Below, one piece after another: positions 1-64,000 of a stretch of 64,000 bases of DNA. The position numbers were made by a program, and so were the translations under genes. A model generated the notes under the pieces. The model did not search any database. It was not told where the DNA came from and worked only from the letters and a program-made list of their open reading frames with translations. The stretch comes from Nocardioides sp. HDW12B (GTDB lineage Bacteria; Actinomycetota; Actinomycetes; Propionibacteriales; Nocardioidaceae): assembly GCF_011299595.1 (NCBI RefSeq), contig NZ_CP049867.1:744001-808000 (forward strand). The letters are read 5' to 3'. Position 1 is the first letter of the stretch. The number at the start of each line of letters is the position of its first letter.

Positions 1-97
1 GGGAGAGCAGGCCGAGCTGCTCGTAGTGGCGCAGGGTCCGCAGCGTGACGTCGTACTCCTGCGCGAGCTCGGTGATGCTCCAGGTGCGGTCAGCCAT
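1..97 (-). CDS. MerR-family transcriptional regulator, 5' part only
   Basis: The gene runs off the left edge of the window, so only the first 32 codons are visible. They read MADRTWSITELAQEYDVTLR followed by TLRHYEQLGLLS, the classic MerR winged-helix N-terminus with a recognition helix and the RHYEQLGLL signature. The ATG at 97 has an AGGAGG ribosome-binding site 5 bases upstream. A GTG at 130 in the same frame would add 11 residues but lacks such a site. The gene is divergent from an acyl-CoA dehydrogenase. MerR proteins of the LiuR type control branched-chain and fatty acyl-CoA catabolism in this arrangement, so control of the neighbour is a reasonable inference. The effector domain lies outside the window. 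Confidence 0.85.
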   Translation of the reverse strand, partial: MADRTWSITELAQEYDVTLRTLRHYEQLGLLS

Positions 98-145
98 CCG
101 GTCCTCCTGGATCTCGACGAGCTCGGTCACCGGGGCTCGCTTGCC

Positions 146-165
146 TTACGTTGACGTCAGCGTCA
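146..165. promoter_or_regulatory. Imperfect palindrome, candidate MerR operator
   Basis: TTACGTTGACGTCAGCGTCA lies between the divergent MerR gene and the acyl-CoA dehydrogenase. The half sites match at 8 of 10 positions and contain the perfect core TGACGTCA (152-159). It ends 12 bases before the ATG of the dehydrogenase. The position and AT-poor dyad resemble LiuR-type operators described for MerR regulators of acyl-CoA catabolism, but binding is inferred only. Confidence 0.5.
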
Positions 166-177
166 CACACTGGGGGC

Positions 178-1362
178 ATGACTTTCGAGCTGTCCGCCGA
201 GCACGAGGACTTCCGCCGCAGCATCCGCGACTTCGCCGAGAAGGAGGTCGCGCCCCACGTCGCCGGCTGGGACCGCGCCCACCACTTCCCGGTCGACCTG
301 GTGGCCAAGATGGGCGACCTGGGGCTGTTCGGCCTCACCGCCCCCGAGGAGTACGGCGGCGCCGGTGACGACGGCGACTTCACCAGCCTCTGCGTGGCCA
401 TCGAGGAGCTCGGCCGCGTCGACCAGTCGGTCGGCATCACCCTGGAGGCCGCGGTCGGGCTGGGCATCAACCCGATCCAGACGTTCGGCACCAAGGAGCA
501 GCAGGACCGCTGGCTGCCCGACCTGGTGGCCGGCAAGGCGATCGCGGGCTTCGGGCTGACCGAGCCCGGTGCCGGCTCCGACGCGGGCGCGACGGCGACC
601 AAGGCCGAGCTCGTCGACGACGAGTGGGTCGTCAACGGCGCCAAGCAGTTCATCACCAACTCCGGCTCCGAGATCACCTCCTGCGTGACGGTGACCGCCC
701 GGACCGGGACGCGGGACAACGGTTCGCCGGAGATCAGCGCGATCATCCTGCCGGCGGGCACGCCCGGTTTCGTGGCCGAGAAGGCCTACGACAAGCTCGG
801 CTGGCACCTCTCCGACACCCACCCGCTGACCTTCACCGACGCGCGCGTGCCGGCCGACCACCTGCTGGGGGAGCGCGGCCGCGGCTTCGCGCAGTTCCTC
901 GCCACCCTCGACGACGGCCGGGTCGCGATCGCGGCCCTGGCGGTCGGCTGCATCCAGGCGTGCCTGGACATGAGCGTGGAGTACGCCGGCGAGCGGCAGA
1001 CGTTCGGCGGCCCGATCGGGCGCAAGCAGGGCGTGGCGTTCCAGATCGCCGACCTCGAGGTCATGCTCCAGGCGTCGCGCGCGCTGACCTACAAGGCGGC
1101 CGCGATGAAGGACGCCGGGCGGCACACCGGGTCGTCGATGAAGGAGTTCAAGCGGGCGGCCGCGGTGGCCAAGCTCTACGCCACCGAGTCGGCGGTGACG
1201 GCGACTCGGATCGCCACCCAGGTCTTCGGCGGCTACGGCTTCATGGAGGAGTACCCGGTGGCGCGCTTCTACCGCGACGCCAAGATCCTCGAGATCGGCG
1301 AGGGAACCTCCGAGGTCCAGCGCATGCTCATCGCCCGGGGACTCGGCCTCCCCGTCGAGTGA
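178..1362 (+). CDS. Acyl-CoA dehydrogenase
   Basis: This 394-residue flavoprotein oxidises an acyl-CoA to the trans-2-enoyl-CoA and passes electrons to ETF. The N-terminal helical domain starts LSAEHEDFRRSIRDF. The FAD/substrate signature GLTEPGAGSDAGA lies near residue 127, and the C-terminal helical domain carries RQTFGGPIGRKQG and QVFGGYGFMEEYPV. The likely catalytic base is the Glu in IGEGTSEVQ, the position used by medium- and short-chain acyl-CoA dehydrogenases rather than the isovaleryl type. ATG 178 was chosen because it begins the conserved N-terminus; an upstream in-frame GTG would run into the operator. Length is normal for the family. The divergent MerR gene suggests induction by a branched-chain or fatty acyl-CoA. 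Substrate is not determinable from sequence. Confidence 0.93.
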   Translation: MTFELSAEHEDFRRSIRDFAEKEVAPHVAGWDRAHHFPVDLVAKMGDLGLFGLTAPEEYGGAGDDGDFTSLCVAIEELGRVDQSVGITLEAAVGLGINPIQTFGTKEQQDRWLPDLVAGKAIAGFGLTEPGAGSDAGATATKAELVDDEWVVNGAKQFITNSGSEITSCVTVTARTGTRDNGSPEISAIILPAGTPGFVAEKAYDKLGWHLSDTHPLTFTDARVPADHLLGERGRGFAQFLATLDDGRVAIAALAVGCIQACLDMSVEYAGERQTFGGPIGRKQGVAFQIADLEVMLQASRALTYKAAAMKDAGRHTGSSMKEFKRAAAVAKLYATESAVTATRIATQVFGGYGFMEEYPVARFYRDAKILEIGEGTSEVQRMLIARGLGLPVE

Positions 1363-1381
1363 CGCCTCCACCACAATCGCG

Positions 1382-1438
1382 CACAAGAACGTTCATGTGA
1401 CGTGAGAGCGTCACAGCCGCCACATGAGCGGTCTTGTG
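1382..1438. terminator. Long imperfect inverted repeat between convergent genes
   Basis: The left arm at 1382-1399 (CACAAGAACGTTCATGTG) pairs with the right arm at 1421-1438 (CACATGAGCGGTCTTGTG) at 16 of 18 positions. The 21-base loop itself contains the dyad GTGACG...CGTCAC. It sits between the stop of the acyl-CoA dehydrogenase and the stop of the small acidic protein on the other strand. A bidirectional terminator is the simplest reading, although there is no U-tract; a dispersed palindromic element is an alternative. Confidence 0.5.
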
Positions 1439-1455
1439 AACGAAAAGGTGAGGGG

Positions 1456-1647
1456 TCAGGCGGGGGTGGGGAGGTCCGGGCCGTCGTCGGCGGGGTCGGC
1501 CGAGTCGTGGGCGGCGGTGCGCTCGTCGGAGTCGGCGAGGATCGCCTCGGCCTGGGCCTCGGGGTCCTCGCTGCCGGCCGCCTTCTCCTCGGGCAGCAGG
1601 TCGGCGCGGGTCTCCACACGCTCGCGGTCGCGGTCGGTCTCACTCAT
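1456..1647 (-). CDS. Small acidic hypothetical protein
   Basis: This 63-residue protein begins MSETDRDRERVETRADLLPE and is rich in Asp, Glu and Ala, with a Pro-rich tail ending DLPTPA. I recognise no domain, signal peptide or membrane segment. It lies 37 bases downstream of maf on the same strand and probably shares its transcript. The sequence looks intrinsically disordered. It has genuine coding character, with an ATG and a continuous acidic composition unlike the shadow frames. Its function is unknown. Confidence 0.6.
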   Translation of the reverse strand: MSETDRDRERVETRADLLPEEKAAGSEDPEAQAEAILADSDERTAAHDSADPADDGPDLPTPA

Positions 1648-1684
1648 GCTCCCGACCCTACGGCAGCCGGCCCGACCGGCCGCG

Positions 1685-2416
1685 TCAGTCGGGTCGGGGC
1701 GCCCAGAAGTCGGTCCACGCGTGGCCCAGGTCGGCCAGCAGCTCGCGCAGCAGCGGCAGGCTGATCCCCACCACGTTGTGCGGGTCGCCCTCGATGCCGG
1801 CGACGAAGGCGCCGCCGAGCCCGTCGAGGGTGAAGGCGCCGGCCACCTCGAGCGGCTCGCCGGTGGCGACGTACGCCGTGATCTCGGCGTCGGTGACCTC
1901 GGCGAAGCGGACCGTCGTGGCACCCGCCCCGACGACCTGGCGTCCGGTGTCGAGGTCGACGACGCAGTGGCCGGTGTGGAGCACCCCGGTGCGCCCCCGC
2001 ATGGCGCGCCACCGTGCGGTGGCCTCGTCGGCCGAGGCGGACTTGCCGTGGACCTGCCCGTCCAGCTCCAGCACCGAGTCGCAGCCCACGACCAGGCCGG
2101 GGGCGTCGACGACGCCGGCCACCGCCTGGGCCTTGAGCACGGCGAGCTCGGTCGCCAGCGCGGCGGCGTCCGCGAGCGCGACCTGCGACTCGTCGACGCC
2201 GGAGACCACCACCTCCGGGGCCAGTCCGGCCGATCGCAGGGTGGCCAGCCGCGCCGGTGAGCGCGACGCCAGGATCAGCCGCGTCGGCAGCGCCCCCGGC
2301 GCGGTGACGGGGTCACCCGGACGCGGGACGTCGGCGACCGGCTCGTCGCCGACGCGCGGCTCGGGCAGCTCCGGCGGGCCGGGCGACTGTCCGGGGATCG
2401 GGTCCGGCGCGCTCAC
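1685..2416 (-). CDS. maf: Maf family nucleotide pyrophosphatase
   Basis: Maf proteins hydrolyse non-canonical or methylated nucleoside triphosphates (dTTP/UTP/m5UTP and relatives) to monophosphates. The signature LILASRSPARLATLRSAGL gives the nucleotide-binding start, GCDSVLELDG carries the conserved catalytic Asp, and GKSASADEATARWRAMRGRTG is the family's conserved second block. The full ORF encodes 243 residues, longer than the usual about 200. The extra 45 residues are a Pro/Gly/Asp-rich N-terminus before ALPTRLILAS. The GTG at 2416 overlaps the stop of the upstream DUF885 gene in a GTGA, implying translational coupling. A shorter protein starting at an internal GTG just before TAPGALPTR is possible. 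Confidence 0.9.
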   Translation of the reverse strand: MSAPDPIPGQSPGPPELPEPRVGDEPVADVPRPGDPVTAPGALPTRLILASRSPARLATLRSAGLAPEVVVSGVDESQVALADAAALATELAVLKAQAVAGVVDAPGLVVGCDSVLELDGQVHGKSASADEATARWRAMRGRTGVLHTGHCVVDLDTGRQVVGAGATTVRFAEVTDAEITAYVATGEPLEVAGAFTLDGLGGAFVAGIEGDPHNVVGISLPLLRELLADLGHAWTDFWAPRPD

Positions 2417-4113
2417 AGCCGCTCCAGCGCCCGGGCCAGCGGGTCCAGCCCGATGCAGCCGAGGTCCAGCGCGCGCCGGTGGAAGTCGCGCAGGTCGAAG
2501 GCGTCGCCGTGGCGGGCCTGCGCGTCGGCGCGAGCCTGCAGCCACACCCGCTCGCCGAGCTTGTACGACGGCGCCTGGCCGGGCCAGCCGAGGTAGCGGT
2601 TGACCTCGAAGGCCAGCGTGCCCTCGTCCATGCGGCTGTTGTCGCGCATGAATTCGAGCACCAGGTCGGCGTCCCAGGTCTCGCCGGGATGGAAGCCGAG
2701 CGGGTTGTCGGCTGGGATCTCGAGGCCGAGGTGCACGCCGATGTCGGCCACCACCCGGGCCGCCCGGAAGCCCTGCTCGACCAGCATCCCGAGCCGGTCG
2801 GCCGGGTCGTCGAGGAAGCCGAGCTCGTCCATGAGCCGCTCGGCGTACAGCGCCCAGCCCTCGCCGCTGCCGGAGACCCAGCACATCCGCCGCTGCCAGC
2901 GGTTGAGCAGGTCGGCGCGGAAGCAGGTCTGGCCGATCTGCAGGTGATGGCCGGGCACGCCCTCGTGGTAGACGGTGCTGACCTGCTCCCACTTCTGGAA
3001 GTGCGTGACGCCCGCCGGCACCGACCACCACATCCGGCCGGGCCGCGAGAAGTCCTCGCTGGGGCCGGTGTAGTAGATGCCGCCGTCCTGGGTCGGCGCG
3101 ATGCGGCACTCGATGCGCCGCACCGGGTCGGGCACGTCGAAGTGCACCCCCGCCATGGCGTCGACGGTGCGGTCCGCGAGGTCCTGCATCCACGCCTGGA
3201 ACGCCTCGGTGCCCTCGATGGACTGGGTCGGGTCGGCGTGCAGGTGCTCGACGGCGGCCTCCACGTCGGCGCCGGGCAGGATCCGCTCGGCCGTGCGGGC
3301 CATGTCCTCGCGGATGCGGGCCAGCTCCTGCCAGCCCCACGCGTAGGCCTCGTCGAGGTCGACGGTGGCGCCCAGGAAGTAGCGGCTGGCCAGCTGGTAG
3401 TGCTCGCGTCCCACGCCGTCGCGCTCGCGCCCCCGCGGTGCCATCTCCTCGGACAGGAAGCGGCCGAAGTCGGCGTACGCCGCGGTGGCTGCGTCGGCGA
3501 CCGCCCGCAGCCCCGCGGCGCGCGCCTCGGGCGCCGGGGCGACGAGGCGGGTGAAGAACGACTCCCCGCCCCGCTCGCCGGTCCAGCCGCGGACCTGGTC
3601 GGCGATGAGGAGGTACTGCCGCCGGGCCGACACGAGGCCGCGGTCGGCGGCCTTCGTCAGGGTCGTGCGGTAGTCGGCGAGCGTGGCCGGGACGGCCGCG
3701 AGGCGGGCGGCGACGTCCTCCCAGCCCTGGTCGGTGGAGGTGTCCATGAGGTCGAAGACCGAGCGCACCGAGTGCACCCCGCTGACGATCACCGAGACCT
3801 CGGACTCGCCCACCCCGGCGTCCGCCCGCTCCAGCGAGATCGTCAGCCGCTCGACGAACGCCTCCTGGGCGGCACGCTCACGGTCGTCGGACGGCTCGGC
3901 CTCGCGGGCCGCGGCCAGGGTGCGCCGGACGAGGTCGGTGCGGGCGGCGAAGCCTGCGGGGCTGAGGTCGGTCAGCCGGTGCTCGTGGCCGGCGATGCCG
4001 GCGCTGGTGGCGGAGACCGGGTCGAGGGCGGCGTACTCCTCGACGAAGGCGTCGGCGACGGCGTCGACCGGTCGGTCGGGTGCGTCGGGACCGGGTGACG
4101 GCGCAGAAGACAT
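2413..4113 (-). CDS. DUF885 family putative metallopeptidase
   Basis: This 566-residue cytosolic protein is a full-length DUF885 member. The hallmark is VYHEGVPGHHLQIGQ, an HExxPxHH-like zinc-binding motif, followed by GSGEGWALYAERLMDELG, which supplies the downstream Glu ligand. This makes it a gluzincin-like metallopeptidase by family resemblance, but its substrate is not established. There is no signal peptide; the N-terminus MSSAPSPGPDAPDRPVDAVA is a disordered lead. ATG 4113 faces the divergent gene starting near 4166. The stop overlaps the start of maf by 4 bases, so the two form an operon, perhaps with the acidic ORF after maf. Confidence 0.88.
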   Translation of the reverse strand: MSSAPSPGPDAPDRPVDAVADAFVEEYAALDPVSATSAGIAGHEHRLTDLSPAGFAARTDLVRRTLAAAREAEPSDDRERAAQEAFVERLTISLERADAGVGESEVSVIVSGVHSVRSVFDLMDTSTDQGWEDVAARLAAVPATLADYRTTLTKAADRGLVSARRQYLLIADQVRGWTGERGGESFFTRLVAPAPEARAAGLRAVADAATAAYADFGRFLSEEMAPRGRERDGVGREHYQLASRYFLGATVDLDEAYAWGWQELARIREDMARTAERILPGADVEAAVEHLHADPTQSIEGTEAFQAWMQDLADRTVDAMAGVHFDVPDPVRRIECRIAPTQDGGIYYTGPSEDFSRPGRMWWSVPAGVTHFQKWEQVSTVYHEGVPGHHLQIGQTCFRADLLNRWQRRMCWVSGSGEGWALYAERLMDELGFLDDPADRLGMLVEQGFRAARVVADIGVHLGLEIPADNPLGFHPGETWDADLVLEFMRDNSRMDEGTLAFEVNRYLGWPGQAPSYKLGERVWLQARADAQARHGDAFDLRDFHRRALDLGCIGLDPLARALERL

Positions 4114-4165
4114 GGCGCCGACCCTAGCGCCGCGCCCGGCACCGCGCTGAGGGGTGCGGGCTACC

Positions 4166-5386
4166 GTGAGTGACGTGTCATCGAGGTCCGCCGCGCGGCG
4201 CTGGGTCGTCGTGGCGCTGGGGGTCTCGCTCCTGGTCGCTGCGCCCTTCGTCGCGCGCGCCTGGCCGGTGCCGGCGAGCGGGATGACGGCCCCCGAGCTG
4301 GTGGCGGCGATCCGCGCCTCCGACACCCAGGCCTACACCGGCGTGGTCCGCAGCCGCGGCGGGGTGGAGCTGCCCACCGACGACTCCCTCGAGGGCGCGG
4401 CCAAGCTGCTGGGCCGTGACGGCACCCTGCGGGTGTGGTGGACGGGCGCCGACGCCTGGCGGGTGGCCACGCTGCGCACGACCGGCGAGACCGACCTGCT
4501 GCACCGGGCAGGGCAGAACCTGCGCTGGGTCTACGAGTCCAAGAACGTCACCGTCTACCCCGACACCCCGGTGCGGCTGCCGACCTCGGTCGACGTGCTG
4601 CCGCCGGTGCTCGCCGAGCGGGTGCTGCAGGGTGCGCGCCCCGAGGAGGTCGAGCGGCTGCCCACGGAGCGCATCGCCGGTCGTACGGCGGCCGGGCTGC
4701 GGCTCACGCCCGACCAGGCGCAGTCCAGCGTCGGCCGCGTCGACCTCTGGGCCGACGTCGAGACCGGGCTGCCGCTGCGCGTCGAGCTGTACGGCGCCAC
4801 CGGCCCGGCCGCGCTCTCGACGTCCTTCACCGACGTGACCCTGGGCGAGCCCGACGCGGACGCCCTGGACTTCCGCCCGCCCGAGGACTCCCGGGTCCGC
4901 TACGACGAGGTCGTCGACGCGGCCGCGGCGGCGGACTACTACGCCGAGCGCTTCGCCCCCGAGCGGCTGGCGGGTCTGCCGCTGCGCCGCCCCGACACCT
5001 TCGGCTCGGTGGGCCTCTACGGCCGCGGACCGACGGTGCTGCTGGCGCTGCCGCTGCGGGAGAGCGACGCCTACCGGCTGCGTGACGAGCTTGCGACCCG
5101 ACCGGGGGCGGTGTGCCTCACCGAGGGCCGAACCGTCGCGGCCGGGCCGCTGCAGCTGCTGGTCACGGACCGCATGGAGGAGCCCTGGCTGCTGGCCGGC
5201 ACCGTCACCCGCGACGCCGTGGCCCGGGCCGCCCGCGAGCTGCGCGCCGACGCCGTGGTGCGGGTCGGGCCTCTCGACGTCGACGACCTGGAGGCCGAGC
5301 TGCAGCCCGGCGTCGAGCCACGCGAGCGTCAAGCGCCCGTTCCCTCGGGCCCGTCGCGGCCGCTCGACCCCGGGGAGTGCCGGTGA
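4166..5386 (+). CDS. Membrane-anchored RseB/LolA-like protein
   Basis: This protein of about 406 residues starts with a signal-anchor (VVVALGVSLLVAAPFVARA) followed by a domain resembling MucB/RseB or LolA. It contains MTAPELVAAIRASDTQAYTG, the TLRVWWTGADAWRVATL strand pattern and VDLWADVETGLPLRVELYG, typical of that lipoprotein-carrier-like fold. The C-terminal part (from about residue 240) is a separate unrecognised region. In actinobacteria such proteins are often transcribed with an ABC exporter, as here: its stop overlaps the ABC ATPase start (GTGA). Start choice is uncertain. GTG codons at 4154, 4166 and 4175 are in frame; 4166 follows a TACCG element and suits a leaderless start. A role in cargo delivery or sensing for the exporter is inferred. 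Confidence 0.72.
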   Translation: MSDVSSRSAARRWVVVALGVSLLVAAPFVARAWPVPASGMTAPELVAAIRASDTQAYTGVVRSRGGVELPTDDSLEGAAKLLGRDGTLRVWWTGADAWRVATLRTTGETDLLHRAGQNLRWVYESKNVTVYPDTPVRLPTSVDVLPPVLAERVLQGARPEEVERLPTERIAGRTAAGLRLTPDQAQSSVGRVDLWADVETGLPLRVELYGATGPAALSTSFTDVTLGEPDADALDFRPPEDSRVRYDEVVDAAAAADYYAERFAPERLAGLPLRRPDTFGSVGLYGRGPTVLLALPLRESDAYRLRDELATRPGAVCLTEGRTVAAGPLQLLVTDRMEEPWLLAGTVTRDAVARAARELRADAVVRVGPLDVDDLEAELQPGVEPRERQAPVPSGPSRPLDPGECR

Positions 5387-6288
5387 TCCGCACCCACAGC
5401 CTGACGAAGAGGTACGGCGAGCTGGTCGCCGTCGACGGTCTCGACCTCGACGTCCGGGAGGGCGACGTCTACGGGTTCCTCGGGGCCAACGGCTCGGGGA
5501 AGACCACGACGGTGCGCATGCTGCTGGGCCTGGTGCTCGCGACCTCGGGGGAGATCGAGCTGCTCGACCGCCCGATGCCGCGTGCCGCCCGCGACGTGCT
5601 GCCGCAGGTCGGCTGCCTGGTCGAGGGTCCGGCCGCCTACCCCCACCTCAGCGGCCGCGCCAACCTCGCGCTGCTGGACGCGGCGGGGCCGCGGGGGCCG
5701 GGCGGGCGACGCGGCCGGCGGGCCCGGGTGGGGGAGGTGCTCGACCAGGTGGGGCTCGCGAGGGCCGCCGACCGGCGGGTCCGCGGCTACTCGCTCGGGA
5801 TGCGGCAGCGCCTCGGCCTGGCGGCCGCGCTGCTGCAACGTCCTCGGCTGCTGGTGCTCGACGAGCCCACCAACGGCCTCGACCCGCAGGGCATCCGCGA
5901 GATGCGCGACCTGCTGCTCGCCCTCAACGCCACCGGCACGACGGTCTTCCTCTCCAGCCACCTGCTGGCCGAGGTGGAGCAGCTGTGCCGCCGCGTCGGC
6001 GTGCTCGACCGGGGACGCATGGTGCTCCAGGAGGACCTGGCCGACCTGCAGGCACCCACCGGCCGGGTGGTCGTCACCACCAGCCGCCCGGCCGACGCCG
6101 TGCGGGTCCTCGACGGGAGGGTGGTCGACCGGGTCGGCACCCGGCTCGTCGTACGTGCGGAGGCGGCGGCCGAGGTCAACGCCGCGCTGGTCGCGGCCGG
6201 GGTGCCGGTCGACGAGCTCGGCCCGGAGAGACGAGGCCTGGAGCAGGTCGTGCTCGAGGCGACCGAGGGCACGGGGGACGTCCGATGA
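5383..6288 (+). CDS. ABC transporter ATP-binding protein
   Basis: This 301-residue ATPase has every expected motif: Walker A GANGSGKTTT, signature YSLGMRQRLGLAAALL, Walker B LLVLDEPTNGLD and the H-loop SSHLLAEVEQLC. The long C-terminal extension after about residue 215 is typical of CcmA/NatA-type exporters. It is coupled by GTGA to the RseB-like gene upstream and by ATGA to the permease downstream, so the three form one operon. The loop around residues 100-120 is Gly/Arg-rich and unusually long (RGPGGRRGRRARVGE). The cargo is unknown. Drug, lipid or lantibiotic-immunity type export are all compatible. Confidence 0.9.
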   Translation: MIRTHSLTKRYGELVAVDGLDLDVREGDVYGFLGANGSGKTTTVRMLLGLVLATSGEIELLDRPMPRAARDVLPQVGCLVEGPAAYPHLSGRANLALLDAAGPRGPGGRRGRRARVGEVLDQVGLARAADRRVRGYSLGMRQRLGLAAALLQRPRLLVLDEPTNGLDPQGIREMRDLLLALNATGTTVFLSSHLLAEVEQLCRRVGVLDRGRMVLQEDLADLQAPTGRVVVTTSRPADAVRVLDGRVVDRVGTRLVVRAEAAAEVNAALVAAGVPVDELGPERRGLEQVVLEATEGTGDVR

Positions 6289-7097
6289 TTCGTGTCGAGC
6301 TGACCAAGATGCTGCGGCGCCCCCGCACCTGGATCACGATCGCGCTGCTCAACGCGCTGCCGCTGGTGGTCGCCGTGCTGCTGGCCGTGACCGACCTGGG
6401 TCCGCAGCCGGGGGAGGGGCCGGCGTTCCTGTCGGCGGTGCTGACCGACGGCACGCTCTACCCGCTCGCCGCGCTGGCCATCGTGCTGCCGCTGTTCATG
6501 CCGGTCGCGGTGGCGCTCTACGCCGGCGAGGCGGTGGCCGGGGAGGCGCAGGGCGGCACGTTGCGCTACCTGCTGGTGCGGCCGGTGGGGCGCACCCGTC
6601 TGCTCGTCGCCAAGCTGGTGATGATCCTGGCCTTCGTGCTGCTGGCGGTGGCCGTGGTGGCCGCGGTCGGCTACGTCACGGGCGTGCTGCTGCTCGGGGA
6701 CGGGACGGCCGCCGGGGTCACAGGGGTCTCCGGCACGACGTTGACCACGGCCGACCTCGTGCAGCGCACGCTGCTGTCGATCGTCTACGTCGCGCTGTCG
6801 ATGCTGGGGGTGGCCGCGCTGGCCCTGCTGCTCTCCACGATGAGCGACTCGCCGCTGGCGGCCGCCATGGGGGCGCTGGCCTTCCTCATCGCCTCGACGC
6901 TGCTGCTCACGCTCGACGCCGCCGAGGCGCTGCACCCCTACCTGCCGACGCGCTACTGGCTGGCCTTCGTCGACCTGTTCCGCGACCCGATCCTGTGGCG
7001 CGACCTGGTGCGCGGCGTGCTGCTGCAGGGGGCGTACGTCGTGGTGTTCCTCGGCGCCGCCTGGGCCAGCTTCACCACCAAGGACGTGACCTCCTGA
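6285..7097 (+). CDS. ABC transporter permease (ABC-2 type)
   Basis: This 270-residue integral membrane protein begins MIRVELTKMLRRPRTWITIA, the usual start of ABC-2 permeases. It has about six hydrophobic segments, including LYPLAALAIVLPLFMPVAVA, LVMILAFVLLAVAVVAAVGY, SIVYVALSMLGVAALALLL and AAMGALAFLIASTLLLTL. The conserved GEAQGGTLRYLLVRPVGR stretch between segments 2 and 3 matches NatB-like permeases. ATG 6285 overlaps the ATPase stop by 4 bases. It forms the membrane partner of that ATPase. The substrate cannot be read from the sequence. Confidence 0.9.
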   Translation: MIRVELTKMLRRPRTWITIALLNALPLVVAVLLAVTDLGPQPGEGPAFLSAVLTDGTLYPLAALAIVLPLFMPVAVALYAGEAVAGEAQGGTLRYLLVRPVGRTRLLVAKLVMILAFVLLAVAVVAAVGYVTGVLLLGDGTAAGVTGVSGTTLTTADLVQRTLLSIVYVALSMLGVAALALLLSTMSDSPLAAAMGALAFLIASTLLLTLDAAEALHPYLPTRYWLAFVDLFRDPILWRDLVRGVLLQGAYVVVFLGAAWASFTTKDVTS

Positions 7098-7118
7098 GGC
7101 GTGCGTGCTCGGGCGGCG

Positions 7119-7880
7119 TCAGTCCTCGGGAGCCACGAAGTGGGCCTTGAGGCTCGCCGGGTTCGTGCCGGCGTACGCACGGATGATGCTCATCGCGCGG
7201 TTGGACGGCGTCAGCGTCGCGCGGCCGCCGGCCGGGACGGTGGTGCGGGCCGCGATCTCCGCCACCGCCTCGGCCTGCTGCGGCGCGCCGTCCTGCGGCG
7301 GCGCGAAGACGATGTAGATCGTGCGGACCTCGACGTCGGCGTCGTTGGGGTTGCGCAGCTGCACCTTGCTCAGCAGCCCGGGGTAGGTCACGGGCCTTCC
7401 CTTCGCGTTCACGGGCACCGCCTCGACGGGGCTGGTGACCTCGGGGAAGTCGACCGGCTCGACCGCCTCGAGCTCGACGTCGACGTCCTCCGCCTGCTCC
7501 GCGCCGCGGCCGGTGAAGGTCACGATGTCGAGGTCGCGTCCCGGCACCACGACGAGGCCGCCGACCTGGCTGCCGTAGAGGGTCTCGACCTCGACGTCCT
7601 CCAGCGGCTCGCCGGCGCCGTCCAGCGCGGTGAGCGCGGCCTCGAAGCGCAGCGGCTGCGTGCCCGCGTTGGTGATCGTCAGCGACTGGTCGATGAACTG
7701 CTCGCCGCCGCGCAGCTCGAAGGCGAAGCTCAGCGCCTCCTCGGGCGGGGGGGCCGAGGGCTCGGACGAGCCGGAGCCGGGCAGGGCGCCGCAGGCGCCG
7801 AGGGGAGCGAGCACGAGGGGGAGCGCGGCGGCCAGCGGACGGCGGAGCGCGGCGCGGCGGGTGCGACGGGGGGCAGGCAC
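7119..7880 (-). CDS. Secreted lipoprotein of unknown function
   Basis: This 253-residue lipoprotein has a twin-Arg-rich basic n-region (RRTRRAALRRP) and a hydrophobic core ending in the lipobox LAPLGAC, so Cys is the predicted lipidation site. The mature part has beta-rich repeats such as QSLTITNAGTQPLRFEAALT and KVQLRNPNDADVEVRTIYIV, suggesting immunoglobulin-like or DUF4352-like sandwiches. I do not recognise a catalytic motif. GTG 7880 was chosen as the start closest to the signal peptide. It is convergent with the ABC permease (stops 21 bases apart) and lies downstream of the lipase on the same strand. An extracytoplasmic binding role is only a guess. Confidence 0.75.
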   Translation of the reverse strand: MPAPRRTRRAALRRPLAAALPLVLAPLGACGALPGSGSSEPSAPPPEEALSFAFELRGGEQFIDQSLTITNAGTQPLRFEAALTALDGAGEPLEDVEVETLYGSQVGGLVVVPGRDLDIVTFTGRGAEQAEDVDVELEAVEPVDFPEVTSPVEAVPVNAKGRPVTYPGLLSKVQLRNPNDADVEVRTIYIVFAPPQDGAPQQAEAVAEIAARTTVPAGGRATLTPSNRAMSIIRAYAGTNPASLKAHFVAPED

Positions 7881-7939
7881 CCGGACATTGTGCGGCTCCG
7901 GGACTGCCGGCGGGGCACGATCCGCAGGGTGGGCAGGGC

Positions 7940-8728
7940 TCAGCAGGCGGAGGCGAACTCGGGCTGCGACGGGTCGGGCGACTGGAGCGCTCCTACGACG
8001 AGGGTCTGCGCGACCGGGTCGCCGGGCAGGTCCCCGTGGCCGGGTCGCGCCGGGGCGCACAGCTCCTGCACGGTCAGGTTCACCGCTCCCTCCAGACGGG
8101 CGGAGTCGGGCGGGGTGACGGTGCGGTCGGCGTCGGTCCAGATCGAGGTGTACGCCGGACCGGCCGGTGTCTCGTCGCCGGCGTTGAGGGCGCGCAGGAA
8201 GTCGCTGTCGGGGGCGAGCTGCACGCACGCCTCCGGGCAGGTGCCCGCGGCGTCGAGGGCGAGCTGCGCGGTCCCGGTGCCGTGGTGGGGCGAGCCGAGG
8301 GTGACCACCCGCCGGGCCTGCTCGGCGCCACCGTGGTCGGCGACCCAGGCGCGGGCGACCACGCCACCGGCGGAGTAGCCCACGACGTCGACCGACGGGG
8401 CGCCGCCGGCCAGCACCTCGTCGACCCGCTCGCCGAGCGCCTCGGCCTGGGCGTCGAGGTCGCCGGTGCCGTCACCGACTGCCGGCACCACCTCGACGTC
8501 GCGGCCGTCCTCCTCGATCGCCTCGGCGAGCGGGGCCAGGGACGCGACGTCCCCGCCGTACCCGCTGACGAGCAAGACCGGGCCACGCGCGTCCTGGGGG
8601 ACCGGCTCGACGTCGTCCAGCGCAGCGCGAAGCACCAGCCCCCCGACCAGGAGCAGGAGCGCCACCAGCAGGGCGAGCGCTCCGAGCACCACGCGGCGGC
8701 GGGCCGGGGCGAGGGAGGCGAGGAGCAC
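7940..8728 (-). CDS. Membrane-anchored lipase/esterase, alpha/beta hydrolase
   Basis: This 262-residue protein has an N-terminal anchor (VVLGALALLVALLLLVGGLVL) followed by a lipase domain. PVLLVSGYGGDVASLAPLA gives the oxyanion strand, VDVVGYSAGGVVARAW holds the nucleophile Ser in GYSAG, and VVTLGSPHHGTGTAQLALD is typical of LipA/EstA-type lipases and PGAP1-like hydrolases. The two Cys in GTCPEACVQL and a further pair near the end (LCAPA, FASAC) suggest disulfides outside the membrane. GTG 8728 is taken as start because it leaves room for the divergent promoter of the winged-helix gene at 8766; a longer start would overlap that gene. The substrate is unknown. Confidence 0.82.
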   Translation of the reverse strand: MLLASLAPARRRVVLGALALLVALLLLVGGLVLRAALDDVEPVPQDARGPVLLVSGYGGDVASLAPLAEAIEEDGRDVEVVPAVGDGTGDLDAQAEALGERVDEVLAGGAPSVDVVGYSAGGVVARAWVADHGGAEQARRVVTLGSPHHGTGTAQLALDAAGTCPEACVQLAPDSDFLRALNAGDETPAGPAYTSIWTDADRTVTPPDSARLEGAVNLTVQELCAPARPGHGDLPGDPVAQTLVVGALQSPDPSQPEFASAC

Positions 8729-8765
8729 CCTTCCAGTGTGCAAGGCGCGGTGGCACGATCGCGCC

Positions 8766-9854
8766 ATGGTGTCGCCGACCCCCGAGGACATGGCCCGCTG
8801 GCGCCTGCACCACCTGCGGCTGACGGGCGCGCAGGAGCCCGACCCGGCCGCGGTGGTCGACCACCTCCTGGGGGTGCAGGCCGAGAACGTCGCGCAGGCG
8901 ACCTGGGCGATCGGCACGCGGTGCGGGGCGGACCTCGGCGCCGTCGAGCGCGCGCTCGACGACGACGTCGTCCGCACCCACGTCCTGCGGCCCACGTGGC
9001 ACTTCGTCCGCCCCCACGACCTGGGCTGGCTGCTGGACCTCGGGCGCGAGCGGATGCTTCCCCTGTGGCGCCGCTCGGCCGAGGTCGCCGGCGTCGAGGT
9101 CGACGAGGTGCGGGCGGCCGTGGCCGTCGTCGAGCGGGTCCTGAGCGCGGCAGGTGACGACGGCGGCCCGGGGCACCTCACGCGCGCCGAGCTGGCCGAG
9201 GCCCTGGCCCGGGCCGGCACACCCCTCACCGGGATGGGCCTGGGGCACGTGCTGGGCTACGCCGAGACGGAGGGCCTGATCTGCGGCGGCATCCGGCGCG
9301 GGGACCACACCTACGCCCTGCTCGAGGACCGGGCGCCGCGCCGTGCGTCGATCTCCCGTGAGGAGGCGCTGGCCCGGATCGCCCGGAGGTACGTCGTCGG
9401 CCACGGTCCGGCGACCGACCGCGACCTGGCCTACTGGGCCACCCTGACCCTCACCGAGGCACGTGCCGGCCTCCACGACGCCGGCCTCGACACGCTCGAG
9501 GTGGGCGGGACGACGTACTGGTGCGACGGCGAGCCGGAGCCCGGGGCGTTCTCCCCGCGGGCGCACCTGCTGCAGATCCTCGACGAGGCCTACCGCGGGT
9601 TCCCGGAGTCACGGCGGGTGCTGGACCGTGAGGGCCTGCTGGTCACCGGCCGGGAGCGGGCGATCGGCATGGTGCTCGTGGACGGGCAGGTCGTCGGCGA
9701 CATGCGGCGCACCGTGACGGAGCACGAGGTCCGCTTCGAGCTCACCGCGTGGCGGACGTGGACGCCCGAGGAGGTCGTGGCGGTGGAGCGGGCGGCCGTC
9801 CGGTACGGCGCGTTCCTGGGTCGCGAGCCCGTCGTCCGCCTCGCGTCGCGCTGA
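8766..9854 (+). CDS. Winged-helix DNA-binding (HTH_42) protein
   Basis: This 362-residue protein belongs to the winged-helix DNA-binding family of PF06224, related to the YcaQ/AlkX DNA glycosylases that unhook crosslinks and bulky adducts. The early segment LLGVQAENVAQATWAIG contains the QAE variant of the family's QxQ catalytic signature. It is followed by THVLRPTWHFVRPHDLGWLL, which is highly characteristic. The later YVVGHGPATDRDLAYWATLTL is the second winged-helix unit. Many actinobacterial members are annotated only as DNA-binding, and whether this one is a glycosylase cannot be decided here. ATG 8766 starts within a divergent region shared with the lipase. Confidence 0.85.
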   Translation: MVSPTPEDMARWRLHHLRLTGAQEPDPAAVVDHLLGVQAENVAQATWAIGTRCGADLGAVERALDDDVVRTHVLRPTWHFVRPHDLGWLLDLGRERMLPLWRRSAEVAGVEVDEVRAAVAVVERVLSAAGDDGGPGHLTRAELAEALARAGTPLTGMGLGHVLGYAETEGLICGGIRRGDHTYALLEDRAPRRASISREEALARIARRYVVGHGPATDRDLAYWATLTLTEARAGLHDAGLDTLEVGGTTYWCDGEPEPGAFSPRAHLLQILDEAYRGFPESRRVLDREGLLVTGRERAIGMVLVDGQVVGDMRRTVTEHEVRFELTAWRTWTPEEVVAVERAAVRYGAFLGREPVVRLASR

Positions 9855-9895
9855 GGCGCCATGTGACCGGGGGTCGGCGCCATGTGACCGGGGGT
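9855..9895. repeat. Two tandem 20-bp direct repeats
   Basis: GGCGCCATGTGACCGGGGGT occurs perfectly at 9855-9874 and again at 9876-9895 with one base between. It begins at the base after the stop codon of the winged-helix gene. It includes the palindrome GGCGCC and flows directly into the inverted repeat that follows. Function unknown. Confidence 0.75.
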
Positions 9896-9944
9896 TGTGG
9901 ACGCGTCCCACGGGTTGTGCGCCTTGGGAGGCGTCCATAACCCC
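9891..9944. terminator. Long inverted repeat between convergent genes
   Basis: GGGGTTGTGGACGCGTCCCA (9891-9910) pairs with TGGGAGGCGTCCATAACCCC (9925-9944) at 18 of 20 positions, around a 14-base loop. It lies between the winged-helix gene and the oppositely oriented carboxylase epsilon gene. A second weak hairpin follows (AACCCCGC...GCGGGTTTT, 9939-9962). This probably acts as a bidirectional terminator. The rest of the gap to 10030 is G-rich, with GGGTT repeats and no gene. Confidence 0.55.
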
Positions 9945-10030
9945 GCGTTACATGCGGGTTTTGGGGGTTGCGGGTCCTGGGTTACGGGTTTTGGGCGTGC
10001 GGGGGTGGGGCTTGCTGGGTGGGGCCGGGG

Positions 10031-10293
10031 TCAGCCGGGGAGGGAGCTGGCGCGCCAGCCGCCGGGGCCGGCGGCCAGGGGACGGCGCACCCGGCGGGCC
10101 GGGTCGGCCCAGGTGGAGCGGGGCCGGGCGGGAGCCTCGGCGGCCGCCGCCGCGGACGCCATGCCCTGGACGACCGCGACCAGGGCCGCGACCTCCTCGG
10201 GGGTGGCGTGCGCGTCCAGCACCACGAGGGCCGGTCGGGCGTCGGGGGTGGGGGCGGCGGGCGTGGTGTCGGGCGTGCCCGTGCCGGGGTCGC

Positions 10294-10297
<4 letters not shown>
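10031..10297 (-). CDS. accE: Acyl-CoA carboxylase epsilon subunit
   Basis: This 88-residue protein is the small epsilon subunit that stimulates actinobacterial acyl-CoA carboxylases. The conserved core is [25 protein letters not shown] followed by a Pro/Arg segment with STWADP and the C-terminal WRASSLPG, matching the usual (S/T)xW...WRxSxLP pattern. The first 25 residues are a disordered Thr/Pro/Asp-rich stretch. Its GTG overlaps the stop of the beta subunit gene (GTGA), so the two are translated together. It is downstream in the same operon. Epsilon subunits contact the alpha-beta complex in the cytosol. Confidence 0.9.
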
Positions 10298-11943
<1,646 letters not shown>

Positions 11944-11962
11944 GGGTGTCAGGCTAGTGCGT

Positions 11963-12811
11963 GTGGACCCCGACTCCGTGAGTGACCTGCGCCACCCGCT
12001 GATGCGACCCCATCTCGACCCGGAGCGGCTCGCTGCCCTGGCGCCGCGGTGGCAGGTGGTGGTGGTCGACACCAGTCCGTCGACCCACCAGGCCCTGGCC
12101 GCCGAGGCCCGGACGGGTGCAGCGGGGCCCGGGACGGTGCTGGTGGCTGAGCACCAGACCGCCGGTCGCGGACGTCTCGACCGGACCTGGACCACGCCGG
12201 CCCGCGCCGCGCTGACCGTCTCGCTCGTCGTCGAGCCGACGCTGCCCGACGCCGACTGGCCCTGGCTGCCGCTGCTCCTCGGGACCTCGGTGGCGGCCGG
12301 CATCGAGGCGGCCGGCGGTCCCCGCTGCGGCCTCAAGTGGCCCAACGACGTGATGGCGCCGGGGCGCGGCGCCGCCGGGGACGACCGCCCGGACCTCAAG
12401 GTCGGCGGGCTGCTCGCCGAGCGGGTCGAGCGGGAGTCCGGCCCCGCCGTGGCCGTCCTCAGCCTCGGGCTCAACGTCACCACCACGCCCGAGGAGCTGC
12501 CGGTGCCGACCGCGACCTCCCTGGTCGCGCTCGGCTGGGCGGAGCCGGACCGCACCACGCTGCTGACGGAGGTGCTGGCCGCGGTGGCGCAGCGGCTGGA
12601 GGCCTGGCCCACCGACGGTGACCGGCTCCGGGGCGAGTACGCCGAGCGCTGCCTCACCGTCGGCCGCCACGTCCGGGTGGAGCGTCCGGGGGCGGTGCCG
12701 CTGACCGGCGAGGCCGTCGAGGTCGCCCGCGACGGCTCCCTCGTCGTGGACACCGCGAGCGGACGGCGCCCGGTCAACGCCGGCGACGTGGTGCACGTGC
12801 GGCCGTTCTGA
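11963..12811 (+). CDS. birA: Biotin--[acetyl-CoA carboxylase] ligase
   Basis: This 282-residue enzyme makes biotinyl-AMP and transfers biotin to the carboxyl carrier domain of acyl-CoA carboxylases. Motifs are [14 protein letters not shown] (the Gly-Arg-Gly-Arg nucleotide-biotin loop), LKWPNDVMA with the catalytic Lys, and [14 protein letters not shown]-terminal SH3-like domain follows. There is no N-terminal helix-turn-helix, so it is a monofunctional ligase, not a repressor. GTG 11963 was chosen; it follows the TAGGCTAGTG-like element of the divergent region and suits a leaderless start. GTG 11957 and 11978 are alternatives. It is divergent from the carboxylase beta gene only 19 bases away. 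Confidence 0.94.
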
Positions 12812-12871
12812 GCCCCGGCACCGGGTCGGAGGACCCCTGACCGGAGGGCCGGTGCGTGCCATGATGCTGCC

Positions 12872-13441
12872 GTGCCGATCTCCGCGAAGCTCCTCAACGA
12901 GGGTGAGCGCGTCGTCGTCGACACCCGCACCCACGTCAAGGTCCTGCTCGTCCCGGTCCTGGTCCTGCTGCTGACGGCGTTCGCGGCGGCGTACCTCCTC
13001 GCCCAGGTCTCCGGCGTCGACGGTGACGGCACGCGCCGGGGGCTGGAGATCGCGGTCGGCGTCGTCGCCGCGGTCGTGCTCGTGTGGTTCGTGCTCCGAC
13101 CGTTCCTGCGGTGGTACTTCACCTCCTACACCTTCACCGACCGCCGCTTCATCCAGCGGACCGGGATGATCGCCCGCGAGGGTCGGACCATCCCGCTCAA
13201 CCGCATCAGCGGCGTCGACTTCGAGGTCGGGGTGGTGGACCGGATGTTCGGCTGCGGCACCCTCGTGGTCTCCGACGCCAGCGAGCAGGGACGGGTCGCC
13301 CTGCACGACATCCCCCGCGTGGAGCGCGTGCAGATGGTGGTCGCCGAGGAGCTCCACCGGCTCTCGGGCGACCGGCCGGACGACCGCTACGACCGGGACG
13401 CACGCCGTGACCACCGTGACCGGGGCGATGACGGAGCGTGA
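12872..13441 (+). CDS. PH (bPH2/YdbT-like) domain membrane protein
   Basis: This 189-residue protein has two transmembrane segments ([22 protein letters not shown] and [20 protein letters not shown]) followed by a bacterial PH domain: [39 protein letters not shown]. The last 25 residues are a charged Asp/Arg tail with no fold. A homologous gene lies between birA and purK in mycobacteria. The GTG at 12872 follows an ATGATGCTGCC stretch. The function is unknown; PH-like domains of this kind are presumed to bind lipids or proteins at the inner membrane face. The stop overlaps the start of the cyclase gene by about 14 bases, so the two are co-transcribed. Confidence 0.87.
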
Positions 13442-14363
13442 GGGCGCGCGCGACCAGCCGCCCCCCGACCGGCCGGTGTACACCAGCGCCGAGGTCGCGG
13501 CCGCGGTCGGTCTGAGCGAGAAGGACGCCCGGCGCTTCTGGATGGCACTGGGCCTGCCCTACGCCGGCGAGGTGCCCGGCTACACCGAGGACGACGTCGC
13601 CACGCTGCGGACGCTCGTCGAGGCGGGCGGCAGCGACGTCGCGGTGGACACCCTCGTGCGGCTGGTGCGCCCGGTCGGGCAGAACGTCGCCCGGATGGCG
13701 GAGTGGCACGTGGCCGCGCTGACCCACCGTGCCGACCCCTCCGGCGACCCGGTCGGGCTGGCGGCCGAGGTGGGCGACGCCCTCGAGGGCGTGCTGCTGC
13801 ACACCTGGCGCCGGCACGTGGCCGCCGCGCTCGGCCGGCTGGACGCGGACCCGGCCACCGACCAGCACGCGAGCACGAGCACCGTCACCGTGGGCTTCGC
13901 CGACCTCGTGAAGTTCTCCGCGCTGTCCAACGAGCTCGACGTCAACCGGCTCGGCGACCTCGTCGAGGTGTTCGAGTCGCGCTGCGGCGACGTGGTGACC
14001 TCCCACGACGGCCGCCTCATCAAGACCCTGGGCGACTCCGTGCTCTTCGTGGCCGACGAGCCGGACCGGGCCGTGCGGATCGCCCTCGGCATGGTCGACG
14101 TCGTCGGCGGGGACCCGCGGCTGCCCGACGTACGGCTCGGGCTGGCCAGCGGCGAGATCGTGACCCGCATGGGCGACGTCTTCGGCCCCCCGGTGAACCT
14201 GGCGGCACGGTTGACGGCGGTGGCCCGGCGCAACCGGGTGATCGTCGACGAGGCGACTGCGGCCGGGCTGTCTCCCGACCGCTTCGAGACCCGCCGGCTC
14301 AGCGTCCGCCCGCTGCGCGGCTTCGGCCTGGTGGAGCCGGTCGCCGTCCGAGCGGGTGGCTGA
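13428..14363 (+). CDS. Class III adenylate/guanylate cyclase with regulatory domain
   Basis: This 311-residue cytosolic cyclase has an N-terminal regulatory domain (about residues 20-135, including YTSAEVAAAVGLSEKDARRF and a helical stretch). It resembles the adenylate cyclase regulatory domain of mycobacterial Rv1264/Rv2212-type enzymes, some of which are pH-sensing. The catalytic domain begins TVTVGFADLVKFSALSNEL with the first metal Asp. GRLIKTLGDSVLFVADE gives the second metal Asp, and PPVNLAARLTAVARRNRVIV holds the Asn and Arg transition-state residues. All key catalytic residues appear present, so activity is expected; ATP versus GTP preference is not certain. ATG 13428 is chosen over GTG 13407. 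It overlaps the PH-domain gene. Confidence 0.88.
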   Translation: MTEREGARDQPPPDRPVYTSAEVAAAVGLSEKDARRFWMALGLPYAGEVPGYTEDDVATLRTLVEAGGSDVAVDTLVRLVRPVGQNVARMAEWHVAALTHRADPSGDPVGLAAEVGDALEGVLLHTWRRHVAAALGRLDADPATDQHASTSTVTVGFADLVKFSALSNELDVNRLGDLVEVFESRCGDVVTSHDGRLIKTLGDSVLFVADEPDRAVRIALGMVDVVGGDPRLPDVRLGLASGEIVTRMGDVFGPPVNLAARLTAVARRNRVIVDEATAAGLSPDRFETRRLSVRPLRGFGLVEPVAVRAGG

Positions 14364-14496
14364 GCACCGCTGATCGGCCGGCTTCGCGGCGGGAGGAGGG
14401 CCCGGGTCCTCTCCCCTGGGGGACACGAGGTAGTCCGATCGAACCAGATCGTGCTGTTTGTCCGCCTCGTCCGACTCGGGGCCCGACCCTGGGGGC

Positions 14497-14853
14497 GTGG
14501 AGTCGGTGCAAGGGGTCGAGGTCGATGCGGTGCATCGTCGTGTCTGGCGCGACGGCGAGGAGGTGCGGCTGTCCCGCAAGGAGTTCGACCTGCTGCACGC
14601 GCTCATCCGCCGCCCCGGGGTGATCGTCACCCGCGACGAGCTGATGCGCGAGGTCTGGCAGACCACCTTCTGGACCAGCGGCAAGACCATCGACGTCCAC
14701 CTCGGCTGGTTGCGTCGCAAGCTCGGCGACGACACCCGCAACCCCACGCTCATCACCACGGTGCGCGGCCAGGGGCTGCGCTTCGAGACCGGTGCGGCGC
14801 CACGGCGTCCCGGGGTGAGCCCCGGCACCAGCCCGCAGTCGCGCGCCAGCTGA
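14497..14853 (+). CDS. Stand-alone OmpR/PhoB-type winged-helix DNA-binding protein
   Basis: This 118-residue protein is only the effector domain of a two-component regulator. The domain spans GVEVDAVHRRVWRDGEEVRL and KEFDLLHALIRRPGVIVTRDELMREVW, and its recognition helix lies in SGKTIDVHLGWLRRKLGDD, followed by the wing ITTVRGQGLRFE. No receiver domain precedes it and no histidine kinase is nearby, so control must be by another route or by abundance. GTG 14497 is preferred over a TTG at 14458 because the conserved fold begins right after it. The short C-terminal tail is disordered. Its targets are unknown; the autologous promoter and the purK operon just downstream are candidates. Confidence 0.85.
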   Translation: MESVQGVEVDAVHRRVWRDGEEVRLSRKEFDLLHALIRRPGVIVTRDELMREVWQTTFWTSGKTIDVHLGWLRRKLGDDTRNPTLITTVRGQGLRFETGAAPRRPGVSPGTSPQSRAS

Positions 14854-14930
14854 GGCGGACGAGCCGACCCGCGCACGTCGTACGACGGACGCGTGCCGAG
14901 CCTGGCGCGCGCGCTGACTAGGCTCGCGCC

Positions 14931-16163
14931 GTGACGGCGACTCCTGAGACCCCCGTGCCCGCACACCCCGTGCCCGCTCACCCCGCGACCGACGGGCCGC
15001 CGCGGCTGGCCGTGATCGGCGGTGGTCAGCTGGCGCGGATGATGGCGCAGGCCGCGGTCGGGCTCGGCGTCGAGATCCGGCTGCTGGCCGAGGGGCCCGA
15101 CGTCAGCGCGGCGCAGGTCGTGCGCGACACGCTCGTGGGCGACTACCGCGACGAGGTGACCGTGCGGGAGGCCGTGGCGGGCTGCTCGGTGGTGACCTTC
15201 GACCACGAGCACGTGCCGACGCCGATCCTGGAGCGCCTCGACGCCGAGGGCACCGCGTGCCGTCCCGGTCCGGCGGCGCTCGTGCACGCCCAGGACAAGG
15301 GCGTGATGCGCGAGCGACTGACCGCGCTCGGCGTGCCCTGCCCGGCACACCGGCTGGTGGCCGACCCCGCCGAGGTGGGCGCGTTCGCCGCCGAGGTCGG
15401 CGGGTTCCCGGTGGTGCTGAAGACGACGCGCGGCGGCTACGACGGCAAGGGCGTGTGGGTGGTGGCCGACGAGGCCGCCGCGGTGACTGCGTTCGACGCG
15501 GCCGAGGCCGCCGGCGTGCAGGTGCTGGCCGAGGAGAAGGTCGACTTCCGCCGCGAGCTGTCGGCGCTGGTGGCCCGCTCGCCCTCGGGGCAAGTGGCGG
15601 CCTACCCGGTGGTGGAGTCGGTGCAGCGCGACGGCATCTGCGCCGAAGTGATCGCCCCCGCGCCGGACCTGGACGAGGAGCTGTCCGTGCAGGCGCAGCG
15701 GATCGCGATGACGGTGGCCGGCGAGCTCGGGGTGACCGGCATCCTGGCCGTCGAGCTCTTCGAGACCACCGACGGGCGGGTCCTCGTCAACGAGCTGGCG
15801 ATGCGGCCCCACAACACCGGGCACTGGGCCATGGACGGCGCGGTGACCGGGCAGTTCGAGAACCACCTGCGGGCCGTGCTCGACCTGCCTCTGGGCTCGC
15901 CGGCGACCCGGCAGCCGTGGACGGTGATGGTCAACATCCTCGGAGGCGACCACGGACCCCTCTCGGAGAACCTGTACGCCGGATACCCTCACGTGTTCGC
16001 CCGGGACCCCCGGCTGAAGGTGCATCTCTACGGCAAGAGCGTGAAGCCCGGTCGCAAGGTCGGCCACGTGACGGCGTACGGCGACGACCTGGCCGAGGTG
16101 ACCGAGCGGGCCCGCCACGCGGCCGCGTGGTTCACCGGGGAGCTGGGCGAGGAGAGCGAATGA
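14931..16163 (+). CDS. purK: 5-(carboxyamino)imidazole ribonucleotide synthase PurK
   Basis: PurK uses ATP and bicarbonate to convert AIR to N5-CAIR in de novo purine synthesis. The 410-residue protein has the N-terminal pre-ATP-grasp start [18 protein letters not shown], the ATP-grasp core [35 protein letters not shown], and the substrate loop [20 protein letters not shown]. The first 22 residues are a Pro/Ala/His repeat ([13 protein letters not shown]) outside the fold. The GTG at 14931 lies 7 bases after TAGGCT, a -10-like element, so translation is probably leaderless. The stop overlaps the start of purE by 4 bases (ATGA). Length is normal. Confidence 0.96.
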
Positions 16164-16675
16164 GCGAGCAGCCGCTGGTCGGGGTCGTGATGGGGTCCGA
16201 CTCGGACTGGCCCACCATGAAGGCCGCCGTCGAGGCGTGCGAGGAGCTCGGCGTGCGCGCCGAGGCCGACGTCGTCTCCGCGCACCGGATGCCCGACGAG
16301 ATGCTCGCCTACGGCCGGGAGGCCGCCGGGCGCGGGATCAAGGTGATCATCGCCGGCGCCGGGGGAGCGGCCCACCTGCCGGGCATGCTCGCCGCGGTCA
16401 CTCCGCTGCCGGTCATTGGCGTGCCGGTGCCGCTGGCCTACCTCGACGGCATGGACTCGCTGCTGTCGATCGTGCAGATGCCGGCCGGCGTCCCGGTCGC
16501 CACGGTGGCCATCGGCAACGCCCGCAACGCCGGCCTGCTCGCCGTACGCATCCTCGCGACGGGTGACGACGCGCTCCGGGCGCGCATGGAGGCCTTCCAG
16601 GCCGACCTGGCCGACGCGGCACGTGCCAAGGGCGCGACCGTCCGCGACGGCGGCAAGCGCTCCGCCGGCTTCTGA
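16160..16675 (+). CDS. purE: N5-carboxyaminoimidazole ribonucleotide mutase PurE
   Basis: PurE (171 residues) moves the carboxyl group of N5-CAIR to C4, giving CAIR. The class I signature is complete: [16 protein letters not shown] for phosphate binding, [11 protein letters not shown] with the catalytic His, and [28 protein letters not shown]. The protein forms an octamer in known cases. It is translationally coupled to purK through ATGA and completes the two-step bacterial route. The gene ends at 16675 and is followed by oppositely oriented genes, so this is the end of the operon. Confidence 0.96.
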
Positions 16676-16706
16676 GCTCAGCCCCGACCTCTAGGCCGGC
16701 GTCGGG

Positions 16707-17183
16707 TCAGTCCCGGCGCTGCGCCAGCTCCTGGTCGCTCAGCGGTCGCGGCCGGCCCCACAGCCGGGCGCGGGCGTCCCGCCGTTTCGTCAGCAGGTGC
16801 ACCGGCAGGTAGGCGAGGAACGCGGCCCCGACCGTGATGCCCCACTGCTCGGCGCGGGTGAGGTCGCGCGGCATGACGAGGAGCACCAGCAGCGTGACCG
16901 CGAGCCCGCCGCGGCGCTGGACCCGCTCGGCCGGCTCGTTCAGCCGCCGGCGCTCGTAGAAGTGCGGGTCCGCCGCGAGCCGCTGCCGGTGGACGGACCA
17001 CCCGGCGAACCCCGCTCCGATGAGTGCGTAGGTCCACAGCAGGGCCAGGGGCCGGCTCACCCCGTCGCCGTACCGGACGGTGGTGACGGTGAGCGCGCCG
17101 GCGACGAGCAGGAGCACGACGGCGGCGGTCACCACGGCGCGGGTCCGCGTGGGCCACCGCACGGACGGTACGGCGGGGCTCAC
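16707..17183 (-). CDS. Hypothetical four-helix membrane protein
   Basis: This 158-residue protein contains four hydrophobic segments: VVTAAVVLLLVAGALTVTTV, LALLWTYALIGAGFAGWSV, GLAVTLLVLLVMP and WGITVGAAFLAYLPVHLL. The loops are rich in Arg, and the C-terminal tail (RLWGRPRPLSDQELAQRRD) is charged and cytosolic. I recognise no family. GTG 17183 lies 9 bases after the stop of the CoA-binding gene, so the two are probably co-transcribed. Nothing in the sequence suggests an enzyme. It may be an actinobacterial small integral membrane protein of unassigned role. Confidence 0.65.
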   Translation of the reverse strand: MSPAVPSVRWPTRTRAVVTAAVVLLLVAGALTVTTVRYGDGVSRPLALLWTYALIGAGFAGWSVHRQRLAADPHFYERRRLNEPAERVQRRGGLAVTLLVLLVMPRDLTRAEQWGITVGAAFLAYLPVHLLTKRRDARARLWGRPRPLSDQELAQRRD

Positions 17184-17191
17184 GGCCGGGC

Positions 17192-17614
17192 TCAGCCCCA
17201 GGACCACTCGAGCTTGGGGCAGGCGTCCATGACCATCGGGACGCCGGCCTGGGCGACGCGCTCGTAGGCGGCGGTGTCGGTGACGCCGAGCTGGAACCAG
17301 ATCCCGCGGGCGCCGATCGCCACCGCCTCGTCGGCGAACCGACCGGCTGCTTCGGAGCGGCGGAAGACGTCGACGACGTCGACCTCGAAGGGGATGTCGG
17401 CCAGCGTGGCGTAGCCCTGCTCGCCGAGCACGGTCTCCGCCCGCGGGTGGACCGGGACGATGCGCTTGCCGCGCTGCTGCAGGAAGCTGGCGATGCCGTA
17501 CGCCGTACGGCTCGGGTTGTCGGCCAGGCCCACGACGGCCCACGTCCGGCAGTCCTCGAGCATGAAGCGCATGGCCTCCGGGTCGAGCCACGGAGGTCGG
17601 GTTTCCGAGATCAT
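17192..17614 (-). CDS. CoA-binding (Rossmann) domain protein
   Basis: This 140-residue single-domain protein is of the CoA_binding_2/YccU type. The Rossmann start [21 protein letters not shown] is followed by [21 protein letters not shown] and a conserved [11 protein letters not shown] stretch. [24 protein letters not shown] and the C-terminal [10 protein letters not shown] complete the fold. These proteins bind CoA and are sometimes linked to acyl-CoA metabolism or redox, but the function is not established. ATG 17614 is 64 bases from the divergent acyl-CoA dehydrogenase gene, consistent with a shared acyl-CoA theme. Confidence 0.88.
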
Positions 17615-17678
17615 GACGCCGAACCTAACCCGTGGACCACGACCGGCGCGGGTGTTACCGGCGAGTACGATCGTCCTC

Positions 17679-18851
17679 ATGACCGACGAGTACCCCCTCT
17701 ACGCCTTGTCCGAGGAGCACCGCGCCATCCGTGAGGCGGTGCGCGACGTGTGCGACGCGAAGGTCGCGCCGTACGCCGCCGCGGTGGACGAGGAGGCGCG
17801 CTACCCGCAGGAGGCGTCCGATGCCCTGCAGGCCTCGGACTTCCACGCCCCGCACGTGCCGGAGGAGTACGGCGGCGCCGGTGCCGACGCGCTCGCGACC
17901 TGCATCGTGATCGAGGAGGTGGCGCGCGCGTGCGTGTCGTCCTCGCTCATCCCCGCGGTCAACAAGCTGGGCTCGCTGCCGGTGCAGATCGCCGGGTCCG
18001 AGGAGCTCAAGAAGCACTACCTGACCAAGCTCGCCGCAGGCGAGGGCGGCTTCTCCTACTGCCTGTCCGAGCCCGACGCCGGCTCCGACGCGGTGGCGAT
18101 GAAGACCACCGCGAAGCGCGACGGCGACGGCTGGGTGCTCAACGGGGTCAAGCGCTGGATCACCAACGCGGGCGTCTCGGAGTTCTACACCGTCATGGCG
18201 GTCACCGATCCCGAGAAGCGCAGCCGCGGCATCTCCGCCTTCGTGGTGGAGAAGGGCGACGAGGGCGTCTCATTCGGCGCCCCGGAGAAGAAGCTCGGCA
18301 TCAAGGGCTCGCCGACGCGCGAGGTCTACTTCGACAACGTCCACATCCCCGGCGACCGCATGATCGGCGCCGAGGGCACCGGCTTCGAGACCGCGATGAA
18401 GACTCTCGACCACACCCGCGTGACGATCGCCGCGCAGGCGGTCGGTGTCGCGCAGGGAGCGCTCGACTACGCCCTCGGCTACGCCCAGGAGCGCACGCAG
18501 TTCGGCAAGCAGATCGCCGACTTCCAGGGCCTGCAGTTCCTGCTGGCCGACATGGGCATGAAGGTCGAGGCCGCGCGCCAGATGACGTACGCCGCTGCCG
18601 GTCGCTCCGAGCGCGGCGACAAGGACCTCACGTTCTTCGGCGCCGCCGCGAAGTGCTTCGCCTCGGACGTCGCGATGCAGGTGACCACCGACGCCGTCCA
18701 GGTGCTCGGCGGCTACGGCTACACGCGCGACTACCCGGTCGAGCGGATGCTGCGCGACGCCAAGATCACCCAGATCTACGAGGGCACCAACCAGGTGCAG
18801 CGGATCGTGATGGCGCGCCAGCTGCTGGGCGGCATCCAGTCCCAGCTCTGA
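17679..18851 (+). CDS. Acyl-CoA dehydrogenase (FadE25-like)
   Basis: This 390-residue flavoenzyme introduces the alpha-beta double bond in an acyl-CoA. Motifs are [19 protein letters not shown] for FAD binding, [38 protein letters not shown], and [21 protein letters not shown] with the catalytic Glu in [14 protein letters not shown]. It is more canonical than the dehydrogenase at 178-1362 and the two are clearly different branches. In M. tuberculosis the fadE25 gene lies next to purE in the same way, so this is probably its orthologue. The ATG at 17679 follows a GTACGAT -10-like stretch. Substrate chain length is not resolvable by eye. Confidence 0.95.
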
Positions 18852-18896
18852 GGCCGGGGCCTGGGCGGCGCGGTGCGCGCGCTGCACAATGGCGCG

Positions 18897-19451
18897 GTGA
18901 GTGACGTGACCGGTGCCGACGACGGGACGCCCGTCGTACGTCTGAGGCGGGTCGAGGACGAGGACGTCGAGGTCTTCTTCGAGCACCAGGCGGATCCGCT
19001 GGCGGTCGAGATGGCGGCGTTTCCCGCCCGCGACCGGGACCAGGTCGAGGCGCACTGGGCGAGGCTCCGCGCCGACGGCTCCCTGGTGACGCGCACGATC
19101 GTCGCCGACGGCCAGGTCGCGGGCAACATCGGTTGCTGGCCCGACGGCGGCCAGTACTTCCTCGGCTACTGGATCGGGCGCGACTGGTGGGGCCGCGGCG
19201 TCGCCTCCCAGGCGCTCAGCCGGCTGCTCGACGAGGTGCCGGTCCGACCGCTGCACGCCCACGTCGCCGCCCACAACGTCGGCTCGATCCGCGTCCTGGA
19301 GAAGTGCGGCTTCCGGCGCGACCGCGAGCAGGAGGCGTTGGCACCTGCGTCCGACGACGGCGTCGAGGAGCTCGCGTTCGTGCTCGAGGCCGCGGTCGTC
19401 ACTGAGCCCGGGTCGGGCCGACCGGCACGTCCGGAGGATCCGCCAGGCTGA
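18897..19451 (+). CDS. GNAT family N-acetyltransferase
   Basis: This 184-residue protein is of the RimJ/RimL-like acetyltransferase group. It starts VVRLRRVEDEDVEVFFEHQAD. The acetyl-CoA-binding segment YWIGRDWWGRGVASQALSRLL carries the RxxGxG/A pyrophosphate loop, and AHVAAHNVGSIRVLEKCGF is the conserved C-terminal motif of the fold. The GTG at 18897 lies just after CACAAT, suggesting a leaderless message; an earlier in-frame GTG (18873) exists. The gene is 45 bases downstream of the dehydrogenase. The acceptor (protein N-terminus, antibiotic or small molecule) is unknown. Confidence 0.88.
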   Translation: MSDVTGADDGTPVVRLRRVEDEDVEVFFEHQADPLAVEMAAFPARDRDQVEAHWARLRADGSLVTRTIVADGQVAGNIGCWPDGGQYFLGYWIGRDWWGRGVASQALSRLLDEVPVRPLHAHVAAHNVGSIRVLEKCGFRRDREQEALAPASDDGVEELAFVLEAAVVTEPGSGRPARPEDPPG

Positions 19452-19508
19452 CCCGATCATCGTCGTGCCCCTCCATGGAGGGTGTCCCTGCGCAGGTGGA
19501 GGGCGCGG

Positions 19509-19877
19509 TCAGCTCCGCCCGGCAGCGCCCTCCTCGACGGTCATGCGTCGTACGTGAGGACCGTCGAACTCGTAGACGTGTGTCACGTCGGAGCGGGCCA
19601 GGACGGTCCCTCCGAGGTCGCGCACGACGATGCGCACCCGTGCCTCCACGGTGCCGTCGGCGCGTTCGTCGATGGCACCCACGACCGTGGTCGGACGGAT
19701 CTCCCGCCACTGTCGCCTCCAGTAGTCCGCCACCTGGTCACGCCCGAGCAACCGGCCGCCCTCCCAGCCGTTGGGCCAGTCGACGTCGGGGGCCATCGTG
19801 GCGAGCACGGCGTCGAGGTCGCGCTCGTTGAAGGACTGGTACAGGGCTCGCACGCCGTCCGCACGCGCAGAGCTCAC
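19509..19877 (-). CDS. SnoaL/NTF2-like fold protein
   Basis: This 122-residue protein has the small cone fold of SnoaL-like proteins. It starts GVRALYQSFNERDLDAVLATMAPDVDW, followed by LLGRDQVADYWRRQW and the strands TVEARVRIVVRDLGGTVLARSDVTHVYEF. Members include isomerases, hydrolases and many unknowns; the active-site residues vary and nothing specific can be read here. The GTG at 19877 comes 3 bases after the stop of the upstream 58-residue ORF, so the two share a message. The start is preceded by no strong Shine-Dalgarno. Confidence 0.82.
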   Translation of the reverse strand: MSSARADGVRALYQSFNERDLDAVLATMAPDVDWPNGWEGGRLLGRDQVADYWRRQWREIRPTTVVGAIDERADGTVEARVRIVVRDLGGTVLARSDVTHVYEFDGPHVRRMTVEEGAAGRS

Positions 19878-19880
19878 GTA

Positions 19881-20057
19881 TCAGCCGCCCGCTTTGAGAG
19901 CAGCGGCGATGAGGGCGTTGTCGTCGCCGCTGTGGTCGAAGATCGAGTCCCCACGGATCGACGTCACGGTGTCCTCGACACGAATCGCCTCGGGCAGGCG
20001 GCGGAAGGCCTCGGGAGCAGCCTCAGTGACAGTGCTCCGGTCCACGGGCTTCGACAT
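19881..20057 (-). CDS. Small hypothetical protein, 58 residues
   Basis: The product begins MSKPVDRSTVTEAAPEAFRR and continues LPEAIRVEDTVTSIRGDSIFD, ending NALIAAALKAGG. It is not recognised. It has a Met start, a mixed soluble composition and normal codon usage, and its stop lies 3 bases before the start of the SnoaL-like gene. That coupling is the main argument that it is real. There is no signal peptide, membrane segment or cysteine. It could be a small partner of the NTF2-like protein, but this is only positional. Confidence 0.55.
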   Translation of the reverse strand: MSKPVDRSTVTEAAPEAFRRLPEAIRVEDTVTSIRGDSIFDHSGDDNALIAAALKAGG

Positions 20058-20125
20058 GGTTCGAGTGTGGCCCGGGTTCGTGGGGTCCGCAAGGGCCTGG
20101 CTGGCGGTCACGGACCTGTGCCTCG

Positions 20126-21580
20126 CTATTGGCGTAGGCGCGATCCGCGCGGTGTGCGGCTGATGCTGACCCGGTGCCCCGCCCGGCGTTCGAGGCGGTA
20201 GTCGGGGTGGTGGGCCATCGTGTGGTGCCGGGCGCAGATCAGGGCCCCGTTGTCGAGCGAGGTCTCCCCGTCCGCGCTCCAGGGGACCAGGTGGTGGGCG
20301 TCGCACCAGGACGTCGGGCGGGTGCAACCCTCGGCGGCGCAACGGAAGCTCTGGCGGACCGCCATCGCGAGGCGTTGCGGCCTGCTGTGCAGACGACGCC
20401 GGCGGCCGACGTCCAGGACCTCCGACGGTCCCCCGAGCACGGCGGGGATGACCCCGGCCGCACAGGCCATGCGGCGCGCCTCTCCGGGCGAGACCTCGGC
20501 GCCGGTGTCCATGGTCGCCGTCGCGAGCCCGCCGAGCAGCGTCTCGACGGTCATGGTGACGACTACCTGGGCGCTCATCCCGCCGCTGGTCGGGAGACGG
20601 TCGGGGTCGAGGGTCTCGAGAAGGCGGCAGAACGCCTCGCCGAGCACCTCGGGCACCGGGCGGGGTGGCAGCGGCGGCACGTCGCACCCGGACTCGAGGC
20701 CGGCGCCCGACGGCGTCGGTGCTGTCGGTGCTGTCGGTGCTGTCCGGCTGATGGCGTCCGGCAGCTGAGGGCTGGCGATGGCCTCGATGACCTTGCGCAG
20801 CATCTGCCCGTGGCGGGTCGGCACCTTGGCGAAGAGGTGCGTGGTGCCGTGGCGGTCGTCCCACAGCGAGAGCATCGTCGAGCGCGCGGCGCCGTCCTCC
20901 TCGGCCTGCAGGCGCCGGGCCTCTGCCTCCTCCGCGCCGTCCGGGTCGATCACGGCCAGCAGGCGTCGACCCAGTCGTCGCAGCTGGCCGGCGTCGAGGC
21001 GCAACGCCTCGTCGAGCATCGTCTTCTCCGCCAGCAGCCTCTGGTCGGACGTGACCCAGCCCGGCAGCCGGTCCAGCGCCCACACGACGACCTCTGCCTG
21101 GGCGGTGTCGATGTCGCCGGCCAGCAGGGCCGAGCCCGTCGCCGTGCACGTGCCGGTCACGGCCGCCGACAAACGGACCTCGCGGCGAGCGGCGCCGGGA
21201 TCGGTCAGGCCGGCGTGGGCCAGCCACGCGGCGGTGTCGACCGTCGTGGGGCCGTCGACCTCGGCGCTGACGCTGCGGGCGTCGGCGTGGGCGAGCACGG
21301 CCAGCTCGAGACCCTGCAGCCGCGCGACGACCTCGCGCAGCTCGAGCACGGTCTCGGCCGCCTCCCGCGCGGAGAGGCACCCCACGGCGACGTTCTCCAC
21401 CCCACCCGCGGTTGCGTCGTCGAGAGCGGCTAGCAGACGACCGGAGAAGCGGTGCATCCGCTGCGAGCGGCTGCCCACCGGGCTGCGTCCGCGCTGCCGC
21501 GAACCAGCTGTCGTGACACCGGGCACCGACACACCGGCGCCGTCGCCGGTCGGCTGCTGGTCCGCGGTGGGTGGCTCCAT
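20126..21580 (-). CDS. DUF222 / HNH endonuclease domain protein (13E12 type)
   Basis: This 484-residue protein has an N-terminal DUF222 helical domain (about 40-330) and a C-terminal HNH nuclease motif CAAEGCTRPTSWCDAHHLVPW...LDNGALICARHH, with the Cys pairs and His residues intact. It belongs to the actinobacterial 13E12-type family, found in many copies in these genomes and often linked with mobile or intron-like history; no transposase is near. A 9-bp repeat (20717-20745) encodes TAPTAPTAP in a linker near residue 280. ATG 21580 is used. The DUF222 role is unknown. Whether the protein cuts DNA and which site it uses cannot be told. Confidence 0.88.
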   Translation of the reverse strand: MEPPTADQQPTGDGAGVSVPGVTTAGSRQRGRSPVGSRSQRMHRFSGRLLAALDDATAGGVENVAVGCLSAREAAETVLELREVVARLQGLELAVLAHADARSVSAEVDGPTTVDTAAWLAHAGLTDPGAARREVRLSAAVTGTCTATGSALLAGDIDTAQAEVVVWALDRLPGWVTSDQRLLAEKTMLDEALRLDAGQLRRLGRRLLAVIDPDGAEEAEARRLQAEEDGAARSTMLSLWDDRHGTTHLFAKVPTRHGQMLRKVIEAIASPQLPDAISRTAPTAPTAPTPSGAGLESGCDVPPLPPRPVPEVLGEAFCRLLETLDPDRLPTSGGMSAQVVVTMTVETLLGGLATATMDTGAEVSPGEARRMACAAGVIPAVLGGPSEVLDVGRRRRLHSRPQRLAMAVRQSFRCAAEGCTRPTSWCDAHHLVPWSADGETSLDNGALICARHHTMAHHPDYRLERRAGHRVSISRTPRGSRLRQ

Positions 21581-21781
21581 GACGTCACTTTTCCAGGGCC
21601 CACCGACAGGATCGGCCCGCAGGAGCCGCTTTCCCGAACCGATCCGGTCGGAGTTCTCGACGGCCTCGAGACCCACCCACGACGGACGACGGCTCGGCCT
21701 CCACGACGGGGGTTCGGGCCCGTCCGACCACGGCCCGGCGTTACGCTGCCCGCTTCCGGGACAGCAGCAAGGGGGACGGTC

Positions 21782-22594
21782 GTGCGCTTCAACCCACCGC
21801 CGAACTGGCCGCCACCGCCCCCCGGGTGGCAGCCGCCGGCGGGATGGAACCCCGACCCGGAGTGGGGCCCGGCTCCGCCCGGCTGGCAGCTCTGGGTCGA
21901 GGACCGTCCAGCGCCGCGACCGGACGGCGCCGCGCCGTACGCCCTGCCCCCGACGACCGGCAACGGCACCGCGATGGTCGCCGTGGCGGCCGGGACGTGC
22001 GGGATGGCGGGCTTCGTCCCGCCGCTGTACGCCGCCCGCCGGCGACCGCACGACCGCCCGTTCCGCCGCCGGATGTACCGCATCGCCGCAGTCCTGCTCT
22101 CGCTCAGCGGGACAGTGTGGATCCTGGCCTTCTTCGGCGACAAGGACGGCGAGGGCGTCCTGACCGGGACGATCGGAGACGTCGCCTCGGCCACGTTCCT
22201 GCTCAACGTCATCGCCTCGGTGACCGTCGCGATCATGGTGCGCAACACCCAGCCCGACCAGCCCCTGGTGGCCGTCGAGGAGGGGCTGGCCCGCCGCCGG
22301 CTGCGTCAGCAGTACCGCGAGATCGCGACGAGCGATCCCGGCCTGGCCCGGACCATGCTGCTCGGCCGCCCGGACCTCCCGCGCAACGTCGACGACGGCG
22401 GGCTGCTCGACCTGAACGCGATGCCCGGCGACCAGCTGGGGCGCTTCGCGGGCCTCTCGCGCGCCGAGACCGATCGCGTCCTCGACGCCCGCGCGAGGCT
22501 GGGCCGCTTCTCCAGTCTCGACGAGCTCGCCGTGTACGCCGACCTCTCGCCGGCCACCGTCGACGCCCTGCGCGACCAGGCGATCTTCGTCTGA
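21782..22594 (+). CDS. Membrane protein with C-terminal helix-hairpin-helix domain
   Basis: The 270-residue protein starts with a Trp/Pro-rich cytosolic region (NPPPNWPPPPPGWQPPAGW and related WxPPP repeats), followed by transmembrane segments near 63-85 (TAMVAVAAGTCGMAGFVPPL), 100-118 (IAAVLLSLSGTVWILAFF) and 130-150 (ATFLLNVIASVTVAIMV). The C-terminus is a ComEA-like helix-hairpin-helix: LLDLNAMPGDQLGRFAGLSR and RLGRFSSLDELAVYADLSP. Such a fold normally contacts DNA or other helices. The topology leaves it in the cytosol if three segments are real. GTG 21782 is used. A role in DNA handling at the membrane is an inference; the Pro-rich head resembles actinobacterial DUF2510-like proteins. 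Confidence 0.72.
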   Translation: MRFNPPPNWPPPPPGWQPPAGWNPDPEWGPAPPGWQLWVEDRPAPRPDGAAPYALPPTTGNGTAMVAVAAGTCGMAGFVPPLYAARRRPHDRPFRRRMYRIAAVLLSLSGTVWILAFFGDKDGEGVLTGTIGDVASATFLLNVIASVTVAIMVRNTQPDQPLVAVEEGLARRRLRQQYREIATSDPGLARTMLLGRPDLPRNVDDGGLLDLNAMPGDQLGRFAGLSRAETDRVLDARARLGRFSSLDELAVYADLSPATVDALRDQAIFV

Positions 22595-22607
22595 GAGCCG
22601 AGTCCTG

Positions 22608-24326
22608 TCAGTCGCTAGGCGTGAAGTAGCCGCGCATGTACTCGCGCAGGTGCTCATCGACGACGTACAGGTAGGTGCCACGAATCCCGCGGGTGAGCAA
22701 CACCGAGTAGATGTTCGCGACGTATTCGAGCAGGTCGTCGTCTGAGAGTCGTTGTCCCGGGTTGTTCTGCTTGCCCTTCTTGTCGAAGTAGTGATTCCGA
22801 TCAAAGCGCAGGGAATTCGTGACGGGGTCGAGCCTGAGGTCCCGCCCGATGATGACGCCGGCGTAGTTGAGGTCGTAACCCTGGATGGTGTGGATCGATC
22901 CCACCTCGTCCACGCTGCGCGGTGAATCGACCCAGTCGACAATCGTGGTGTTCCAGCGGAGCTGGATATCTCCGAATGCGATGTCAACCCTGGTGCGATC
23001 ACGCTTGCTCTTCCACTCCCACGCATAACCGGCGAGTACCCGTGCGAGTCCGTGCTCACGGTTCCTCGCCTTCACGGCCACCAGCATCTGCTCGACGTCG
23101 TCGTAGAACCGCACGTCGTACTGACCAAAGTCGAGAGTCGTGGCCGGCGGAGCGTCGCTCAGCACACTTCGTACGTAGCTGACGTAGTCACCACCCGCGC
23201 TCACTCTCATCTGCGACCGCAACCGGTGAAGCCGACCTGTGGTTCGAGCCGCGTCCAGTTCGGCAGTCAACGAAGCGACGCTCAGGTCACCGGGCTTCAC
23301 ACGCTGTCTGACGTCTACGAGGAGAAGCTGGTGATGACTCATCTGCTTGATCCAGTCCAGCTGCGTGTGCGCGGGGGAGTCCTGCCCGAAGATCTTGACG
23401 TTGATGTCGACGAAGTCCCGGTTGCGCACAGCAGACGTCTGGTTCGACCGTTGCCCCAACCGGTGCGCTTCGTCAACGATGAGCAAATCCCAGGGCTCAT
23501 CGCTCTGCCCGACGTCGAAGGGTGACAGGACCATGTCTCGGTCGAGCCCGGGGGTGTTCCGGAAGACCGCTCGGATCGATGAACGCAAGGACTGCTGAGG
23601 TACGACGAGCCCGATCCGCAGCCCAGCCAAGCGGGAAGCGTTCTCCAGGGTGAAGAGGCCTTCGAGGAGGCTCTCGCTCTCCAGAGGGCGCCCGTCCCAA
23701 GCGCCGATGTCGCGCAGCATCTTCATGAGGAACACGGCGACGACGGTCTTGCCCGTCCCAGGGTCGCCCTCGACGACGCTGGTTCCCCCTGAGCTGCCAG
23801 TCAGATCGGCAAGCAGGCTTTGAACGATGGAGGCGACGGCCTCGGACTGCTCCGCAGTGAGGCTCTTGAACGGCGAGAGCTTGAAGAGGTCGGAATTCTG
23901 GATCTGCTCGATGGACGTCGCGAAGAGACCTTCGTCGCGGAGGAGGTCGAATATCTCGCGGAAGGACTGGCGGTAGTCCTCGCGGCGGTAGTAGTTGGAG
24001 TTGGCCACCCCGACGTTCGCGTTGAGAACCTCCAACTGGCCCTCGCCAGCGAAGAGCCGGATCAGGAAAGCCTCCAGGTCCAGGCACGCTGATTTGTTGA
24101 ACGATTGGTCGATGATGACTCGAGCGTGATCGAGGTGGGTCTTCGTCCCGGCATCCAGGTGTTGGCGGAGACGTCCTGCTGCGGCAAGGGTCTCGCCGAC
24201 GTAGACCTGCTGCTTGTCGTTCAAGGTGTAGACGACCGGCCAGTCCCGATGCCGGCGTCCGCGCGCGGCCCAGGAGCTCACGTGGTGACGGTCAAACGGT
24301 AGGTGCTCAATCCGAACGTTGGTCAT
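22608..24326 (-). CDS. GIY-YIG nuclease fused to DUF2075 helicase/ATPase
   Basis: This 572-residue protein joins an N-terminal GIY-YIG-like nuclease (about 28-110: WPVVYTLNDKQQVYVGETLA, then RLRQHLD) to a DUF2075 ATPase. Walker A is VVEGDPGTGKTVVAVFLMK, Walker B is DLLIVDEAHRLGQRS, and downstream are SQMRVSAGGDYVSYVR and IHTIQGYDLNYAGVIIGRD, which resemble superfamily I helicase motifs. The gene and its partner have clearly lower GC and more A-ending codons than their neighbours, a sign of horizontal gain. Its ATG lies 20 bases inside the upstream MazG-like gene, so the two are coupled. Nuclease-helicase plus pyrophosphohydrolase is a defence-like pairing, but the function is unproven. Confidence 0.85.
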   Translation of the reverse strand: MTNVRIEHLPFDRHHVSSWAARGRRHRDWPVVYTLNDKQQVYVGETLAAAGRLRQHLDAGTKTHLDHARVIIDQSFNKSACLDLEAFLIRLFAGEGQLEVLNANVGVANSNYYRREDYRQSFREIFDLLRDEGLFATSIEQIQNSDLFKLSPFKSLTAEQSEAVASIVQSLLADLTGSSGGTSVVEGDPGTGKTVVAVFLMKMLRDIGAWDGRPLESESLLEGLFTLENASRLAGLRIGLVVPQQSLRSSIRAVFRNTPGLDRDMVLSPFDVGQSDEPWDLLIVDEAHRLGQRSNQTSAVRNRDFVDINVKIFGQDSPAHTQLDWIKQMSHHQLLLVDVRQRVKPGDLSVASLTAELDAARTTGRLHRLRSQMRVSAGGDYVSYVRSVLSDAPPATTLDFGQYDVRFYDDVEQMLVAVKARNREHGLARVLAGYAWEWKSKRDRTRVDIAFGDIQLRWNTTIVDWVDSPRSVDEVGSIHTIQGYDLNYAGVIIGRDLRLDPVTNSLRFDRNHYFDKKGKQNNPGQRLSDDDLLEYVANIYSVLLTRGIRGTYLYVVDEHLREYMRGYFTPSD

Positions 24327-24633
24327 ACCTCTCGCTGTTCCCCCGTGATACCTCAATCGGGTACTTGAGCCTGGTCTCCTCGAGCTTGGCCAGCACAACG
24401 GCGCTCGGGTCTACCTTCAGTGTGTCGGCCAGCAGAAGGCAGTACGTCAGGACGTCTGCCAGCTCGCCCTCGACCTTGCCCTGGTCTGCGTGGTCCGACC
24501 ACTGAAAGCACTCGAGCAACTCGCCGGCCTCGATAGCGATTGAGCGCGCCAAGCTTGCAGGCGAATGGAACTGGCCCCAGTCCCGCTCCGCCATGAAGTC
24601 GCGGACAGCCGTTATCGCAGATTCATCGAACAC
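24307..24633 (-). CDS. MazG-like nucleotide pyrophosphohydrolase
   Basis: This 108-residue all-alpha NTP pyrophosphohydrolase has the family hallmarks RDFMAERDWGQFHSPASLA, then IAIEAGELLECFQW with the metal-binding EXXE, and KVEGELADVLTYCLLLADTL with the second EXXD motif. MazG-like enzymes hydrolyse NTPs or dNTPs to monophosphates and can limit phage replication or (p)ppGpp signalling. GTG 24633 fits the usual N-terminus; another ATG at 24663 adds ten residues (MRLLPPYAES). It overlaps the DUF2075 start by 20 bases and shares its lower GC content. The pair is likely one transferred unit. Confidence 0.86.
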   Translation of the reverse strand: MFDESAITAVRDFMAERDWGQFHSPASLARSIAIEAGELLECFQWSDHADQGKVEGELADVLTYCLLLADTLKVDPSAVVLAKLEETRLKYPIEVSRGNSERYDQRSD

Positions 24634-24807
24634 AGACTCAGCGTACGGCGGCAGCAACCGCATCTCGCAGCGACGTACGCCACCGGTGGCCCGCCGCCCC
24701 GCGCGTAGCTCGGACGCGGTGCCCACCCACGCGCGGGCTACCGTCGAGAGCGGCAGCGCATCACTCGGGACCGCTGCCGACGCGAGCGCGTTCGGTCGCG
24801 CGGATGA

Positions 24808-26019
24808 GTGGTGATCGTCGTGGAGCGGCACGAGGTCCTGGTCGTGGGAGCCGGCAACGCCGGAGTCTCCCTGGCGGCGAAGCTGCTGAAGGACGGAGCG
24901 CGTGACGTCGCGGTCGTCGACCGACGGCAGGTGCACCGCTACCGCCCGCTGCTGAACTACGTCGGCTCCGGCGAGGCGACCACGGCCGACCTCGAGCGCG
25001 CCCAGCACGAGGTGCTCCCGTCCGCCGCCACCTGGGTCCGCGACGATGTCGCCTCGGTCGACCCGGGGGCGCGGACGGTCACGCTCGGCGGCGGCCGCAC
25101 CCTCGGCTACGGCACCCTCGTGCTCGCCACCGGTCTCCCCGAGGACTGGGACGCCGTGCCCGGCCTCCGGGCGGCGTACGACGCGGGGTGGGCGGGGTCG
25201 ACCTTCGTCGACACCAGTGCGGTCCGGGTGTGGCCGGCGCTGCGGGACCTCGCACGCGGCACGGTCGTCTTCACGATCCCGCCGGAGCCCGCCCCGTGCG
25301 GCGCGACCGCGCTCAAGCCGCTCCTCATGGCCTGCGAGCACTGGCAGCGCGCCGGCGTGCTGGCCAACCTCGACGTCCGACTCGTCACGCCCTTCGACTC
25401 GGTGCTCGACGTCCCGCAGGCGGACGAGAGGCTCGAGCCGATCCTGGCGTCGTACGGCGTGCAGGTGCACCACGCGAGCCGGGTGGCGACCGTCGACGCC
25501 GCGAACCGGTCCCTGACCCTGTCCACGCCGGACGGCGAGGAGACCCTCGACGACGTCGCCTTCGCCCACGTCGTGCCGCCGTACCGTGCCCCGCGCTGGG
25601 TCGAGGACGCCGGTCTGGGGACCGGCCCCGCCGGACTGGTCGACGTCGACCCCGAGACGCTGCGCCACCACCGGCACCCCGATGTGTGGGCCCTCGGAGA
25701 CGTCGCGAACCACGGCACCCGGTCGTCCGGGGGAGCGCTCCGCGACCAGGTGAAGGTGCTGGCGCACAACCTCGCCGCGGTGCACAACGCCGGAGGCCCC
25801 GCCGCGGACGCCGAGCTGCACCGCTACGACGGCTACACCGTCATGCCGATCACGACCAGCCGGCAGCGGCTCCTGCTCGTCGAGGTCGACCGCGAGGGCC
25901 GCAGCTCGCCGTCGGCGCCCTTCGTCGACCTGACCAGGCCGCGACGCTCGACCTGGCTCTTCGACCGCTACGGGCTGCTGCAGGTCTACTACCGCCGCAT
26001 CCTGCGTGGCAGGGTCTGA
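24808..26019 (+). CDS. FAD-dependent oxidoreductase, sulfide:quinone oxidoreductase-like
   Basis: This 403-residue flavoprotein has the dinucleotide start HEVLVVGAGNAGVSLAAKLL, a second nucleotide segment TLVLATGLPEDWDAVPGL, and the late FAD motif HPDVWALGDVANHGTRSSGG. It resembles the type II NADH dehydrogenase and SQR family. EPAPCGATALKPLLMACEHWQ matches the place of the catalytic Cys loop of SQR (CxGAPxK), but only the first Cys is aligned, so sulfide oxidation is not assured. The start is ambiguous among GTG 24808, 24811 and 24820. The GH3 gene follows 3 bases after its stop. The quinone or electron partner is not shown in sequence. Confidence 0.8.
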   Translation: MVIVVERHEVLVVGAGNAGVSLAAKLLKDGARDVAVVDRRQVHRYRPLLNYVGSGEATTADLERAQHEVLPSAATWVRDDVASVDPGARTVTLGGGRTLGYGTLVLATGLPEDWDAVPGLRAAYDAGWAGSTFVDTSAVRVWPALRDLARGTVVFTIPPEPAPCGATALKPLLMACEHWQRAGVLANLDVRLVTPFDSVLDVPQADERLEPILASYGVQVHHASRVATVDAANRSLTLSTPDGEETLDDVAFAHVVPPYRAPRWVEDAGLGTGPAGLVDVDPETLRHHRHPDVWALGDVANHGTRSSGGALRDQVKVLAHNLAAVHNAGGPAADAELHRYDGYTVMPITTSRQRLLLVEVDREGRSSPSAPFVDLTRPRRSTWLFDRYGLLQVYYRRILRGRV

Positions 26020-26022
26020 CCC

Positions 26023-28257
26023 ATGAGCATCGAGACGCAGGTCGAGGACCTGCTCGCGCAGCTGACGCCGGAGGAGAAGGCCGGGCAGCTGACGCAGTAC
26101 TTCTACTTCAAGCTCCCCGCGAGCGCCCCGCCGCCGCAGCAGGGCTTCGACGCCGACGAGCAGCCCCGCATGGTCGAGTCCCGGCTCGCGGACGGCGCCG
26201 TCGGGTCGTTCCTCTTCGTGACCGACCCGGCCGAGATCAACCGGCTGCAGCGGCTCACCGTCGAGGGCAACCGCCTCGGCATCCCGGCGCTCGTCGGCTT
26301 CGACGTCATCCACGGCCTGCGCACGATCCTGCCGGTCCCGATCGCCATGGCGGCCTCCTGGGACCCGGCCACGGTCGAGGCCGGTCAGACGGTCGCCGCG
26401 CGCGAGGCTCGTGCGGTCGGCATCCACTGGACCTTCGCGCCCATGGTCGACGTCGCGCGCGACCCGCGGTGGGGGCGCATCATCGAGGGCGCTGGCGAGG
26501 ACCCCTACCTCGGCGCCGCGATGGCGGTTGCGCAGGTGCGCGGCTTCCAGGGCGAGACGCTGGGCGCCCCCGAGCACGTCATCGCCGGGCCCAAGCACTT
26601 CGCCGGGTACGGCGCCGCCCTCGGCGGCCGTGACTACGACGAGGTCGACCTGTCCGACCACGCGCTGTGGAACGTCTACCTCCCGCCCTTCGCCGCGGCG
26701 GTCGCCGCCGGGGCCGGCAACGTGATGACGGCCTACATGGACCTCAACGGCATCCCGGCCAGCGGCAACCGGTGGCTGTTCACCGAGGTGCTGCGCGACA
26801 CCTGGGGCTTCGACGGTTTCGTGGTCAGCGACGCCAACGCCGTACGCAGCCTGCTGACGCACGGCTTCGCCGCCGACCTGACCGACGCCGGCGCCCGCGG
26901 CCTGAACGCCGGCGTCGACCTCGAGATGGCGATCGACGACCCGGCCTTCGCCCACCTGCCCGAGGCGCTCGCCGCCGGCGCGGTCGACGAGGCCACGCTC
27001 GACGCGGCCGTCCGCCGCCTCCTCACCGCCAAGCTCACCCTCGGCCTGCTCGACGACCCGTACGTCGACGAGGACCGGGCCCGCGAGGTGCTCGCCGACC
27101 CGGCTCACCGCGAGGTCGCCCGGGTCGCGGCCGAGCGGTCCGCGGTGCTGCTGCGCAACGAGGGCGGGCTGCTGCCGCTCGACGCGGACGCGCTGACCTC
27201 GGTCGCCGTCATCGGGCCGCTGGCCGACTCTCCCCGCGACACCCTCGGCCCCTGGGTGTTCGACTTCGACCTCGACGAGACCGTCACCGTGCTCGACGGC
27301 CTGCGCACCCGCCTGGGCGACGGCGTCCGCGTCGAGCACGCCGGCGGCGTCCCGGTGGTGCAGCGCGAGTTCGGCTCCATCTTCGACATGTTCGGCGGCA
27401 ACACCCCGAGCGACCCCGACGGCTTCGACCCCGACGCCGAGCTGACCCGCGCCGTCGACCTGGCCCGCGCCAGCGACGTCGCGGTCGTCGTCGTGGGGGA
27501 GTGGCAGAACATGATCGGCGAGCAGGCCTCCCGCTCGTCGCTGGAGCTGCCCGGGCGCCAGCTCGAGCTGCTGCAGGCGGTCGTCGCCACCGGCACCCCG
27601 GTCGTCGCGGTGGTCATGAACGGTCGCCCGCTCGACCTGCGCTGGGCCGACGAGCACGTGCCGGCGATCCTCGACGTCTGGTACCCCGGCACCCAGGGCG
27701 GCACCGCCGTCGCGAACCTGCTCCTCGGCGACGTCAGCCCCGCCGGGAAGCTGCCCTTCACCTGGCCGCGCACCGTCGGGCAGGTGCCGATGATCCTCGG
27801 CCACACGATCAGCCACGAGCCGGAGAACCAGGACAAGCGCTACTGGGACGAGCACAGCACGCCGCTCTACCCCTTCGGGCACGGCCTGTCCTACTCCTCC
27901 TTCACGTACGCCGACCCCGTGGCGGACCCCGCCACGACGACCTCCGACGGCACCACCGCGATTTCTGTCACCGTGACGAATACCGGCGACCGCGAGGCCG
28001 ACGAGGTGGTGCAGCTGTACCTCCACCAGCGCCACGGCACCGCGTCGCGACCCGTCCGCGAGCTCAAGGGCTTCGAGCGCGTCACGCTGGCAGCGGGGGA
28101 GTCACGCGACGTCTCGTTCGTGGTCGGCCCTGCCGAGCGCCGCTACTGGAACGCCGCGGTCCGCGACTGGGTCCTGGACGACTCGACCTTCGACGTGTTC
28201 GTCGGCGGCTCGTCGGCCGCGACCGGCACGACGTCCTTCGAGGTCACGGCTCGCTGA
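26023..28257 (+). CDS. Glycoside hydrolase family 3 beta-glucosidase
   Basis: This 744-residue GH3 enzyme cleaves terminal beta-linked sugars. The TIM-barrel domain includes GFDVIHGLRTILPVPIAMAAS, TFAPMVDVARDPRWGRIIEG and PKHFAGYGAALGGRDYDEVDL. FDGFVVSDANAV holds the nucleophile Asp, with Asn in place of the common Trp after it. The alpha/beta sandwich has VVVVGEWQNMIGEQASRSSLELP and the C-terminal FnIII-like domain has YPFGHGLSYSSFTYADPV. There is no signal peptide, so it likely acts inside the cell, although export by another route is not excluded. ATG 26023 is 3 bases after the flavoprotein stop. The end overlaps the convergent RelQ-like gene by 14 bases. Confidence 0.92.
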   Translation: MSIETQVEDLLAQLTPEEKAGQLTQYFYFKLPASAPPPQQGFDADEQPRMVESRLADGAVGSFLFVTDPAEINRLQRLTVEGNRLGIPALVGFDVIHGLRTILPVPIAMAASWDPATVEAGQTVAAREARAVGIHWTFAPMVDVARDPRWGRIIEGAGEDPYLGAAMAVAQVRGFQGETLGAPEHVIAGPKHFAGYGAALGGRDYDEVDLSDHALWNVYLPPFAAAVAAGAGNVMTAYMDLNGIPASGNRWLFTEVLRDTWGFDGFVVSDANAVRSLLTHGFAADLTDAGARGLNAGVDLEMAIDDPAFAHLPEALAAGAVDEATLDAAVRRLLTAKLTLGLLDDPYVDEDRAREVLADPAHREVARVAAERSAVLLRNEGGLLPLDADALTSVAVIGPLADSPRDTLGPWVFDFDLDETVTVLDGLRTRLGDGVRVEHAGGVPVVQREFGSIFDMFGGNTPSDPDGFDPDAELTRAVDLARASDVAVVVVGEWQNMIGEQASRSSLELPGRQLELLQAVVATGTPVVAVVMNGRPLDLRWADEHVPAILDVWYPGTQGGTAVANLLLGDVSPAGKLPFTWPRTVGQVPMILGHTISHEPENQDKRYWDEHSTPLYPFGHGLSYSSFTYADPVADPATTTSDGTTAISVTVTNTGDREADEVVQLYLHQRHGTASRPVRELKGFERVTLAAGESRDVSFVVGPAERRYWNAAVRDWVLDDSTFDVFVGGSSAATGTTSFEVTAR

Positions 28258-28951
28258 GCGGTCGCACGCTCCGGTGATCGAGGCCGGGCAGGGGTGCGTG
28301 CCCGCGTGACTCGAGGTGGAGCTGCTCCATCTGCTGGTCGAGGCGGTCGGTGGCCTCGGCGATCGCGACCAGGTCGTCGCGCAGCCGTTGAGGCACGTCG
28401 GTGCGGTACTTGTAGTAGATCTTGTGCTCCAGGCTGGCCCAGAAGTCCATGGCCACGGTGCGGATCTGCACCTCGACCCGCACCATCTCGGTGCGCTCGG
28501 ACAGGAACACCGGCAGCTCGACGATCAGGTGCAGGCTCTTGTAGCCGCTGGACTTCGGCTCGGCGATGTAGTCCTTGACCGTGACGACGGTCAGGTCCGG
28601 CTGACGCTGGAGCATGCCGAGCACGTGGTAGGCGTCGGTGACGAAGCTGCACACGATCCGGATGCCGGCGATGTCCCACACCTTGCTGCGCACGTCGGCG
28701 AAGCTCGGCAGGCAGCCCAGCCGCTCGGCCTTCTCCGCCACGCTCTTCGGGTGCTTGAGCCGGTGGCTGACGTGCTCGATCGGGCAGCCGGAGGGGTCGG
28801 CGTGCGAGAGCTCGTCCCGCAGGATGTTGACCTTCGTCAGCATCTCCTCAAGGCCGAAGCGGTACATCAGCAGGAAGCCGTTGAGCTCGTCGCTGAGCTC
28901 GAAGAAGTCCGCCATCGTCAACGAGGGCGCCTCGGGCGACAGGTCCGTCAT
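28244..28951 (-). CDS. Small alarmone synthetase (RelQ/YjbM-like)
   Basis: This 235-residue protein carries only the synthetase domain of RelA/SpoT enzymes and makes (p)ppGpp or pGpp from GTP/GDP and ATP. Motifs are VWDIAGIRIVCSFVTDAYHV, the substrate loop VKDYIAEPKSSGYKSLHLIVE, and VRVEVQIRTVAMDFWASLEHK with the catalytic Glu in the EVQIR strand. There is no HD hydrolase domain and no TGS/ACT region. ATG 28951 (or GTG 28954) lies 6-9 bases after TAGCCTC and is probably leaderless. Its 3' end overlaps the GH3 gene by 14 bases on the opposite strand. Confidence 0.93.
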   Translation of the reverse strand: MTDLSPEAPSLTMADFFELSDELNGFLLMYRFGLEEMLTKVNILRDELSHADPSGCPIEHVSHRLKHPKSVAEKAERLGCLPSFADVRSKVWDIAGIRIVCSFVTDAYHVLGMLQRQPDLTVVTVKDYIAEPKSSGYKSLHLIVELPVFLSERTEMVRVEVQIRTVAMDFWASLEHKIYYKYRTDVPQRLRDDLVAIAEATDRLDQQMEQLHLESRGHAPLPGLDHRSVRPLSEP

Positions 28952-29088
28952 CACCCGAGGCTAGCCCGAGCCATGAGCCCGACCATGAGAGAGCCCTCAC
29001 CTGCGGCTCACGGCCACCTCACGTCGACGCGACACGCTCGGGTCATCGCCGGGCAGGAGGTCCGGCCACGACCACGGAGGACACCCCC

Positions 29089-29475
29089 ATGAACGCCCTG
29101 CGCCGCACCACCGCCGCCACCGGAGCCGTCGCGCTCCTCGCCGTGCCCGCCACGATGCTCATCACCGCCCCAGCCCAGGCCGTGGACCGCAGCGAGCGCT
29201 GCGACGGCGCCCGCATCGAGCTGAGCGTGGAGAAGGACGACGGCCGCTTCGAGGTCGAGGCCGACGTCGACAACGCCCTCCGTGGCAGCCAGTGGCGCGT
29301 CACCCTGCTCCAGGACGGCAACCGCTACTTCACCGACGTCCGCACCGCCGACAACGAGGGCGACGTGTCGGTCGACCGCAACCGCCCGAACACCGCCGGC
29401 AAGGACGTCTTCACGTTCCGCGCCAACAAGGTCGGCACCGGCGGCTCCTGCGTCATCACGATCACCCGCCGCTGA
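29089..29475 (+). CDS. Small secreted protein, unknown
   Basis: The 128-residue protein has a clear Sec signal peptide (basic start MNALRRTTAATGAVALLAVP, hydrophobic core, AQA cleavage site near residue 31). The mature part is about 97 residues with two Cys (one in ERCDGARIELSV, one in GGSCVITITRR) that may form a disulfide linking the first and last strands. It is beta-rich (WRVTLLQDGNRYFTDVRTAD). I recognise no family. The ribosome-binding site is a strong GGAGG. No coupled gene follows. A small extracellular beta-sandwich role is all that can be said. Confidence 0.78.
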   Translation: MNALRRTTAATGAVALLAVPATMLITAPAQAVDRSERCDGARIELSVEKDDGRFEVEADVDNALRGSQWRVTLLQDGNRYFTDVRTADNEGDVSVDRNRPNTAGKDVFTFRANKVGTGGSCVITITRR

Positions 29476-29584
29476 CCCGGACCCGACGAGCCGCCGCCCC
29501 GTCCGCCCCCGGCGGGGTCGGCGGCTCGTCGCCGGGGTGACGGCGGACACGCAGACAGCCGCGGCCGCCACGTGCTAGCGTCAC

Positions 29585-29603
29585 TTAGGTAAGCCTTACC
29601 TAC
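29585..29603. promoter_or_regulatory. IdeR/DtxR iron box upstream of bfd-bfr
   Basis: TTAGGTAAGCCTTACCTAC is a near-perfect match to the 19-bp iron box (TTAGGTTAGGCTAACCTAA-like), with 17 central bases forming a perfect palindrome (TAGGTAAG-C-CTTACCTA). It ends 31 bases before the GTG of bfd. In actinobacteria DtxR/IdeR with Fe2+ binds such boxes, repressing uptake genes or activating iron storage. Storage genes downstream suggest activation by iron, but a simple repressor site is not excluded. Confidence 0.85.
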
Positions 29604-29634
29604 ACCTACTGCTGACCAGCGCCCGGGAGGTCCC

Positions 29635-29859
29635 GTGATCGTCTGCCACTGCAACGTGGTCAACGACCGGGCCGTCACCGACGCCATCGACGCCGGTGCC
29701 CGCACCCTGGCCGGGGTGTGCGCCGCCACCGGCGCCGGCCGCGACTGCGGCTCGTGCGTCTTCTCGGTGAAGCGGCTGCTGTGCGACCATGAGCCCTCGG
29801 TCGCCGCCCGCGCGATCGCGTCGTACGAGGCCCTGGAGGTCGAGGTTGCAGCCAGTTAG
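29635..29859 (+). CDS. bfd: Bacterioferritin-associated ferredoxin
   Basis: This 74-residue [2Fe-2S] protein has the four cluster ligands C4, C6, C38 and C41 in the pattern CHC and CGSC (MIVCHCNVVNDRAV and GAGRDCGSCVFSVK). In other bacteria Bfd reduces bacterioferritin and drives iron release. The GTG at 29635 has GGGAGG 6 bases upstream. The gene sits directly behind the iron box and overlaps the bfr gene by 14 bases, so the two form an iron-regulated operon. Length is typical. Confidence 0.93.
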   Translation: MIVCHCNVVNDRAVTDAIDAGARTLAGVCAATGAGRDCGSCVFSVKRLLCDHEPSVAARAIASYEALEVEVAAS

Positions 29860-30328
29860 CCCCCGCGTCGTGGAGCTGTTCAACGACGCGCTCACGTTCG
29901 AGCTCACGGTCACCAACACCTACTTCCTGCACGCGCGCATGCTCGACAACTGGGGGTTCGGCAAGCTCGGCAAGGTCTTCTACGACCTCTCCATCGACGA
30001 GATGAAGGACGCCGACGAGATCATCAACCGGATCCTCTTCTTCGACGGCCACCCCAACCTGCAGCGTCTCGGCGCCATCACGGTGGGGGAGAGCCCGCAG
30101 GAGATGCTCCGGCTCGCCTTCGAGAGCGAGAAGGCCGCCGTGGCGCAGTTCAACGCCTCCGCCCGGGAGTGCCGTGAGCTCGGCGACCACGGCAGCGCCG
30201 CGATGTTCGACGAGATGGTGCGCGACGAGGAGCGTCACGCCGACTGGTTCGAGGGCCAGCTCGACGCCATCGCCCACGTCGGTGTCCCGCAGTACCTCTC
30301 CCAGCAGATCGACAGCTCCGCGTCCTGA
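29846..30328 (+). CDS. bfr: Bacterioferritin with altered ferroxidase ligand
   Basis: This 160-residue four-helix ferritin stores iron in 24-mers. The start is TTG at 29846, with GGAGG upstream, giving MQPVSPRVVELFNDALTFEL, in line with the N-terminus of known Bfr. E19, E52, E95, E128 and H131 correspond to the E. coli ferroxidase ligands E18, E51, E94, E127 and H130, and M53 matches the haem ligand M52. The H54 position is Asp55 in SIDEMKDADEII. That His-to-Asp change at the dinuclear iron site is unusual and may alter oxidation kinetics. It overlaps bfd by 14 bases. Confidence 0.9.
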   Translation: MQPVSPRVVELFNDALTFELTVTNTYFLHARMLDNWGFGKLGKVFYDLSIDEMKDADEIINRILFFDGHPNLQRLGAITVGESPQEMLRLAFESEKAAVAQFNASARECRELGDHGSAAMFDEMVRDEERHADWFEGQLDAIAHVGVPQYLSQQIDSSAS

Positions 30329-30347
30329 CGACCCCTAGGGTCGAGCC

Positions 30348-31250
30348 ATGCGCGAGGACATCACCTTTCCGTCGTACGGCGTCACCTGCCGCGGCTGGTT
30401 CTACCCGGCCGAGGGCACCGCACCCGACACCGGACCGGACACGCCCGGGCCGTGCGTGGTCATGGCCCACGGCCTGGCCGCGGTCAAGGAGATGCGCCTC
30501 GACGCGTACGCCGAGCGCTTCGCCGCGGCCGGCCTGAACGTCCTGGTCTTCGACTACCGGCACTTCGGCGACAGCGACGGCGAGCCGCGTCAGCTGCTCG
30601 ACATCAAGAAGCAGCACCAGGACTGGGTCAACGCCGTCTCCTACGCCCGCTCGCGCCCCGAGGTGGACGCCTCCCGGGTGGCGCTCTGGGGCTCCTCGCT
30701 GTCCGGCGGTCACGTCATGACGGTCGCGCGCACGGTCGAGCCGGCCTGCGTGGTGGCGCAGGTGCCGCACGTGAGCGGGCCGATGTCGACCAAGGAGCTG
30801 GGGGCGCGCGGCGTGGCCCGCCTGGTGCCCCACGGCCTGCGCGACGTCGCGCGCTCGGTGCGTGGCAAGGAGCCGCACTACATCCCCGCGGCCGGACGGC
30901 CCGGTGAGCTCGCGGTCATGACCGCCCCGGAGGCGATGGAGTACCTCGACCTCGCCCCCGACGGCTTCGACGACCGGGTCGCGGCCCGGTTCGCCCTCGC
31001 CATCGGGCTCTACTCACCCGGACGGGCGCTGCGCCACCTGACGGTGCCCGTGCTGGTCCAGGTCGGGCTGCGCGACCGGACCACGCCGCCGCACCCGGCG
31101 GTCAGGGCGGCCGAGCGGGCCCCGACGGCCCGGGTCAGCAGCTACGACGTCGGCCACTTCACGCCGTACACCGGCGAGATGTTCGAGGCCTTCGTCGCCG
31201 AGCAGACCGCGTTCCTGCGCGAGCACCTCACGCCCGGACGCAGCACCTGA
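30348..31250 (+). CDS. Alpha/beta hydrolase
   Basis: This 300-residue cytosolic enzyme has the alpha/beta hydrolase order: CVVMAHGLAAVKEMRLDAYA (oxyanion HG), NVLVFDYRHFGDSDGEPRQL, and the nucleophile elbow VALWGSSLSGGHVM with Ser in GSSLSG. PVLVQVGLRDRTTPP supplies the acid Asp and SSYDVGHFTPY the His. It resembles peptidase S15/dienelactone-hydrolase-like esterases. The ATG at 30348 is 19 bases after bfr, so co-transcription with the iron-storage operon is possible, but no functional link is known. The substrate is not evident. Confidence 0.87.
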   Translation: MREDITFPSYGVTCRGWFYPAEGTAPDTGPDTPGPCVVMAHGLAAVKEMRLDAYAERFAAAGLNVLVFDYRHFGDSDGEPRQLLDIKKQHQDWVNAVSYARSRPEVDASRVALWGSSLSGGHVMTVARTVEPACVVAQVPHVSGPMSTKELGARGVARLVPHGLRDVARSVRGKEPHYIPAAGRPGELAVMTAPEAMEYLDLAPDGFDDRVAARFALAIGLYSPGRALRHLTVPVLVQVGLRDRTTPPHPAVRAAERAPTARVSSYDVGHFTPYTGEMFEAFVAEQTAFLREHLTPGRST

Positions 31251-31260
31251 CGGGCGCCGC

Positions 31261-32139
31261 TCACTCCTGCCAGGGGTAGAACGGCGGCATGTCGGTGGTG
31301 CTGCTCGTGTACGACGGGTCGCGCTTCTCGCGGAAGGACGCCACGCCCTCCTTGCCGTCGGCGACCGAGGTGTAGAACATCGCGAGCGAGTCGACGCGGT
31401 GGGCCTCGATCGGGTGGGGCTGGGCGGAGTTGCGGTACATCATCTGCCGCGCCAGCGCCGTGGCGACGGGGGAGCGGTTCGCGGTGAACTTCCGCGCCAG
31501 CTCGTACGCCGCCGGCAGCAGGTCGTCGGGCTCGTGGACCGAGCGGACCAGGCCCATCCCGAGGGCGGCCTCGCCGTCCAGGATGTCCGCGGAGTAGACG
31601 AGCTCCAGCGCCCGGCTGATGCCGACGATGCGCGGCAGGAACCACGTGGAGCAGGCCTCCGGGACGATCCCGATCTTGGCGAAGACGAAGCCGATGCGGG
31701 CCTTCGTCGACGCCAGCCGGACGTCCATCGCCAGCGTCATCGTGGCGCCGATGCCGACCGCGGCTCCGTTGATCGCCCCGATGACCGGCTTGGTGCAGGC
31801 GTAGATCGCCAGCGTCACGCGCCCGCCGGTGTCGCGCACCCCGTCGAGGATCTCGGGGTCGTCGAGTCGCTCGTGGAGGTCGTCCAGGGTGGGCCGCTGG
31901 GTCTCGTCGAGCCCGAAGACGTTGCCGTCCGCGGTGAGGTCCATGCCGGCGCAGAACGCGCGGCCCCGGCCGGTGACCACCACGGCCGTCACGGCGTCGT
32001 CGCTGCTGGCGCGCTCGAAGGCCGCCACCAGGTCCTCGGCCATCTGCACCGTGAACGAGTTGAGCGCGTCGGGCCGGTCCAGCGTCAGCGTGAGGATGCC
32101 GTCGTCGTCCACGGCGTAGTCGAGGGTCGCGTAGGTCAT
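31261..32139 (-). CDS. Enoyl-CoA hydratase/isomerase family protein
   Basis: This 292-residue crotonase-fold enzyme likely hydrates enoyl-CoA or a related step. It starts MTYATLDYAVDDDGILTLTL. The acyl-CoA oxyanion segment GRGRAFCAGMDLTADGN holds the FCAGxD motif, and PVIGAINGAAVGIGATMTLAMDVRLAS is the second oxyanion strand. RIGFVFAKIGIVPEACSTWFLPR provides the catalytic Glu region. The length (292) is slightly longer than the usual 260 because of an insert around residues 65-95 (NVFGLDETQRPTLDDLHERL). It is convergent with the alpha/beta hydrolase (10 bases apart). Substrate unknown; crotonase activity types are diverse. Confidence 0.9.
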   Translation of the reverse strand: MTYATLDYAVDDDGILTLTLDRPDALNSFTVQMAEDLVAAFERASSDDAVTAVVVTGRGRAFCAGMDLTADGNVFGLDETQRPTLDDLHERLDDPEILDGVRDTGGRVTLAIYACTKPVIGAINGAAVGIGATMTLAMDVRLASTKARIGFVFAKIGIVPEACSTWFLPRIVGISRALELVYSADILDGEAALGMGLVRSVHEPDDLLPAAYELARKFTANRSPVATALARQMMYRNSAQPHPIEAHRVDSLAMFYTSVADGKEGVASFREKRDPSYTSSTTDMPPFYPWQE

Positions 32140-32200
32140 GGGTGCCTTCGGTCGGTGGTGGGGAGGGTGACGCGGGCGGGCGCGGGGCGCGCCGGAGCGG

Positions 32201-33484
32201 TTACTGCGGCAGGCCGGTGGGGGAGCAGAGGTCCTTGCCGATGTCCTCGGTGCGGTCCTCGCGGATGGCGGCGAACATGCGCGGCGCCCGCTCGGCGTCC
32301 CAGTTGACGGCCAGGTCGGAGATCGGCACGCCGCAGGTCAGGCCGTCGGCGCCGTTGACGCGGGTCATCGCGTAGGCGAAGCGGCCGGCGTCGAAGGGGC
32401 CGGTGCCCTCGCTGACCTTCACCGCCCCGGCGCCGCCGAACATCACGCGCCAGTAGCGGACCGGGTTGACCACGGTCTTCCAGGACACGACCTCGCTGCC
32501 GATGGCGCCGACGACCTCGCGCTGGTTCTTGGCGCGGTCGATGTCGCCGTTGGTCTGCGTCTTCCGGGTCCGGGCGTAGCCGAGGGCGGTCTCGCCGTTG
32601 GCCTCCTGGCAGCCCTTCTCGACCTTCAGCTCCGCCTGGGGGTCGTCGAGCGCCTTGGTCGGGCAGATCTCGATGCCGCCGACGGCATCGACGAGGTCGA
32701 CGAAACCGGTGAAGCCGATCTCGACGTAGTGGTCGATGCGGATGTCGGTCTCGGACTCGATGGTGCGGGTGAGCAGCTTCGGTCCGCCGAGGGCGAAGGC
32801 GGCGTTGATCTTGTTGGTGCCCTGGTCGGGGATGTCGACGATGGAGTCGCGCGGCAGCGACATCAGCAGGTCGGGGCCGCTGCCGGTGTGCAGCAGCAGG
32901 ATGGTGTCGGTGCGCTGGCCGGAGAGGCCTTCGCGGGCGTCCGAGCCCACCACGAGGTATGTCGTCCCGGGCTGGTCGTCGGGCCGCGCCCCCGCCGGCT
33001 CGGCGTCGACCTCGTCGACCGACATCCAGGCGAACACCGGCACCGCGACGAGGAAGACCAGCCAGGCGGCGAGGGCGAGCGCGATCCAGCGACCGGGCCG
33101 CCTGCGTCGGGTGCGGGTCCGCTTCGGGCGCGTCTGCTTGTCCGGGCGTCGGGCGCTCGGGGGCGGCGAGCCGGGGGTGGGCGCGATCCTCGACGGCGGG
33201 GCGTCGTCGCGGGCACCGGACCGCGGACGTGACGCGGCGGCGGTCGGGACGACCTGGGTCCGCTCGTCGTCGGCGCCGGGGCGGCCCGCACCGCTCGCAC
33301 CGCTCGCAGAGCCGCGCGCGGCTCCGCGGGTGTCGATCACCTGGGTGGCGTCGGGGTCCGGTGCCGGTCCGGACCCGCCCGACCCGCCGGAGCCACCCGA
33401 GCCGCCGGAGTACAGCCAGTCGTAGGAGCTGCCCTGGTCGCCGTCACCGTTGTCGCCGCGCCGGTCGTCGCGCCCATCCGCCAT
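32201..33484 (-). CDS. LytR-CpsA-Psr (LCP) family ligase 1
   Basis: This 427-residue LCP protein attaches glycopolymers to peptidoglycan. The N-terminal 130 residues are a disordered cytosolic region with a GGSGGSGGSGGSG run, Pro-rich stretches and an Arg-rich RTRRRRPGR just before one transmembrane segment (WIALALAAWLVFLVAVPVFAW). The LCP domain contains YLVVGSDAREGLSGQRTDTI, LLMSLPRDSIVDIP (with the catalytic Arg), INAAFALGGPKLL and GYARTRKTQTNGDIDRAKNQ. Paired Cys in the extracytoplasmic part (EICPTK, KGCQEA, LTCGVP, DLCSPT) may be disulfide-bonded. It is divergent from the thioesterase gene. Galactan or teichoic-like attachment is inferred from the locus. Confidence 0.93.
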   Translation of the reverse strand: MADGRDDRRGDNGDGDQGSSYDWLYSGGSGGSGGSGGSGPAPDPDATQVIDTRGAARGSASGASGAGRPGADDERTQVVPTAAASRPRSGARDDAPPSRIAPTPGSPPPSARRPDKQTRPKRTRTRRRRPGRWIALALAAWLVFLVAVPVFAWMSVDEVDAEPAGARPDDQPGTTYLVVGSDAREGLSGQRTDTILLLHTGSGPDLLMSLPRDSIVDIPDQGTNKINAAFALGGPKLLTRTIESETDIRIDHYVEIGFTGFVDLVDAVGGIEICPTKALDDPQAELKVEKGCQEANGETALGYARTRKTQTNGDIDRAKNQREVVGAIGSEVVSWKTVVNPVRYWRVMFGGAGAVKVSEGTGPFDAGRFAYAMTRVNGADGLTCGVPISDLAVNWDAERAPRMFAAIREDRTEDIGKDLCSPTGLPQ

Positions 33485-33507
33485 GGCGGTGACGCTACCG
33501 TGCCTGC

Positions 33508-34050
33508 ATGCCGCAGGAGACGACATCGGACGGGACACCGGAGGGGGGCCTGTCGCCGCGTCACGCGCGCACCGGGCTGTCGGTCCTCATGGACCAGAGC
33601 CACGTGAACCTGCTGGGCAACGTGCACGGCGGGGTGATCATGCGCCTGGTCGACAGCACGGCCGGGGCCATCGCCCAGCGCCACACCGGGGGACCGGCGG
33701 TGACCGCGGCGATGGACGAGATGGCCTTCCTGCGGCCGGTCCACGTGGGCGACATCGTCCGCACCTTCGGGCAGGTCAACTGGGCGGGGCGGACCTCGCT
33801 GGAGATCGGGGTGCGGGTGGAGGCGGAGCCGTGGAACGAGGCCGGTCGCGAGCCGGTCCACGTCGCCTCGGCGTACCTGGTCTTCGTTGCGATCGACGCG
33901 GACGGCGCGCCCCGGGAGATCCCGGGGCTGCTGCCGGAGTCGCCCGACGAGCTGCGGCGCGCCCGCGAGGCGGAGATCCGACGGGCGCACCGGCTGGCGC
34001 GCAAGCAGGCGATCCAGGAGGGCCGAGCCGGGGTGCCCGGCGCGCCGTGA
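33508..34050 (+). CDS. Acyl-CoA thioesterase, hotdog fold
   Basis: This 180-residue protein is of the YciA/acyl-CoA thioesterase type. The hotdog motif begins HARTGLSVLMDQSHVNLLGN and continues NVHGGVIMRLVDSTAGAIA with the catalytic Asp, then TAAMDEMAFLRPVHVGDIVR. The C-terminus is a charged helix (RRAREAEIRRAHRLARKQ). It hydrolyses acyl-CoA to free acid and CoA in the cytosol. Its ATG is 23 bases from the divergent LCP start, so the two share a short promoter region. The chain-length preference is unknown. There is no obvious link with envelope synthesis other than position. Confidence 0.92.
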   Translation: MPQETTSDGTPEGGLSPRHARTGLSVLMDQSHVNLLGNVHGGVIMRLVDSTAGAIAQRHTGGPAVTAAMDEMAFLRPVHVGDIVRTFGQVNWAGRTSLEIGVRVEAEPWNEAGREPVHVASAYLVFVAIDADGAPREIPGLLPESPDELRRAREAEIRRAHRLARKQAIQEGRAGVPGAP

Positions 34051-34128
34051 CGGCTGCGGCCGGTGGGACTGGTGATACTTCACGGTACGCCGACTCCCAC
34101 CCGCTTCCCCTGTGGAAAGGCCCGCTGC

Positions 34129-35607
34129 ATGGCCCCCGTCACCTCCGGGTCGACCCGCACCCGCTCCACCGCCAGCCACCCCGGCCACCCCGACCTCGCC
34201 GCCTACCGGGCGCGTGAGCTCGGTCGGGTCCGCTTCCGTCGGGCCCTCACGCTGCTGGTGATGACCCTGCTGATGCCGGGCTCGGCGCAGCTGGTGATGG
34301 GACGCAAGCAGGTCGGTCGGCTCGCGGTGCGGGTGTGGCTGGCATGCGTGGGCAGCGCCCTGCTGCTCGCGGCCGTCGGCTGGCTGTGGCCCGAGGTGCT
34401 CTTCCGCCTCGCCGCGGACACGACCGTGCTGGCGGTGCTCCGCACGGGGCTCACCGTGCTGGCGATCGGCTGGACCCTGCTGCTCATCGACGCCTGGCGC
34501 CTGGGCGACCCGCTGCGGCTCCGGCAGAAGCAGCGGCTCGCGATGGTGGGTCTCAACGGCACCGTGGTCTTCGCGGTGGCGGGCTCCCTGCTCTTCGCCT
34601 CGCACCTGGTGGCGGTGCAGCGTGACTTCATCACCACGATGTTCGGCGACGGCGTCGCCAGCGCCGCCGAGCACGGCCGCTACAACGTGCTGCTGATCGG
34701 CGGCGACGCCGGCGACGGCCGCTGGGGCCTGCGCACCGACAGCATGACGGTGGCCAGCATCGACGAGGAGACCGGCCGGACCATCCTCTTCGGCCTGCCG
34801 CGCAACATGACGAACTTCCCCTTCCCCGAGGGCAGCGAGCTGGCGGCGGAGTTCCCCGACGGCTACGACTGCGAGACCTGCACCCTCAACAGCCTCGCGA
34901 CCTGGGCCGCGGACCACCGTGACCTGTTCAAGGGCTCCGAGACCCCGGGCATCGACGCCACCATCGAGGGCATCGAGGGCATCACCGGCCTCAAGATCAA
35001 CTACTACACGCTGGTCAACATGGAGGGCTTCAAGAGCCTGGTCACCGCGATGGGCGGCCTCACCCTCAACGTCCGCGACCGCATCCCGATCGGCGTGCCC
35101 GTCGTCGACTACATCGAGCCCGGCGTCCGCCGCCTCAACGGCTTCCAGACCCTGTGGTTCGCCCGCTCGCGGGAGTCGGCCGACGACTACTCGCGCATGG
35201 CGCGGCAGAAGTGCGTCATGAGCGCGATGCTGCAGCAGCTCAGCCCCCAGACGGTGCTGACGAAGTTCGAGGCGCTCGCCGACGCCAGCACGCACCTCAT
35301 CGAGACCGACCTCCCGGCCTCCGAGGTCGGCGAGTTCACCCAGCTGGCGCTGCGGGCCAAGTCGCAGAAGGTCGGCACGGTCTCCTTCGTGCCCCCGGCG
35401 ATCAACACCTCGGACCCCGACATCGACAAGATCCGCACGATGATCGACGACGCGATCACGAAGTCCGAGCAGCCGAGCGGCTCCGGCAGGAAGAAGGGCC
35501 CCGGCTTCAGCAAGTCGTCGTCCGGTGCCAGCACCGGCGGCTCCATCGGCAGCCTGTCGTCGGGGTACGCCGCCAACCAGTCGGCCGACCTGTCGAAGGT
35601 CTGCTGA
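34129..35607 (+). CDS. LytR-CpsA-Psr family ligase 2, multi-span N-terminus
   Basis: This 492-residue LCP protein has more membrane segments than usual. After a short basic start come ALTLLVMTLLMPGSAQLVM, VRVWLACVGSALLLAAVGWLW, VLRTGLTVLAIGWTLLLIDAW and LNGTVVFAVAGSLLFASHLVA, then the LCP domain. Motifs are YNVLLIGGDAGDGRWGLRTDS, LFGLPRNMTNFPFP (Arg of the phosphate site) and INYYTLVNMEGFKSLVTAMGG. The C-terminal tail is Ser/Gly/Lys-rich. It precedes two galactofuranosyltransferase-like genes and glf, so a role in linking the galactan to peptidoglycan is a fair inference. ATG 34129 has AAAGG upstream. Confidence 0.92.
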   Translation: MAPVTSGSTRTRSTASHPGHPDLAAYRARELGRVRFRRALTLLVMTLLMPGSAQLVMGRKQVGRLAVRVWLACVGSALLLAAVGWLWPEVLFRLAADTTVLAVLRTGLTVLAIGWTLLLIDAWRLGDPLRLRQKQRLAMVGLNGTVVFAVAGSLLFASHLVAVQRDFITTMFGDGVASAAEHGRYNVLLIGGDAGDGRWGLRTDSMTVASIDEETGRTILFGLPRNMTNFPFPEGSELAAEFPDGYDCETCTLNSLATWAADHRDLFKGSETPGIDATIEGIEGITGLKINYYTLVNMEGFKSLVTAMGGLTLNVRDRIPIGVPVVDYIEPGVRRLNGFQTLWFARSRESADDYSRMARQKCVMSAMLQQLSPQTVLTKFEALADASTHLIETDLPASEVGEFTQLALRAKSQKVGTVSFVPPAINTSDPDIDKIRTMIDDAITKSEQPSGSGRKKGPGFSKSSSGASTGGSIGSLSSGYAANQSADLSKVC

Positions 35608-35641
35608 GCCGTTCGTGCCGGGTGCCGTCTAGGGTCGCTGC

Positions 35642-36558
35642 GTGCCTCCCCGTGTCGTCGCCGTCGTCGTGACCTGGAACCGGTCCGCCCTGCTCGAGCG
35701 GATCGTGCGCGCGGTCGACGCCCAGACCCGGGTCCCGGACCTGCTCGTGGTCGTCGACAACGCCTCGACCGACGACACCCCTCAGGTCTGCGCCCGGCTC
35801 GTCGACGACCTCGCGGTGCCGATCGAGGTGCTGCGGCTGCCCTCCAACACCGGGGGAGCGGGTGGCTTCCACGCCGGGATGGCGCGAGCCGTGGAGCGCG
35901 ACGCGGAGCTGCTCTGGCTGATGGACGACGACGGCACCCCGCCGCCGGACTGCCTGGCCGACCTGCTGCCCCACGTGGACCGCTACGACCTCCTCGGCCC
36001 GGCCGTGGTCGCCGAGGACGCCCCGGACCGGCTCTGCTTCCCGATCCGCGTGCCCGGCACGACCCGCGTCGTCCACGACCTCGCGGACGTGACCCGCGCC
36101 GCCCGCGACGGCCTGCTCGAGGACGTGGTCATCCCCTTCAACGGGGTGCTCGTGACCCGCGACCTCGTCGAGGAGATCGGCCTGCCGCGCGAGGAGTTCT
36201 TCATCTGGGGCGACGACGTGGAGTACCTCTGGCGCGCCCGTGCGGCCGGCGCCCGCGTCGCGACGGTCGTGGACAGCCGCTTCGCCCACCCGGCGACCGA
36301 CGACCTCGGGACCCCCATGGCGTTCGGGCGCACGACGTACAACCACTCGCCCTCGGACCTCAAGCACTACTGCATGGTGCGCAACAACGTCACCAACCTG
36401 CGCACCTACGTCAACCTGCTCGGCGTGCTCGCCTTCCTGCTGAAGACGCTGTGGTTCTACCTGTTCACCCGCCCGGACACCGCCCGGCTCCGGCTCAGCG
36501 CACAGGCGCTCGGCGCCGCCGTACGCCGCGACTTCACCGGCCACGAGAGGTTCCTGCG

Positions 36559-36562
<4 letters not shown>
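35642..36562 (+). CDS. GT2 glycosyltransferase (GlfT1-like) A
   Basis: This 306-residue GT-A enzyme has the nucleotide-sugar start RVVAVVVTWNRSALLERIVR, the NASTDDTP segment, NTGGAGGFHAGMARAVE and the metal-binding LLWLMDDDGTPPP. The late FFIWGDDVEYLWRARAAG is the catalytic acidic region. The NxGGxGG motif and the WGDDVEY stretch are typical of GlfT1/rhamnosyl-linked galactofuranosyltransferases. It is followed through an ATGA overlap by a homologous gene, so the two are a tandem duplicate. In mycobacteria GlfT1 adds the first galactofuranose residues to the linker; that role is inferred. A membrane-proximal hydrophobic stretch (LLGVLAFLLKTLWFYLF) is present near the C-terminus. Confidence 0.88.
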
Positions 36563-38728
<2,166 letters not shown>

Positions 38729-38736
38729 GCCCTCCC

Positions 38737-38753
38737 GGGCCCGGGTCGGGCCC
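38737..38753. terminator. GC hairpin after glf
   Basis: GGGCCCG (38737-38743) and CGGGCCC (38747-38753) form a 7-bp stem with a 3-base loop, 8 bases after the glf stop. There is no U-tract. It could end the galactan operon before the PLD gene. Confidence 0.4.
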
Positions 38754-38813
38754 TCCCACGCCGCTCCGAGCGTCCGCCGGGTCGCGGAGATCGTGTCGTT
38801 CGTGTCTAGACTC

Positions 38814-38829
38814 GTGTGACAGATGTGAA
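38814..38829. promoter_or_regulatory. TGTGAC direct repeat upstream of first PLD gene
   Basis: GTGTGACAGATGTGAA contains TGTGAC and TGTGAA 9 bases apart, 33 bases before the preferred start of the PLD gene. A 14/16 identical copy sits upstream of the amidase gene at 58606-58621. The spacing resembles MtrA-type direct repeats in actinobacteria, but this is inference from two sites. Confidence 0.35.
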
Positions 38830-38861
38830 AGCAGAGACACGAGACTGCTGGAGTGACGCGT

Positions 38862-40289
38862 GTGAAGAAGTTGACCTGGGTGCTCGGTGTGGTGCTGGCG
38901 GTGGCCCTGACCGTGGGGCTGACGTCGGGACCGGCGACGGCGTACCGGCCGGAGAGTCGCGCCACCTTCAACGTGCCCAAGCCGTGGGGCCGGACCGTCA
39001 GCAACTACACGATCGTGCGGTCGATCGAGAAGGCCATCGACAACACGCGGCCGACCAAGCGTCACCCGCGACCGCGCATCCACATCTCGACGTACCTCAT
39101 GGACCGCAGCATCAGCACCGCCAAGCTGATCGCGGCGTGCCGCCGCGGGGTCTCGGTGCGCGTCATCCTGGACGAGGAGATCGCCAGCCGGCCGTCGCGC
39201 CGGCTCATGGCGGTCCTCAACGCCGACAACGTGCGCGACCGCAACGACGACGGCAAGGCCGACACCAAGCCCAAGCGCGGTCCCTGTGACACCAAGCTGA
39301 AGAAGAAGAAGGACAAGAAGAAGGACAAGAAGGGCGACGCGAAGCGCGACGGCAAGAAGGACGGCAAGAAGAAGGACGGCAAGCAGAAGGCCGGCAAGAA
39401 GAAGAGCGCCAAGGACAAGCGCGCCGTCCAGCGCAAGCGCAAGCCCGGCCCGGGCCGCCCGTCGGTGAAGTGGGGCAAGGACCTCAGCTACGCCAAGAAG
39501 TGCGAGGGCTCGTGCCGCGGCGTCGGCGGCAACATGCACAGCAAGTTCTTCCTGTTCTCCCGCACCGGCAAGGCGCAGCAGGTCGTCATGGTCAGCTCCT
39601 CGAACCTCAACCGCGGTGGCGCCCTGCTGGGCTGGAACGACATGTACACGATCGTGGGCCGCAAGAAGTCCTACGACGAGTACGTGCGGATCCACCGCCG
39701 CATGACCGACGACGTGCGCGCCGGCGTCAAGAAGGTGCAGTTCAAGGACGGCCCCTACGTCAGCCGCTTCTTCCCGATGCGCGACGCCAACCGGCGCAAC
39801 GACCCCACGATGGTCGACCTGCGCAAGGTGGACTGCCGCGTGGGCAAGCAGCGCACCGCCCTCCACGTGTCGATGTTCTTCTGGAAGGGCGTGCGCGGCA
39901 ACTACATCGCCAGCCGGCTGCTCGACCTCGCTCGCGAGGGGTGCCGGGTCAACATCATCTACGGCGCGCCCTCCCTGCAGATCGCCGAGCGGCTGCGCAA
40001 CGCCGCCCGCGCGCGGCTGATCAACCTCTACGACAGCCGCTGGGACATGAACGGCGACGGGGTCAACGAGGTCCGGGTGCACTCGAAGTACATCCTCATC
40101 AAGGGCAAGTACGGCAGCCAGAAGAAGACCGTGCGCGTGCTCACCGGCTCGCAGAACTGGGTCGCCGGCTCCCTGAGCCGTGGTGACGAGACGACCCTCA
40201 ACATCGCCCGCGGCAAGGCCTACAAGCAGTACATCGCGCACTGGAACCGCGTGAAGTCGCACTCCCGGCGGTTGCCGTACAACTGGTGA
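38862..40289 (+). CDS. Secreted PLD-like protein 1 with Lys-rich insert
   Basis: This 475-residue exported protein has a Sec signal (MKKLTWVLGVVLAVALTVGL, cleavage after ATA near 27) and the two-half fold of phospholipase D-like enzymes. The HxK pairs are H226/K228 in NMHSKFFLFS and H407/K409 in RVHSKYILIKG; the Asp of the full HKD motif is missing at both. An insert at about 136-196 is almost only Lys, Asp and Gly. GTG 38862 with GGAG upstream is preferred over GTG 38853. A paralogue lies at 42116-43456. A phosphodiester substrate is likely, but nucleic acid, lipid or glycopolymer cannot be separated. Confidence 0.82.
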   Translation: MKKLTWVLGVVLAVALTVGLTSGPATAYRPESRATFNVPKPWGRTVSNYTIVRSIEKAIDNTRPTKRHPRPRIHISTYLMDRSISTAKLIAACRRGVSVRVILDEEIASRPSRRLMAVLNADNVRDRNDDGKADTKPKRGPCDTKLKKKKDKKKDKKGDAKRDGKKDGKKKDGKQKAGKKKSAKDKRAVQRKRKPGPGRPSVKWGKDLSYAKKCEGSCRGVGGNMHSKFFLFSRTGKAQQVVMVSSSNLNRGGALLGWNDMYTIVGRKKSYDEYVRIHRRMTDDVRAGVKKVQFKDGPYVSRFFPMRDANRRNDPTMVDLRKVDCRVGKQRTALHVSMFFWKGVRGNYIASRLLDLAREGCRVNIIYGAPSLQIAERLRNAARARLINLYDSRWDMNGDGVNEVRVHSKYILIKGKYGSQKKTVRVLTGSQNWVAGSLSRGDETTLNIARGKAYKQYIAHWNRVKSHSRRLPYNW

Positions 40290-40337
40290 GCCGAGCAGGG
40301 CGGGCGGGGCGGGGGCGCCGCGGCTCTGGGTGACGCG

Positions 40338-40375
40338 GAGGCTGCGCCTCGAGGCCCCGGAGCGAGCTCCGGGGC
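40338..40375. terminator. Two hairpins after PLD gene 1
   Basis: GAGGC-tgc-GCCTC (40338-40350) is followed by the 9-bp stem GCCCCGGAG (40354-40362) and CTCCGGGGC (40367-40375) with loop CGAG, then TTCTC. It lies 49 bases past the PLD stop. A transcription terminator is likely. Together with the tandem repeat that follows, it fills the 398-base gap to the convergent EEP gene; I see no gene there. Confidence 0.6.
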
Positions 40376-40393
40376 TTCTCGGCGCTTGAGGCC

Positions 40394-40667
40394 GTCCGCA
40401 TCACCCGGCGCCGCTGCACCCCCGCCCCGCCTGCGTGCGCGCAGGGGCAGGAGCGCTGTCCGCGTCACCCGGCGCCGCTGCGCCCCCGCCCCGCCTGCGT
40501 GCGCGCAGGGGCAGGAGCGCTGTCCGCGTCACCCGGCGCCGCTGCACCCCCGCCCCGCCTGCGTGCGCGCAAGGGTGCGGTCCGCGTCACCCGGCGCCGC
40601 TGCACCCCCGCCCCGCCTGCGTGCGCGCAGGGGCAGGAGCGCTGTCCGCGTCACTCGGCGCCGTGCG
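40394..40667. repeat. 64-bp tandem repeat, four full copies plus a partial
   Basis: Copies begin at GTCCGC at 40394, 40458, 40522, 40580 and 40644. The period is 64 bases, except for the third, which is 58 bases long after a 6-base deletion. Copies are nearly identical. Each full copy holds CGGCGCCG and the hairpin CCTGCG-tgcg-CGCAGG. The period is not divisible by 3 and all frames are uninterrupted only because of GC content, so it is non-coding. It separates the convergent PLD and EEP genes. Confidence 0.9.
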
Positions 40668-40687
40668 GGGAACCGGGGGAGCGGGCC

Positions 40688-41830
40688 TCAGCCCTGGTCG
40701 GGCTGGACCAGGGCGTCGGTGATGACCACCGGGTGGTCGGTGGCGCGGGAGATCAGGCCGCCGCGGGTGCGGACGTGGTTCTCGAAGCTGATGTCGAGGG
40801 TGCCGAAGACCCAGTCGATGCCGAGGTCGCCGGGCGGGCGGCACGGTCCACCGACGCTGCCGCCGGCGGACGCGCTCATCCTGCCGCCGCCGGTGACGCG
40901 GCAGAAGGCCTCGGCGCGCTCGTTGAAGTCGCCCATGAGGATGACGGGGTCTCCCGTGGCGGCCTTGAGCCGGTTGGCCAGGTTGACCTGCATCGTCGTA
41001 CCCATGTCGCGGAACCGCTCGTTCTGGCCGCGCTTGGCGTTGCTGGTCGGGTTGTGGATGTTGATGAACCAGACCCGCTGGCCGGTCTCGCGGTGCTCGA
41101 GCTGCACGTAGGGCATGGGCACGCGGTTGCCGCGGAAGTAGGGGCTGGCCAGCGTCCGGGTGTCGACCGCCTCCCAGACGTCGGTGCGCCAGGCGATGGA
41201 GTTGCGCACGCCCTTCTTGCCCAGCGCCATGCCGGGGTAGGTGTCCCACTGGCCGCCGCCGCGACGCAGGAAGGTGTAGTTCTGGATCGGCTCGAACTCC
41301 TGCAGCCCGACCACGTCGGCCTGGAAGCTGCGCAGGATCTGCAGCGCCATGCCGGTGCGGGTCACGCCGGAGGCGTAGCCCGGCTTGTTGCCGCCGCCCA
41401 CCGTGTGCGAGTGGCCGAGGACGTTGAAGCTCATGACGCGGAAGGCGGTCGGGACGACCTCCTCCGAGAGGCTCTCCTCCACCGCGCTGGCGAGGTCCTT
41501 CTGCGACTCGTCCGTGCGCTGCGAGGTGCCGTCGGCGTCGTCGGACCCGGACGAGCCCTGGGCGCCCTTCGCGTCACGGTCCCGGGGTCGGTCGCCGGGC
41601 TCCTCGCTGGGAGCGGCCTCGCTCTCCTCGGGGAGGGGAGCCGCCGAGGTCGTGCCGTCCTCCGGCGTCTCCGACGCCGACGGGGCCGCGGGAGCCGCGG
41701 TCTGCTCGGGCTCCCCACCGACGACGCCCGTCGCGCGGGCGGTGACCATGCCCAGCAGCACGAGCGCGAGCAGGATGCCGAGCAGCGCCTGCCGCGAGAA
41801 CGCGGAGGTCTCGGACGCGTGCTTACCCAC
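40688..41830 (-). CDS. Exported endonuclease/exonuclease/phosphatase (EEP) protein 1
   Basis: The 380-residue protein has a signal-anchor (ALLGILLALVLLGMVTARA) after a short cytosolic start, a disordered Ser/Glu/Pro linker of about 90 residues, then the EEP fold. Motifs are FRVMSFNVLGHSHTVGGG (Asn), VVGLQEFEPIQNYTFL (metal Glu), WFINIHNPTSNAKRG, VILMGDFNERAEAF (Asp/Asn) and SRATDHPVVITDA (catalytic His). All metal and catalytic residues are present, so it is predicted active outside the cell. Family members cleave DNA, sphingomyelin or inositol phosphates, and the substrate here is not known. GTG 41830 is used. It faces PLD gene 2 divergently and PLD gene 1 convergently. Confidence 0.86.
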   Translation of the reverse strand: MGKHASETSAFSRQALLGILLALVLLGMVTARATGVVGGEPEQTAAPAAPSASETPEDGTTSAAPLPEESEAAPSEEPGDRPRDRDAKGAQGSSGSDDADGTSQRTDESQKDLASAVEESLSEEVVPTAFRVMSFNVLGHSHTVGGGNKPGYASGVTRTGMALQILRSFQADVVGLQEFEPIQNYTFLRRGGGQWDTYPGMALGKKGVRNSIAWRTDVWEAVDTRTLASPYFRGNRVPMPYVQLEHRETGQRVWFINIHNPTSNAKRGQNERFRDMGTTMQVNLANRLKAATGDPVILMGDFNERAEAFCRVTGGGRMSASAGGSVGGPCRPPGDLGIDWVFGTLDISFENHVRTRGGLISRATDHPVVITDALVQPDQG

Positions 41831-42115
41831 GGTGAGTTGACCCTTCCTTGCAGCACGGCGCCGACGGCGCCACCGGTGCCGTCGGACTCCCAGGCGCGAC
41901 GGCGGCGTACGCCGAGCACGCATGTGACAACGAGATCGACGGGACAGGTCGAGTTTATCCGACCCCGGGGCTCAACGAGGCGGGGAGAGAACAGTCACGC
42001 AGAAGGGACGCGTCGTCACGAAGCGGACTCACGTGACTGGGTTATCCTTCCGTGGTCGCTGGGGCGTGTGGAACGACGTACGCCCGTCCTCAATTGTCTC
42101 CCGTAGGGGGAAGCC

Positions 42116-43456
42116 GTGCGCAAGTTCCTGTCCGTCCTGATCGTCGCCGTGCTCGCCGGGTCCCTGACCCCTGGCGTCGCGCAGGCCGCCTACACCCCCG
42201 CCGGTGGGGGGACCTTCAACGTGCCGCGCCCGTGGGGCAGCGACACCGAGCGCTACCGCATCGTGCGCCACGTCGAGACCGCCATGAAGAACACCCAGGG
42301 TCCGACGGCGGCGTTCCCGAACCCGACGATCCACATCTCGACCTACCTGCTCGACCGCTCGCAGAGCGTCGACCAGATGGTCGCGGCCTGCCGCCGGGGC
42401 GTCTCGGTGCGGGTCATCCTTGACGAGGACATCGTCAACCGGAACTCCAAGCGCCTCATCAAGATCCTCAACGCCGACAACGTCGAGCGCAAGGCGGACG
42501 GCACCTTCACCCGGCCCAAGGCCGGCCCGTGCAACTCCCGTCTGCCGGGCGCGCGCAGCGCCGAGGTCGACGACGTGCCGCTGACCGACGCCCAGGCCCG
42601 CGCCAGCGCGGCGGCCCCCACCGACGCCTCGGCGACCTGGGGCGCCGACGGCAGCTACGTGAAGCGCTGCGACGGCTCCTGCCGCGGCGCCGGCGGCAAC
42701 ATGCACAGCAAGTTCTACCTGTTCTCCCGCACCGGGGACGCGCAGAACGTCGTCATGGTGAGCTCGTCGAACCTGAACCGCGGCGGCGCGCTGCTGGGCT
42801 GGAACGACCTCTACACGATGAACGACCGCCCCGAGAGCTACCGCAAGTACGTCGACATCCACCGCGAGATGACCGAGGACAGCCGGGCCGGCGACGGCAA
42901 GGTCGAGGTCCAGGACGGCCCGTTCACGAGCCGCTTCTTCCCGATGCGCCGGGCCAGCAAGGCCAACGACCCGACCCTGGCGGACCTCAACAAGATCGGC
43001 TGCCGCAGCTCCTTCGGCCCGACGCAGGTCAACGTGTCGATGTTCTACTGGAAGGGCCCGCGCGGCGACTACCTCGCCGACAAGCTGCTCAACCTCGCGC
43101 GCAGCGGCTGCGACGTCAGCATCATCTACGGTGCCCCGTCCGTCGCCATCGCCACGCGTCTGCGGGAGGCGGCTGGCCGCAACCTGATCAACCTCTTCGA
43201 CAGCCGCTGGGACTTCAACAACGACGGCTACAACGAGATCCGCACCCACGCGAAGTACGTGCTGGTCAAGGGCGACTTCGGTGGCGACAACGCCCACCAC
43301 ATCGTCATGACCGGGTCGCAGAACTGGGTGTCCGGATCGCTGTCGCGCGGTGACGAGACCACGCTCAACATCGAGCTGCAGTCGGCGTGGTCGGACTACA
43401 TGCGCAACTGGACCGCGATCCGCAACCACGCGCGTCGCCTGCCCTACAACCGCTGA
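42116..43456 (+). CDS. Secreted PLD-like protein 2
   Basis: This 446-residue paralogue of PLD protein 1 has a Sec signal (MRKFLSVLIVAVLAGSLTPG, cut after AQA near 24). It shares the FNVP-PWG start, STYLLDRS, RRGVSVRVILDED, MHSKFYLFSRTG and GSQNWVSGSLSRGDETTLNI with its relative. The HxK pairs are H197/K199 and H378/K380, again without the Asp of HKD. Instead of the Lys-rich insert it has a short Ala/Asp-rich linker near 150-175. Cys in KAGPCN, KRCDGSC, IGCRSS and SGCDVS suggest disulfides. The GTG has GGGGGAAG upstream. It is probably an extracellular phosphodiesterase or transferase. Confidence 0.83.
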   Translation: MRKFLSVLIVAVLAGSLTPGVAQAAYTPAGGGTFNVPRPWGSDTERYRIVRHVETAMKNTQGPTAAFPNPTIHISTYLLDRSQSVDQMVAACRRGVSVRVILDEDIVNRNSKRLIKILNADNVERKADGTFTRPKAGPCNSRLPGARSAEVDDVPLTDAQARASAAAPTDASATWGADGSYVKRCDGSCRGAGGNMHSKFYLFSRTGDAQNVVMVSSSNLNRGGALLGWNDLYTMNDRPESYRKYVDIHREMTEDSRAGDGKVEVQDGPFTSRFFPMRRASKANDPTLADLNKIGCRSSFGPTQVNVSMFYWKGPRGDYLADKLLNLARSGCDVSIIYGAPSVAIATRLREAAGRNLINLFDSRWDFNNDGYNEIRTHAKYVLVKGDFGGDNAHHIVMTGSQNWVSGSLSRGDETTLNIELQSAWSDYMRNWTAIRNHARRLPYNR

Positions 43457-43466
43457 CGGAGAACGG

Positions 43467-44651
43467 GTGAGCCGACCTGTGGACACTCCCGCGCCGCGGG
43501 TGGTGCTGCACGTCGGCGCTCCCAAGAGCGGCACGACGTACCTGCAGCGGGTGCTGTGGCGCAACCGTGACGAGCTGGCCGGGGTGGGGCTGACCTGCCC
43601 CGGCTCCCAGCAGCGGGCGATGTTCGAGGCCGCCGTCGAGGTGCGTGGGGTGGCCGAGCGGTGGGGCATGGACCCCGACGGCATCGCGGGCACCTGGGCC
43701 CGGCTGTGCGCGGAGGCGCGGGCCCACCCCGGCACCACCGTGATGAGCCACGAGGTGCTGGCGGCCGCCTCGGCCGAGCAGGCGGCGACCGCGATGGCCG
43801 AGCTCGAGGGGCTCGAGGTCCACGTCGTCTTCACGGCACGCGAGGTCTCGCGGCAGCTGGTCTCGGAGTGGCAGGAGAACGTCAAGAACGGCAGCGGCCA
43901 GAGCTTCGAGCGCTTCAGCCGCCTGGTGATGAAGGACGCGAGCCGCTCCGAGCACCTGTTCTGGCGCTACCAGAACGTGCTCGGCGTGCTGGACCGCTGG
44001 GGGGCCGGCGTGCCGCCCGAGCGCCTCCACGTGGTCGTGGCGCCGGTCGGGGGCGGCGACGTGACGGTGCTGTGGCGCCGGTTCGCGGAGGCCTGCGGGC
44101 TCGACCCCGACGTGGTGGCGAACCCGGTGGTCTCGCAGTCGGCCAACCAGACGCTCGGCATGACGCAGGTCCGGCTGCTCCGGCGCGTGGTGACGAGCCT
44201 CGACGGACGCCTGCAGCAGCCCGACTACGCCCGGGTGGTCAAGCGGCTCTTCGCCCAGCGGGTCCTGGCCGGCCAGTCCTCGGACCGCCCGACGTGCCCC
44301 CCGGCCCTCTACGACCCCCTGACCGAGCTGTCGCGCAGCTGGATCGGCGGCGTGCGCGAGCGCGGCTACCGAGTCCACGGCGACCTCGACGAGCTGCTGC
44401 CGGTCGCGCCGCCCGCGGACGCCCGGGCCCCGGACGCCGTCCCGGCCGAGGAGGAGATCGCGCTTGCCGCCGACGCGATCGCCGAGCTCCTGCTGGAGGT
44501 CTCCCACCGCCCGCCACCGCGCAAGAAGGCGGAGCGGGCCGACGGTGCAGCTCCCCGGCCGGGCCCGGGCGTGGTGCCGCCGGCCCCGCGCGGGCGCAGC
44601 CTGGTGCGGCGTACGGCGTCGCGCCTGCGCCGTCTCGCCCGCCGCCGCTGA
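43467..44651 (+). CDS. Sulfotransferase family protein 1
   Basis: This 394-residue protein has the PAPS 5'-phosphosulfate loop VVLHVGAPKSGTTYLQRVLW at the start and the 3'-phosphate region VHVVFTAREVSRQLVSEWQE. The rest is a helical P-loop-kinase-like sulfotransferase fold, ending in an Arg/Ala-rich tail (RRTASRLRRLARRR). There is no signal peptide, so it acts in the cytosol or at the inner membrane on an intermediate. The GTG at 43467, with GGAG upstream, follows 10 bases after PLD gene 2. It is one of four diverged paralogues in this region. The acceptor is probably a glycan precursor, inferred from context only. Confidence 0.87.
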   Translation: MSRPVDTPAPRVVLHVGAPKSGTTYLQRVLWRNRDELAGVGLTCPGSQQRAMFEAAVEVRGVAERWGMDPDGIAGTWARLCAEARAHPGTTVMSHEVLAAASAEQAATAMAELEGLEVHVVFTAREVSRQLVSEWQENVKNGSGQSFERFSRLVMKDASRSEHLFWRYQNVLGVLDRWGAGVPPERLHVVVAPVGGGDVTVLWRRFAEACGLDPDVVANPVVSQSANQTLGMTQVRLLRRVVTSLDGRLQQPDYARVVKRLFAQRVLAGQSSDRPTCPPALYDPLTELSRSWIGGVRERGYRVHGDLDELLPVAPPADARAPDAVPAEEEIALAADAIAELLLEVSHRPPPRKKAERADGAAPRPGPGVVPPAPRGRSLVRRTASRLRRLARRR

Positions 44652-44667
44652 CCCACGTCACCGCCGG

Positions 44668-44686
44668 GAGCCGGACGCACCGGCTC
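44668..44686. terminator. Hairpin between sulfotransferase genes
   Basis: GAGCCGG (44668-44674) and CCGGCTC (44680-44686) form a perfect 7-bp stem with loop ACGCA, 16 bases after the first sulfotransferase stop. It has no U-tract. The next gene has its own TTAGGGT -10-like element. Confidence 0.45.
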
Positions 44687-44728
44687 GGCCTGGGCGGGAG
44701 CAGGTCGCGGCACCGTTAGGGTGATCCG

Positions 44729-45907
44729 GTGCTCCGATCCCGCCGCGCCCGCCGCTCCTCGATCTTCCTCCACGTCGGCAGCCCCAAGACCGGGACGACC
44801 TTCCTGCAGAACGTGCTGTGGAAGCAGCGGGCTCTCGCGCTCGAGCAGGGCCTGCTGCTGCCGCAGGAGCGCTTCCACGACCACTACCTGGCGTCCCTGG
44901 ACGTCCGCGGCGTCGCCGGGCGCGAGCACCACCCCGAGCGGGCGGTCGGCATGTGGGACCGCGTGGTCGAGGAGGTCGCGGCCACCAAGCGCGACGTCCT
45001 GGTCTCCCACGAGCTGTTCGCCGCCGCCTCCGCCGACCAGGCGCGTCGCGCCGTCGAGTCGCTGGCCGACGCGGGCGAGGTGCACGTCGTGCTGACGGTG
45101 CGCGACCTGGTCCGGCAGATCACCGCGGAGTGGCAGGAGCACGTCAAGCACCGCTCGACGGTGACGCTGGAGGAGTTCGTCGCCTCGCTGCGCTCCGACA
45201 CAGCGCGGACGTCGTGGTTCTGGCAGGTCCAGGACTTCGCCTCGGTCGTCGAGCGCTGGCGCGCGGACCTGCCCGCCGACCGGGTGCACGTGGTGACGGT
45301 CCCGCCGGCCGGGTCGCCCCCCGGCCTGCTCTGGGACCGCTTCGCCGGGCTGCTCGGGCTCGACCCGGGCTCCTTCGACACCGAGTCCTCCCGCTCCAAC
45401 ACCTCGCTCGGCGCCGAGCAGGCCGAGCTGCTCCGCCGGGTGAACGCCGGGCTGGGCTCGCGCCTGCCGCTGCCGGGTCCCTACCCGGCCGTCGCGAAGG
45501 AGCTGCTCGCCCACCGGCTGCTGGCCGCTCGCAGCGGCGGGCCCCTGCGGCTGACCCCGGAGGACATGGCGTTCGCCGTCGACGAGTCGGCCGCCCAGGC
45601 CGCCCGCCTGGAGGCCGCTGGGGTGCACGTGGTCGGCGACCTCGCCGAGATCGTCCCCGACGCGGGCGTCGTGGGAGCGGCCGCGTCGCCCGACGCCTAC
45701 GCCGCCCCGGACGAGGCCCGGCTGCTCGAGGAGAGCGTGGCCGCCATCCAGGGCCTCCTCGTCGCCCTGGCCGACAAGCGCGCGCAGCGCCGCTACGAGC
45801 AGATGAGCACCGAGCTGCGGGAGGCGCCGGTGCGCTTCGTGGCCAGCAGCTACGTGCGTCGCCACCCGCTCCTGGCGCGCGGCGTGCGCGCCGTGCGCCG
45901 CCGCTAG
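44729..45907 (+). CDS. Sulfotransferase family protein 2
   Basis: This 392-residue paralogue begins with a few Arg residues and then SIFLHVGSPKTGTTFLQNVLW, the PAPS loop, and later VHVVLTVRDLVRQITAEWQEHV for the 3'-phosphate. FYDHYLASLDV-like text is replaced here by FHDHYLASLDVRGVAG. It ends in a basic helix (RHPLLARGVRAVRRR) as in the first copy. The GTG at 44729 lies 6-8 bases after TTAGGGT and is likely leaderless. Homology to the neighbour is clear but distant, so different acceptors are likely. A 155-base gap follows before the EEP gene, holding a GGTTAGCCT promoter-like element. Confidence 0.87.
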   Translation: MLRSRRARRSSIFLHVGSPKTGTTFLQNVLWKQRALALEQGLLLPQERFHDHYLASLDVRGVAGREHHPERAVGMWDRVVEEVAATKRDVLVSHELFAAASADQARRAVESLADAGEVHVVLTVRDLVRQITAEWQEHVKHRSTVTLEEFVASLRSDTARTSWFWQVQDFASVVERWRADLPADRVHVVTVPPAGSPPGLLWDRFAGLLGLDPGSFDTESSRSNTSLGAEQAELLRRVNAGLGSRLPLPGPYPAVAKELLAHRLLAARSGGPLRLTPEDMAFAVDESAAQAARLEAAGVHVVGDLAEIVPDAGVVGAAASPDAYAAPDEARLLEESVAAIQGLLVALADKRAQRRYEQMSTELREAPVRFVASSYVRRHPLLARGVRAVRRR

Positions 45908-46062
45908 AGGCAGGTCCTCGCCCCGGGACCGACCCGAAGCTGCACCGCCCCGACCGGCTCTGCGACGTGACGCGGAGGCCGGCTCGGGTTAGCCTGCCGG
46001 GGCGGACGCGAACCACACGCATCACTCCAGCCCCATGAGCACCGTCCGCGTGAGGTGCCCCG

Positions 46063-47046
46063 ATGAGGTCCGACAACCCCCGCCGCTGGGTGCTGCCCGT
46101 GGTCCTGACGGTCGCGACGGTGGCCGCCGCTGCCCTCGTCCTGCCGCCGCTGGCCTCGACCGGGGGCGCGGACGACGACCGGCCGGAGGCCGTGCTCGCC
46201 GCAGCGCCCCACTCCGAGATGCCGTTGCGGGTGGCCACGTTCAACACGGCCGCGACCCTCGGCAGCCGCGCCGCCGCCGAGGACGTCGTCGGCGTGGTCC
46301 GCAAGGGCCGCCCCCACGTGCTCGCGCTGCAGGAGATGGGCAACCCCGACCGCCGCACGTTCGTGCGCCGTGCGCTGGTCGACTGCAAGGGCTGTCCCTA
46401 CCGGGCCTACGTGCCCGGCAGCGCCGTGCCCGCCAGCACCCCGATCCTGTGGCGCGCGCGGCGCCTGGCCCTGGTGCGCGGGTTCAGCCGTCAGGTCACC
46501 GAGGCCACCCGGGTCGGGGCACGGGGCGCGGGGCCCGCGGTGATCAGGGCCAAGTTCGTCAACGGGGTGCACCTGCGCGACCGGCTGACCGGGCGGCACG
46601 TCTACGTGCTCAACAACCACACCGTGCCCACCGTCCAGACCGGCGACGGCAGCCCGAACACGCGTCTGCCCGCGCGGCTGGGCATCTACCGCAAGCACAT
46701 GCAGGGCCTGCAGGAGATCGTGGCGGGGCTCCGGAAGACGGGCGCCGCCGTCCTGGTCGTCGGCGACCTCAACGTCAACTACCGCTCCGACCGGGTGGCG
46801 AAGCCGCGGCTCTTCCCCTACACGCGCCTGGGCGAGGTCGGGATGCGGGCGAGCTTCGAGGCGACCGGGCTGCCGCGGCGGGGGACGCACGTGCTGCGGC
46901 GCAGCGGCAACTCCGTGCGGCTGATCGACTACGTCTACGTCATGCGTCAGCGGGGCTCGGTGCCGCTGGACAACCGCATCATGGGCGGCTTCCGCTCCGA
47001 CCACCGACCCCTCGTGGTGACGCTGCTGATGAAGGCCCGCGACTGA
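46063..47046 (+). CDS. Exported endonuclease/exonuclease/phosphatase protein 2
   Basis: This 327-residue EEP protein has a signal-anchor (WVLPVVLTVATVAAAALVLP) and a short linker to the catalytic domain: LRVATFNTAATLGSRAAAED, HVLALQEMGNPDRRTF, VYVLNNHTVPTVQTGDG, VLVVGDLNVNYRSDRV and GFRSDHRPLVVTLLM. The metal-binding Glu, Asp/Asn and terminal Asp-His are intact. Cys in DCKGCPYRA are close together and could form a disulfide. ATG 46063 has GAGGTG upstream. It is diverged from the EEP protein at 40688-41830, and both share the arrangement with exported PLD-like neighbours. Substrate unknown; a phosphodiester or phosphomonoester is expected. Confidence 0.85.
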   Translation: MRSDNPRRWVLPVVLTVATVAAAALVLPPLASTGGADDDRPEAVLAAAPHSEMPLRVATFNTAATLGSRAAAEDVVGVVRKGRPHVLALQEMGNPDRRTFVRRALVDCKGCPYRAYVPGSAVPASTPILWRARRLALVRGFSRQVTEATRVGARGAGPAVIRAKFVNGVHLRDRLTGRHVYVLNNHTVPTVQTGDGSPNTRLPARLGIYRKHMQGLQEIVAGLRKTGAAVLVVGDLNVNYRSDRVAKPRLFPYTRLGEVGMRASFEATGLPRRGTHVLRRSGNSVRLIDYVYVMRQRGSVPLDNRIMGGFRSDHRPLVVTLLMKARD

Positions 47047-47082
47047 CCATGTCCGTGGGCACGCCGTTGCTAGGGTGACCCA

Positions 47083-48231
47083 ATGCCCGACGCCCGGCCT
47101 GCTCGAGCCGACACCGAGACGATCTACCTGGTCTCCACCAGTGGGTTCCCCAACTACGGCGACGAGGCCAGCACAGCCGCGTGGCTGCGCTTCCTCGCCA
47201 CCGCCCGTCCCGACGCCGACGTCTGGCTGGACTGCAACGACCCCGGCCTGAGCGCCGTGCTCTTCGACGGCTTGAACCCCCGGCTGCGCGTGACCGACAT
47301 GGTCTGGCGGCTGGCGCGCGAGACCGCCGAGATGACAGCCGAGGAGGGCGACCGCCACGTCGACGTCCGCCTGCGCGACTTGGGCAGCCCCCGCTTCGAT
47401 CTCGGGCTCCTCGCCCTGCGCGAGGCCTCGACCTACCACGTGGTCGGCGGTGGCTACGTCAACGACCTGTGGCCCCACCACCTGCAGCTGCTCCGCGCCG
47501 GGCTCCGGCTCAAGGAGCTGAGCGGGGCCCGCCTGGTGGCCACGGGCATCGGGCTCACCCCGTTGACGCGACCGGACGAGCTGAAGGAGGTCTTCGCCGC
47601 CTTCGACCACGCCACGGCGCGCGACGCGCCGAGCGCCGAGGCCGCCGGCATCGCTCTCAGCAGCGACGACTCGCTGCTCGGCCTCGACCAGGTGACCGGC
47701 TTCAAGCGGGGCGGTCACACCGGGGGAGGAGCACGCGGCGACGTGTGGGTCTGCCTCCAGAGCGACCGCATCTCCGGCGAGGACCTCGAGACCGCCGTCG
47801 CGGCGGTCCGCGAGCTGCTCGCCGGCCCGCGCTTCGCGGGACGCACGGTCCGCTACCTCGAGGCCATCCCCGGGGTGGACCGGATCGCCTTCGACAAGCT
47901 CGCGGACCTGATCCCCGAGGAGAACTTCGTCCCGTTCGTCGACCTGTGGCGCAACGGCTTCCCGGGCGGGCAGGACCAGACCTGGGTGACCTCGCGCTTC
48001 CACCTGCACCTGCTGGCCGCTGCCACCGGCGCCGAGGGCGTCGTGGTCGAGCCCGACGAGCAGTACTACCGGCCGCTGCACGCCTCGTTGCTGGAGGCCG
48101 GCACGGGGTGGGCGGTGTCGCCCGCGAGCAGCCCGAGCCTGCCCGAGCCCTCGGTCTCGGCGCGGTTCCGCGGCGTCGCCGCCGCCGCCCACGAGGCCAA
48201 GCGGGCCGAGGCGGGCGCGCTCTACTCCTGA
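47083..48231 (+). CDS. Polysaccharide pyruvyltransferase family protein
   Basis: This 382-residue cytosolic protein resembles WcaK/CsaB-type transferases, which put a pyruvate ketal on sugar residues using phosphoenolpyruvate. The start TIYLVSTSGFPNYGDEASTAAWLR gives the GNxGD-like loop (here NYGDE). YHVVGGGYVNDLWPHHLQL is the conserved GGG strand. VCLQSDRISGEDLE and the region TSRFHLHLLAAATGAEGVVV holds the SxRxHxxxxA motif. The ATG at 47083 follows TAGGGTGACCCA. The last codons are at the beginning of a 9-bp tandem repeat, and the gene overlaps the convergent LicD-methyltransferase gene by 10 bases. Confidence 0.85.
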   Translation: MPDARPARADTETIYLVSTSGFPNYGDEASTAAWLRFLATARPDADVWLDCNDPGLSAVLFDGLNPRLRVTDMVWRLARETAEMTAEEGDRHVDVRLRDLGSPRFDLGLLALREASTYHVVGGGYVNDLWPHHLQLLRAGLRLKELSGARLVATGIGLTPLTRPDELKEVFAAFDHATARDAPSAEAAGIALSSDDSLLGLDQVTGFKRGGHTGGGARGDVWVCLQSDRISGEDLETAVAAVRELLAGPRFAGRTVRYLEAIPGVDRIAFDKLADLIPEENFVPFVDLWRNGFPGGQDQTWVTSRFHLHLLAAATGAEGVVVEPDEQYYRPLHASLLEAGTGWAVSPASSPSLPEPSVSARFRGVAAAAHEAKRAEAGALYS

Positions 48232-49892
48232 GGCTCCTGAGGCTCCTGAGGCTCCTGAGGCTCCTGAGGCTCCTGCTGCCTGCCGGGGCCGCGCTTCGCG
48301 CCGCCCCGCTTCGGCGGCGCCGGCTGCCAGGTCGCGACGATGCGGCACACGTAGGGGTCCTCGGTCTCCCGCACGGCGAGCCCGGTGCCCTGCTCCTTGT
48401 GCAGCACGCGGCCGCCGGCCCGCTCGATCTGGCGCACCACCGTGCGTGGGCGCAGGTAGCGGCGGTTGTGGTTGCCGAACAGCTTGGGCCGGTGCCGGTC
48501 CTCCGGGGTGCGGAACTCCAGGAAGAGCAGCCCGCCCCGGCGCAACGACATCGAGGCGAGCCGCATCACGTTGATGCGGCCCCAGAAGTCGAGGGCGTGC
48601 AGGGTGAAGCGGGCGTAGACGTCCGGGGTCTCCTCCATGCGGCTGATCTCGGCGCCGAAGGCCAGCACCGCCCGGGTGTCGTAGAGGTTGAGCGTGCGGA
48701 ACGACGCGTCCAGCCCCTCGCGCTTGGAGTGGTTGTTTGCGCGCAGCACGGGGGAGAAGCCGTAGTCGACACCCGTCACGGTGCGCGTCCGACCGCCCTG
48801 GCCCTCGCCCGAGGCGAAGTAGTGCGCGTCGCGCCCGGTGCCGCACCCGACGTCGATCAGCGGCCGGTCGGTCGGGTAGGTCGCCGCCACCCACTCGGCG
48901 AACGGCGACGGGGTCCGCAGGTGGCGCTGCGGGTAGCTGTTGTAGAAGACGTCCCAGTGCTTGCGGTGGGTCTTGAGGCCGCCGAACCAGCCGCCGAGCC
49001 GCCGTGACAGCCACTGCGGGGTCTCGTACTTGAACGAGGGGTCGGGGACCCGCCAGCTCTCGCCGTACGTCGCCGCCAGCAGCTCCTCGGACCGGGCCGG
49101 GGCCGGCAGCATGCGGCCCATGAGCTCGACCGGGCGCAGCGGGAGGATGGTCTCGACCGGCAGCCGGAAGCCGGTGTCGGAGGGCATGTAGAGCACGCCC
49201 TCGACCCAGTGGGCGGTGAAGACGTCGACGTAGCGCGTGCTGCCGTCCTGCATGAGCAGGCGGACGTTGAGCCGGACGCCGGAGCCGCGCCGGACCGTCC
49301 AGCCCGCCTCGCGCAGGGCGCGCTCGACGCGGAAGCCCTCCCGCACGACGTCGACGGGGAAGGGCTCCTGGCTGACGTAGGCGAGGTCGACGTCGTTGTC
49401 GTGGCCGATGAGCCGGCCGTTGCGCACGGCGCCGAGCAGGGTGCCGTAGCTGATGAAGGCGGGCACGCCCGCCACGGTCTCCAGGTCCTCGATGAGACGC
49501 TCCACGGCGTCCATGAGCTCGTCGATGTCGGAGCCCGCCTCGGCGCTCAGCGGGCGGATCAGCCGGCCCCACTTGTCGAGGGTGAGGGGCTGGCCCTTCT
49601 TGTCGGTGATGCTGACCTCGCGGTCGGTCTCGCCGGCGAACACGTGGTGGGTCGAGGCGACCTCGTCGCCGGAGACGTGCGAGCGCACCAGCACGTCGGC
49701 GTGACCGCGCAGCAGCCGCCGCAGCGCCTTCGGCCAGGGGGCGTTCAGCCGACCGTCGCGGCGCTCCATGTCGCGGGAGGGCTGGAACGACCAGGCGTGC
49801 AGGCCGTTGAGCACGACGTCGTACGTCGCCTCCGGGTCCAGCTCGGCGTCGACGCCCAGCGTCTCGTCGTCGACGACCAGGGAGGCGCTCAT
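48222..49892 (-). CDS. LicD-type transferase fused to SAM methyltransferase
   Basis: This 556-residue protein has three parts. Residues 1-115 are unrecognised. A LicD/FKRP-type nucleotidyl-phosphate transferase spans about 125-285, with FISYGTLLGAVRNGRLIGHD followed by the metal DND at 165-167 and Asp169. A class I SAM methyltransferase spans about 315-510, with DVFYNSYP and motif I LIDVGCGTGRDAHYF. LicD proteins transfer phosphocholine, phosphoglycerol or phosphoribitol from CDP donors to glycans. The methyltransferase might modify the same acceptor or substituent. It is coupled through ATGA to the upstream sulfotransferase gene. The C-terminus is a Lys/Arg stretch and QEP repeats. Confidence 0.86.
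   Translation of the reverse strand: MSASLVVDDETLGVDAELDPEATYDVVLNGLHAWSFQPSRDMERRDGRLNAPWPKALRRLLRGHADVLVRSHVSGDEVASTHHVFAGETDREVSITDKKGQPLTLDKWGRLIRPLSAEAGSDIDELMDAVERLIEDLETVAGVPAFISYGTLLGAVRNGRLIGHDNDVDLAYVSQEPFPVDVVREGFRVERALREAGWTVRRGSGVRLNVRLLMQDGSTRYVDVFTAHWVEGVLYMPSDTGFRLPVETILPLRPVELMGRMLPAPARSEELLAATYGESWRVPDPSFKYETPQWLSRRLGGWFGGLKTHRKHWDVFYNSYPQRHLRTPSPFAEWVAATYPTDRPLIDVGCGTGRDAHYFASGEGQGGRTRTVTGVDYGFSPVLRANNHSKREGLDASFRTLNLYDTRAVLAFGAEISRMEETPDVYARFTLHALDFWGRINVMRLASMSLRRGGLLFLEFRTPEDRHRPKLFGNHNRRYLRPRTVVRQIERAGGRVLHKEQGTGLAVRETEDPYVCRIVATWQPAPPKRGGAKRGPGRQQEPQEPQEPQEPQEPQE
48225..48275. repeat. 9-bp minisatellite (CTCCTGAGG) in a convergent overlap
   Basis: Five perfect CTCCTGAGG units (48225-48269) plus a partial unit lie across the ends of two convergent genes. 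On the plus strand each unit carries an in-frame TGA, so the pyruvyltransferase always ends at the first. On the minus strand the units encode the C-terminal QEP repeats of the LicD-methyltransferase protein. Changes in copy number would alter only the latter. Confidence 0.92.
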
Positions 49893-51004
49893 CGACGCCC
49901 CCGACCCGCGAAGCGGTGGCGGGCGCGCGACACGAGCCCGGCGGCACGACGGGGGACCGACCGTGCCCCGGCCCGGCGCCGTAGCCGCTGCTGGGCCAGC
50001 GTGAGCCGGCGGACGTCGCGGATCATGCGCTCCATGGCCACCGCGGCCACCTCCACGAGCTCGGCGTCGCTGACCTCCGAGGGGCGGGCCAGGTCCGGCT
50101 CGTCCGCCGGCTGGAGGTCGTCGAGGTCGCCGGCGAGAGGGTAGCCACCGTCCCGGACGGCCGCCACGGCCGCCGCCGAGGCCTCGGCCAGGGCCGCGCG
50201 GTGGTCCTCGCGCAGCCCGAGGCGCGGCCCACGCTGGGGCACGAGCACGTCGTGGGCGAAGTAGCCCCGCACCCAGCGGTGGCGCTCGGGACCCTTGCGC
50301 AGCGGTCCCGTGAGGTGGGGCTTGACCCGCTGCAGCAGCGCCGCCTGGGGGGCGCCGAGCGACTCGTTGGGGTGCGCGGTCTCCATGTCGAAGCCGGTGG
50401 TGTCGAGGCCGAGGACCTGGGTCCACCGGTCCCAGAGCAGGTTGCGCGCTGCCCCGGGCGGCGGCACGGTAATGACGTGGAGCCGGTGCGGGGGCACCGC
50501 CTGGCTCCACTCGGCGAGCACCGTCGGGACGTCCTGCGAGCGCCAGCCCCACGCGCCCCGCACCCGGCGGGCCAGCACCTCGTCCATGTAGTCGTCGACG
50601 CTGAGGTCGGAGTTCATCTTCAGCGCCTCCTGCCACACCGCCGGGAACTGGCGGACGTAGTCGCGCAGCACCACGACGACGTGCACCTCGCCCTCGAGCG
50701 AGGCGACCAGGTCCTGCGCCTGCGCGCCGGTCGTCATGCTGAGGAACTCGTGGCTGAGCAGGCCGTCACCGGAGAAGCCGTTCAGCTCGCGGCGCAGCTC
50801 GTCCCAGGTGTCCGCGTGCGGGCCGAGGGCCTCGCGCGAGGTGCCGCGGATGGCCTGGCTGGCGTGGTAGTGGTCCATGCGCTTGGAACCGGGGTAGAGG
50901 AAGCCGCGGGACCGCAGCAGCCCCCGGTTCTGCCACATGGTGGTCTGCAGGAAGGTCGACCCCGCCTTGGGCAGACCGACGTGGACGAAGACCCGCCGAG
51001 CCAT
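49889..51004 (-). CDS. Sulfotransferase family protein 3
   Basis: This 371-residue paralogue begins MARRVFVHVGLPKAGSTFLQ with the PAPS loop GLPKAGST (Ser in place of the usual second Thr), and has VHVVVVLRDYVRQFPAVWQE for the 3'-phosphate. It ends with the same type of basic tail (RRRAGARSVPRRAAGLVSRA). The ATG at 51004 has GGGGAAG upstream. The stop overlaps the LicD-methyltransferase start by 4 bases, so sulfation and the LicD step are encoded together. The acceptor is unknown. Confidence 0.87.
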   Translation of the reverse strand: MARRVFVHVGLPKAGSTFLQTTMWQNRGLLRSRGFLYPGSKRMDHYHASQAIRGTSREALGPHADTWDELRRELNGFSGDGLLSHEFLSMTTGAQAQDLVASLEGEVHVVVVLRDYVRQFPAVWQEALKMNSDLSVDDYMDEVLARRVRGAWGWRSQDVPTVLAEWSQAVPPHRLHVITVPPPGAARNLLWDRWTQVLGLDTTGFDMETAHPNESLGAPQAALLQRVKPHLTGPLRKGPERHRWVRGYFAHDVLVPQRGPRLGLREDHRAALAEASAAAVAAVRDGGYPLAGDLDDLQPADEPDLARPSEVSDAELVEVAAVAMERMIRDVRRLTLAQQRLRRRAGARSVPRRAAGLVSRARHRFAGRGRR

Positions 51005-51063
51005 TGCTTCCCCTTCACTGGTTTCCGTCGTTGCGCCGTGGTGCACGACCGGACTGGTGCTGC

Positions 51064-51330
51064 TCAGAGCGCGTCGGAGTACTTCTTCAGCACCGCGTCG
51101 ACGCGCTCCTGGTCACGCTGTGACAGCGGCAGCAGCAGCTCCTGCACGACGTCGGTGACCTCGGCCAGCCGGCGGTTCAGCCGACGGGCCTCCTGCATCT
51201 CCTTCTCGAGCTCGGCCACCCGACGGCGCAGGTCGTCGACGCGCGCCTCGCTCACGGGCAGGGCCTTGCGGCGGAAGGCGACGAGGCGTCGTCGGGTGCG
51301 TCCTGGCCTGGCCTGCGCCCGGTTCGTCAT
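51064..51330 (-). CDS. Small coiled-coil protein
   Basis: The 88-residue product is basic at the start (RAQARPGRTRRRLVAFRRKA) and then forms a heptad coiled coil: VDDLRRRVAELEKEMQEARR and LNRRLAEVTDVVQELLLPLS. It ends QERVDAVLKKYSDAL. It may correspond to a Nocardioidaceae DUF6752-like family (a recollection, not certain). It lies 59 bases upstream of sulfotransferase 3 on the same strand, so co-expression is likely. A scaffold or membrane-peripheral role next to the glycan enzymes is only a suggestion. Confidence 0.7.
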   Translation of the reverse strand: MTNRAQARPGRTRRRLVAFRRKALPVSEARVDDLRRRVAELEKEMQEARRLNRRLAEVTDVVQELLLPLSQRDQERVDAVLKKYSDAL

Positions 51331-51492
51331 CTGGTGTTCACCTGTCGGTCGAGGGGAGCCATACGGTAACGCGTCACGGGCCTGCGATCCGGGGCGCGGC
51401 ACGCACGATAGCCTCATCGGACCCAACGCCCCGGCGACCGCCGGGGGTGCCGGGCCCTCGTGGGTCCCAGGGTCCGAGGGAAGGACACGCAC

Positions 51493-52227
51493 GTGATCGG
51501 GATGGTGCTGGCTGCCGGGGCCGGGCGGCGACTGCGCCCCTACACGGACACGCTGCCCAAGGCGCTGGTGCCGGTGGACGGCGAGACCACCATCTTGGAC
51601 ATCGCCCTGCGCAACCTCGCGGCGGTCGAGCTCACCGACGTCGTGGTCGTGGTGGGCTACGCCGCGGGCGCGGTCGAGGAGCGGCGCACCGCGCTGGAGC
51701 GCCGCCACGGGGTGTCGCTCACGCTGGTGCACAACGACAAGGCCGAGATCTGGAACAACGCCTACTCGCTGTGGACCGCGCGCGACCACCTGCACGAGGG
51801 CGCGCTGCTCGTCAACGGCGACACCGTGCACCCGGTCTCGGTCGAGGAGACCCTGCTGGGCTCCCGTGGACCGGACATCCTGCTGGCCATCGACGCCGAG
51901 AAGCGGCTGGCCGACGAGGAGATGAAGATCCAGGTCGACGACCAGCGGCACCTGACGCGGATCACCAAGCTCATGGACCCCGCGACCGCGTTCGGCGAGT
52001 ACATCGGCGCCACCCTCATCGAGCCGGCTGCGGCCGTGCCGCTGGCCGACGCGCTGCAGACCACCTTCGAGCGGGACCCCGACCTCTACTACGAGGACGG
52101 CTACCAGGAGCTGGTCGCGCGTGGCGCCCACATCGGCATCGCGCCGATCCCGGCCGGGACCTCCTGGGTCGAGGTCGACGACCACCGCGACCTGGAGAAG
52201 GCTCGGGAGATCGCGTGCCGGTACTAG
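51493..52227 (+). CDS. LicC-like nucleotidyltransferase (CDP-activating)
   Basis: The 244-residue protein activates a phosphorylated small molecule with a nucleotide. The signature MIGMVLAAGAGRRLRPYTDT and LPKALVPVDGETTILD are those of sugar/alcohol nucleotidyltransferases. LVHNDKAEIWNNAYSLWTARD matches the YNDK...NN(I/A)YS pattern of LicC phosphocholine cytidylyltransferases, more than hexose-1-phosphate enzymes. LLVNGDTVHP holds the metal Asp. GTG 51493 has AAGGA upstream. It overlaps the dehydrogenase gene by 13 bases. With that enzyme, CDP-glycerol or another CDP-polyol is a likely product, but choline-phosphate cannot be ruled out. Confidence 0.86.
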   Translation: MIGMVLAAGAGRRLRPYTDTLPKALVPVDGETTILDIALRNLAAVELTDVVVVVGYAAGAVEERRTALERRHGVSLTLVHNDKAEIWNNAYSLWTARDHLHEGALLVNGDTVHPVSVEETLLGSRGPDILLAIDAEKRLADEEMKIQVDDQRHLTRITKLMDPATAFGEYIGATLIEPAAAVPLADALQTTFERDPDLYYEDGYQELVARGAHIGIAPIPAGTSWVEVDDHRDLEKAREIACRY

Positions 52228-53279
52228 CCCGGATGCTGGCGAGCCCCCTGTTCGTCGACATCCGCCGGGGGGCCGTCGAGGACCTCTCGACCCTGCTGCA
52301 CGAGCGCTACGTCTCGAGCACGGGTCGGGTCCTCATCGCGGTGGGACGCACGCAGGGCGCCGACATCTGGCGCCGGATCAGCAGCTCGCTGCCGGAGGCG
52401 ACCGTCTTCGAGGTGCCCGACGCGAGCCTCGCCGCGGCCGGCGCGCTGCAGGAGGAGCTCGGCAAGCAGGGGTACGACGCGGTCGTCGCCATCGGCGGCG
52501 GTCGCACCCTCGACGTCGCGAAGTACGCCGCCACGCGGGCCGCGCTGCCGATGGTGGCCGTGGCCACCAACCTGGCCCACGACGGCATCTGCTCACCCGT
52601 GGCCTCGCTGGAGCACCCGCACGGCAAGGGCTCCTACGGGGTGGCCCTGCCCCTGGCGGTCGTCGTCGACCTCGACTTCGTGCGGGCCGCCCCGCGTCAC
52701 CTCGTGAGCGCCGGCGTCGGCGACGTCGTGAGCAACCTGTCCGCGATCGAGGACTGGCTGCTGGCGCACCGCACCCAGGGCGAGCCGGTCGACGGGCTCG
52801 CGATGGCCTTCGCCCGCACGGCCGGCGAGGCCGTCCTGCGCCGGCCCGACTCCATCGAGGACGACGCCTTCCTGGTCGCGCTCGCCGAGGCCCTGGTGCT
52901 GTCGGGGATGGCGATGTCGGTGGCGGGCACCTCGCGACCGTGCAGCGGGGCGTGCCACGAGATCGTGCACGCCGTCGACCAGCTGTTCCCGGGCAAGTCC
53001 AACCACGGCGAGCTCGCCGGCGTGGGTGCGCTCTTCGCGACGTCGCTGCGCGGTGACACCGCGCTGCTCGGCGAGATGGCCCAGTGCCTGCACCGCCACG
53101 GGCTGGCCACGGACCCGGCCGGGCTGGGCCTGACGACCGACGAGTTCGTCCGCGCGGTGCTGCACGCGCCGACGACGCGGCCGGACCGCTACACGGTGCT
53201 CGAGGAGCGCGACCTGGACGAGGCCGGCGTGCACCGCGAGGTCGAGACGTTCACGACGGCGGTCGCGGCCGTCCTCTGA
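52215..53279 (+). CDS. Glycerol-1-phosphate dehydrogenase-like enzyme
   Basis: This 354-residue protein is of the iron-containing/EgsA-AraM dehydrogenase family. The nucleotide segment VVAIGGGRTLDVAKYAATRA and PMVAVATNLAHDGICSPVASL are hallmarks of sn-glycerol-1-phosphate dehydrogenases (compare PTxxSHDGIxSPxASI). Metal ligands appear as the Asp in AGVGDVVSNLSAIEDW and the His residues in CSGACHEIVHAVD and KSNHGELAGVG. The GTG at 52215 with GGGAG upstream lies within the end of the LicC-like gene. This pairing of a polyol-phosphate dehydrogenase with a cytidylyltransferase resembles TarJ/TarI for CDP-ribitol. It is likely to provide glycerol-1-phosphate or a similar polyol phosphate. Confidence 0.87.
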   Translation: MPVLARMLASPLFVDIRRGAVEDLSTLLHERYVSSTGRVLIAVGRTQGADIWRRISSSLPEATVFEVPDASLAAAGALQEELGKQGYDAVVAIGGGRTLDVAKYAATRAALPMVAVATNLAHDGICSPVASLEHPHGKGSYGVALPLAVVVDLDFVRAAPRHLVSAGVGDVVSNLSAIEDWLLAHRTQGEPVDGLAMAFARTAGEAVLRRPDSIEDDAFLVALAEALVLSGMAMSVAGTSRPCSGACHEIVHAVDQLFPGKSNHGELAGVGALFATSLRGDTALLGEMAQCLHRHGLATDPAGLGLTTDEFVRAVLHAPTTRPDRYTVLEERDLDEAGVHREVETFTTAVAAVL

Positions 53280-53326
53280 CCTCCCGGTCCCGGCCCGGGG
53301 GCCGTGTCAGACCGGATCAGGCCGGA

Positions 53327-54667
53327 TCAGGCCGTGGCCCCGTCCTCGACGTCCTCGTCGGGCAGCTGCTTGTGGTGCGAGATCTCCACGCACTGCTGCA
53401 CCAGGTCGACCAGCTCGTCGACGGCGGCCTGGAGCGGGTCGGGCCGGTGGGACCAGTGGTCGGCAGGGGTCACGGCCTCGAAGGGAAGGCGCGGCAGCCG
53501 CAGGATCTGGGGCTCGGTCACCTCCCCGGCGGACGGACGCCGGTCGGGCAGGCCCGCGCTGAGCTGTGCGCGCAGGGTCAGCAGCCCGTCGCGGGCGTGC
53601 ACGGCGGCGGCCAGGACGTCCTTCGGCGCCGCCTGCGGGAGCTTGGCCCGGACGTCCTTGCCGGGACGCTGCACGACGAGGTCGTCGAGCGAGCCGACGA
53701 CGTCGACACCGTGGCGACGCACCGCGCGGCGGATGCGACGGTTCCAGCGCACGCCGAGGAGGTGGCCGCGTCGGTGCATGCGGATGGGCTGCTCGACCTC
53801 GGCCCGCGAGCCGAGGATGCGTCGCGCGAGCGGTCCCTTCACCAGGAGCGTGTAGTCGGTGGGGGAGAGGTCGAGCTGCTTGTTGACCAGCCGCATGAGC
53901 TCGGTCGAGGCGTGGCCGAGCGAGCTGTTCGAGGTGTCCTCGGGCTGCTCGCACACGTCCGGGTCGACCCCGACGACGGACGCGAACCGCTGCCACAGCA
54001 GGGCCGGGTCGGAGCCGCGCGGGGGCACCGTCACCACGTGGACGCGCTCGGCGCCGACGAGGGGAACCCACACGTCGAGCATCCGCTCGATGTCCTGGGT
54101 CCGGCGGAAGAGCCGCACCGGCTTGCTGACCGGCCCCGCCCGCTCCGGTCCGTCCGCCAGCGCGATCGCGTCGCGCACGCCGTACACGAAGCGCCGGTAG
54201 GGAACGTGGGCGCCGTTGCGGCAGCTGGTCTGCCACTGCGCCGGGATGGTGGAGATGGTGTCGCGCACGGTGAGGATGATCTCGACGTCGGCGTGCGCCA
54301 GCGAGTCGAGGATCCGCTGGGCCTGCTCGGTGTCGGCGAAGCTGAGGAACTCCATCGAGAAGATTGACGCCTTCTTGCCGCGGCCCCGGTGGGCGAGCAT
54401 CTCGGCCACGATCCGGTCCCACCGGCCCTCGACGGCGGCCTTGCGGCGGGGGTCCTGGACGGAGAAGCCGAGCACGTCGGCCGCCGCGCGGCTCTGGTCG
54501 GTCCACCGCTCCCCGGGGAACAGGTAGCCGGCCTCGGCCAGCCGCTCCTTGTTCGCCGAGAGCAGCCCCTGGAGGTAGGTGGTCCCGGTCTTCATGGCGC
54601 CGATGTGGAGGAAGATCCTCGGTCTCCTGCGCAGGCGGACGTCCCAGTCCCGCCGAAGGGGCAACAT
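53327..54667 (-). CDS. Sulfotransferase family protein 4
   Basis: This 446-residue copy is the longest of the four. It starts with a basic stretch, then RIFLHIGAMKTGTTYLQGLL, in which the PAPS loop reads GAMKTGTT. VEIILTVRDTISTIPAQWQT is the 3'-phosphate region. A C-terminal extension of about 60 residues holds a helix with AAVDELVDLVQQCVEISHH. ATG 54667 is divergent from glfT2, 92 bases away. The 3' end contains two GGATCAGGCC copies just before and in the last codons. It is convergent with the dehydrogenase gene. Cytosolic sulfation of a glycan or lipid-linked precursor is a likely role. Confidence 0.86.
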   Translation of the reverse strand: MLPLRRDWDVRLRRRPRIFLHIGAMKTGTTYLQGLLSANKERLAEAGYLFPGERWTDQSRAAADVLGFSVQDPRRKAAVEGRWDRIVAEMLAHRGRGKKASIFSMEFLSFADTEQAQRILDSLAHADVEIILTVRDTISTIPAQWQTSCRNGAHVPYRRFVYGVRDAIALADGPERAGPVSKPVRLFRRTQDIERMLDVWVPLVGAERVHVVTVPPRGSDPALLWQRFASVVGVDPDVCEQPEDTSNSSLGHASTELMRLVNKQLDLSPTDYTLLVKGPLARRILGSRAEVEQPIRMHRRGHLLGVRWNRRIRRAVRRHGVDVVGSLDDLVVQRPGKDVRAKLPQAAPKDVLAAAVHARDGLLTLRAQLSAGLPDRRPSAGEVTEPQILRLPRLPFEAVTPADHWSHRPDPLQAAVDELVDLVQQCVEISHHKQLPDEDVEDGATA

Positions 54668-54759
54668 GCGGCGAAGGCTAGCAGGGCGTGGCGCTGGTCC
54701 CGGCCTCCACGCTGGTACCGTGACGGGGTTCAGGAGCCGCCAAATCTTGAGGAAACCAC

Positions 54760-56832
54760 GTGAGTGACGCGACCCCGTCCCCCGTCTCTGCCGACCGCGA
54801 GAGCGAGGGGTTCCGAGTCGTCCAGCGGACGCTGATGCGCGCCGACCAGGAGCTCGACGTCCGGTCGCTCTACCTGGCCGGGGTGTCCGGCTTCAGCGGC
54901 GGCGGAGGTCCGTCGCGCCAGTCCGGCGCCGGCCACGACGAGGGCGGCGAGACGCAGGAGTCGACCTCCTCGGAGACCGACAAGATCATGGGCCACGGCC
55001 GGGTGACCGACGACGGGCACACCATCGTCGAGGCCGAGCACCGGCTGACGTTCGGCACCTACTTCAACGCGTTCCCCGCCAGCTACTGGCGCCGGTGGAC
55101 CGACTTCGAGGCGGTCACGCTGCGCATCCGCGCCCGCGGCGACGGCAACGTGATCGTCTACCGCTCCACCTCCAAGGGACACGTGGTGCGGGCCAGCTCC
55201 GCCGCCGTGGACTCCGAGCAGAGCACCGACATCGAGCTGGTCCTGCCGCTCAAGCCGTTCATCGACGGCGGGTGGTACTGGTTCGACGTCGAGGCGGGCG
55301 ACCGCGAGATCGTCATCGAGTCGGCGGTCTGGGGCTTCCCGACCGACCGCACGGTCTCCAGCACGGTGACGATCGGCATCACGACCTTCAACCGGCCCGA
55401 CTTCTGCGTGGACCAGCTGCTGAACCTCGGGCAGGACGCGGCCGTGCTGGAGATCCTCGACGAGGTCGTCGTGGTCGACCAGGGCACGCAGAAGGTCGTG
55501 CACAACGAGCACTTCGAGCGGGCCGCCGAGGCGCTGGGCGCCAAGCTCCGCGTCATCGAGCAGCCCAACCTCGGTGGCTCGGGCGGCTTCTCCCGCGCCA
55601 TGAGCGAGGGAGTCTCCCGCGGCGACTCCGACTACGTCCTGCTCCTCGACGACGACGTCGTCTGCGAGCTCGAGGGCATCCTGCGGGCGGTGGCGCTGGC
55701 CGACCTGGCCAAGCAGACGGTCCTCGTCGGAGGTCAGATGTTCAGCCTCTACGACCGCTCGGTGATGCACGCCTACGGCGAGGCCATCGGCACCTGGCGC
55801 TGGTTCTGGGGCCCGGCCCCGGCGACGCTCCACGGCCACGACTTCGCACGCAAGTCGCTGCGCTCCACGAGCTGGCTGCACCGCCGGATCGACGTGGACT
55901 ACAACGGTTGGTGGATGTGCCTCATCCCCACCAAGGTCATCCGCGAGATCGGCCTGTCGCTGCCGATGTTCATCAAGTGGGACGACGCCGAGTTCGGCCT
56001 GCGGGCGCGCGCTGCCGGCTACCCCACGGTGACGATGCCCGGTGTGGCCGTCTGGCACGTCCCGTGGACCGAGAAGGACGACACGCTCGACTGGCAGGCC
56101 TACTTCCACGAGCGCAACCGCCTCGTCTCCGGCCTCCTCCACTCGCCGTACGAGCGCGGTGGGCGGCTCGCCGTCGAGAGCCTGGAGAACCACGTCAAGA
56201 GGCTCATGTCGATGCAGTACAGCACCGGCGAGACCATCCTCATGGCGCTCTCGGACGTCCTCGAGGGCCCCGAGCGCATGCACCGCGACATGTCGTTCCG
56301 GCTCAAGGAGCTCCGCACCCTGCGCGAGCAGTACTCCGACGGCCGCTCCTCGGCCGACCTCGACGACTTCCCGGCCCCGCGGCTGAAGAAGCCGCCGAGG
56401 CGCGGTCGCGGCGTCCCGAACCCCAGCGACACCGTCGGCAAGGTCAAGATGGCCGTCACCGGTCTCGTGCGGCAGGTCCGACCGACCCGCCCGCTGGCCC
56501 AGGAGCACCCCGAGGGGATCGTGCCCCACGTCGACCAGCGCTGGTACCGCCTCGCGCACTTCGACTCGGCCATCGTCTCGACCGCGGACGGCGTCGCGGC
56601 GTCGTGGTACCGCCGTGACACCGCGGAGTTCCGGGCGCAGCTGGCCCGGTCGACCGCCCTGCACAAGCGGCTCTACCAGGAGTGGCCCGAGCTGGCGCGT
56701 CGCTACCGCGAGGCCCTGCCCGAGCTCACCTCGCCCGAGAAGTGGAAGCTCACCTTCGAGGGCCTCGACGACGACGAGTTCGACGCCGGGCTCCCGAGCG
56801 GACCGGCCGCGGAGGGCACCGTCCGCCCGTGA
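54760..56832 (+). CDS. glfT2: Galactofuranosyltransferase (GlfT2-like)
   Basis: This 690-residue enzyme matches the GlfT2 polymerase that builds the alternating beta-1,5/1,6 galactofuranan. It has an N-terminal beta-sandwich (about 80-195) followed by a GT-A domain: VTIGITTFNRPDFCVDQLLN, NLGGSGGFSRAMSEGV, YVLLLDDDVV (D297-D299) and FIKWDDAEFGLRARAAGYP (D408, D409). VAVWHVPW supplies the catalytic His433. A C-terminal helical domain follows. It is longer than the mycobacterial 637 by a Gly/Ser linker near 45-75. The GTG at 54760 has GAGGAAA upstream. It is coupled (GTGA) to the exporter permease. Confidence 0.94.
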   Translation: MSDATPSPVSADRESEGFRVVQRTLMRADQELDVRSLYLAGVSGFSGGGGPSRQSGAGHDEGGETQESTSSETDKIMGHGRVTDDGHTIVEAEHRLTFGTYFNAFPASYWRRWTDFEAVTLRIRARGDGNVIVYRSTSKGHVVRASSAAVDSEQSTDIELVLPLKPFIDGGWYWFDVEAGDREIVIESAVWGFPTDRTVSSTVTIGITTFNRPDFCVDQLLNLGQDAAVLEILDEVVVVDQGTQKVVHNEHFERAAEALGAKLRVIEQPNLGGSGGFSRAMSEGVSRGDSDYVLLLDDDVVCELEGILRAVALADLAKQTVLVGGQMFSLYDRSVMHAYGEAIGTWRWFWGPAPATLHGHDFARKSLRSTSWLHRRIDVDYNGWWMCLIPTKVIREIGLSLPMFIKWDDAEFGLRARAAGYPTVTMPGVAVWHVPWTEKDDTLDWQAYFHERNRLVSGLLHSPYERGGRLAVESLENHVKRLMSMQYSTGETILMALSDVLEGPERMHRDMSFRLKELRTLREQYSDGRSSADLDDFPAPRLKKPPRRGRGVPNPSDTVGKVKMAVTGLVRQVRPTRPLAQEHPEGIVPHVDQRWYRLAHFDSAIVSTADGVAASWYRRDTAEFRAQLARSTALHKRLYQEWPELARRYREALPELTSPEKWKLTFEGLDDDEFDAGLPSGPAAEGTVRP

Positions 56833-57734
56833 CGCACATCCCCGTCGACCACGCCGTCGACCCTGCCCGGGTGCCTGACGCCCCGCTGGTCGCCCCTGGC
56901 GCCCGTGGCGGGCTCGTCGACGTCTTCCGTCGGCGCTACCTGCTCAAGCTGCTGGTGCGCAAGGAGATCCAGGCGCGCTACAGCGGGTCGTTCCTGGGGA
57001 TGTTCTGGTCCTACGTGCAGCCGGCGGCCCGGTTCGCGGTCTACTTCTTCGTGATGGGCTACATCCTGGCCCTGCACAAGAACGTGGAGATGTTCGGCAT
57101 CCACGTGTTCGCCGGGCTCGTGTTCGTCCACTACTTCACCGAGACCTTCGGGGCCGGCACCCGCTCGATCGTGCGCAACAAGGCGATCGTGAAGAAGATG
57201 TCGATGCCGCGGGAGATGTTCCCGGTGGCCTCGATGATGGTCTCCGCCTTCCACGTGGTGCCGGGCCTGGTCATCCTGACGGTGGCCGGCCTGGCGGTGG
57301 GGTGGACGCCCGACCCGGTGGGACTGGCCGCAGGCCTGCTCGGCTTCGCGATCGTCGGGGTCTGGGGCACGGCGGTCGCGCTGCTCTTCAGCGCCGCCAA
57401 CGTGTTCTTCCGCGACTTCGCCAACATCGTCAGCACGCTGACGATCTTCGTGACCTTCTCCTGCCCGATGATCTACCCCTACAGCATGGTCGACGACCGG
57501 TTCGGCGCGGCGGCGCAGTTCTACCTGCTGAACCCCGTGGCCGAGGCGGTGCTGCTGAACCAGCGCTTCTTCTGGGTCGGCGCCACGCCCGACCCGGAGG
57601 CGACCATCGCCGAGCACATGCCCGACAACCTCTTCGCGCTCGGCTTCGCCCACCTCGGGGTCGCGCTGGTCGTGCTGGTCGTGGCGCAGCTGGTGTTCGC
57701 CCGGCTCGAGGACAAGTTCGCGGAGCGGCTCTGA
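56829..57734 (+). CDS. wzm: Polysaccharide ABC exporter permease (Wzm-like)
   Basis: This 301-residue permease begins RRRYLLKLLVRKEIQARYSG, the usual cytosolic start of Wzm/TagG proteins, then FLGMFWSYVQPAARFAVYFFV and five more membrane segments, including LVILTVAGLAVGWTPDPVGL and ALGFAHLGVALVVLVVAQL. SAANVFFRDFANIVSTLTIF is a conserved loop of the family. It is coupled to glfT2 by GTGA and followed one base after its stop by the ATPase. It likely exports the lipid-linked galactan; the mycobacterial galactan exporter (Rv3781/Rv3783) has the same pair. Confidence 0.93.
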   Translation: MTHIPVDHAVDPARVPDAPLVAPGARGGLVDVFRRRYLLKLLVRKEIQARYSGSFLGMFWSYVQPAARFAVYFFVMGYILALHKNVEMFGIHVFAGLVFVHYFTETFGAGTRSIVRNKAIVKKMSMPREMFPVASMMVSAFHVVPGLVILTVAGLAVGWTPDPVGLAAGLLGFAIVGVWGTAVALLFSAANVFFRDFANIVSTLTIFVTFSCPMIYPYSMVDDRFGAAAQFYLLNPVAEAVLLNQRFFWVGATPDPEATIAEHMPDNLFALGFAHLGVALVVLVVAQLVFARLEDKFAERL

Positions 57735-57735
57735 G

Positions 57736-58524
57736 ATGACCCAGTCGATCGTCGTCGAGAACGTCTCCAAGCAGTTCACGCTCCGCTTCCACCGCACCCT
57801 CAAGCAGGTCACGGTCGCAATGGCCCGCGGCCAGGACGTTAGCAACCGCTTCCTGGCCCTGGACGACGTGAGCTTCACCGTCGAGCAGGGGGAGTCCATC
57901 GGCCTCATGGGCCTCAACGGGTCCGGCAAGTCCACGCTGCTCAAGATCATCAACGGCGTGATGCGCCCCGACTCGGGCTCGGTGCGCACGCGCGGGCGTG
58001 TAGCCGGACTGATCGCCACCGGTGCCGGCTTCCACCCGCAGCTGACCGGGCGCGAGAACATCTACCTCAACGCCGCCATCCTCGGGATGACGGAGGCCGA
58101 GACCAAGGCCAAGTTCGACGACATCATCGACTTCGCCGACATCGGACGCCACCTCGACACCCCCGTCGGCCACTACTCCTCGGGACAGTTCTCGCGGCTC
58201 GGGTTCGCCGTCGCCGTGCACACCGAGTCGGACATCTTCCTGGTCGACGAGGTGCTCGCGGTGGGGGACAAGCCCTTCAAGAAGAAGTGCATCGCCCGCA
58301 TGGAGGAGATCAAGAAGGAGGGGCGGACGCTGTTCTACGTCAGCCACTCCGCGCCCTCGGTCAAGCGGATGTGCGACCGCGTGCTGGTCCTGGAGAAGGG
58401 CGTGCTCGGCTACGACGGGCCCACCAAGGAGGGCATCCGCTACCTCAAGTACGACAACGACCCGGACGACGTGAACTCCGAGGAGGAGAACGACGACGAC
58501 GCCGAGTACGGCGCCGACATCTGA
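57736..58524 (+). CDS. wzt: Polysaccharide ABC exporter ATPase (Wzt-like)
   Basis: This 262-residue ATPase pairs with the Wzm-like permease. Motifs are Walker A GLNGSGKSTLLK, VAGLIATGAGFHPQLTGRENIYLN (Q-loop and the family's FHPxLTGREN), the slightly variant signature YSSGQFSRLGFAVAVH, and Walker B SDIFLVDEVLAVGD. The H-loop is VSHSAPSVKRMC. No C-terminal carbohydrate-binding domain is present; instead a short acidic tail (DVNSEEENDDDAEYGADI) follows, as in galactan- and teichoic-type exporters without Wzt-C. The last base is at 58524, before an AT-rich promoter region. Confidence 0.94.
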   Translation: MTQSIVVENVSKQFTLRFHRTLKQVTVAMARGQDVSNRFLALDDVSFTVEQGESIGLMGLNGSGKSTLLKIINGVMRPDSGSVRTRGRVAGLIATGAGFHPQLTGRENIYLNAAILGMTEAETKAKFDDIIDFADIGRHLDTPVGHYSSGQFSRLGFAVAVHTESDIFLVDEVLAVGDKPFKKKCIARMEEIKKEGRTLFYVSHSAPSVKRMCDRVLVLEKGVLGYDGPTKEGIRYLKYDNDPDDVNSEEENDDDAEYGADI

Positions 58525-58526
58525 GT

Positions 58527-58574
58527 TACACCGCTGTAGTTTAAGTCGCTCTGACAAAATACAGTCGTGTAGTT
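58527..58574. promoter_or_regulatory. Repeated TACA-N4-TGTA-GTT dyads upstream of amidase
   Basis: TACACCGCTGTAGTT (58527-58541) and TACAGTCGTGTAGTT (58560-58574) share the dyad TACA-N4-TGTA plus GTT and are 33 bases apart, about three helical turns. They lie in the most AT-rich stretch of the region, right after the exporter operon and 86 bases or more before the amidase ATG. A two-site operator for a dimeric regulator is the simplest reading. The two dyads also form a stem (10 of 12 paired), so a terminator is an alternative. Confidence 0.45.
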
Positions 58575-58605
58575 ATCCCGGATCCATTGCGGTCCTCTGT
58601 TACTG

Positions 58606-58621
58606 GTGTGACATTTGTGAA
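58606..58621. promoter_or_regulatory. TGTGAC direct repeat upstream of amidase
   Basis: GTGTGACATTTGTGAA has TGTGAC and TGTGAA 9 bases apart, 39 bases before the amidase start. It matches the sequence upstream of the first PLD gene (38814-38829) at 14 of 16 positions. MtrA of actinobacteria binds similar direct repeats at cell-wall hydrolase genes, but that link is inference. Confidence 0.4.
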
Positions 58622-58659
58622 CACCTGAGACCGAGTGAGCCGCTGGGAGACCCCTCACG

Positions 58660-61506
58660 ATGCCCGAGATGCGCCGTCGTTTTGCCGTGCTGTGCCAACA
58701 GTCGACCGTCCTGGCGGTGGTCGCTGCGGTCGGGCTGTCCGCCGTGGGGGTGGTGGAGCTCGACGTCGTCGCGCCCTCCGGCCCGCAGGCCGTCGGGGGA
58801 GCGGGCGCCTCGCAGGGCGGCCTCTCGCTCGTCTCGGCCGCCCCGGTCGAGCCCACCGTCCGCAGCGTGCCGCTCGTGGCTCGGGCCCAGAAGGCCCGCC
58901 GCGACGCCGAGCTGGCGGGCCGGACCTCCGGGCCGCTCGTCGTCACCAGCGCGCCGGAGAAGGCCCCGGGCTACGCCACCGTGGGCGTCACCTGGCGCGG
59001 CGGTCAGCAGGTCACCGAGGACGACGTCACCGTGTCGGTGCGCACCCGTGGCGAGAGCTACTGGTCGCCCTGGCAGGAGATGCACTTCGACCCCGACCAC
59101 GGGCCGGAGCCGGCCGAGGACGACACCGAGGCCCGCAGCGGCACCGACGCCGTCGTGGTCGGCGACGTCCGTCGGGTGCAGGCCCGGGTGACCGTGCTGC
59201 AGGGGGAGACCCCGACCGGCCTGGAGCTGGACGTCGTCGACCCCGGTGACGAGGAGCGGGCGGCGTACGAGTCGGCGGCCATCGACACCGCGGCCCTGGG
59301 CAGCCCGGCACCGGTGAGCGAGCCGGGTGCCGAGGCGACCACCGCGTCCGCGGTCCAGGCCGCCGGCGTCAGCGCCCCCAAGCCCCAGATCTTCTCCCGT
59401 GACCAGTGGGGTGCCGACGAGTCGCTGCGCGACCGCGGCTCGCTGCGGTACGGCGACATCGACGGCGGCTTCGTGCACCACACCGTCAACGCCAACGACT
59501 ACAGCCGTGACCAGGTGCCCTCGCTGCTGCGCGGCATCTACGCGTACCACACGCGCTCGCTGGGCTGGAGCGACATCGGCTACAACTTCCTCGTCGACCG
59601 CTTCGGCCGGATCTGGGAGGGTCGCTACGGCGGCGTCGCCCGCCCGGTCGTGGGGGCCCACACCCTGGGCTACAACGAGGACTCGTTCGCGATGTCGGCG
59701 ATCGGCAACTTCGAGACGGCCCAGCCCAGCGACGTCATGCTCGACGCCTACGCCAAGCTCTTCGCCTGGAAGCTCGGCCTGCACGGCATCCGGGGCGACG
59801 ACGGCGACGTCGTCATCTCGGGCGACCACTTCAAGGCCATCAGCGGCCACCGCGACGCCGGCTCCACCGCCTGCCCCGGCCGCTACCTCTACGCCCAGCT
59901 GCCGGCCATCCGGCGCGCGACCGCGGCTGCGCAGAGCGGTCGCGACCCCGACCCCACCCCGCCGCCCCCGACGCCCGAGCCCGAGCCCGAGCCGGTGACC
60001 ACCACCGACCGGGACGCCGACCTGTCCGGTCGGTCCTTCCCCGACCTCGTCGCCCGCGACAAGCGCACGGGTCGCGCCGTGGTGATCCGGACCGGCGGCA
60101 TGCTCGAGTTCGAGGCCACCGACGTGGTGGCGCGCGACCTCAGCAGCTTCGACCTGGTCGCGGCCGCCGACGACCTCGACGGCGACGGCACCGCGGACCT
60201 GGTGGCGCGGCGCACCGAGGGCGGGGAGGCCGTCCTCCTGCGTGGCGAGGCAGCGGGCGCACGGTTCCGAGCCGACCGGACCTACACCGAGTTCGCCCGG
60301 CTCGACCTGCTCACCGGGGTCGGCGACCTGGACGGCGACGGCAACGCCGACCTGGTCGGACGCACCCGCGGCGGCGCCCTGCGCCTCTACCCGGGCAAGG
60401 GCAACGGCGCCTTCGCGCCCCACGTCACCCTGGCCGCCTCCTGGGCCGGCTACGACCTGACCACCGGCGCGGGCGACCTCGACGGCGACGGTGACGAGGA
60501 CCTGCTGGCGCGCTCCGGGTCGCAGCTCTACCTCGTCCCCGGCACCGGCGACGGAGCCCTCGGCCAGCGCCGGGCCCTGCCCGGCAGCTGGGGCGGCTAC
60601 GACCTGGTCACCGGGCGCGGGGACGCCACCGGTGACGGACGCGACGACCTGGTGGTCCGCGTGCGGGCCACGGGGCTGACCTACGTCCTGCCCGGTGACG
60701 GCGCCGGCTCCGTGGAGCCCCGCATCGGGGGCTGGAGCCAGTTCGCGCAGGCGCGCTGGGTGGCGCTCGCCGGCCAGCTCGCGGGCAACCGCATGCCGGA
60801 CCTCGTCGGCCTCGCGCGCGGCGGGGCCCTGCAGGTCCACCCCCACAGCGGGCGCACCAACATCGAGGCGGTCGTCGCGACCGACGTCGACCTCGGCGAG
60901 GTCGACGTGCTGCTCAACGTCGGTGACTGGGACGGCGACGGCCACGGCGACTTCATGACCCGTCGCCCGGCCGGTGCGGTCCTGCTCTACCGCGGGCGGG
61001 GCGACGACACCTTCGCCGCGCCCGTGAGGGCCGCCGAGGGCTGGAGCGGCGTCGACCTGCTCGCGCCCCTCGGTGACGTCACCGGAGACGGGCGACCCGA
61101 CCTGCTGGGTCGCTACCAGGGCGCGCTGCGGGTCTACCCCAGCAACGGCACGACCGGGTTCCGCAAGAGCCTCGCGTCGCCCGGTGCCGGTCGCGCCGAC
61201 CGCGTGGTCGGCGTGGACACCTGGGGCGGGGACCGGCTGGCAGACGTCGTGCTGCGCCGGCCCGACGGCACCCTCGTCGTGACCAGCGTGCTGGGCGACG
61301 GCAAGGCCGACGGGACGCGTGTCGGCACCGGGGCCGGTGGCTACGACTGGATGCTCGGCCAGGGCGACGTCGACGGCAGGGGCCGCTCCGACATCGTGGC
61401 CCGGCAGCCCGCCTCGGGTGAGCTGTGGCTGCTGCGCGGCACGAAGGACGGCTTCTCGCGCGTGCGGCTGGGCAGCGGCTTCGAGCGCTACGACCTGGGC
61501 GGGTGA
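58660..61506 (+). CDS. Secreted N-acetylmuramoyl-L-alanine amidase with FG-GAP repeats
   Basis: This 948-residue exported protein has a signal sequence (VLAVVAAVGLSAVGVVELDV), an unassigned beta-rich region (70-235), and a PGRP/amidase_2 domain (about 245-425): IFSRDQWGADESLR, GFVHHTVNANDYS (zinc His), YNFLVDRFGRIWEGRYGG and ISGHRDAGSTACPGRYLY (His/Cys zinc ligands). After a Pro/Glu linker come seven or more FG-GAP/VCBS repeats with the DxDGDGxxD calcium loop (DDLDGDGTADLVAR, GDLDGDGNADLVGR, DLDGDGDEDLLAR). It cleaves the amide between MurNAc and L-Ala. The propeller may bind wall glycan. It overlaps the TIGR03089 gene by 19 bases. Confidence 0.93.
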   Translation: MPEMRRRFAVLCQQSTVLAVVAAVGLSAVGVVELDVVAPSGPQAVGGAGASQGGLSLVSAAPVEPTVRSVPLVARAQKARRDAELAGRTSGPLVVTSAPEKAPGYATVGVTWRGGQQVTEDDVTVSVRTRGESYWSPWQEMHFDPDHGPEPAEDDTEARSGTDAVVVGDVRRVQARVTVLQGETPTGLELDVVDPGDEERAAYESAAIDTAALGSPAPVSEPGAEATTASAVQAAGVSAPKPQIFSRDQWGADESLRDRGSLRYGDIDGGFVHHTVNANDYSRDQVPSLLRGIYAYHTRSLGWSDIGYNFLVDRFGRIWEGRYGGVARPVVGAHTLGYNEDSFAMSAIGNFETAQPSDVMLDAYAKLFAWKLGLHGIRGDDGDVVISGDHFKAISGHRDAGSTACPGRYLYAQLPAIRRATAAAQSGRDPDPTPPPPTPEPEPEPVTTTDRDADLSGRSFPDLVARDKRTGRAVVIRTGGMLEFEATDVVARDLSSFDLVAAADDLDGDGTADLVARRTEGGEAVLLRGEAAGARFRADRTYTEFARLDLLTGVGDLDGDGNADLVGRTRGGALRLYPGKGNGAFAPHVTLAASWAGYDLTTGAGDLDGDGDEDLLARSGSQLYLVPGTGDGALGQRRALPGSWGGYDLVTGRGDATGDGRDDLVVRVRATGLTYVLPGDGAGSVEPRIGGWSQFAQARWVALAGQLAGNRMPDLVGLARGGALQVHPHSGRTNIEAVVATDVDLGEVDVLLNVGDWDGDGHGDFMTRRPAGAVLLYRGRGDDTFAAPVRAAEGWSGVDLLAPLGDVTGDGRPDLLGRYQGALRVYPSNGTTGFRKSLASPGAGRADRVVGVDTWGGDRLADVVLRRPDGTLVVTSVLGDGKADGTRVGTGAGGYDWMLGQGDVDGRGRSDIVARQPASGELWLLRGTKDGFSRVRLGSGFERYDLGG

Positions 61507-62249
61507 CCCGGCCAGAGCACGGCCCGCTCGGCCGCCGCGCGCTCCGCGCGGCGGTCGGGGGCGGCGTGACGCACCCACACCGTGCCGTCACCGCTCTGCA
61601 GCGGGCCGAGGAAGGCGCTCAGCCCCGCCCGTGAGGTGGGGGCGACCTCGGTCAGCAACCGACCGCTGGTCCCGGCGGCCTCGGCCAGCACCTCCTGCTG
61701 CGTCAGCGTCCCGTCGGACCCGGCCCAGGCACGGTCGCCCGGCAGCGGCAGGTCGACCGGCACGAACAGGTCGGGCTGGCCCCACACGACCTGGCTGAAG
61801 TCGGTCACGCCGGGGGGCAGCGGCTCGGTGAAGCGACCGGCCATCGGCAGCAGCGACAGCGCCACCACCGGGACGTCGGACGCCGGTGCCGTCGCCGCCC
61901 CGGCCGGCTCGGCGTAGCGCGCGAGGCCCTCGGGGCCGCAGACGACGAGGTCCACCTCCGCAGCGCGGGACGGGTCGGCCGTGACGGTCAGGCCCACGCT
62001 CCACAGGGCGCCGAGCCACACCGGGGCCAGCCAGTGCGTCGGCAGGTCCACGAGGGCGAGACCGCCCCGCTCGACCATCAGCTCGTCAGACACCAGCGAG
62101 GCCGTCTTGGCCACCCAGTTGGCGTAGGTCACGACGGAGAGCTCCACCCGCTCCCCGGTGGCGTCGTCGTAGAACGTGACGAGCGGACGGCTGCCGTCGG
62201 CGCGCAGCTGCTCGGCCAGGACGCGGGGGAAGTCGGGGGGAGGGGGCAC
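61488..62249 (-). CDS. TIGR03089 family protein
   Basis: This 253-residue protein matches the actinobacterial TIGR03089 family, which looks like an N-terminal fragment of an AMP-forming acyl-CoA ligase. It starts FPRVLAEQLRADGSRPLVTF, has TYANWVAKTASLVSDELMVE and VWLGALWSVGLTVTADP, but lacks the P-loop and the adenylate-forming motifs, so catalysis is doubtful. In mycobacteria its homologue (Rv3268) sits next to the Lcp1 and mannose/rhamnose genes, as here it sits next to an amidase and a nucleotidyltransferase. The GTG at 62249 is 42 bases from the divergent nucleotidyltransferase. The function is unknown. Confidence 0.85.
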   Translation of the reverse strand: MPPPPDFPRVLAEQLRADGSRPLVTFYDDATGERVELSVVTYANWVAKTASLVSDELMVERGGLALVDLPTHWLAPVWLGALWSVGLTVTADPSRAAEVDLVVCGPEGLARYAEPAGAATAPASDVPVVALSLLPMAGRFTEPLPPGVTDFSQVVWGQPDLFVPVDLPLPGDRAWAGSDGTLTQQEVLAEAAGTSGRLLTEVAPTSRAGLSAFLGPLQSGDGTVWVRHAAPDRRAERAAAERAVLWPGHPPRS

Positions 62250-62291
62250 GACCCCAGGCTAGTGAGGGGTCGCGCGTGGCAGGATGCCGCC

Positions 62292-63395
62292 GTGCCCGCG
62301 ACGCCCCGCCCCGCCGCCTCCCCGGTCCCCGTCCGTCCCGACACGCTGGCGCCCGAGGCGGTGATCGTCGCCGGCGGGTTCGGCACCCGGATGCTCCCGC
62401 TGACCGAGCGCCGGCCCAAGCACCTGCTCGAGGTCGGGGGCGTGGCCTTCCTGGAGCACCAGATCAGCACGCTCGCCGCGGCGGGGGTCGGGCACGTCGT
62501 GCTCGCCACCTCCTACCACGCCGAGCTGTTCTTCCCCGTCCTCGGCGACGGCAGCCGCTTCGGCGTCCGGCTGTCCTACGTGACCGAGGACGAGCCGCTC
62601 GGCACCGGCGGGGCGATCCGCAACGTCGCCGGAGCCCTCGCGCCCGAGCCGGAGCGGGCGGTGGTGGTCCTCAACGGGGACGTGCTCTCCGGGCACGACC
62701 TCGTCGCCCAGCTGGCCGACTTCGAGCAGCCGCGCGACGGTCGCGCCGTCGACGTCTCGCTGCACCTCGTCGAGGTCGCCGACGCCCGTGCCTTCGGCTG
62801 CGTCCCCACCGACGAGGGGCGCCGGGTGCTGGCCTTCGTCGAGAAGTCCGACGACCCGGTCTCGAACCAGGTCAACGCCGGGTGCTACGTCTTCCGGCGC
62901 CGGGTCGTCGACGACATCCCGGCCGGGCGGGTCGTCTCGGTGGAGCGGGAGACCTTCCCCGGCCTGGTGGCCGACGGGGCGTTGGTGGTCGGGTGGGTGG
63001 AGTCGGCGTACTGGCGCGACGTGGGCAGCCCCGCAGCCCTGGTGGCCGCCTCGCGCGACCTCGTGCTGGGTACGGCGACCAGCCCGGCCGTCCGGCGCGC
63101 GCCGGCGCCGGCCTGGGTGGACCCGGGGGCGCGGGTGGAGGGCGAGGTCTCCGACGGCTCCAGCGTGGCCGTGGGTGCCCAGGTGGCCGCCGGTGCGACC
63201 GTGCGGGGCTCGGTGCTCATGCCCGGGGCCGTCGTCGGGGCCGGCAGCGAGGTCGTCGACTCGGTGCTCGGTCCCGGGGTCCGGGTCGGGGCCGGTGCCC
63301 GCGTGCACGGCTGCGCGGTGGGCGACGAGGCGGCGGTGCCCGACGGGGCGATGCTCGAGCCCGGCTCCCGGGTGGCCTGCGGGTCGACCGCCTGA
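62292..63395 (+). CDS. Sugar-1-phosphate nucleotidyltransferase (mannose-1-P guanylyltransferase-like)
   Basis: This 367-residue enzyme activates a sugar-1-phosphate with a nucleotide, probably GDP-mannose or a dTDP/UDP sugar. The N-terminal Rossmann-like domain has VIVAGGFGTRMLPLTERRPKHLLEV, YVTEDEPLGTGGAIRNVAGA and VVVLNGDVLSG with the metal Asp. The C-terminal half (about 275-360) is a left-handed beta-helix of hexapeptide repeats (VDPGARVEGEVSDGSSVAVG). The GTG at 62292 is used; the first 20 residues are Pro/Ala-rich. In mycobacteria a similar gene (manB, Rv3264c) lies near the TIGR03089 gene, which supports a wall-glycan role. Confidence 0.9.
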   Translation: MPATPRPAASPVPVRPDTLAPEAVIVAGGFGTRMLPLTERRPKHLLEVGGVAFLEHQISTLAAAGVGHVVLATSYHAELFFPVLGDGSRFGVRLSYVTEDEPLGTGGAIRNVAGALAPEPERAVVVLNGDVLSGHDLVAQLADFEQPRDGRAVDVSLHLVEVADARAFGCVPTDEGRRVLAFVEKSDDPVSNQVNAGCYVFRRRVVDDIPAGRVVSVERETFPGLVADGALVVGWVESAYWRDVGSPAALVAASRDLVLGTATSPAVRRAPAPAWVDPGARVEGEVSDGSSVAVGAQVAAGATVRGSVLMPGAVVGAGSEVVDSVLGPGVRVGAGARVHGCAVGDEAAVPDGAMLEPGSRVACGSTA

Positions 63396-63405
63396 GCCGA
63401 CCCGC

Positions 63406-63885
63406 TCAGCCCAGCGCGGCGCCGTACAGCTCGGAGAGGAAGCCGGCGCCGCCGAGGAAGGCGGCGAAGCGCAGCGTGCGCCCGACCGTGCCGACGACGA
63501 CGAAGGTCACGAGGCTCATCCGCAGCTGCCCGGCGAGCACGGCGACGATGGCGAACGGCGGGAAGCCGCTCACCGCGCTGGCGAACAGCAGCGTGGCGCC
63601 GAGCACCGGCCGGTCGTTGGTGCGGGCCTGCCACTTCTCGAGGGTGGCGCGTCCCTTGGGTGTGTCGATGCGCTTGGCGATCCACGGCCACTTCAGGGCG
63701 TTGGCGCCCAGGTAGTACCAGACCACCTTGCCCGCCATCTGGCCGATGCCGGCGATGGTGGCCAGCAGCCAGATCCCGGTGGAGTCGCGCACCGCGGCGA
63801 GGCCGACCAGGTAGACCTCGATGTTGATGAGGGGCACCAGGGCCGAGGCCACGGAGACGCCGAAGAGGGCGAGTGCCTCACCCAC
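63406..63885 (-). CDS. VTT/SNARE-associated (YqaA-like) membrane protein
   Basis: The 159-residue protein has hydrophobic segments ALALFGVSVASALVPLINIE, WLLATIAGIGQMAGKVVWYY, LGATLLFASAVSGFPPFAIV and MSLVTFVVVGTVGRTLRFAA. The re-entrant-like SGFPPF and GRxxRF patterns are those of the DedA/VTT superfamily (YqaA group). Related proteins act as undecaprenyl-phosphate or lipid translocases. Given its place beside envelope genes, recycling of polyprenyl phosphate is possible but unproven. The GTG at 63885 lies 18 bases after the stop of a gene that enters from the right edge. Confidence 0.82.
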   Translation of the reverse strand: MGEALALFGVSVASALVPLINIEVYLVGLAAVRDSTGIWLLATIAGIGQMAGKVVWYYLGANALKWPWIAKRIDTPKGRATLEKWQARTNDRPVLGATLLFASAVSGFPPFAIVAVLAGQLRMSLVTFVVVGTVGRTLRFAAFLGGAGFLSELYGAALG

Positions 63886-63903
63886 GGCGCTGACCCATGC
63901 GCG

Positions 63904-63999
63904 TCAGTGTACGGAGAGGTTCGGGACGAGCTCGGCACGTGCGAAGTCCAGCGCGGCGAGGTGCCAGCCGTGTGCCGCGGCGAGCGCGCCGAGGGCGGC
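63904..63999 (-). CDS. 3' end of an unidentified gene
   Basis: The last 31 codons of a gene cut by the right edge read AALGALAAAHGWHLAALDFA then RAELVPNLSVH and a TGA at 63904-63906. The frame has natural amino-acid composition, and its stop lies 18 bases before the start of the VTT gene on the same strand, which supports coding. I cannot identify the family from this fragment. Confidence 0.5.
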   Translation of the reverse strand, partial: AALGALAAAHGWHLAALDFARAELVPNLSVH

Positions 64000-64000
64000 C

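What the first reader, a model, noticed from the sequence alone, without database searches (positions are those of the whole stretch)
48222..53279. Candidate CDP-polyol phosphate decoration module
A LicC-like cytidylyltransferase and a glycerol-1-phosphate-dehydrogenase-like enzyme are translationally overlapped (13 bases). Nearby is a LicD-domain transferase fused to a methyltransferase. LicC, TarI/TarJ and LicD/FKRP families work in pathways that make CDP-choline or CDP-polyol and transfer the phospho group to a glycan. Their placement inside a galactofuranan locus suggests an undescribed phosphodiester substituent (for example sn-glycerol-1-phosphate) on the actinobacterial wall galactan.
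Basis: partly seen in the sequence, partly recalled or inferred. Interest (0 to 1): 0.7.

Follow-up and report, generated by a model that had tools for sequence, protein, structure and literature searches.

The report
Predicted CDP-1-glycerol module in galactan locus
A pair of coupled genes found in many actinobacteria is predicted to make an activated form of the "archaeal-handed" glycerol phosphate, and in this organism it sits in a wall-galactan gene cluster beside a transferase that resembles a human muscular-dystrophy enzyme, which would mean such bacteria decorate their walls by a route that a recent paper judged likely absent from bacteria.

Summary
48222-53279 holds a LicD-methyltransferase fusion, a sulfotransferase-like gene, a DUF6752 gene, and a LicC-like cytidylyltransferase overlapping a glycerol-1-phosphate-dehydrogenase-like gene by 13 bases, inside a galactofuranan locus. 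In 394 genomes of the class the cytidylyltransferase occurs in 100 and the dehydrogenase in 100; 99 have both, adjacent in 98. The pair is a unit, but not galactan-specific: 7 of the 100 have GlfT2. In 80 named loci (best of 582 or more) a CDP-alcohol phosphotransferase motif is present in 74 of 74 outside Nocardioidaceae and LicD in none; in Nocardioidaceae the counts are 0 and 5 of 6. Two unrelated transferase families that share a CDP-alcohol donor thus alternate beside one pair. One contig carries LicD-ST-DUF6752-pair without galactan genes nearby. Best reading: DHAP to sn-glycerol-1-phosphate to CDP-1-glycerol, then phosphoglycerol transfer by an FKRP-like domain. Reactions and acceptor are inferred. 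Exceptions exist: ten Kribbella-like loci have neither transferase motif, and most family LicD-methyltransferase genes lack the pair. Glycerophospho-galactofuranan is known in Bifidobacterium; a bacterial CDP-1-glycerol route was not found in my searches.

The parts
48222..49892 (-). LicD/FKRP-like phosphotransferase domain (about residues 119-290) fused to a SAM methyltransferase domain (about 330-525); C-terminal tail of QEP repeats
   Evidence: PF04991 over cut-off; 23 of 23 members of A5 (window plus 22 of the 45 related stretches found) match LicD at E <= 0.01; the A5 profile hits FKRP in the PDB sequences, E 5.7e-11, next hit 0.07; methyltransferase fold by Foldseek, best E 6e-10
49889..51004 (-). 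Sulfotransferase-like protein (ST3), 4-base overlap with the LicD gene
   Evidence: No Pfam or NCBIfam hit; AlphaFold2 mean pLDDT 89.9; the one structure with E <= 1e-3 is sulfotransferase 3rnl, E 1.5e-5, TM 0.41/0.58; beside LicD in 9 of 9 family loci that have LicD and the pair
51064..51330 (-). 88-aa DUF6752 protein
   Evidence: PF20537 81.4 bits; its counterpart in L111 86.6 bits
51493..52227 (+). LicC-like nucleotidyltransferase, predicted CTP:sn-glycerol-1-phosphate cytidylyltransferase
   Evidence: NTP_transferase 45.6 bits; best PDB sequence hit LicC 1jyk, E 1e-11, then PntC-type 6pd1; GTG start read from the sequence and relatives
52215..53279 (+). G1PDH (EgsA/AraM)-like dehydrogenase, 13-base overlap with the cytidylyltransferase
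   Evidence: G1PDH model PRK00843 247.5 bits (cut-off 413) vs 51.8 for glycerol dehydrogenase; best PDB sequence hits G1PDH 5fb3 E 5.5e-41, then 3ce9 (deposited as glycerol dehydrogenase) 1.8e-40 and G1PDH 4rfl 4.5e-39; overlap recurs
54760..56832 (+). GlfT2-like galactofuranosyltransferase (context: likely maker of the acceptor)
   Evidence: PF19320 156 bits, PF17994 114 bits
56829..58524 (+). Wzm (56829-57734) and Wzt (57736-58524) ABC exporter (context)
   Evidence: ABC2_membrane and ABC_tran over cut-off; galactan_ABC_perm 47.7 bits, below its 380 cut-off
37529..38728 (+). UDP-galactopyranose mutase (context)
   Evidence: GLF 272 bits
47083..48231 (+). Polysaccharide pyruvyl transferase-like, accessory
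   Evidence: PF04230 50.3 bits; matched in L032, L033 and L114, not in L042, L110, L136, L140
34129..35607 (+). LCP-family protein, likely ligation of a polymer to peptidoglycan (context)
   Evidence: PF03816 75.1 bits

Best explanation
The overlapping pair makes CDP-1-glycerol: the G1PDH-like enzyme reduces dihydroxyacetone phosphate to sn-glycerol-1-phosphate, and the LicC-like enzyme activates it with CTP. The LicD (FKRP-like) domain transfers phospho-sn-1-glycerol to a hydroxyl of the cytoplasmic galactofuranan made by GlfT2, as a phosphodiester side group or end cap. The fused methyltransferase methylates the glycerol or a nearby sugar. The chain is exported by Wzm/Wzt and attached to peptidoglycan by an LCP protein. 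The pair itself is a general actinobacterial wall-polymer donor module; outside Nocardioidaceae its usual partner in the loci seen is a membrane CDP-alcohol phosphotransferase, in Nocardioidaceae it is LicD-methyltransferase. Shown here: gene families, overlap, co-occurrence, alternation of partner, conserved motif residues. Inferred: every reaction, the polyol, the acceptor, the role of the methyltransferase.
For: Unit: cytidylyltransferase in 100 and dehydrogenase in 100 of 394 class genomes, 99 shared, within 1.5 kb in 98; the two single genomes have the found gene at the start of a contig. Dehydrogenase within 400 bases downstream of LicC on the same strand in 80 of 80 named loci. CDP-alcohol phosphotransferase motif in 74 of 74 named loci outside Nocardioidaceae and LicD motif in 0; in 6 Nocardioidaceae loci 0 and 5; in 4 own-family genome loci 0 and 4; in 5 Actinopolymorpha-like loci 5 and 0. 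LicD-ST-DUF6752-LicC-G1PDH away from galactan genes in L111. LicD-methyltransferases from pair-bearing loci cluster on a 46-row tree: 2 label changes against 7.5 in shuffles, 0 of 500 as low. LicD profile hits FKRP at E 5.7e-11, with DxDxD and a further Asp invariant in 23 rows. FKTN uses CDP-1-glycerol in vitro and FKRP uses mixed CDP-glycerol (PMC8587909, passages). G1PDH model over glycerol dehydrogenase model by 247.5 to 51.8 bits. No PcrB match in 4 of 4 pair-bearing family genomes.
Against: The G1PDH score misses the curated cut-off (247.5 of 413) and the second-best solved relative is deposited as a glycerol dehydrogenase. 4 of 30 order genomes with the cytidylyltransferase have no close dehydrogenase. 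Ten of ten Kribbella-like loci have neither transferase motif within about 10 kb, nor has L115. 52 of 56 own-family genomes with a LicD-methyltransferase match (some partial) lack the pair, and 85 of 92 GlfT2 genomes of the class lack it, so neither galactan nor this LicD needs it. FKTN works better with CDP-ribitol than with either CDP-glycerol. The AlphaFold2 model is weak exactly at the LicD motif and the 50 listed Foldseek hits are of methyltransferase fold, so structure did not confirm the LicD domain.
Confidence: 0.55

Rival explanations
1. The pair makes CDP-1-glycerol (or another CDP-polyol) not for the galactan chain but for a linkage unit or a second wall polymer; its place in the galactan locus reflects shared export and ligation genes.
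For: 93 of 100 class genomes with the cytidylyltransferase have no GlfT2 match. Among the 80 named loci, LCP genes are clustered in 55, ABC ATPase in 29, ABC permease in 24, an IspD-SDR fusion in 18 and a CDP-glycerol glycerophosphotransferase-like family in 15. A synteny study places araM, a nucleotidyltransferase, a CDP-alcohol phosphotransferase and tagGH together in Streptomyces (PMC13118837, one passage).
Against: In seven family loci (window, L033, L042, L110, L114, L136, L140) the pair is 0.1 to 2.7 kb from GlfT2, though closeness does not prove the acceptor.
Confidence: 0.25
2. The dehydrogenase makes another polyol phosphate, so the donor is a CDP-polyol other than CDP-1-glycerol.
For: Score below the curated G1PDH cut-off; 7 of 12 aligned pair-borne dehydrogenases have Glu where the window has the presumed metal-ligand Asp (ligand recalled).
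Against: Two of the three best solved relatives are G1PDHs; 18 of 80 named loci also hold a separate IspD-SDR fusion that would suit CDP-ribitol (function inferred).
Confidence: 0.15
3. Archaeal-type ether lipid: the glycerol-1-phosphate feeds a prenyl-glycerol lipid, as suggested for actinobacterial G1PDH.
For: Coleman et al. 2019 report all three archaeal lipid genes in some Streptomyces and allow for archaeal-like lipids there (PMC6431249, passages).
Against: No PcrB match in 4 of 4 pair-bearing family genomes (Streptomyces not tested by me); dehydrogenase gene overlaps a cytidylyltransferase gene in many loci.
Confidence: 0.03
4. Phosphonate or phosphocholine decoration: the LicC-like enzyme activates 2-aminoethylphosphonate or choline phosphate.
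For: Closest solved sequences are LicC and a PntC-type enzyme; LicD is the classical phosphocholine transferase (recalled).
Against: Neither of the genome's two PF13714 matches (one over the cut-off) has the EDKxxxxxNS phosphonate-mutase motif (motif recalled); the neighbour in 80 of 80 named loci is a dehydrogenase. Choline genes were not searched.
Confidence: 0.04

Closest known systems
FKTN/FKRP ribitol-phosphate transferases of dystroglycan (LicD family)
   Same: LicD-type motif; CDP-alcohol donor; FKTN accepts CDP-1-glycerol in vitro (PMC8587909, passages)
   Different: Bacterial, fused to a methyltransferase, predicted acceptor galactofuranan; FKTN prefers CDP-ribitol
Wall teichoic acid donor enzymes TagD (CDP-3-glycerol) and TarI/TarJ (CDP-ribitol) (recalled)
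   Same: Cytoplasmic CDP-polyol for a wall polymer exported by an ABC transporter
   Different: Other protein families; opposite glycerol phosphate enantiomer predicted
Streptomyces tagGH-araM-nucleotidyltransferase-CDP-alcohol phosphotransferase syntenic region (PMC13118837)
   Same: Looks like the same pair with an exporter; linked there to teichoic acid biosynthesis (one passage)
   Different: CDP-alcohol phosphotransferase instead of LicD; no galactan genes named; the passage proposes no reaction
Phospho-glycero-beta-galactofuranan of Bifidobacterium bifidum (PMC10700415, PMC12355684)
   Same: Glycerol phosphate on a galactofuranan of an actinobacterium (passages)
   Different: B. bifidum has an LtaS homologue (PMC12286996, passage), so its group may come from phosphatidylglycerol (inference); its genome was not searched here
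B. subtilis AraM / archaeal EgsA (G1PDH)
   Same: Dehydrogenase family
   Different: Here coupled to a cytidylyltransferase; no PcrB in the four genomes tested
WbdD-type kinase-methyltransferase caps of ABC-exported O antigens (recalled)
   Same: Phosphoryl plus methyl modification in one protein beside Wzm/Wzt
   Different: LicD phosphotransferase instead of a kinase; the 262-aa Wzt seems too short for a cap-binding domain (recalled)

Membership tests
LicD/FKRP family | Pfam LicD over gathering score | tested here: met
   29.6 vs 22.6 bits; 23 of 23 members of A5 match at E <= 0.01
LicD/FKRP family | DxDxD motif and a further Asp, aligned to FKRP | tested here: met
   D47, D49, D51, D105 of A5 invariant in 23 rows; aligned to FKRP; their metal role is recalled
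LicD/FKRP family | Fold of the catalytic domain | tested here: inconclusive
   pLDDT under 50 at residues 149-166; listed Foldseek hits cover the methyltransferase
LicD/FKRP family | Transfer of a phospho-alcohol from a CDP donor | not testable with these tools
   needs an enzyme assay
G1PDH (EgsA/AraM) | Closest family by sequence | tested here: met
   247.5 vs 51.8 bits; 5fb3 best, 3ce9 (named glycerol dehydrogenase) second, 4rfl third
G1PDH (EgsA/AraM) | NCBIfam PRK00843 equivalog cut-off (413 bits) | tested here: not met
   247.5 bits; hence G1PDH-like, not filed as a member
G1PDH (EgsA/AraM) | Metal-binding Asp and two His (recalled) | tested here: met
   Asp in GVGDVVSN, His in GACHEIVHA and SNHGE of the window; Glu replaces the Asp in 7 of 12 aligned sequences
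LicC (phosphocholine cytidylyltransferase) | Nucleotidyltransferase family and similarity to LicC | tested here: met
   PF00483 and 1jyk over residues 3-102
LicC (phosphocholine cytidylyltransferase) | Choline phosphate as substrate, lic operon | not tested
   LicA/LicB not searched; neighbour is a dehydrogenase; not filed as LicC
TarI/TarJ | IspD-type cytidylyltransferase plus its usual reductase | tested here: not met
   NTP_transferase plus Fe-ADH instead
Sulfotransferase (ST3) | Sulfotransferase fold | tested here: met
   3rnl E 1.5e-5, the one hit with E <= 1e-3, TM 0.41/0.58; next hits are other P-loop proteins and sulfotransferases at E 4e-3 or worse
Sulfotransferase (ST3) | Pfam or NCBIfam sulfotransferase model | tested here: not met
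   no hit for ST3; paralogue ST2 reaches 16.8 of 27 bits

The most novel reading that the evidence does not exclude
Actinobacteria possess a dedicated CDP-1-glycerol pathway, so glycerol phosphate of the archaeal hand is a building block of bacterial wall glycans, and most actinobacterial 'archaeal' G1PDH genes of this kind serve this and not lipids. The pathway is served by interchangeable transferases: a CDP-alcohol phosphotransferase in most lineages seen and an FKRP-like LicD-methyltransferase in Nocardioidaceae galactan loci, where it may set a methylated phosphoglycerol side group or chain-ending cap.
Probability: 0.5. Interest if true: 0.75.

Novelty: new variant of a known kind. Interest (0 to 1): 0.6.

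Why it matters
A 2021 paper argues that CDP-1-glycerol is likely absent from bacteria and that glycerol-1-phosphate in the surface molecules it lists appears to come from other donors (PMC8262930, passages). Evolutionary work uses bacterial G1PDH, that of Actinobacteria included, in arguments about archaeal-like lipids and the lipid divide (PMC6431249, PMC5059525, passages). If the module makes CDP-1-glycerol for wall polymers, both views need revision for about a quarter of the sampled class (100 of 394 genomes), and the question becomes testable with two soluble enzymes and a 31P NMR spectrum.

Tried and rejected
Galactan-specific module: rejected by the class survey. Ether lipid: no PcrB match in the four family genomes. 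Phosphonate: the two PF13714 matches look by eye like a lyase and PanB and lack the mutase motif. A hidden orthologue of the CDP-alcohol phosphotransferase in the pair-bearing family genomes: 18 PF01066 matches in 4 genomes; against samples of the D2 and D23 partners the best local identity is 39% over 59 residues and the best E 7e-9; a sample of a third, longer family (D9) reaches 47% over 60 residues; no evident orthologue, but not a full test. TarI/TarJ membership: rejected on families. Structure of LicD-methyltransferase: mean pLDDT 65.9 from 5 sequences, no help for the LicD part. Paper searches without a direct hit. My GC-based gene caller put some LicC starts too far upstream and in L136 called a gene on the strand opposite to the expected DUF6752 gene; positions used for counts come from tblastn. 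PMC13400652 and PMC11666461 (passages) and PMC12892944 (passages) hold, in the passages seen, nothing on this module; the last names teichoic acid genes beside tagGH in a Streptomyces, which I did not match to the pair.
Full report
What is there. The window is bases 744001-808000 of a genome of 4,192,138 bases in one contig. The nearest named relatives for this unit are Nocardioides and other Nocardioidaceae, so I take it as Nocardioidaceae. The stretch runs from the stop of the LicD-methyltransferase gene (48222) to the stop of the dehydrogenase gene (53279). Between lie a sulfotransferase-like gene (49889-51004, 4-base overlap with LicD), a DUF6752 gene (51064-51330) and the LicC-like gene (51493-52227). 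Around it are UDP-galactopyranose mutase, GlfT2, Wzm/Wzt, an LCP protein, two glycosyltransferases, three more sulfotransferase-like genes, PLD-like and Exo_endo_phos proteins and a pyruvyl transferase-like gene.

The overlap. The 13-base overlap depends on a GTG start at 52215; an ATG lies at 52233. Of 16 junctions read, 10 have ATG or GTG at the 13-base position with closely similar N-termini, 3 share one base and 3 do not overlap. Of 80 named loci 49 have an in-frame start giving exactly 13 bases, 2 another overlap and 29 none found, 10 of these without any start in my scan range. Coupling is common, not universal.

Enzyme families. The dehydrogenase matches the G1PDH model better than glycerol dehydrogenase (247.5 vs 51.8 bits) but misses the curated cut-off of 413; its best solved relatives are G1PDH 5fb3 (E 5.5e-41), 3ce9, deposited as glycerol dehydrogenase (1.8e-40), and G1PDH 4rfl (4.5e-39). 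I call it G1PDH-like. The cytidylyltransferase is closest to LicC 1jyk (E 1e-11) and then to a PntC-type enzyme. The LicD domain passes Pfam's cut-off on its motif. A profile of 23 sequences (the window and 22 of the 45 related stretches found) finds FKRP among the PDB sequences at E 5.7e-11; the next hit has 0.07. The DxDxD and a further Asp are invariant, and 23 of 23 members match LicD. The structure model was poor at that motif; the 50 listed Foldseek hits are methyltransferases or, as I recall for a few, proteins of that fold, so only the second domain was confirmed. The ST3 model is good (pLDDT 89.9); its one hit with E <= 1e-3 is a sulfotransferase, with TM 0.41/0.58. APS kinase matches in 4 of 4 pair-bearing family genomes, so PAPS may be available.

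Is the pair a unit? In 394 class genomes the cytidylyltransferase is in 100 (E <= 1e-30) and the dehydrogenase in 100 (E <= 1e-40). 99 have both; in 98 they are within 1.5 kb; the other (G270) has them 11 kb apart on one contig, with dehydrogenase fragments elsewhere. G287 and G275, with one gene each, have it at the start of a contig. In the order survey of 196 genomes, 26 had a dehydrogenase of 50% identity or more, all among the 30 with the cytidylyltransferase (E <= 1e-20); 4 had the cytidylyltransferase alone.

Is it tied to galactan? No. GlfT2 matches in 92 of 394 class genomes, 91 over the cut-off. Seven have both GlfT2 and the cytidylyltransferase; in G417 and G536 they lie on different contigs and in G516 2 Mb apart. 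In the order survey GlfT2 is in 68 of 196 and the cytidylyltransferase in 30; 4 have both, all in the own family. There the pair lies in the galactan locus in the window, L033 and L042, and in L032 the contig ends before GlfT2. Of six named Nocardioidaceae loci four have GlfT2 by the pair (L110, L114, L136, L140). L111 has LicD-ST-DUF6752-LicC-G1PDH flanked by unrelated genes on a 15 kb stretch, and L115 has the pair alone.

Alternation of transferase. In 80 named loci a CDP-alcohol phosphotransferase (PF01066 for representatives) of cluster D2 or D23 is present in 74. Two families that share a CDP-alcohol donor alternate beside the same pair. I take this as the best evidence that the pair makes a CDP-alcohol and that LicD uses it here. 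The 80 loci are the nearest to the query, not an even sample.

Against. LicD-methyltransferase is a larger family: 79 of 196 order genomes have a match, some to the methyltransferase alone; 56 of these are of the own family and 52 of the 56 lack the pair. LicD there must use another donor or do something else. On a tree of 46 rows from the loci at hand, labelled by locus, the 8 rows from pair-bearing loci need 2 label changes, against 7.5 in shuffles, 0 of 500 as low; 7 group together (support 92/59) and that of G061 stands apart (L114 left out). So the association is inherited in part. The Kribbella-like loci, L115 and the 4 genomes without dehydrogenase do not fit one fixed pathway.

Mechanism. 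DHAP to sn-glycerol-1-phosphate to CDP-1-glycerol, then transfer by LicD. That a LicD-family enzyme can use CDP-1-glycerol is shown for FKTN, which prefers CDP-ribitol; FKRP was shown with mixed CDP-glycerol (PMC8587909, passages). The acceptor is most likely the galactan because GlfT2 lies 0.1 to 2.7 kb from the pair in seven family loci; position, frequency and the target of the methyl group are unknown. A cap like that of WbdD (recalled) is possible, but the 262-aa Wzt seems short for cap recognition.

What is known. PMC8262930 (passages) judges CDP-1-glycerol likely absent in bacteria. PMC13118837 (one passage) lists a Streptomyces region with araM, tagGH, a nucleotidyltransferase, a CDP-alcohol phosphotransferase and a glycosyltransferase in connection with teichoic acids; it proposes no reaction there, but the gene association itself is thus in print. 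PMC6431249 (passages) discusses actinobacterial G1PDH in terms of archaeal-like lipids; PMC5059525 (passages) has actinobacterial sequences in its G1PDH tree. PMC10700415 and PMC12355684 (passages) report phospho-glycero-beta-galactofuranan in Bifidobacterium bifidum, which has an LtaS homologue (PMC12286996, passages). My searches (in one search I saw 20 of 30 papers listed) found no bacterial CDP-1-glycerol route and no LicD version of the module. They cover open-licence PubMed Central only; structural work on actinobacterial wall polymers is, as I recall, mostly outside it.

On rechecking I added the 3ce9 hit, FKTN's preference for CDP-ribitol, the breakdown of the 29 non-overlapping loci, the 47% D9 match and the nucleotidyltransferase named in PMC13118837.

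Noticed in passing
window 43479-44651, 44729-45907, 49889-51004, 53327-54667: Four sulfotransferase-like genes in one galactan locus; with APS kinase in the genome this suggests a sulfated galactan.
   Followed up: partly
L123:2783-3553 and 61 other members of cluster D2: The CDP-alcohol phosphotransferase beside the pair seems to have His in place of the fourth Asp of the usual motif (recalled): 0 of 62 match with Asp, 60 of 62 when His is allowed.
   Followed up: no
L098, L100, L101 (G060, G084, G102) and G117: Four order genomes have the cytidylyltransferase without a close dehydrogenase; in L100 and L101 a methyltransferase-like gene (by eye) follows it on the other strand.
   Followed up: no
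L114:700-15400: In Nocardioides sp. TF02-7 several genes of the locus (LicD, dehydrogenase, GlfT2 and others) appear split by frameshifts, possibly assembly errors.
   Followed up: no
L047:7363-12397: Three LicD-methyltransferase genes in tandem without the pair in the 20 kb stretch.
   Followed up: no
window 38862-40289, 42116-43456, 40688-41830, 46063-47046: Two PLD-like and two Exo_endo_phos proteins whose N-termini look like export signals by eye; phosphodiesterases acting on a decorated polymer would fit.
   Followed up: no
window 48222-48275: The LicD-methyltransferase ends in a run of QEP repeats, absent from the four relatives aligned.
   Followed up: no
G000:C1:3175487-3176620: A second LicD-methyltransferase-like gene in the own genome, 34% identical, with a sulfotransferase-like match about 1.2 kb away (L051).
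   Followed up: partly
L137:5685-7097 and 17 relatives (cluster D16): IspD-SDR fusion in 18 of the 80 named loci, perhaps a CDP-ribitol route beside the pair.
   Followed up: no
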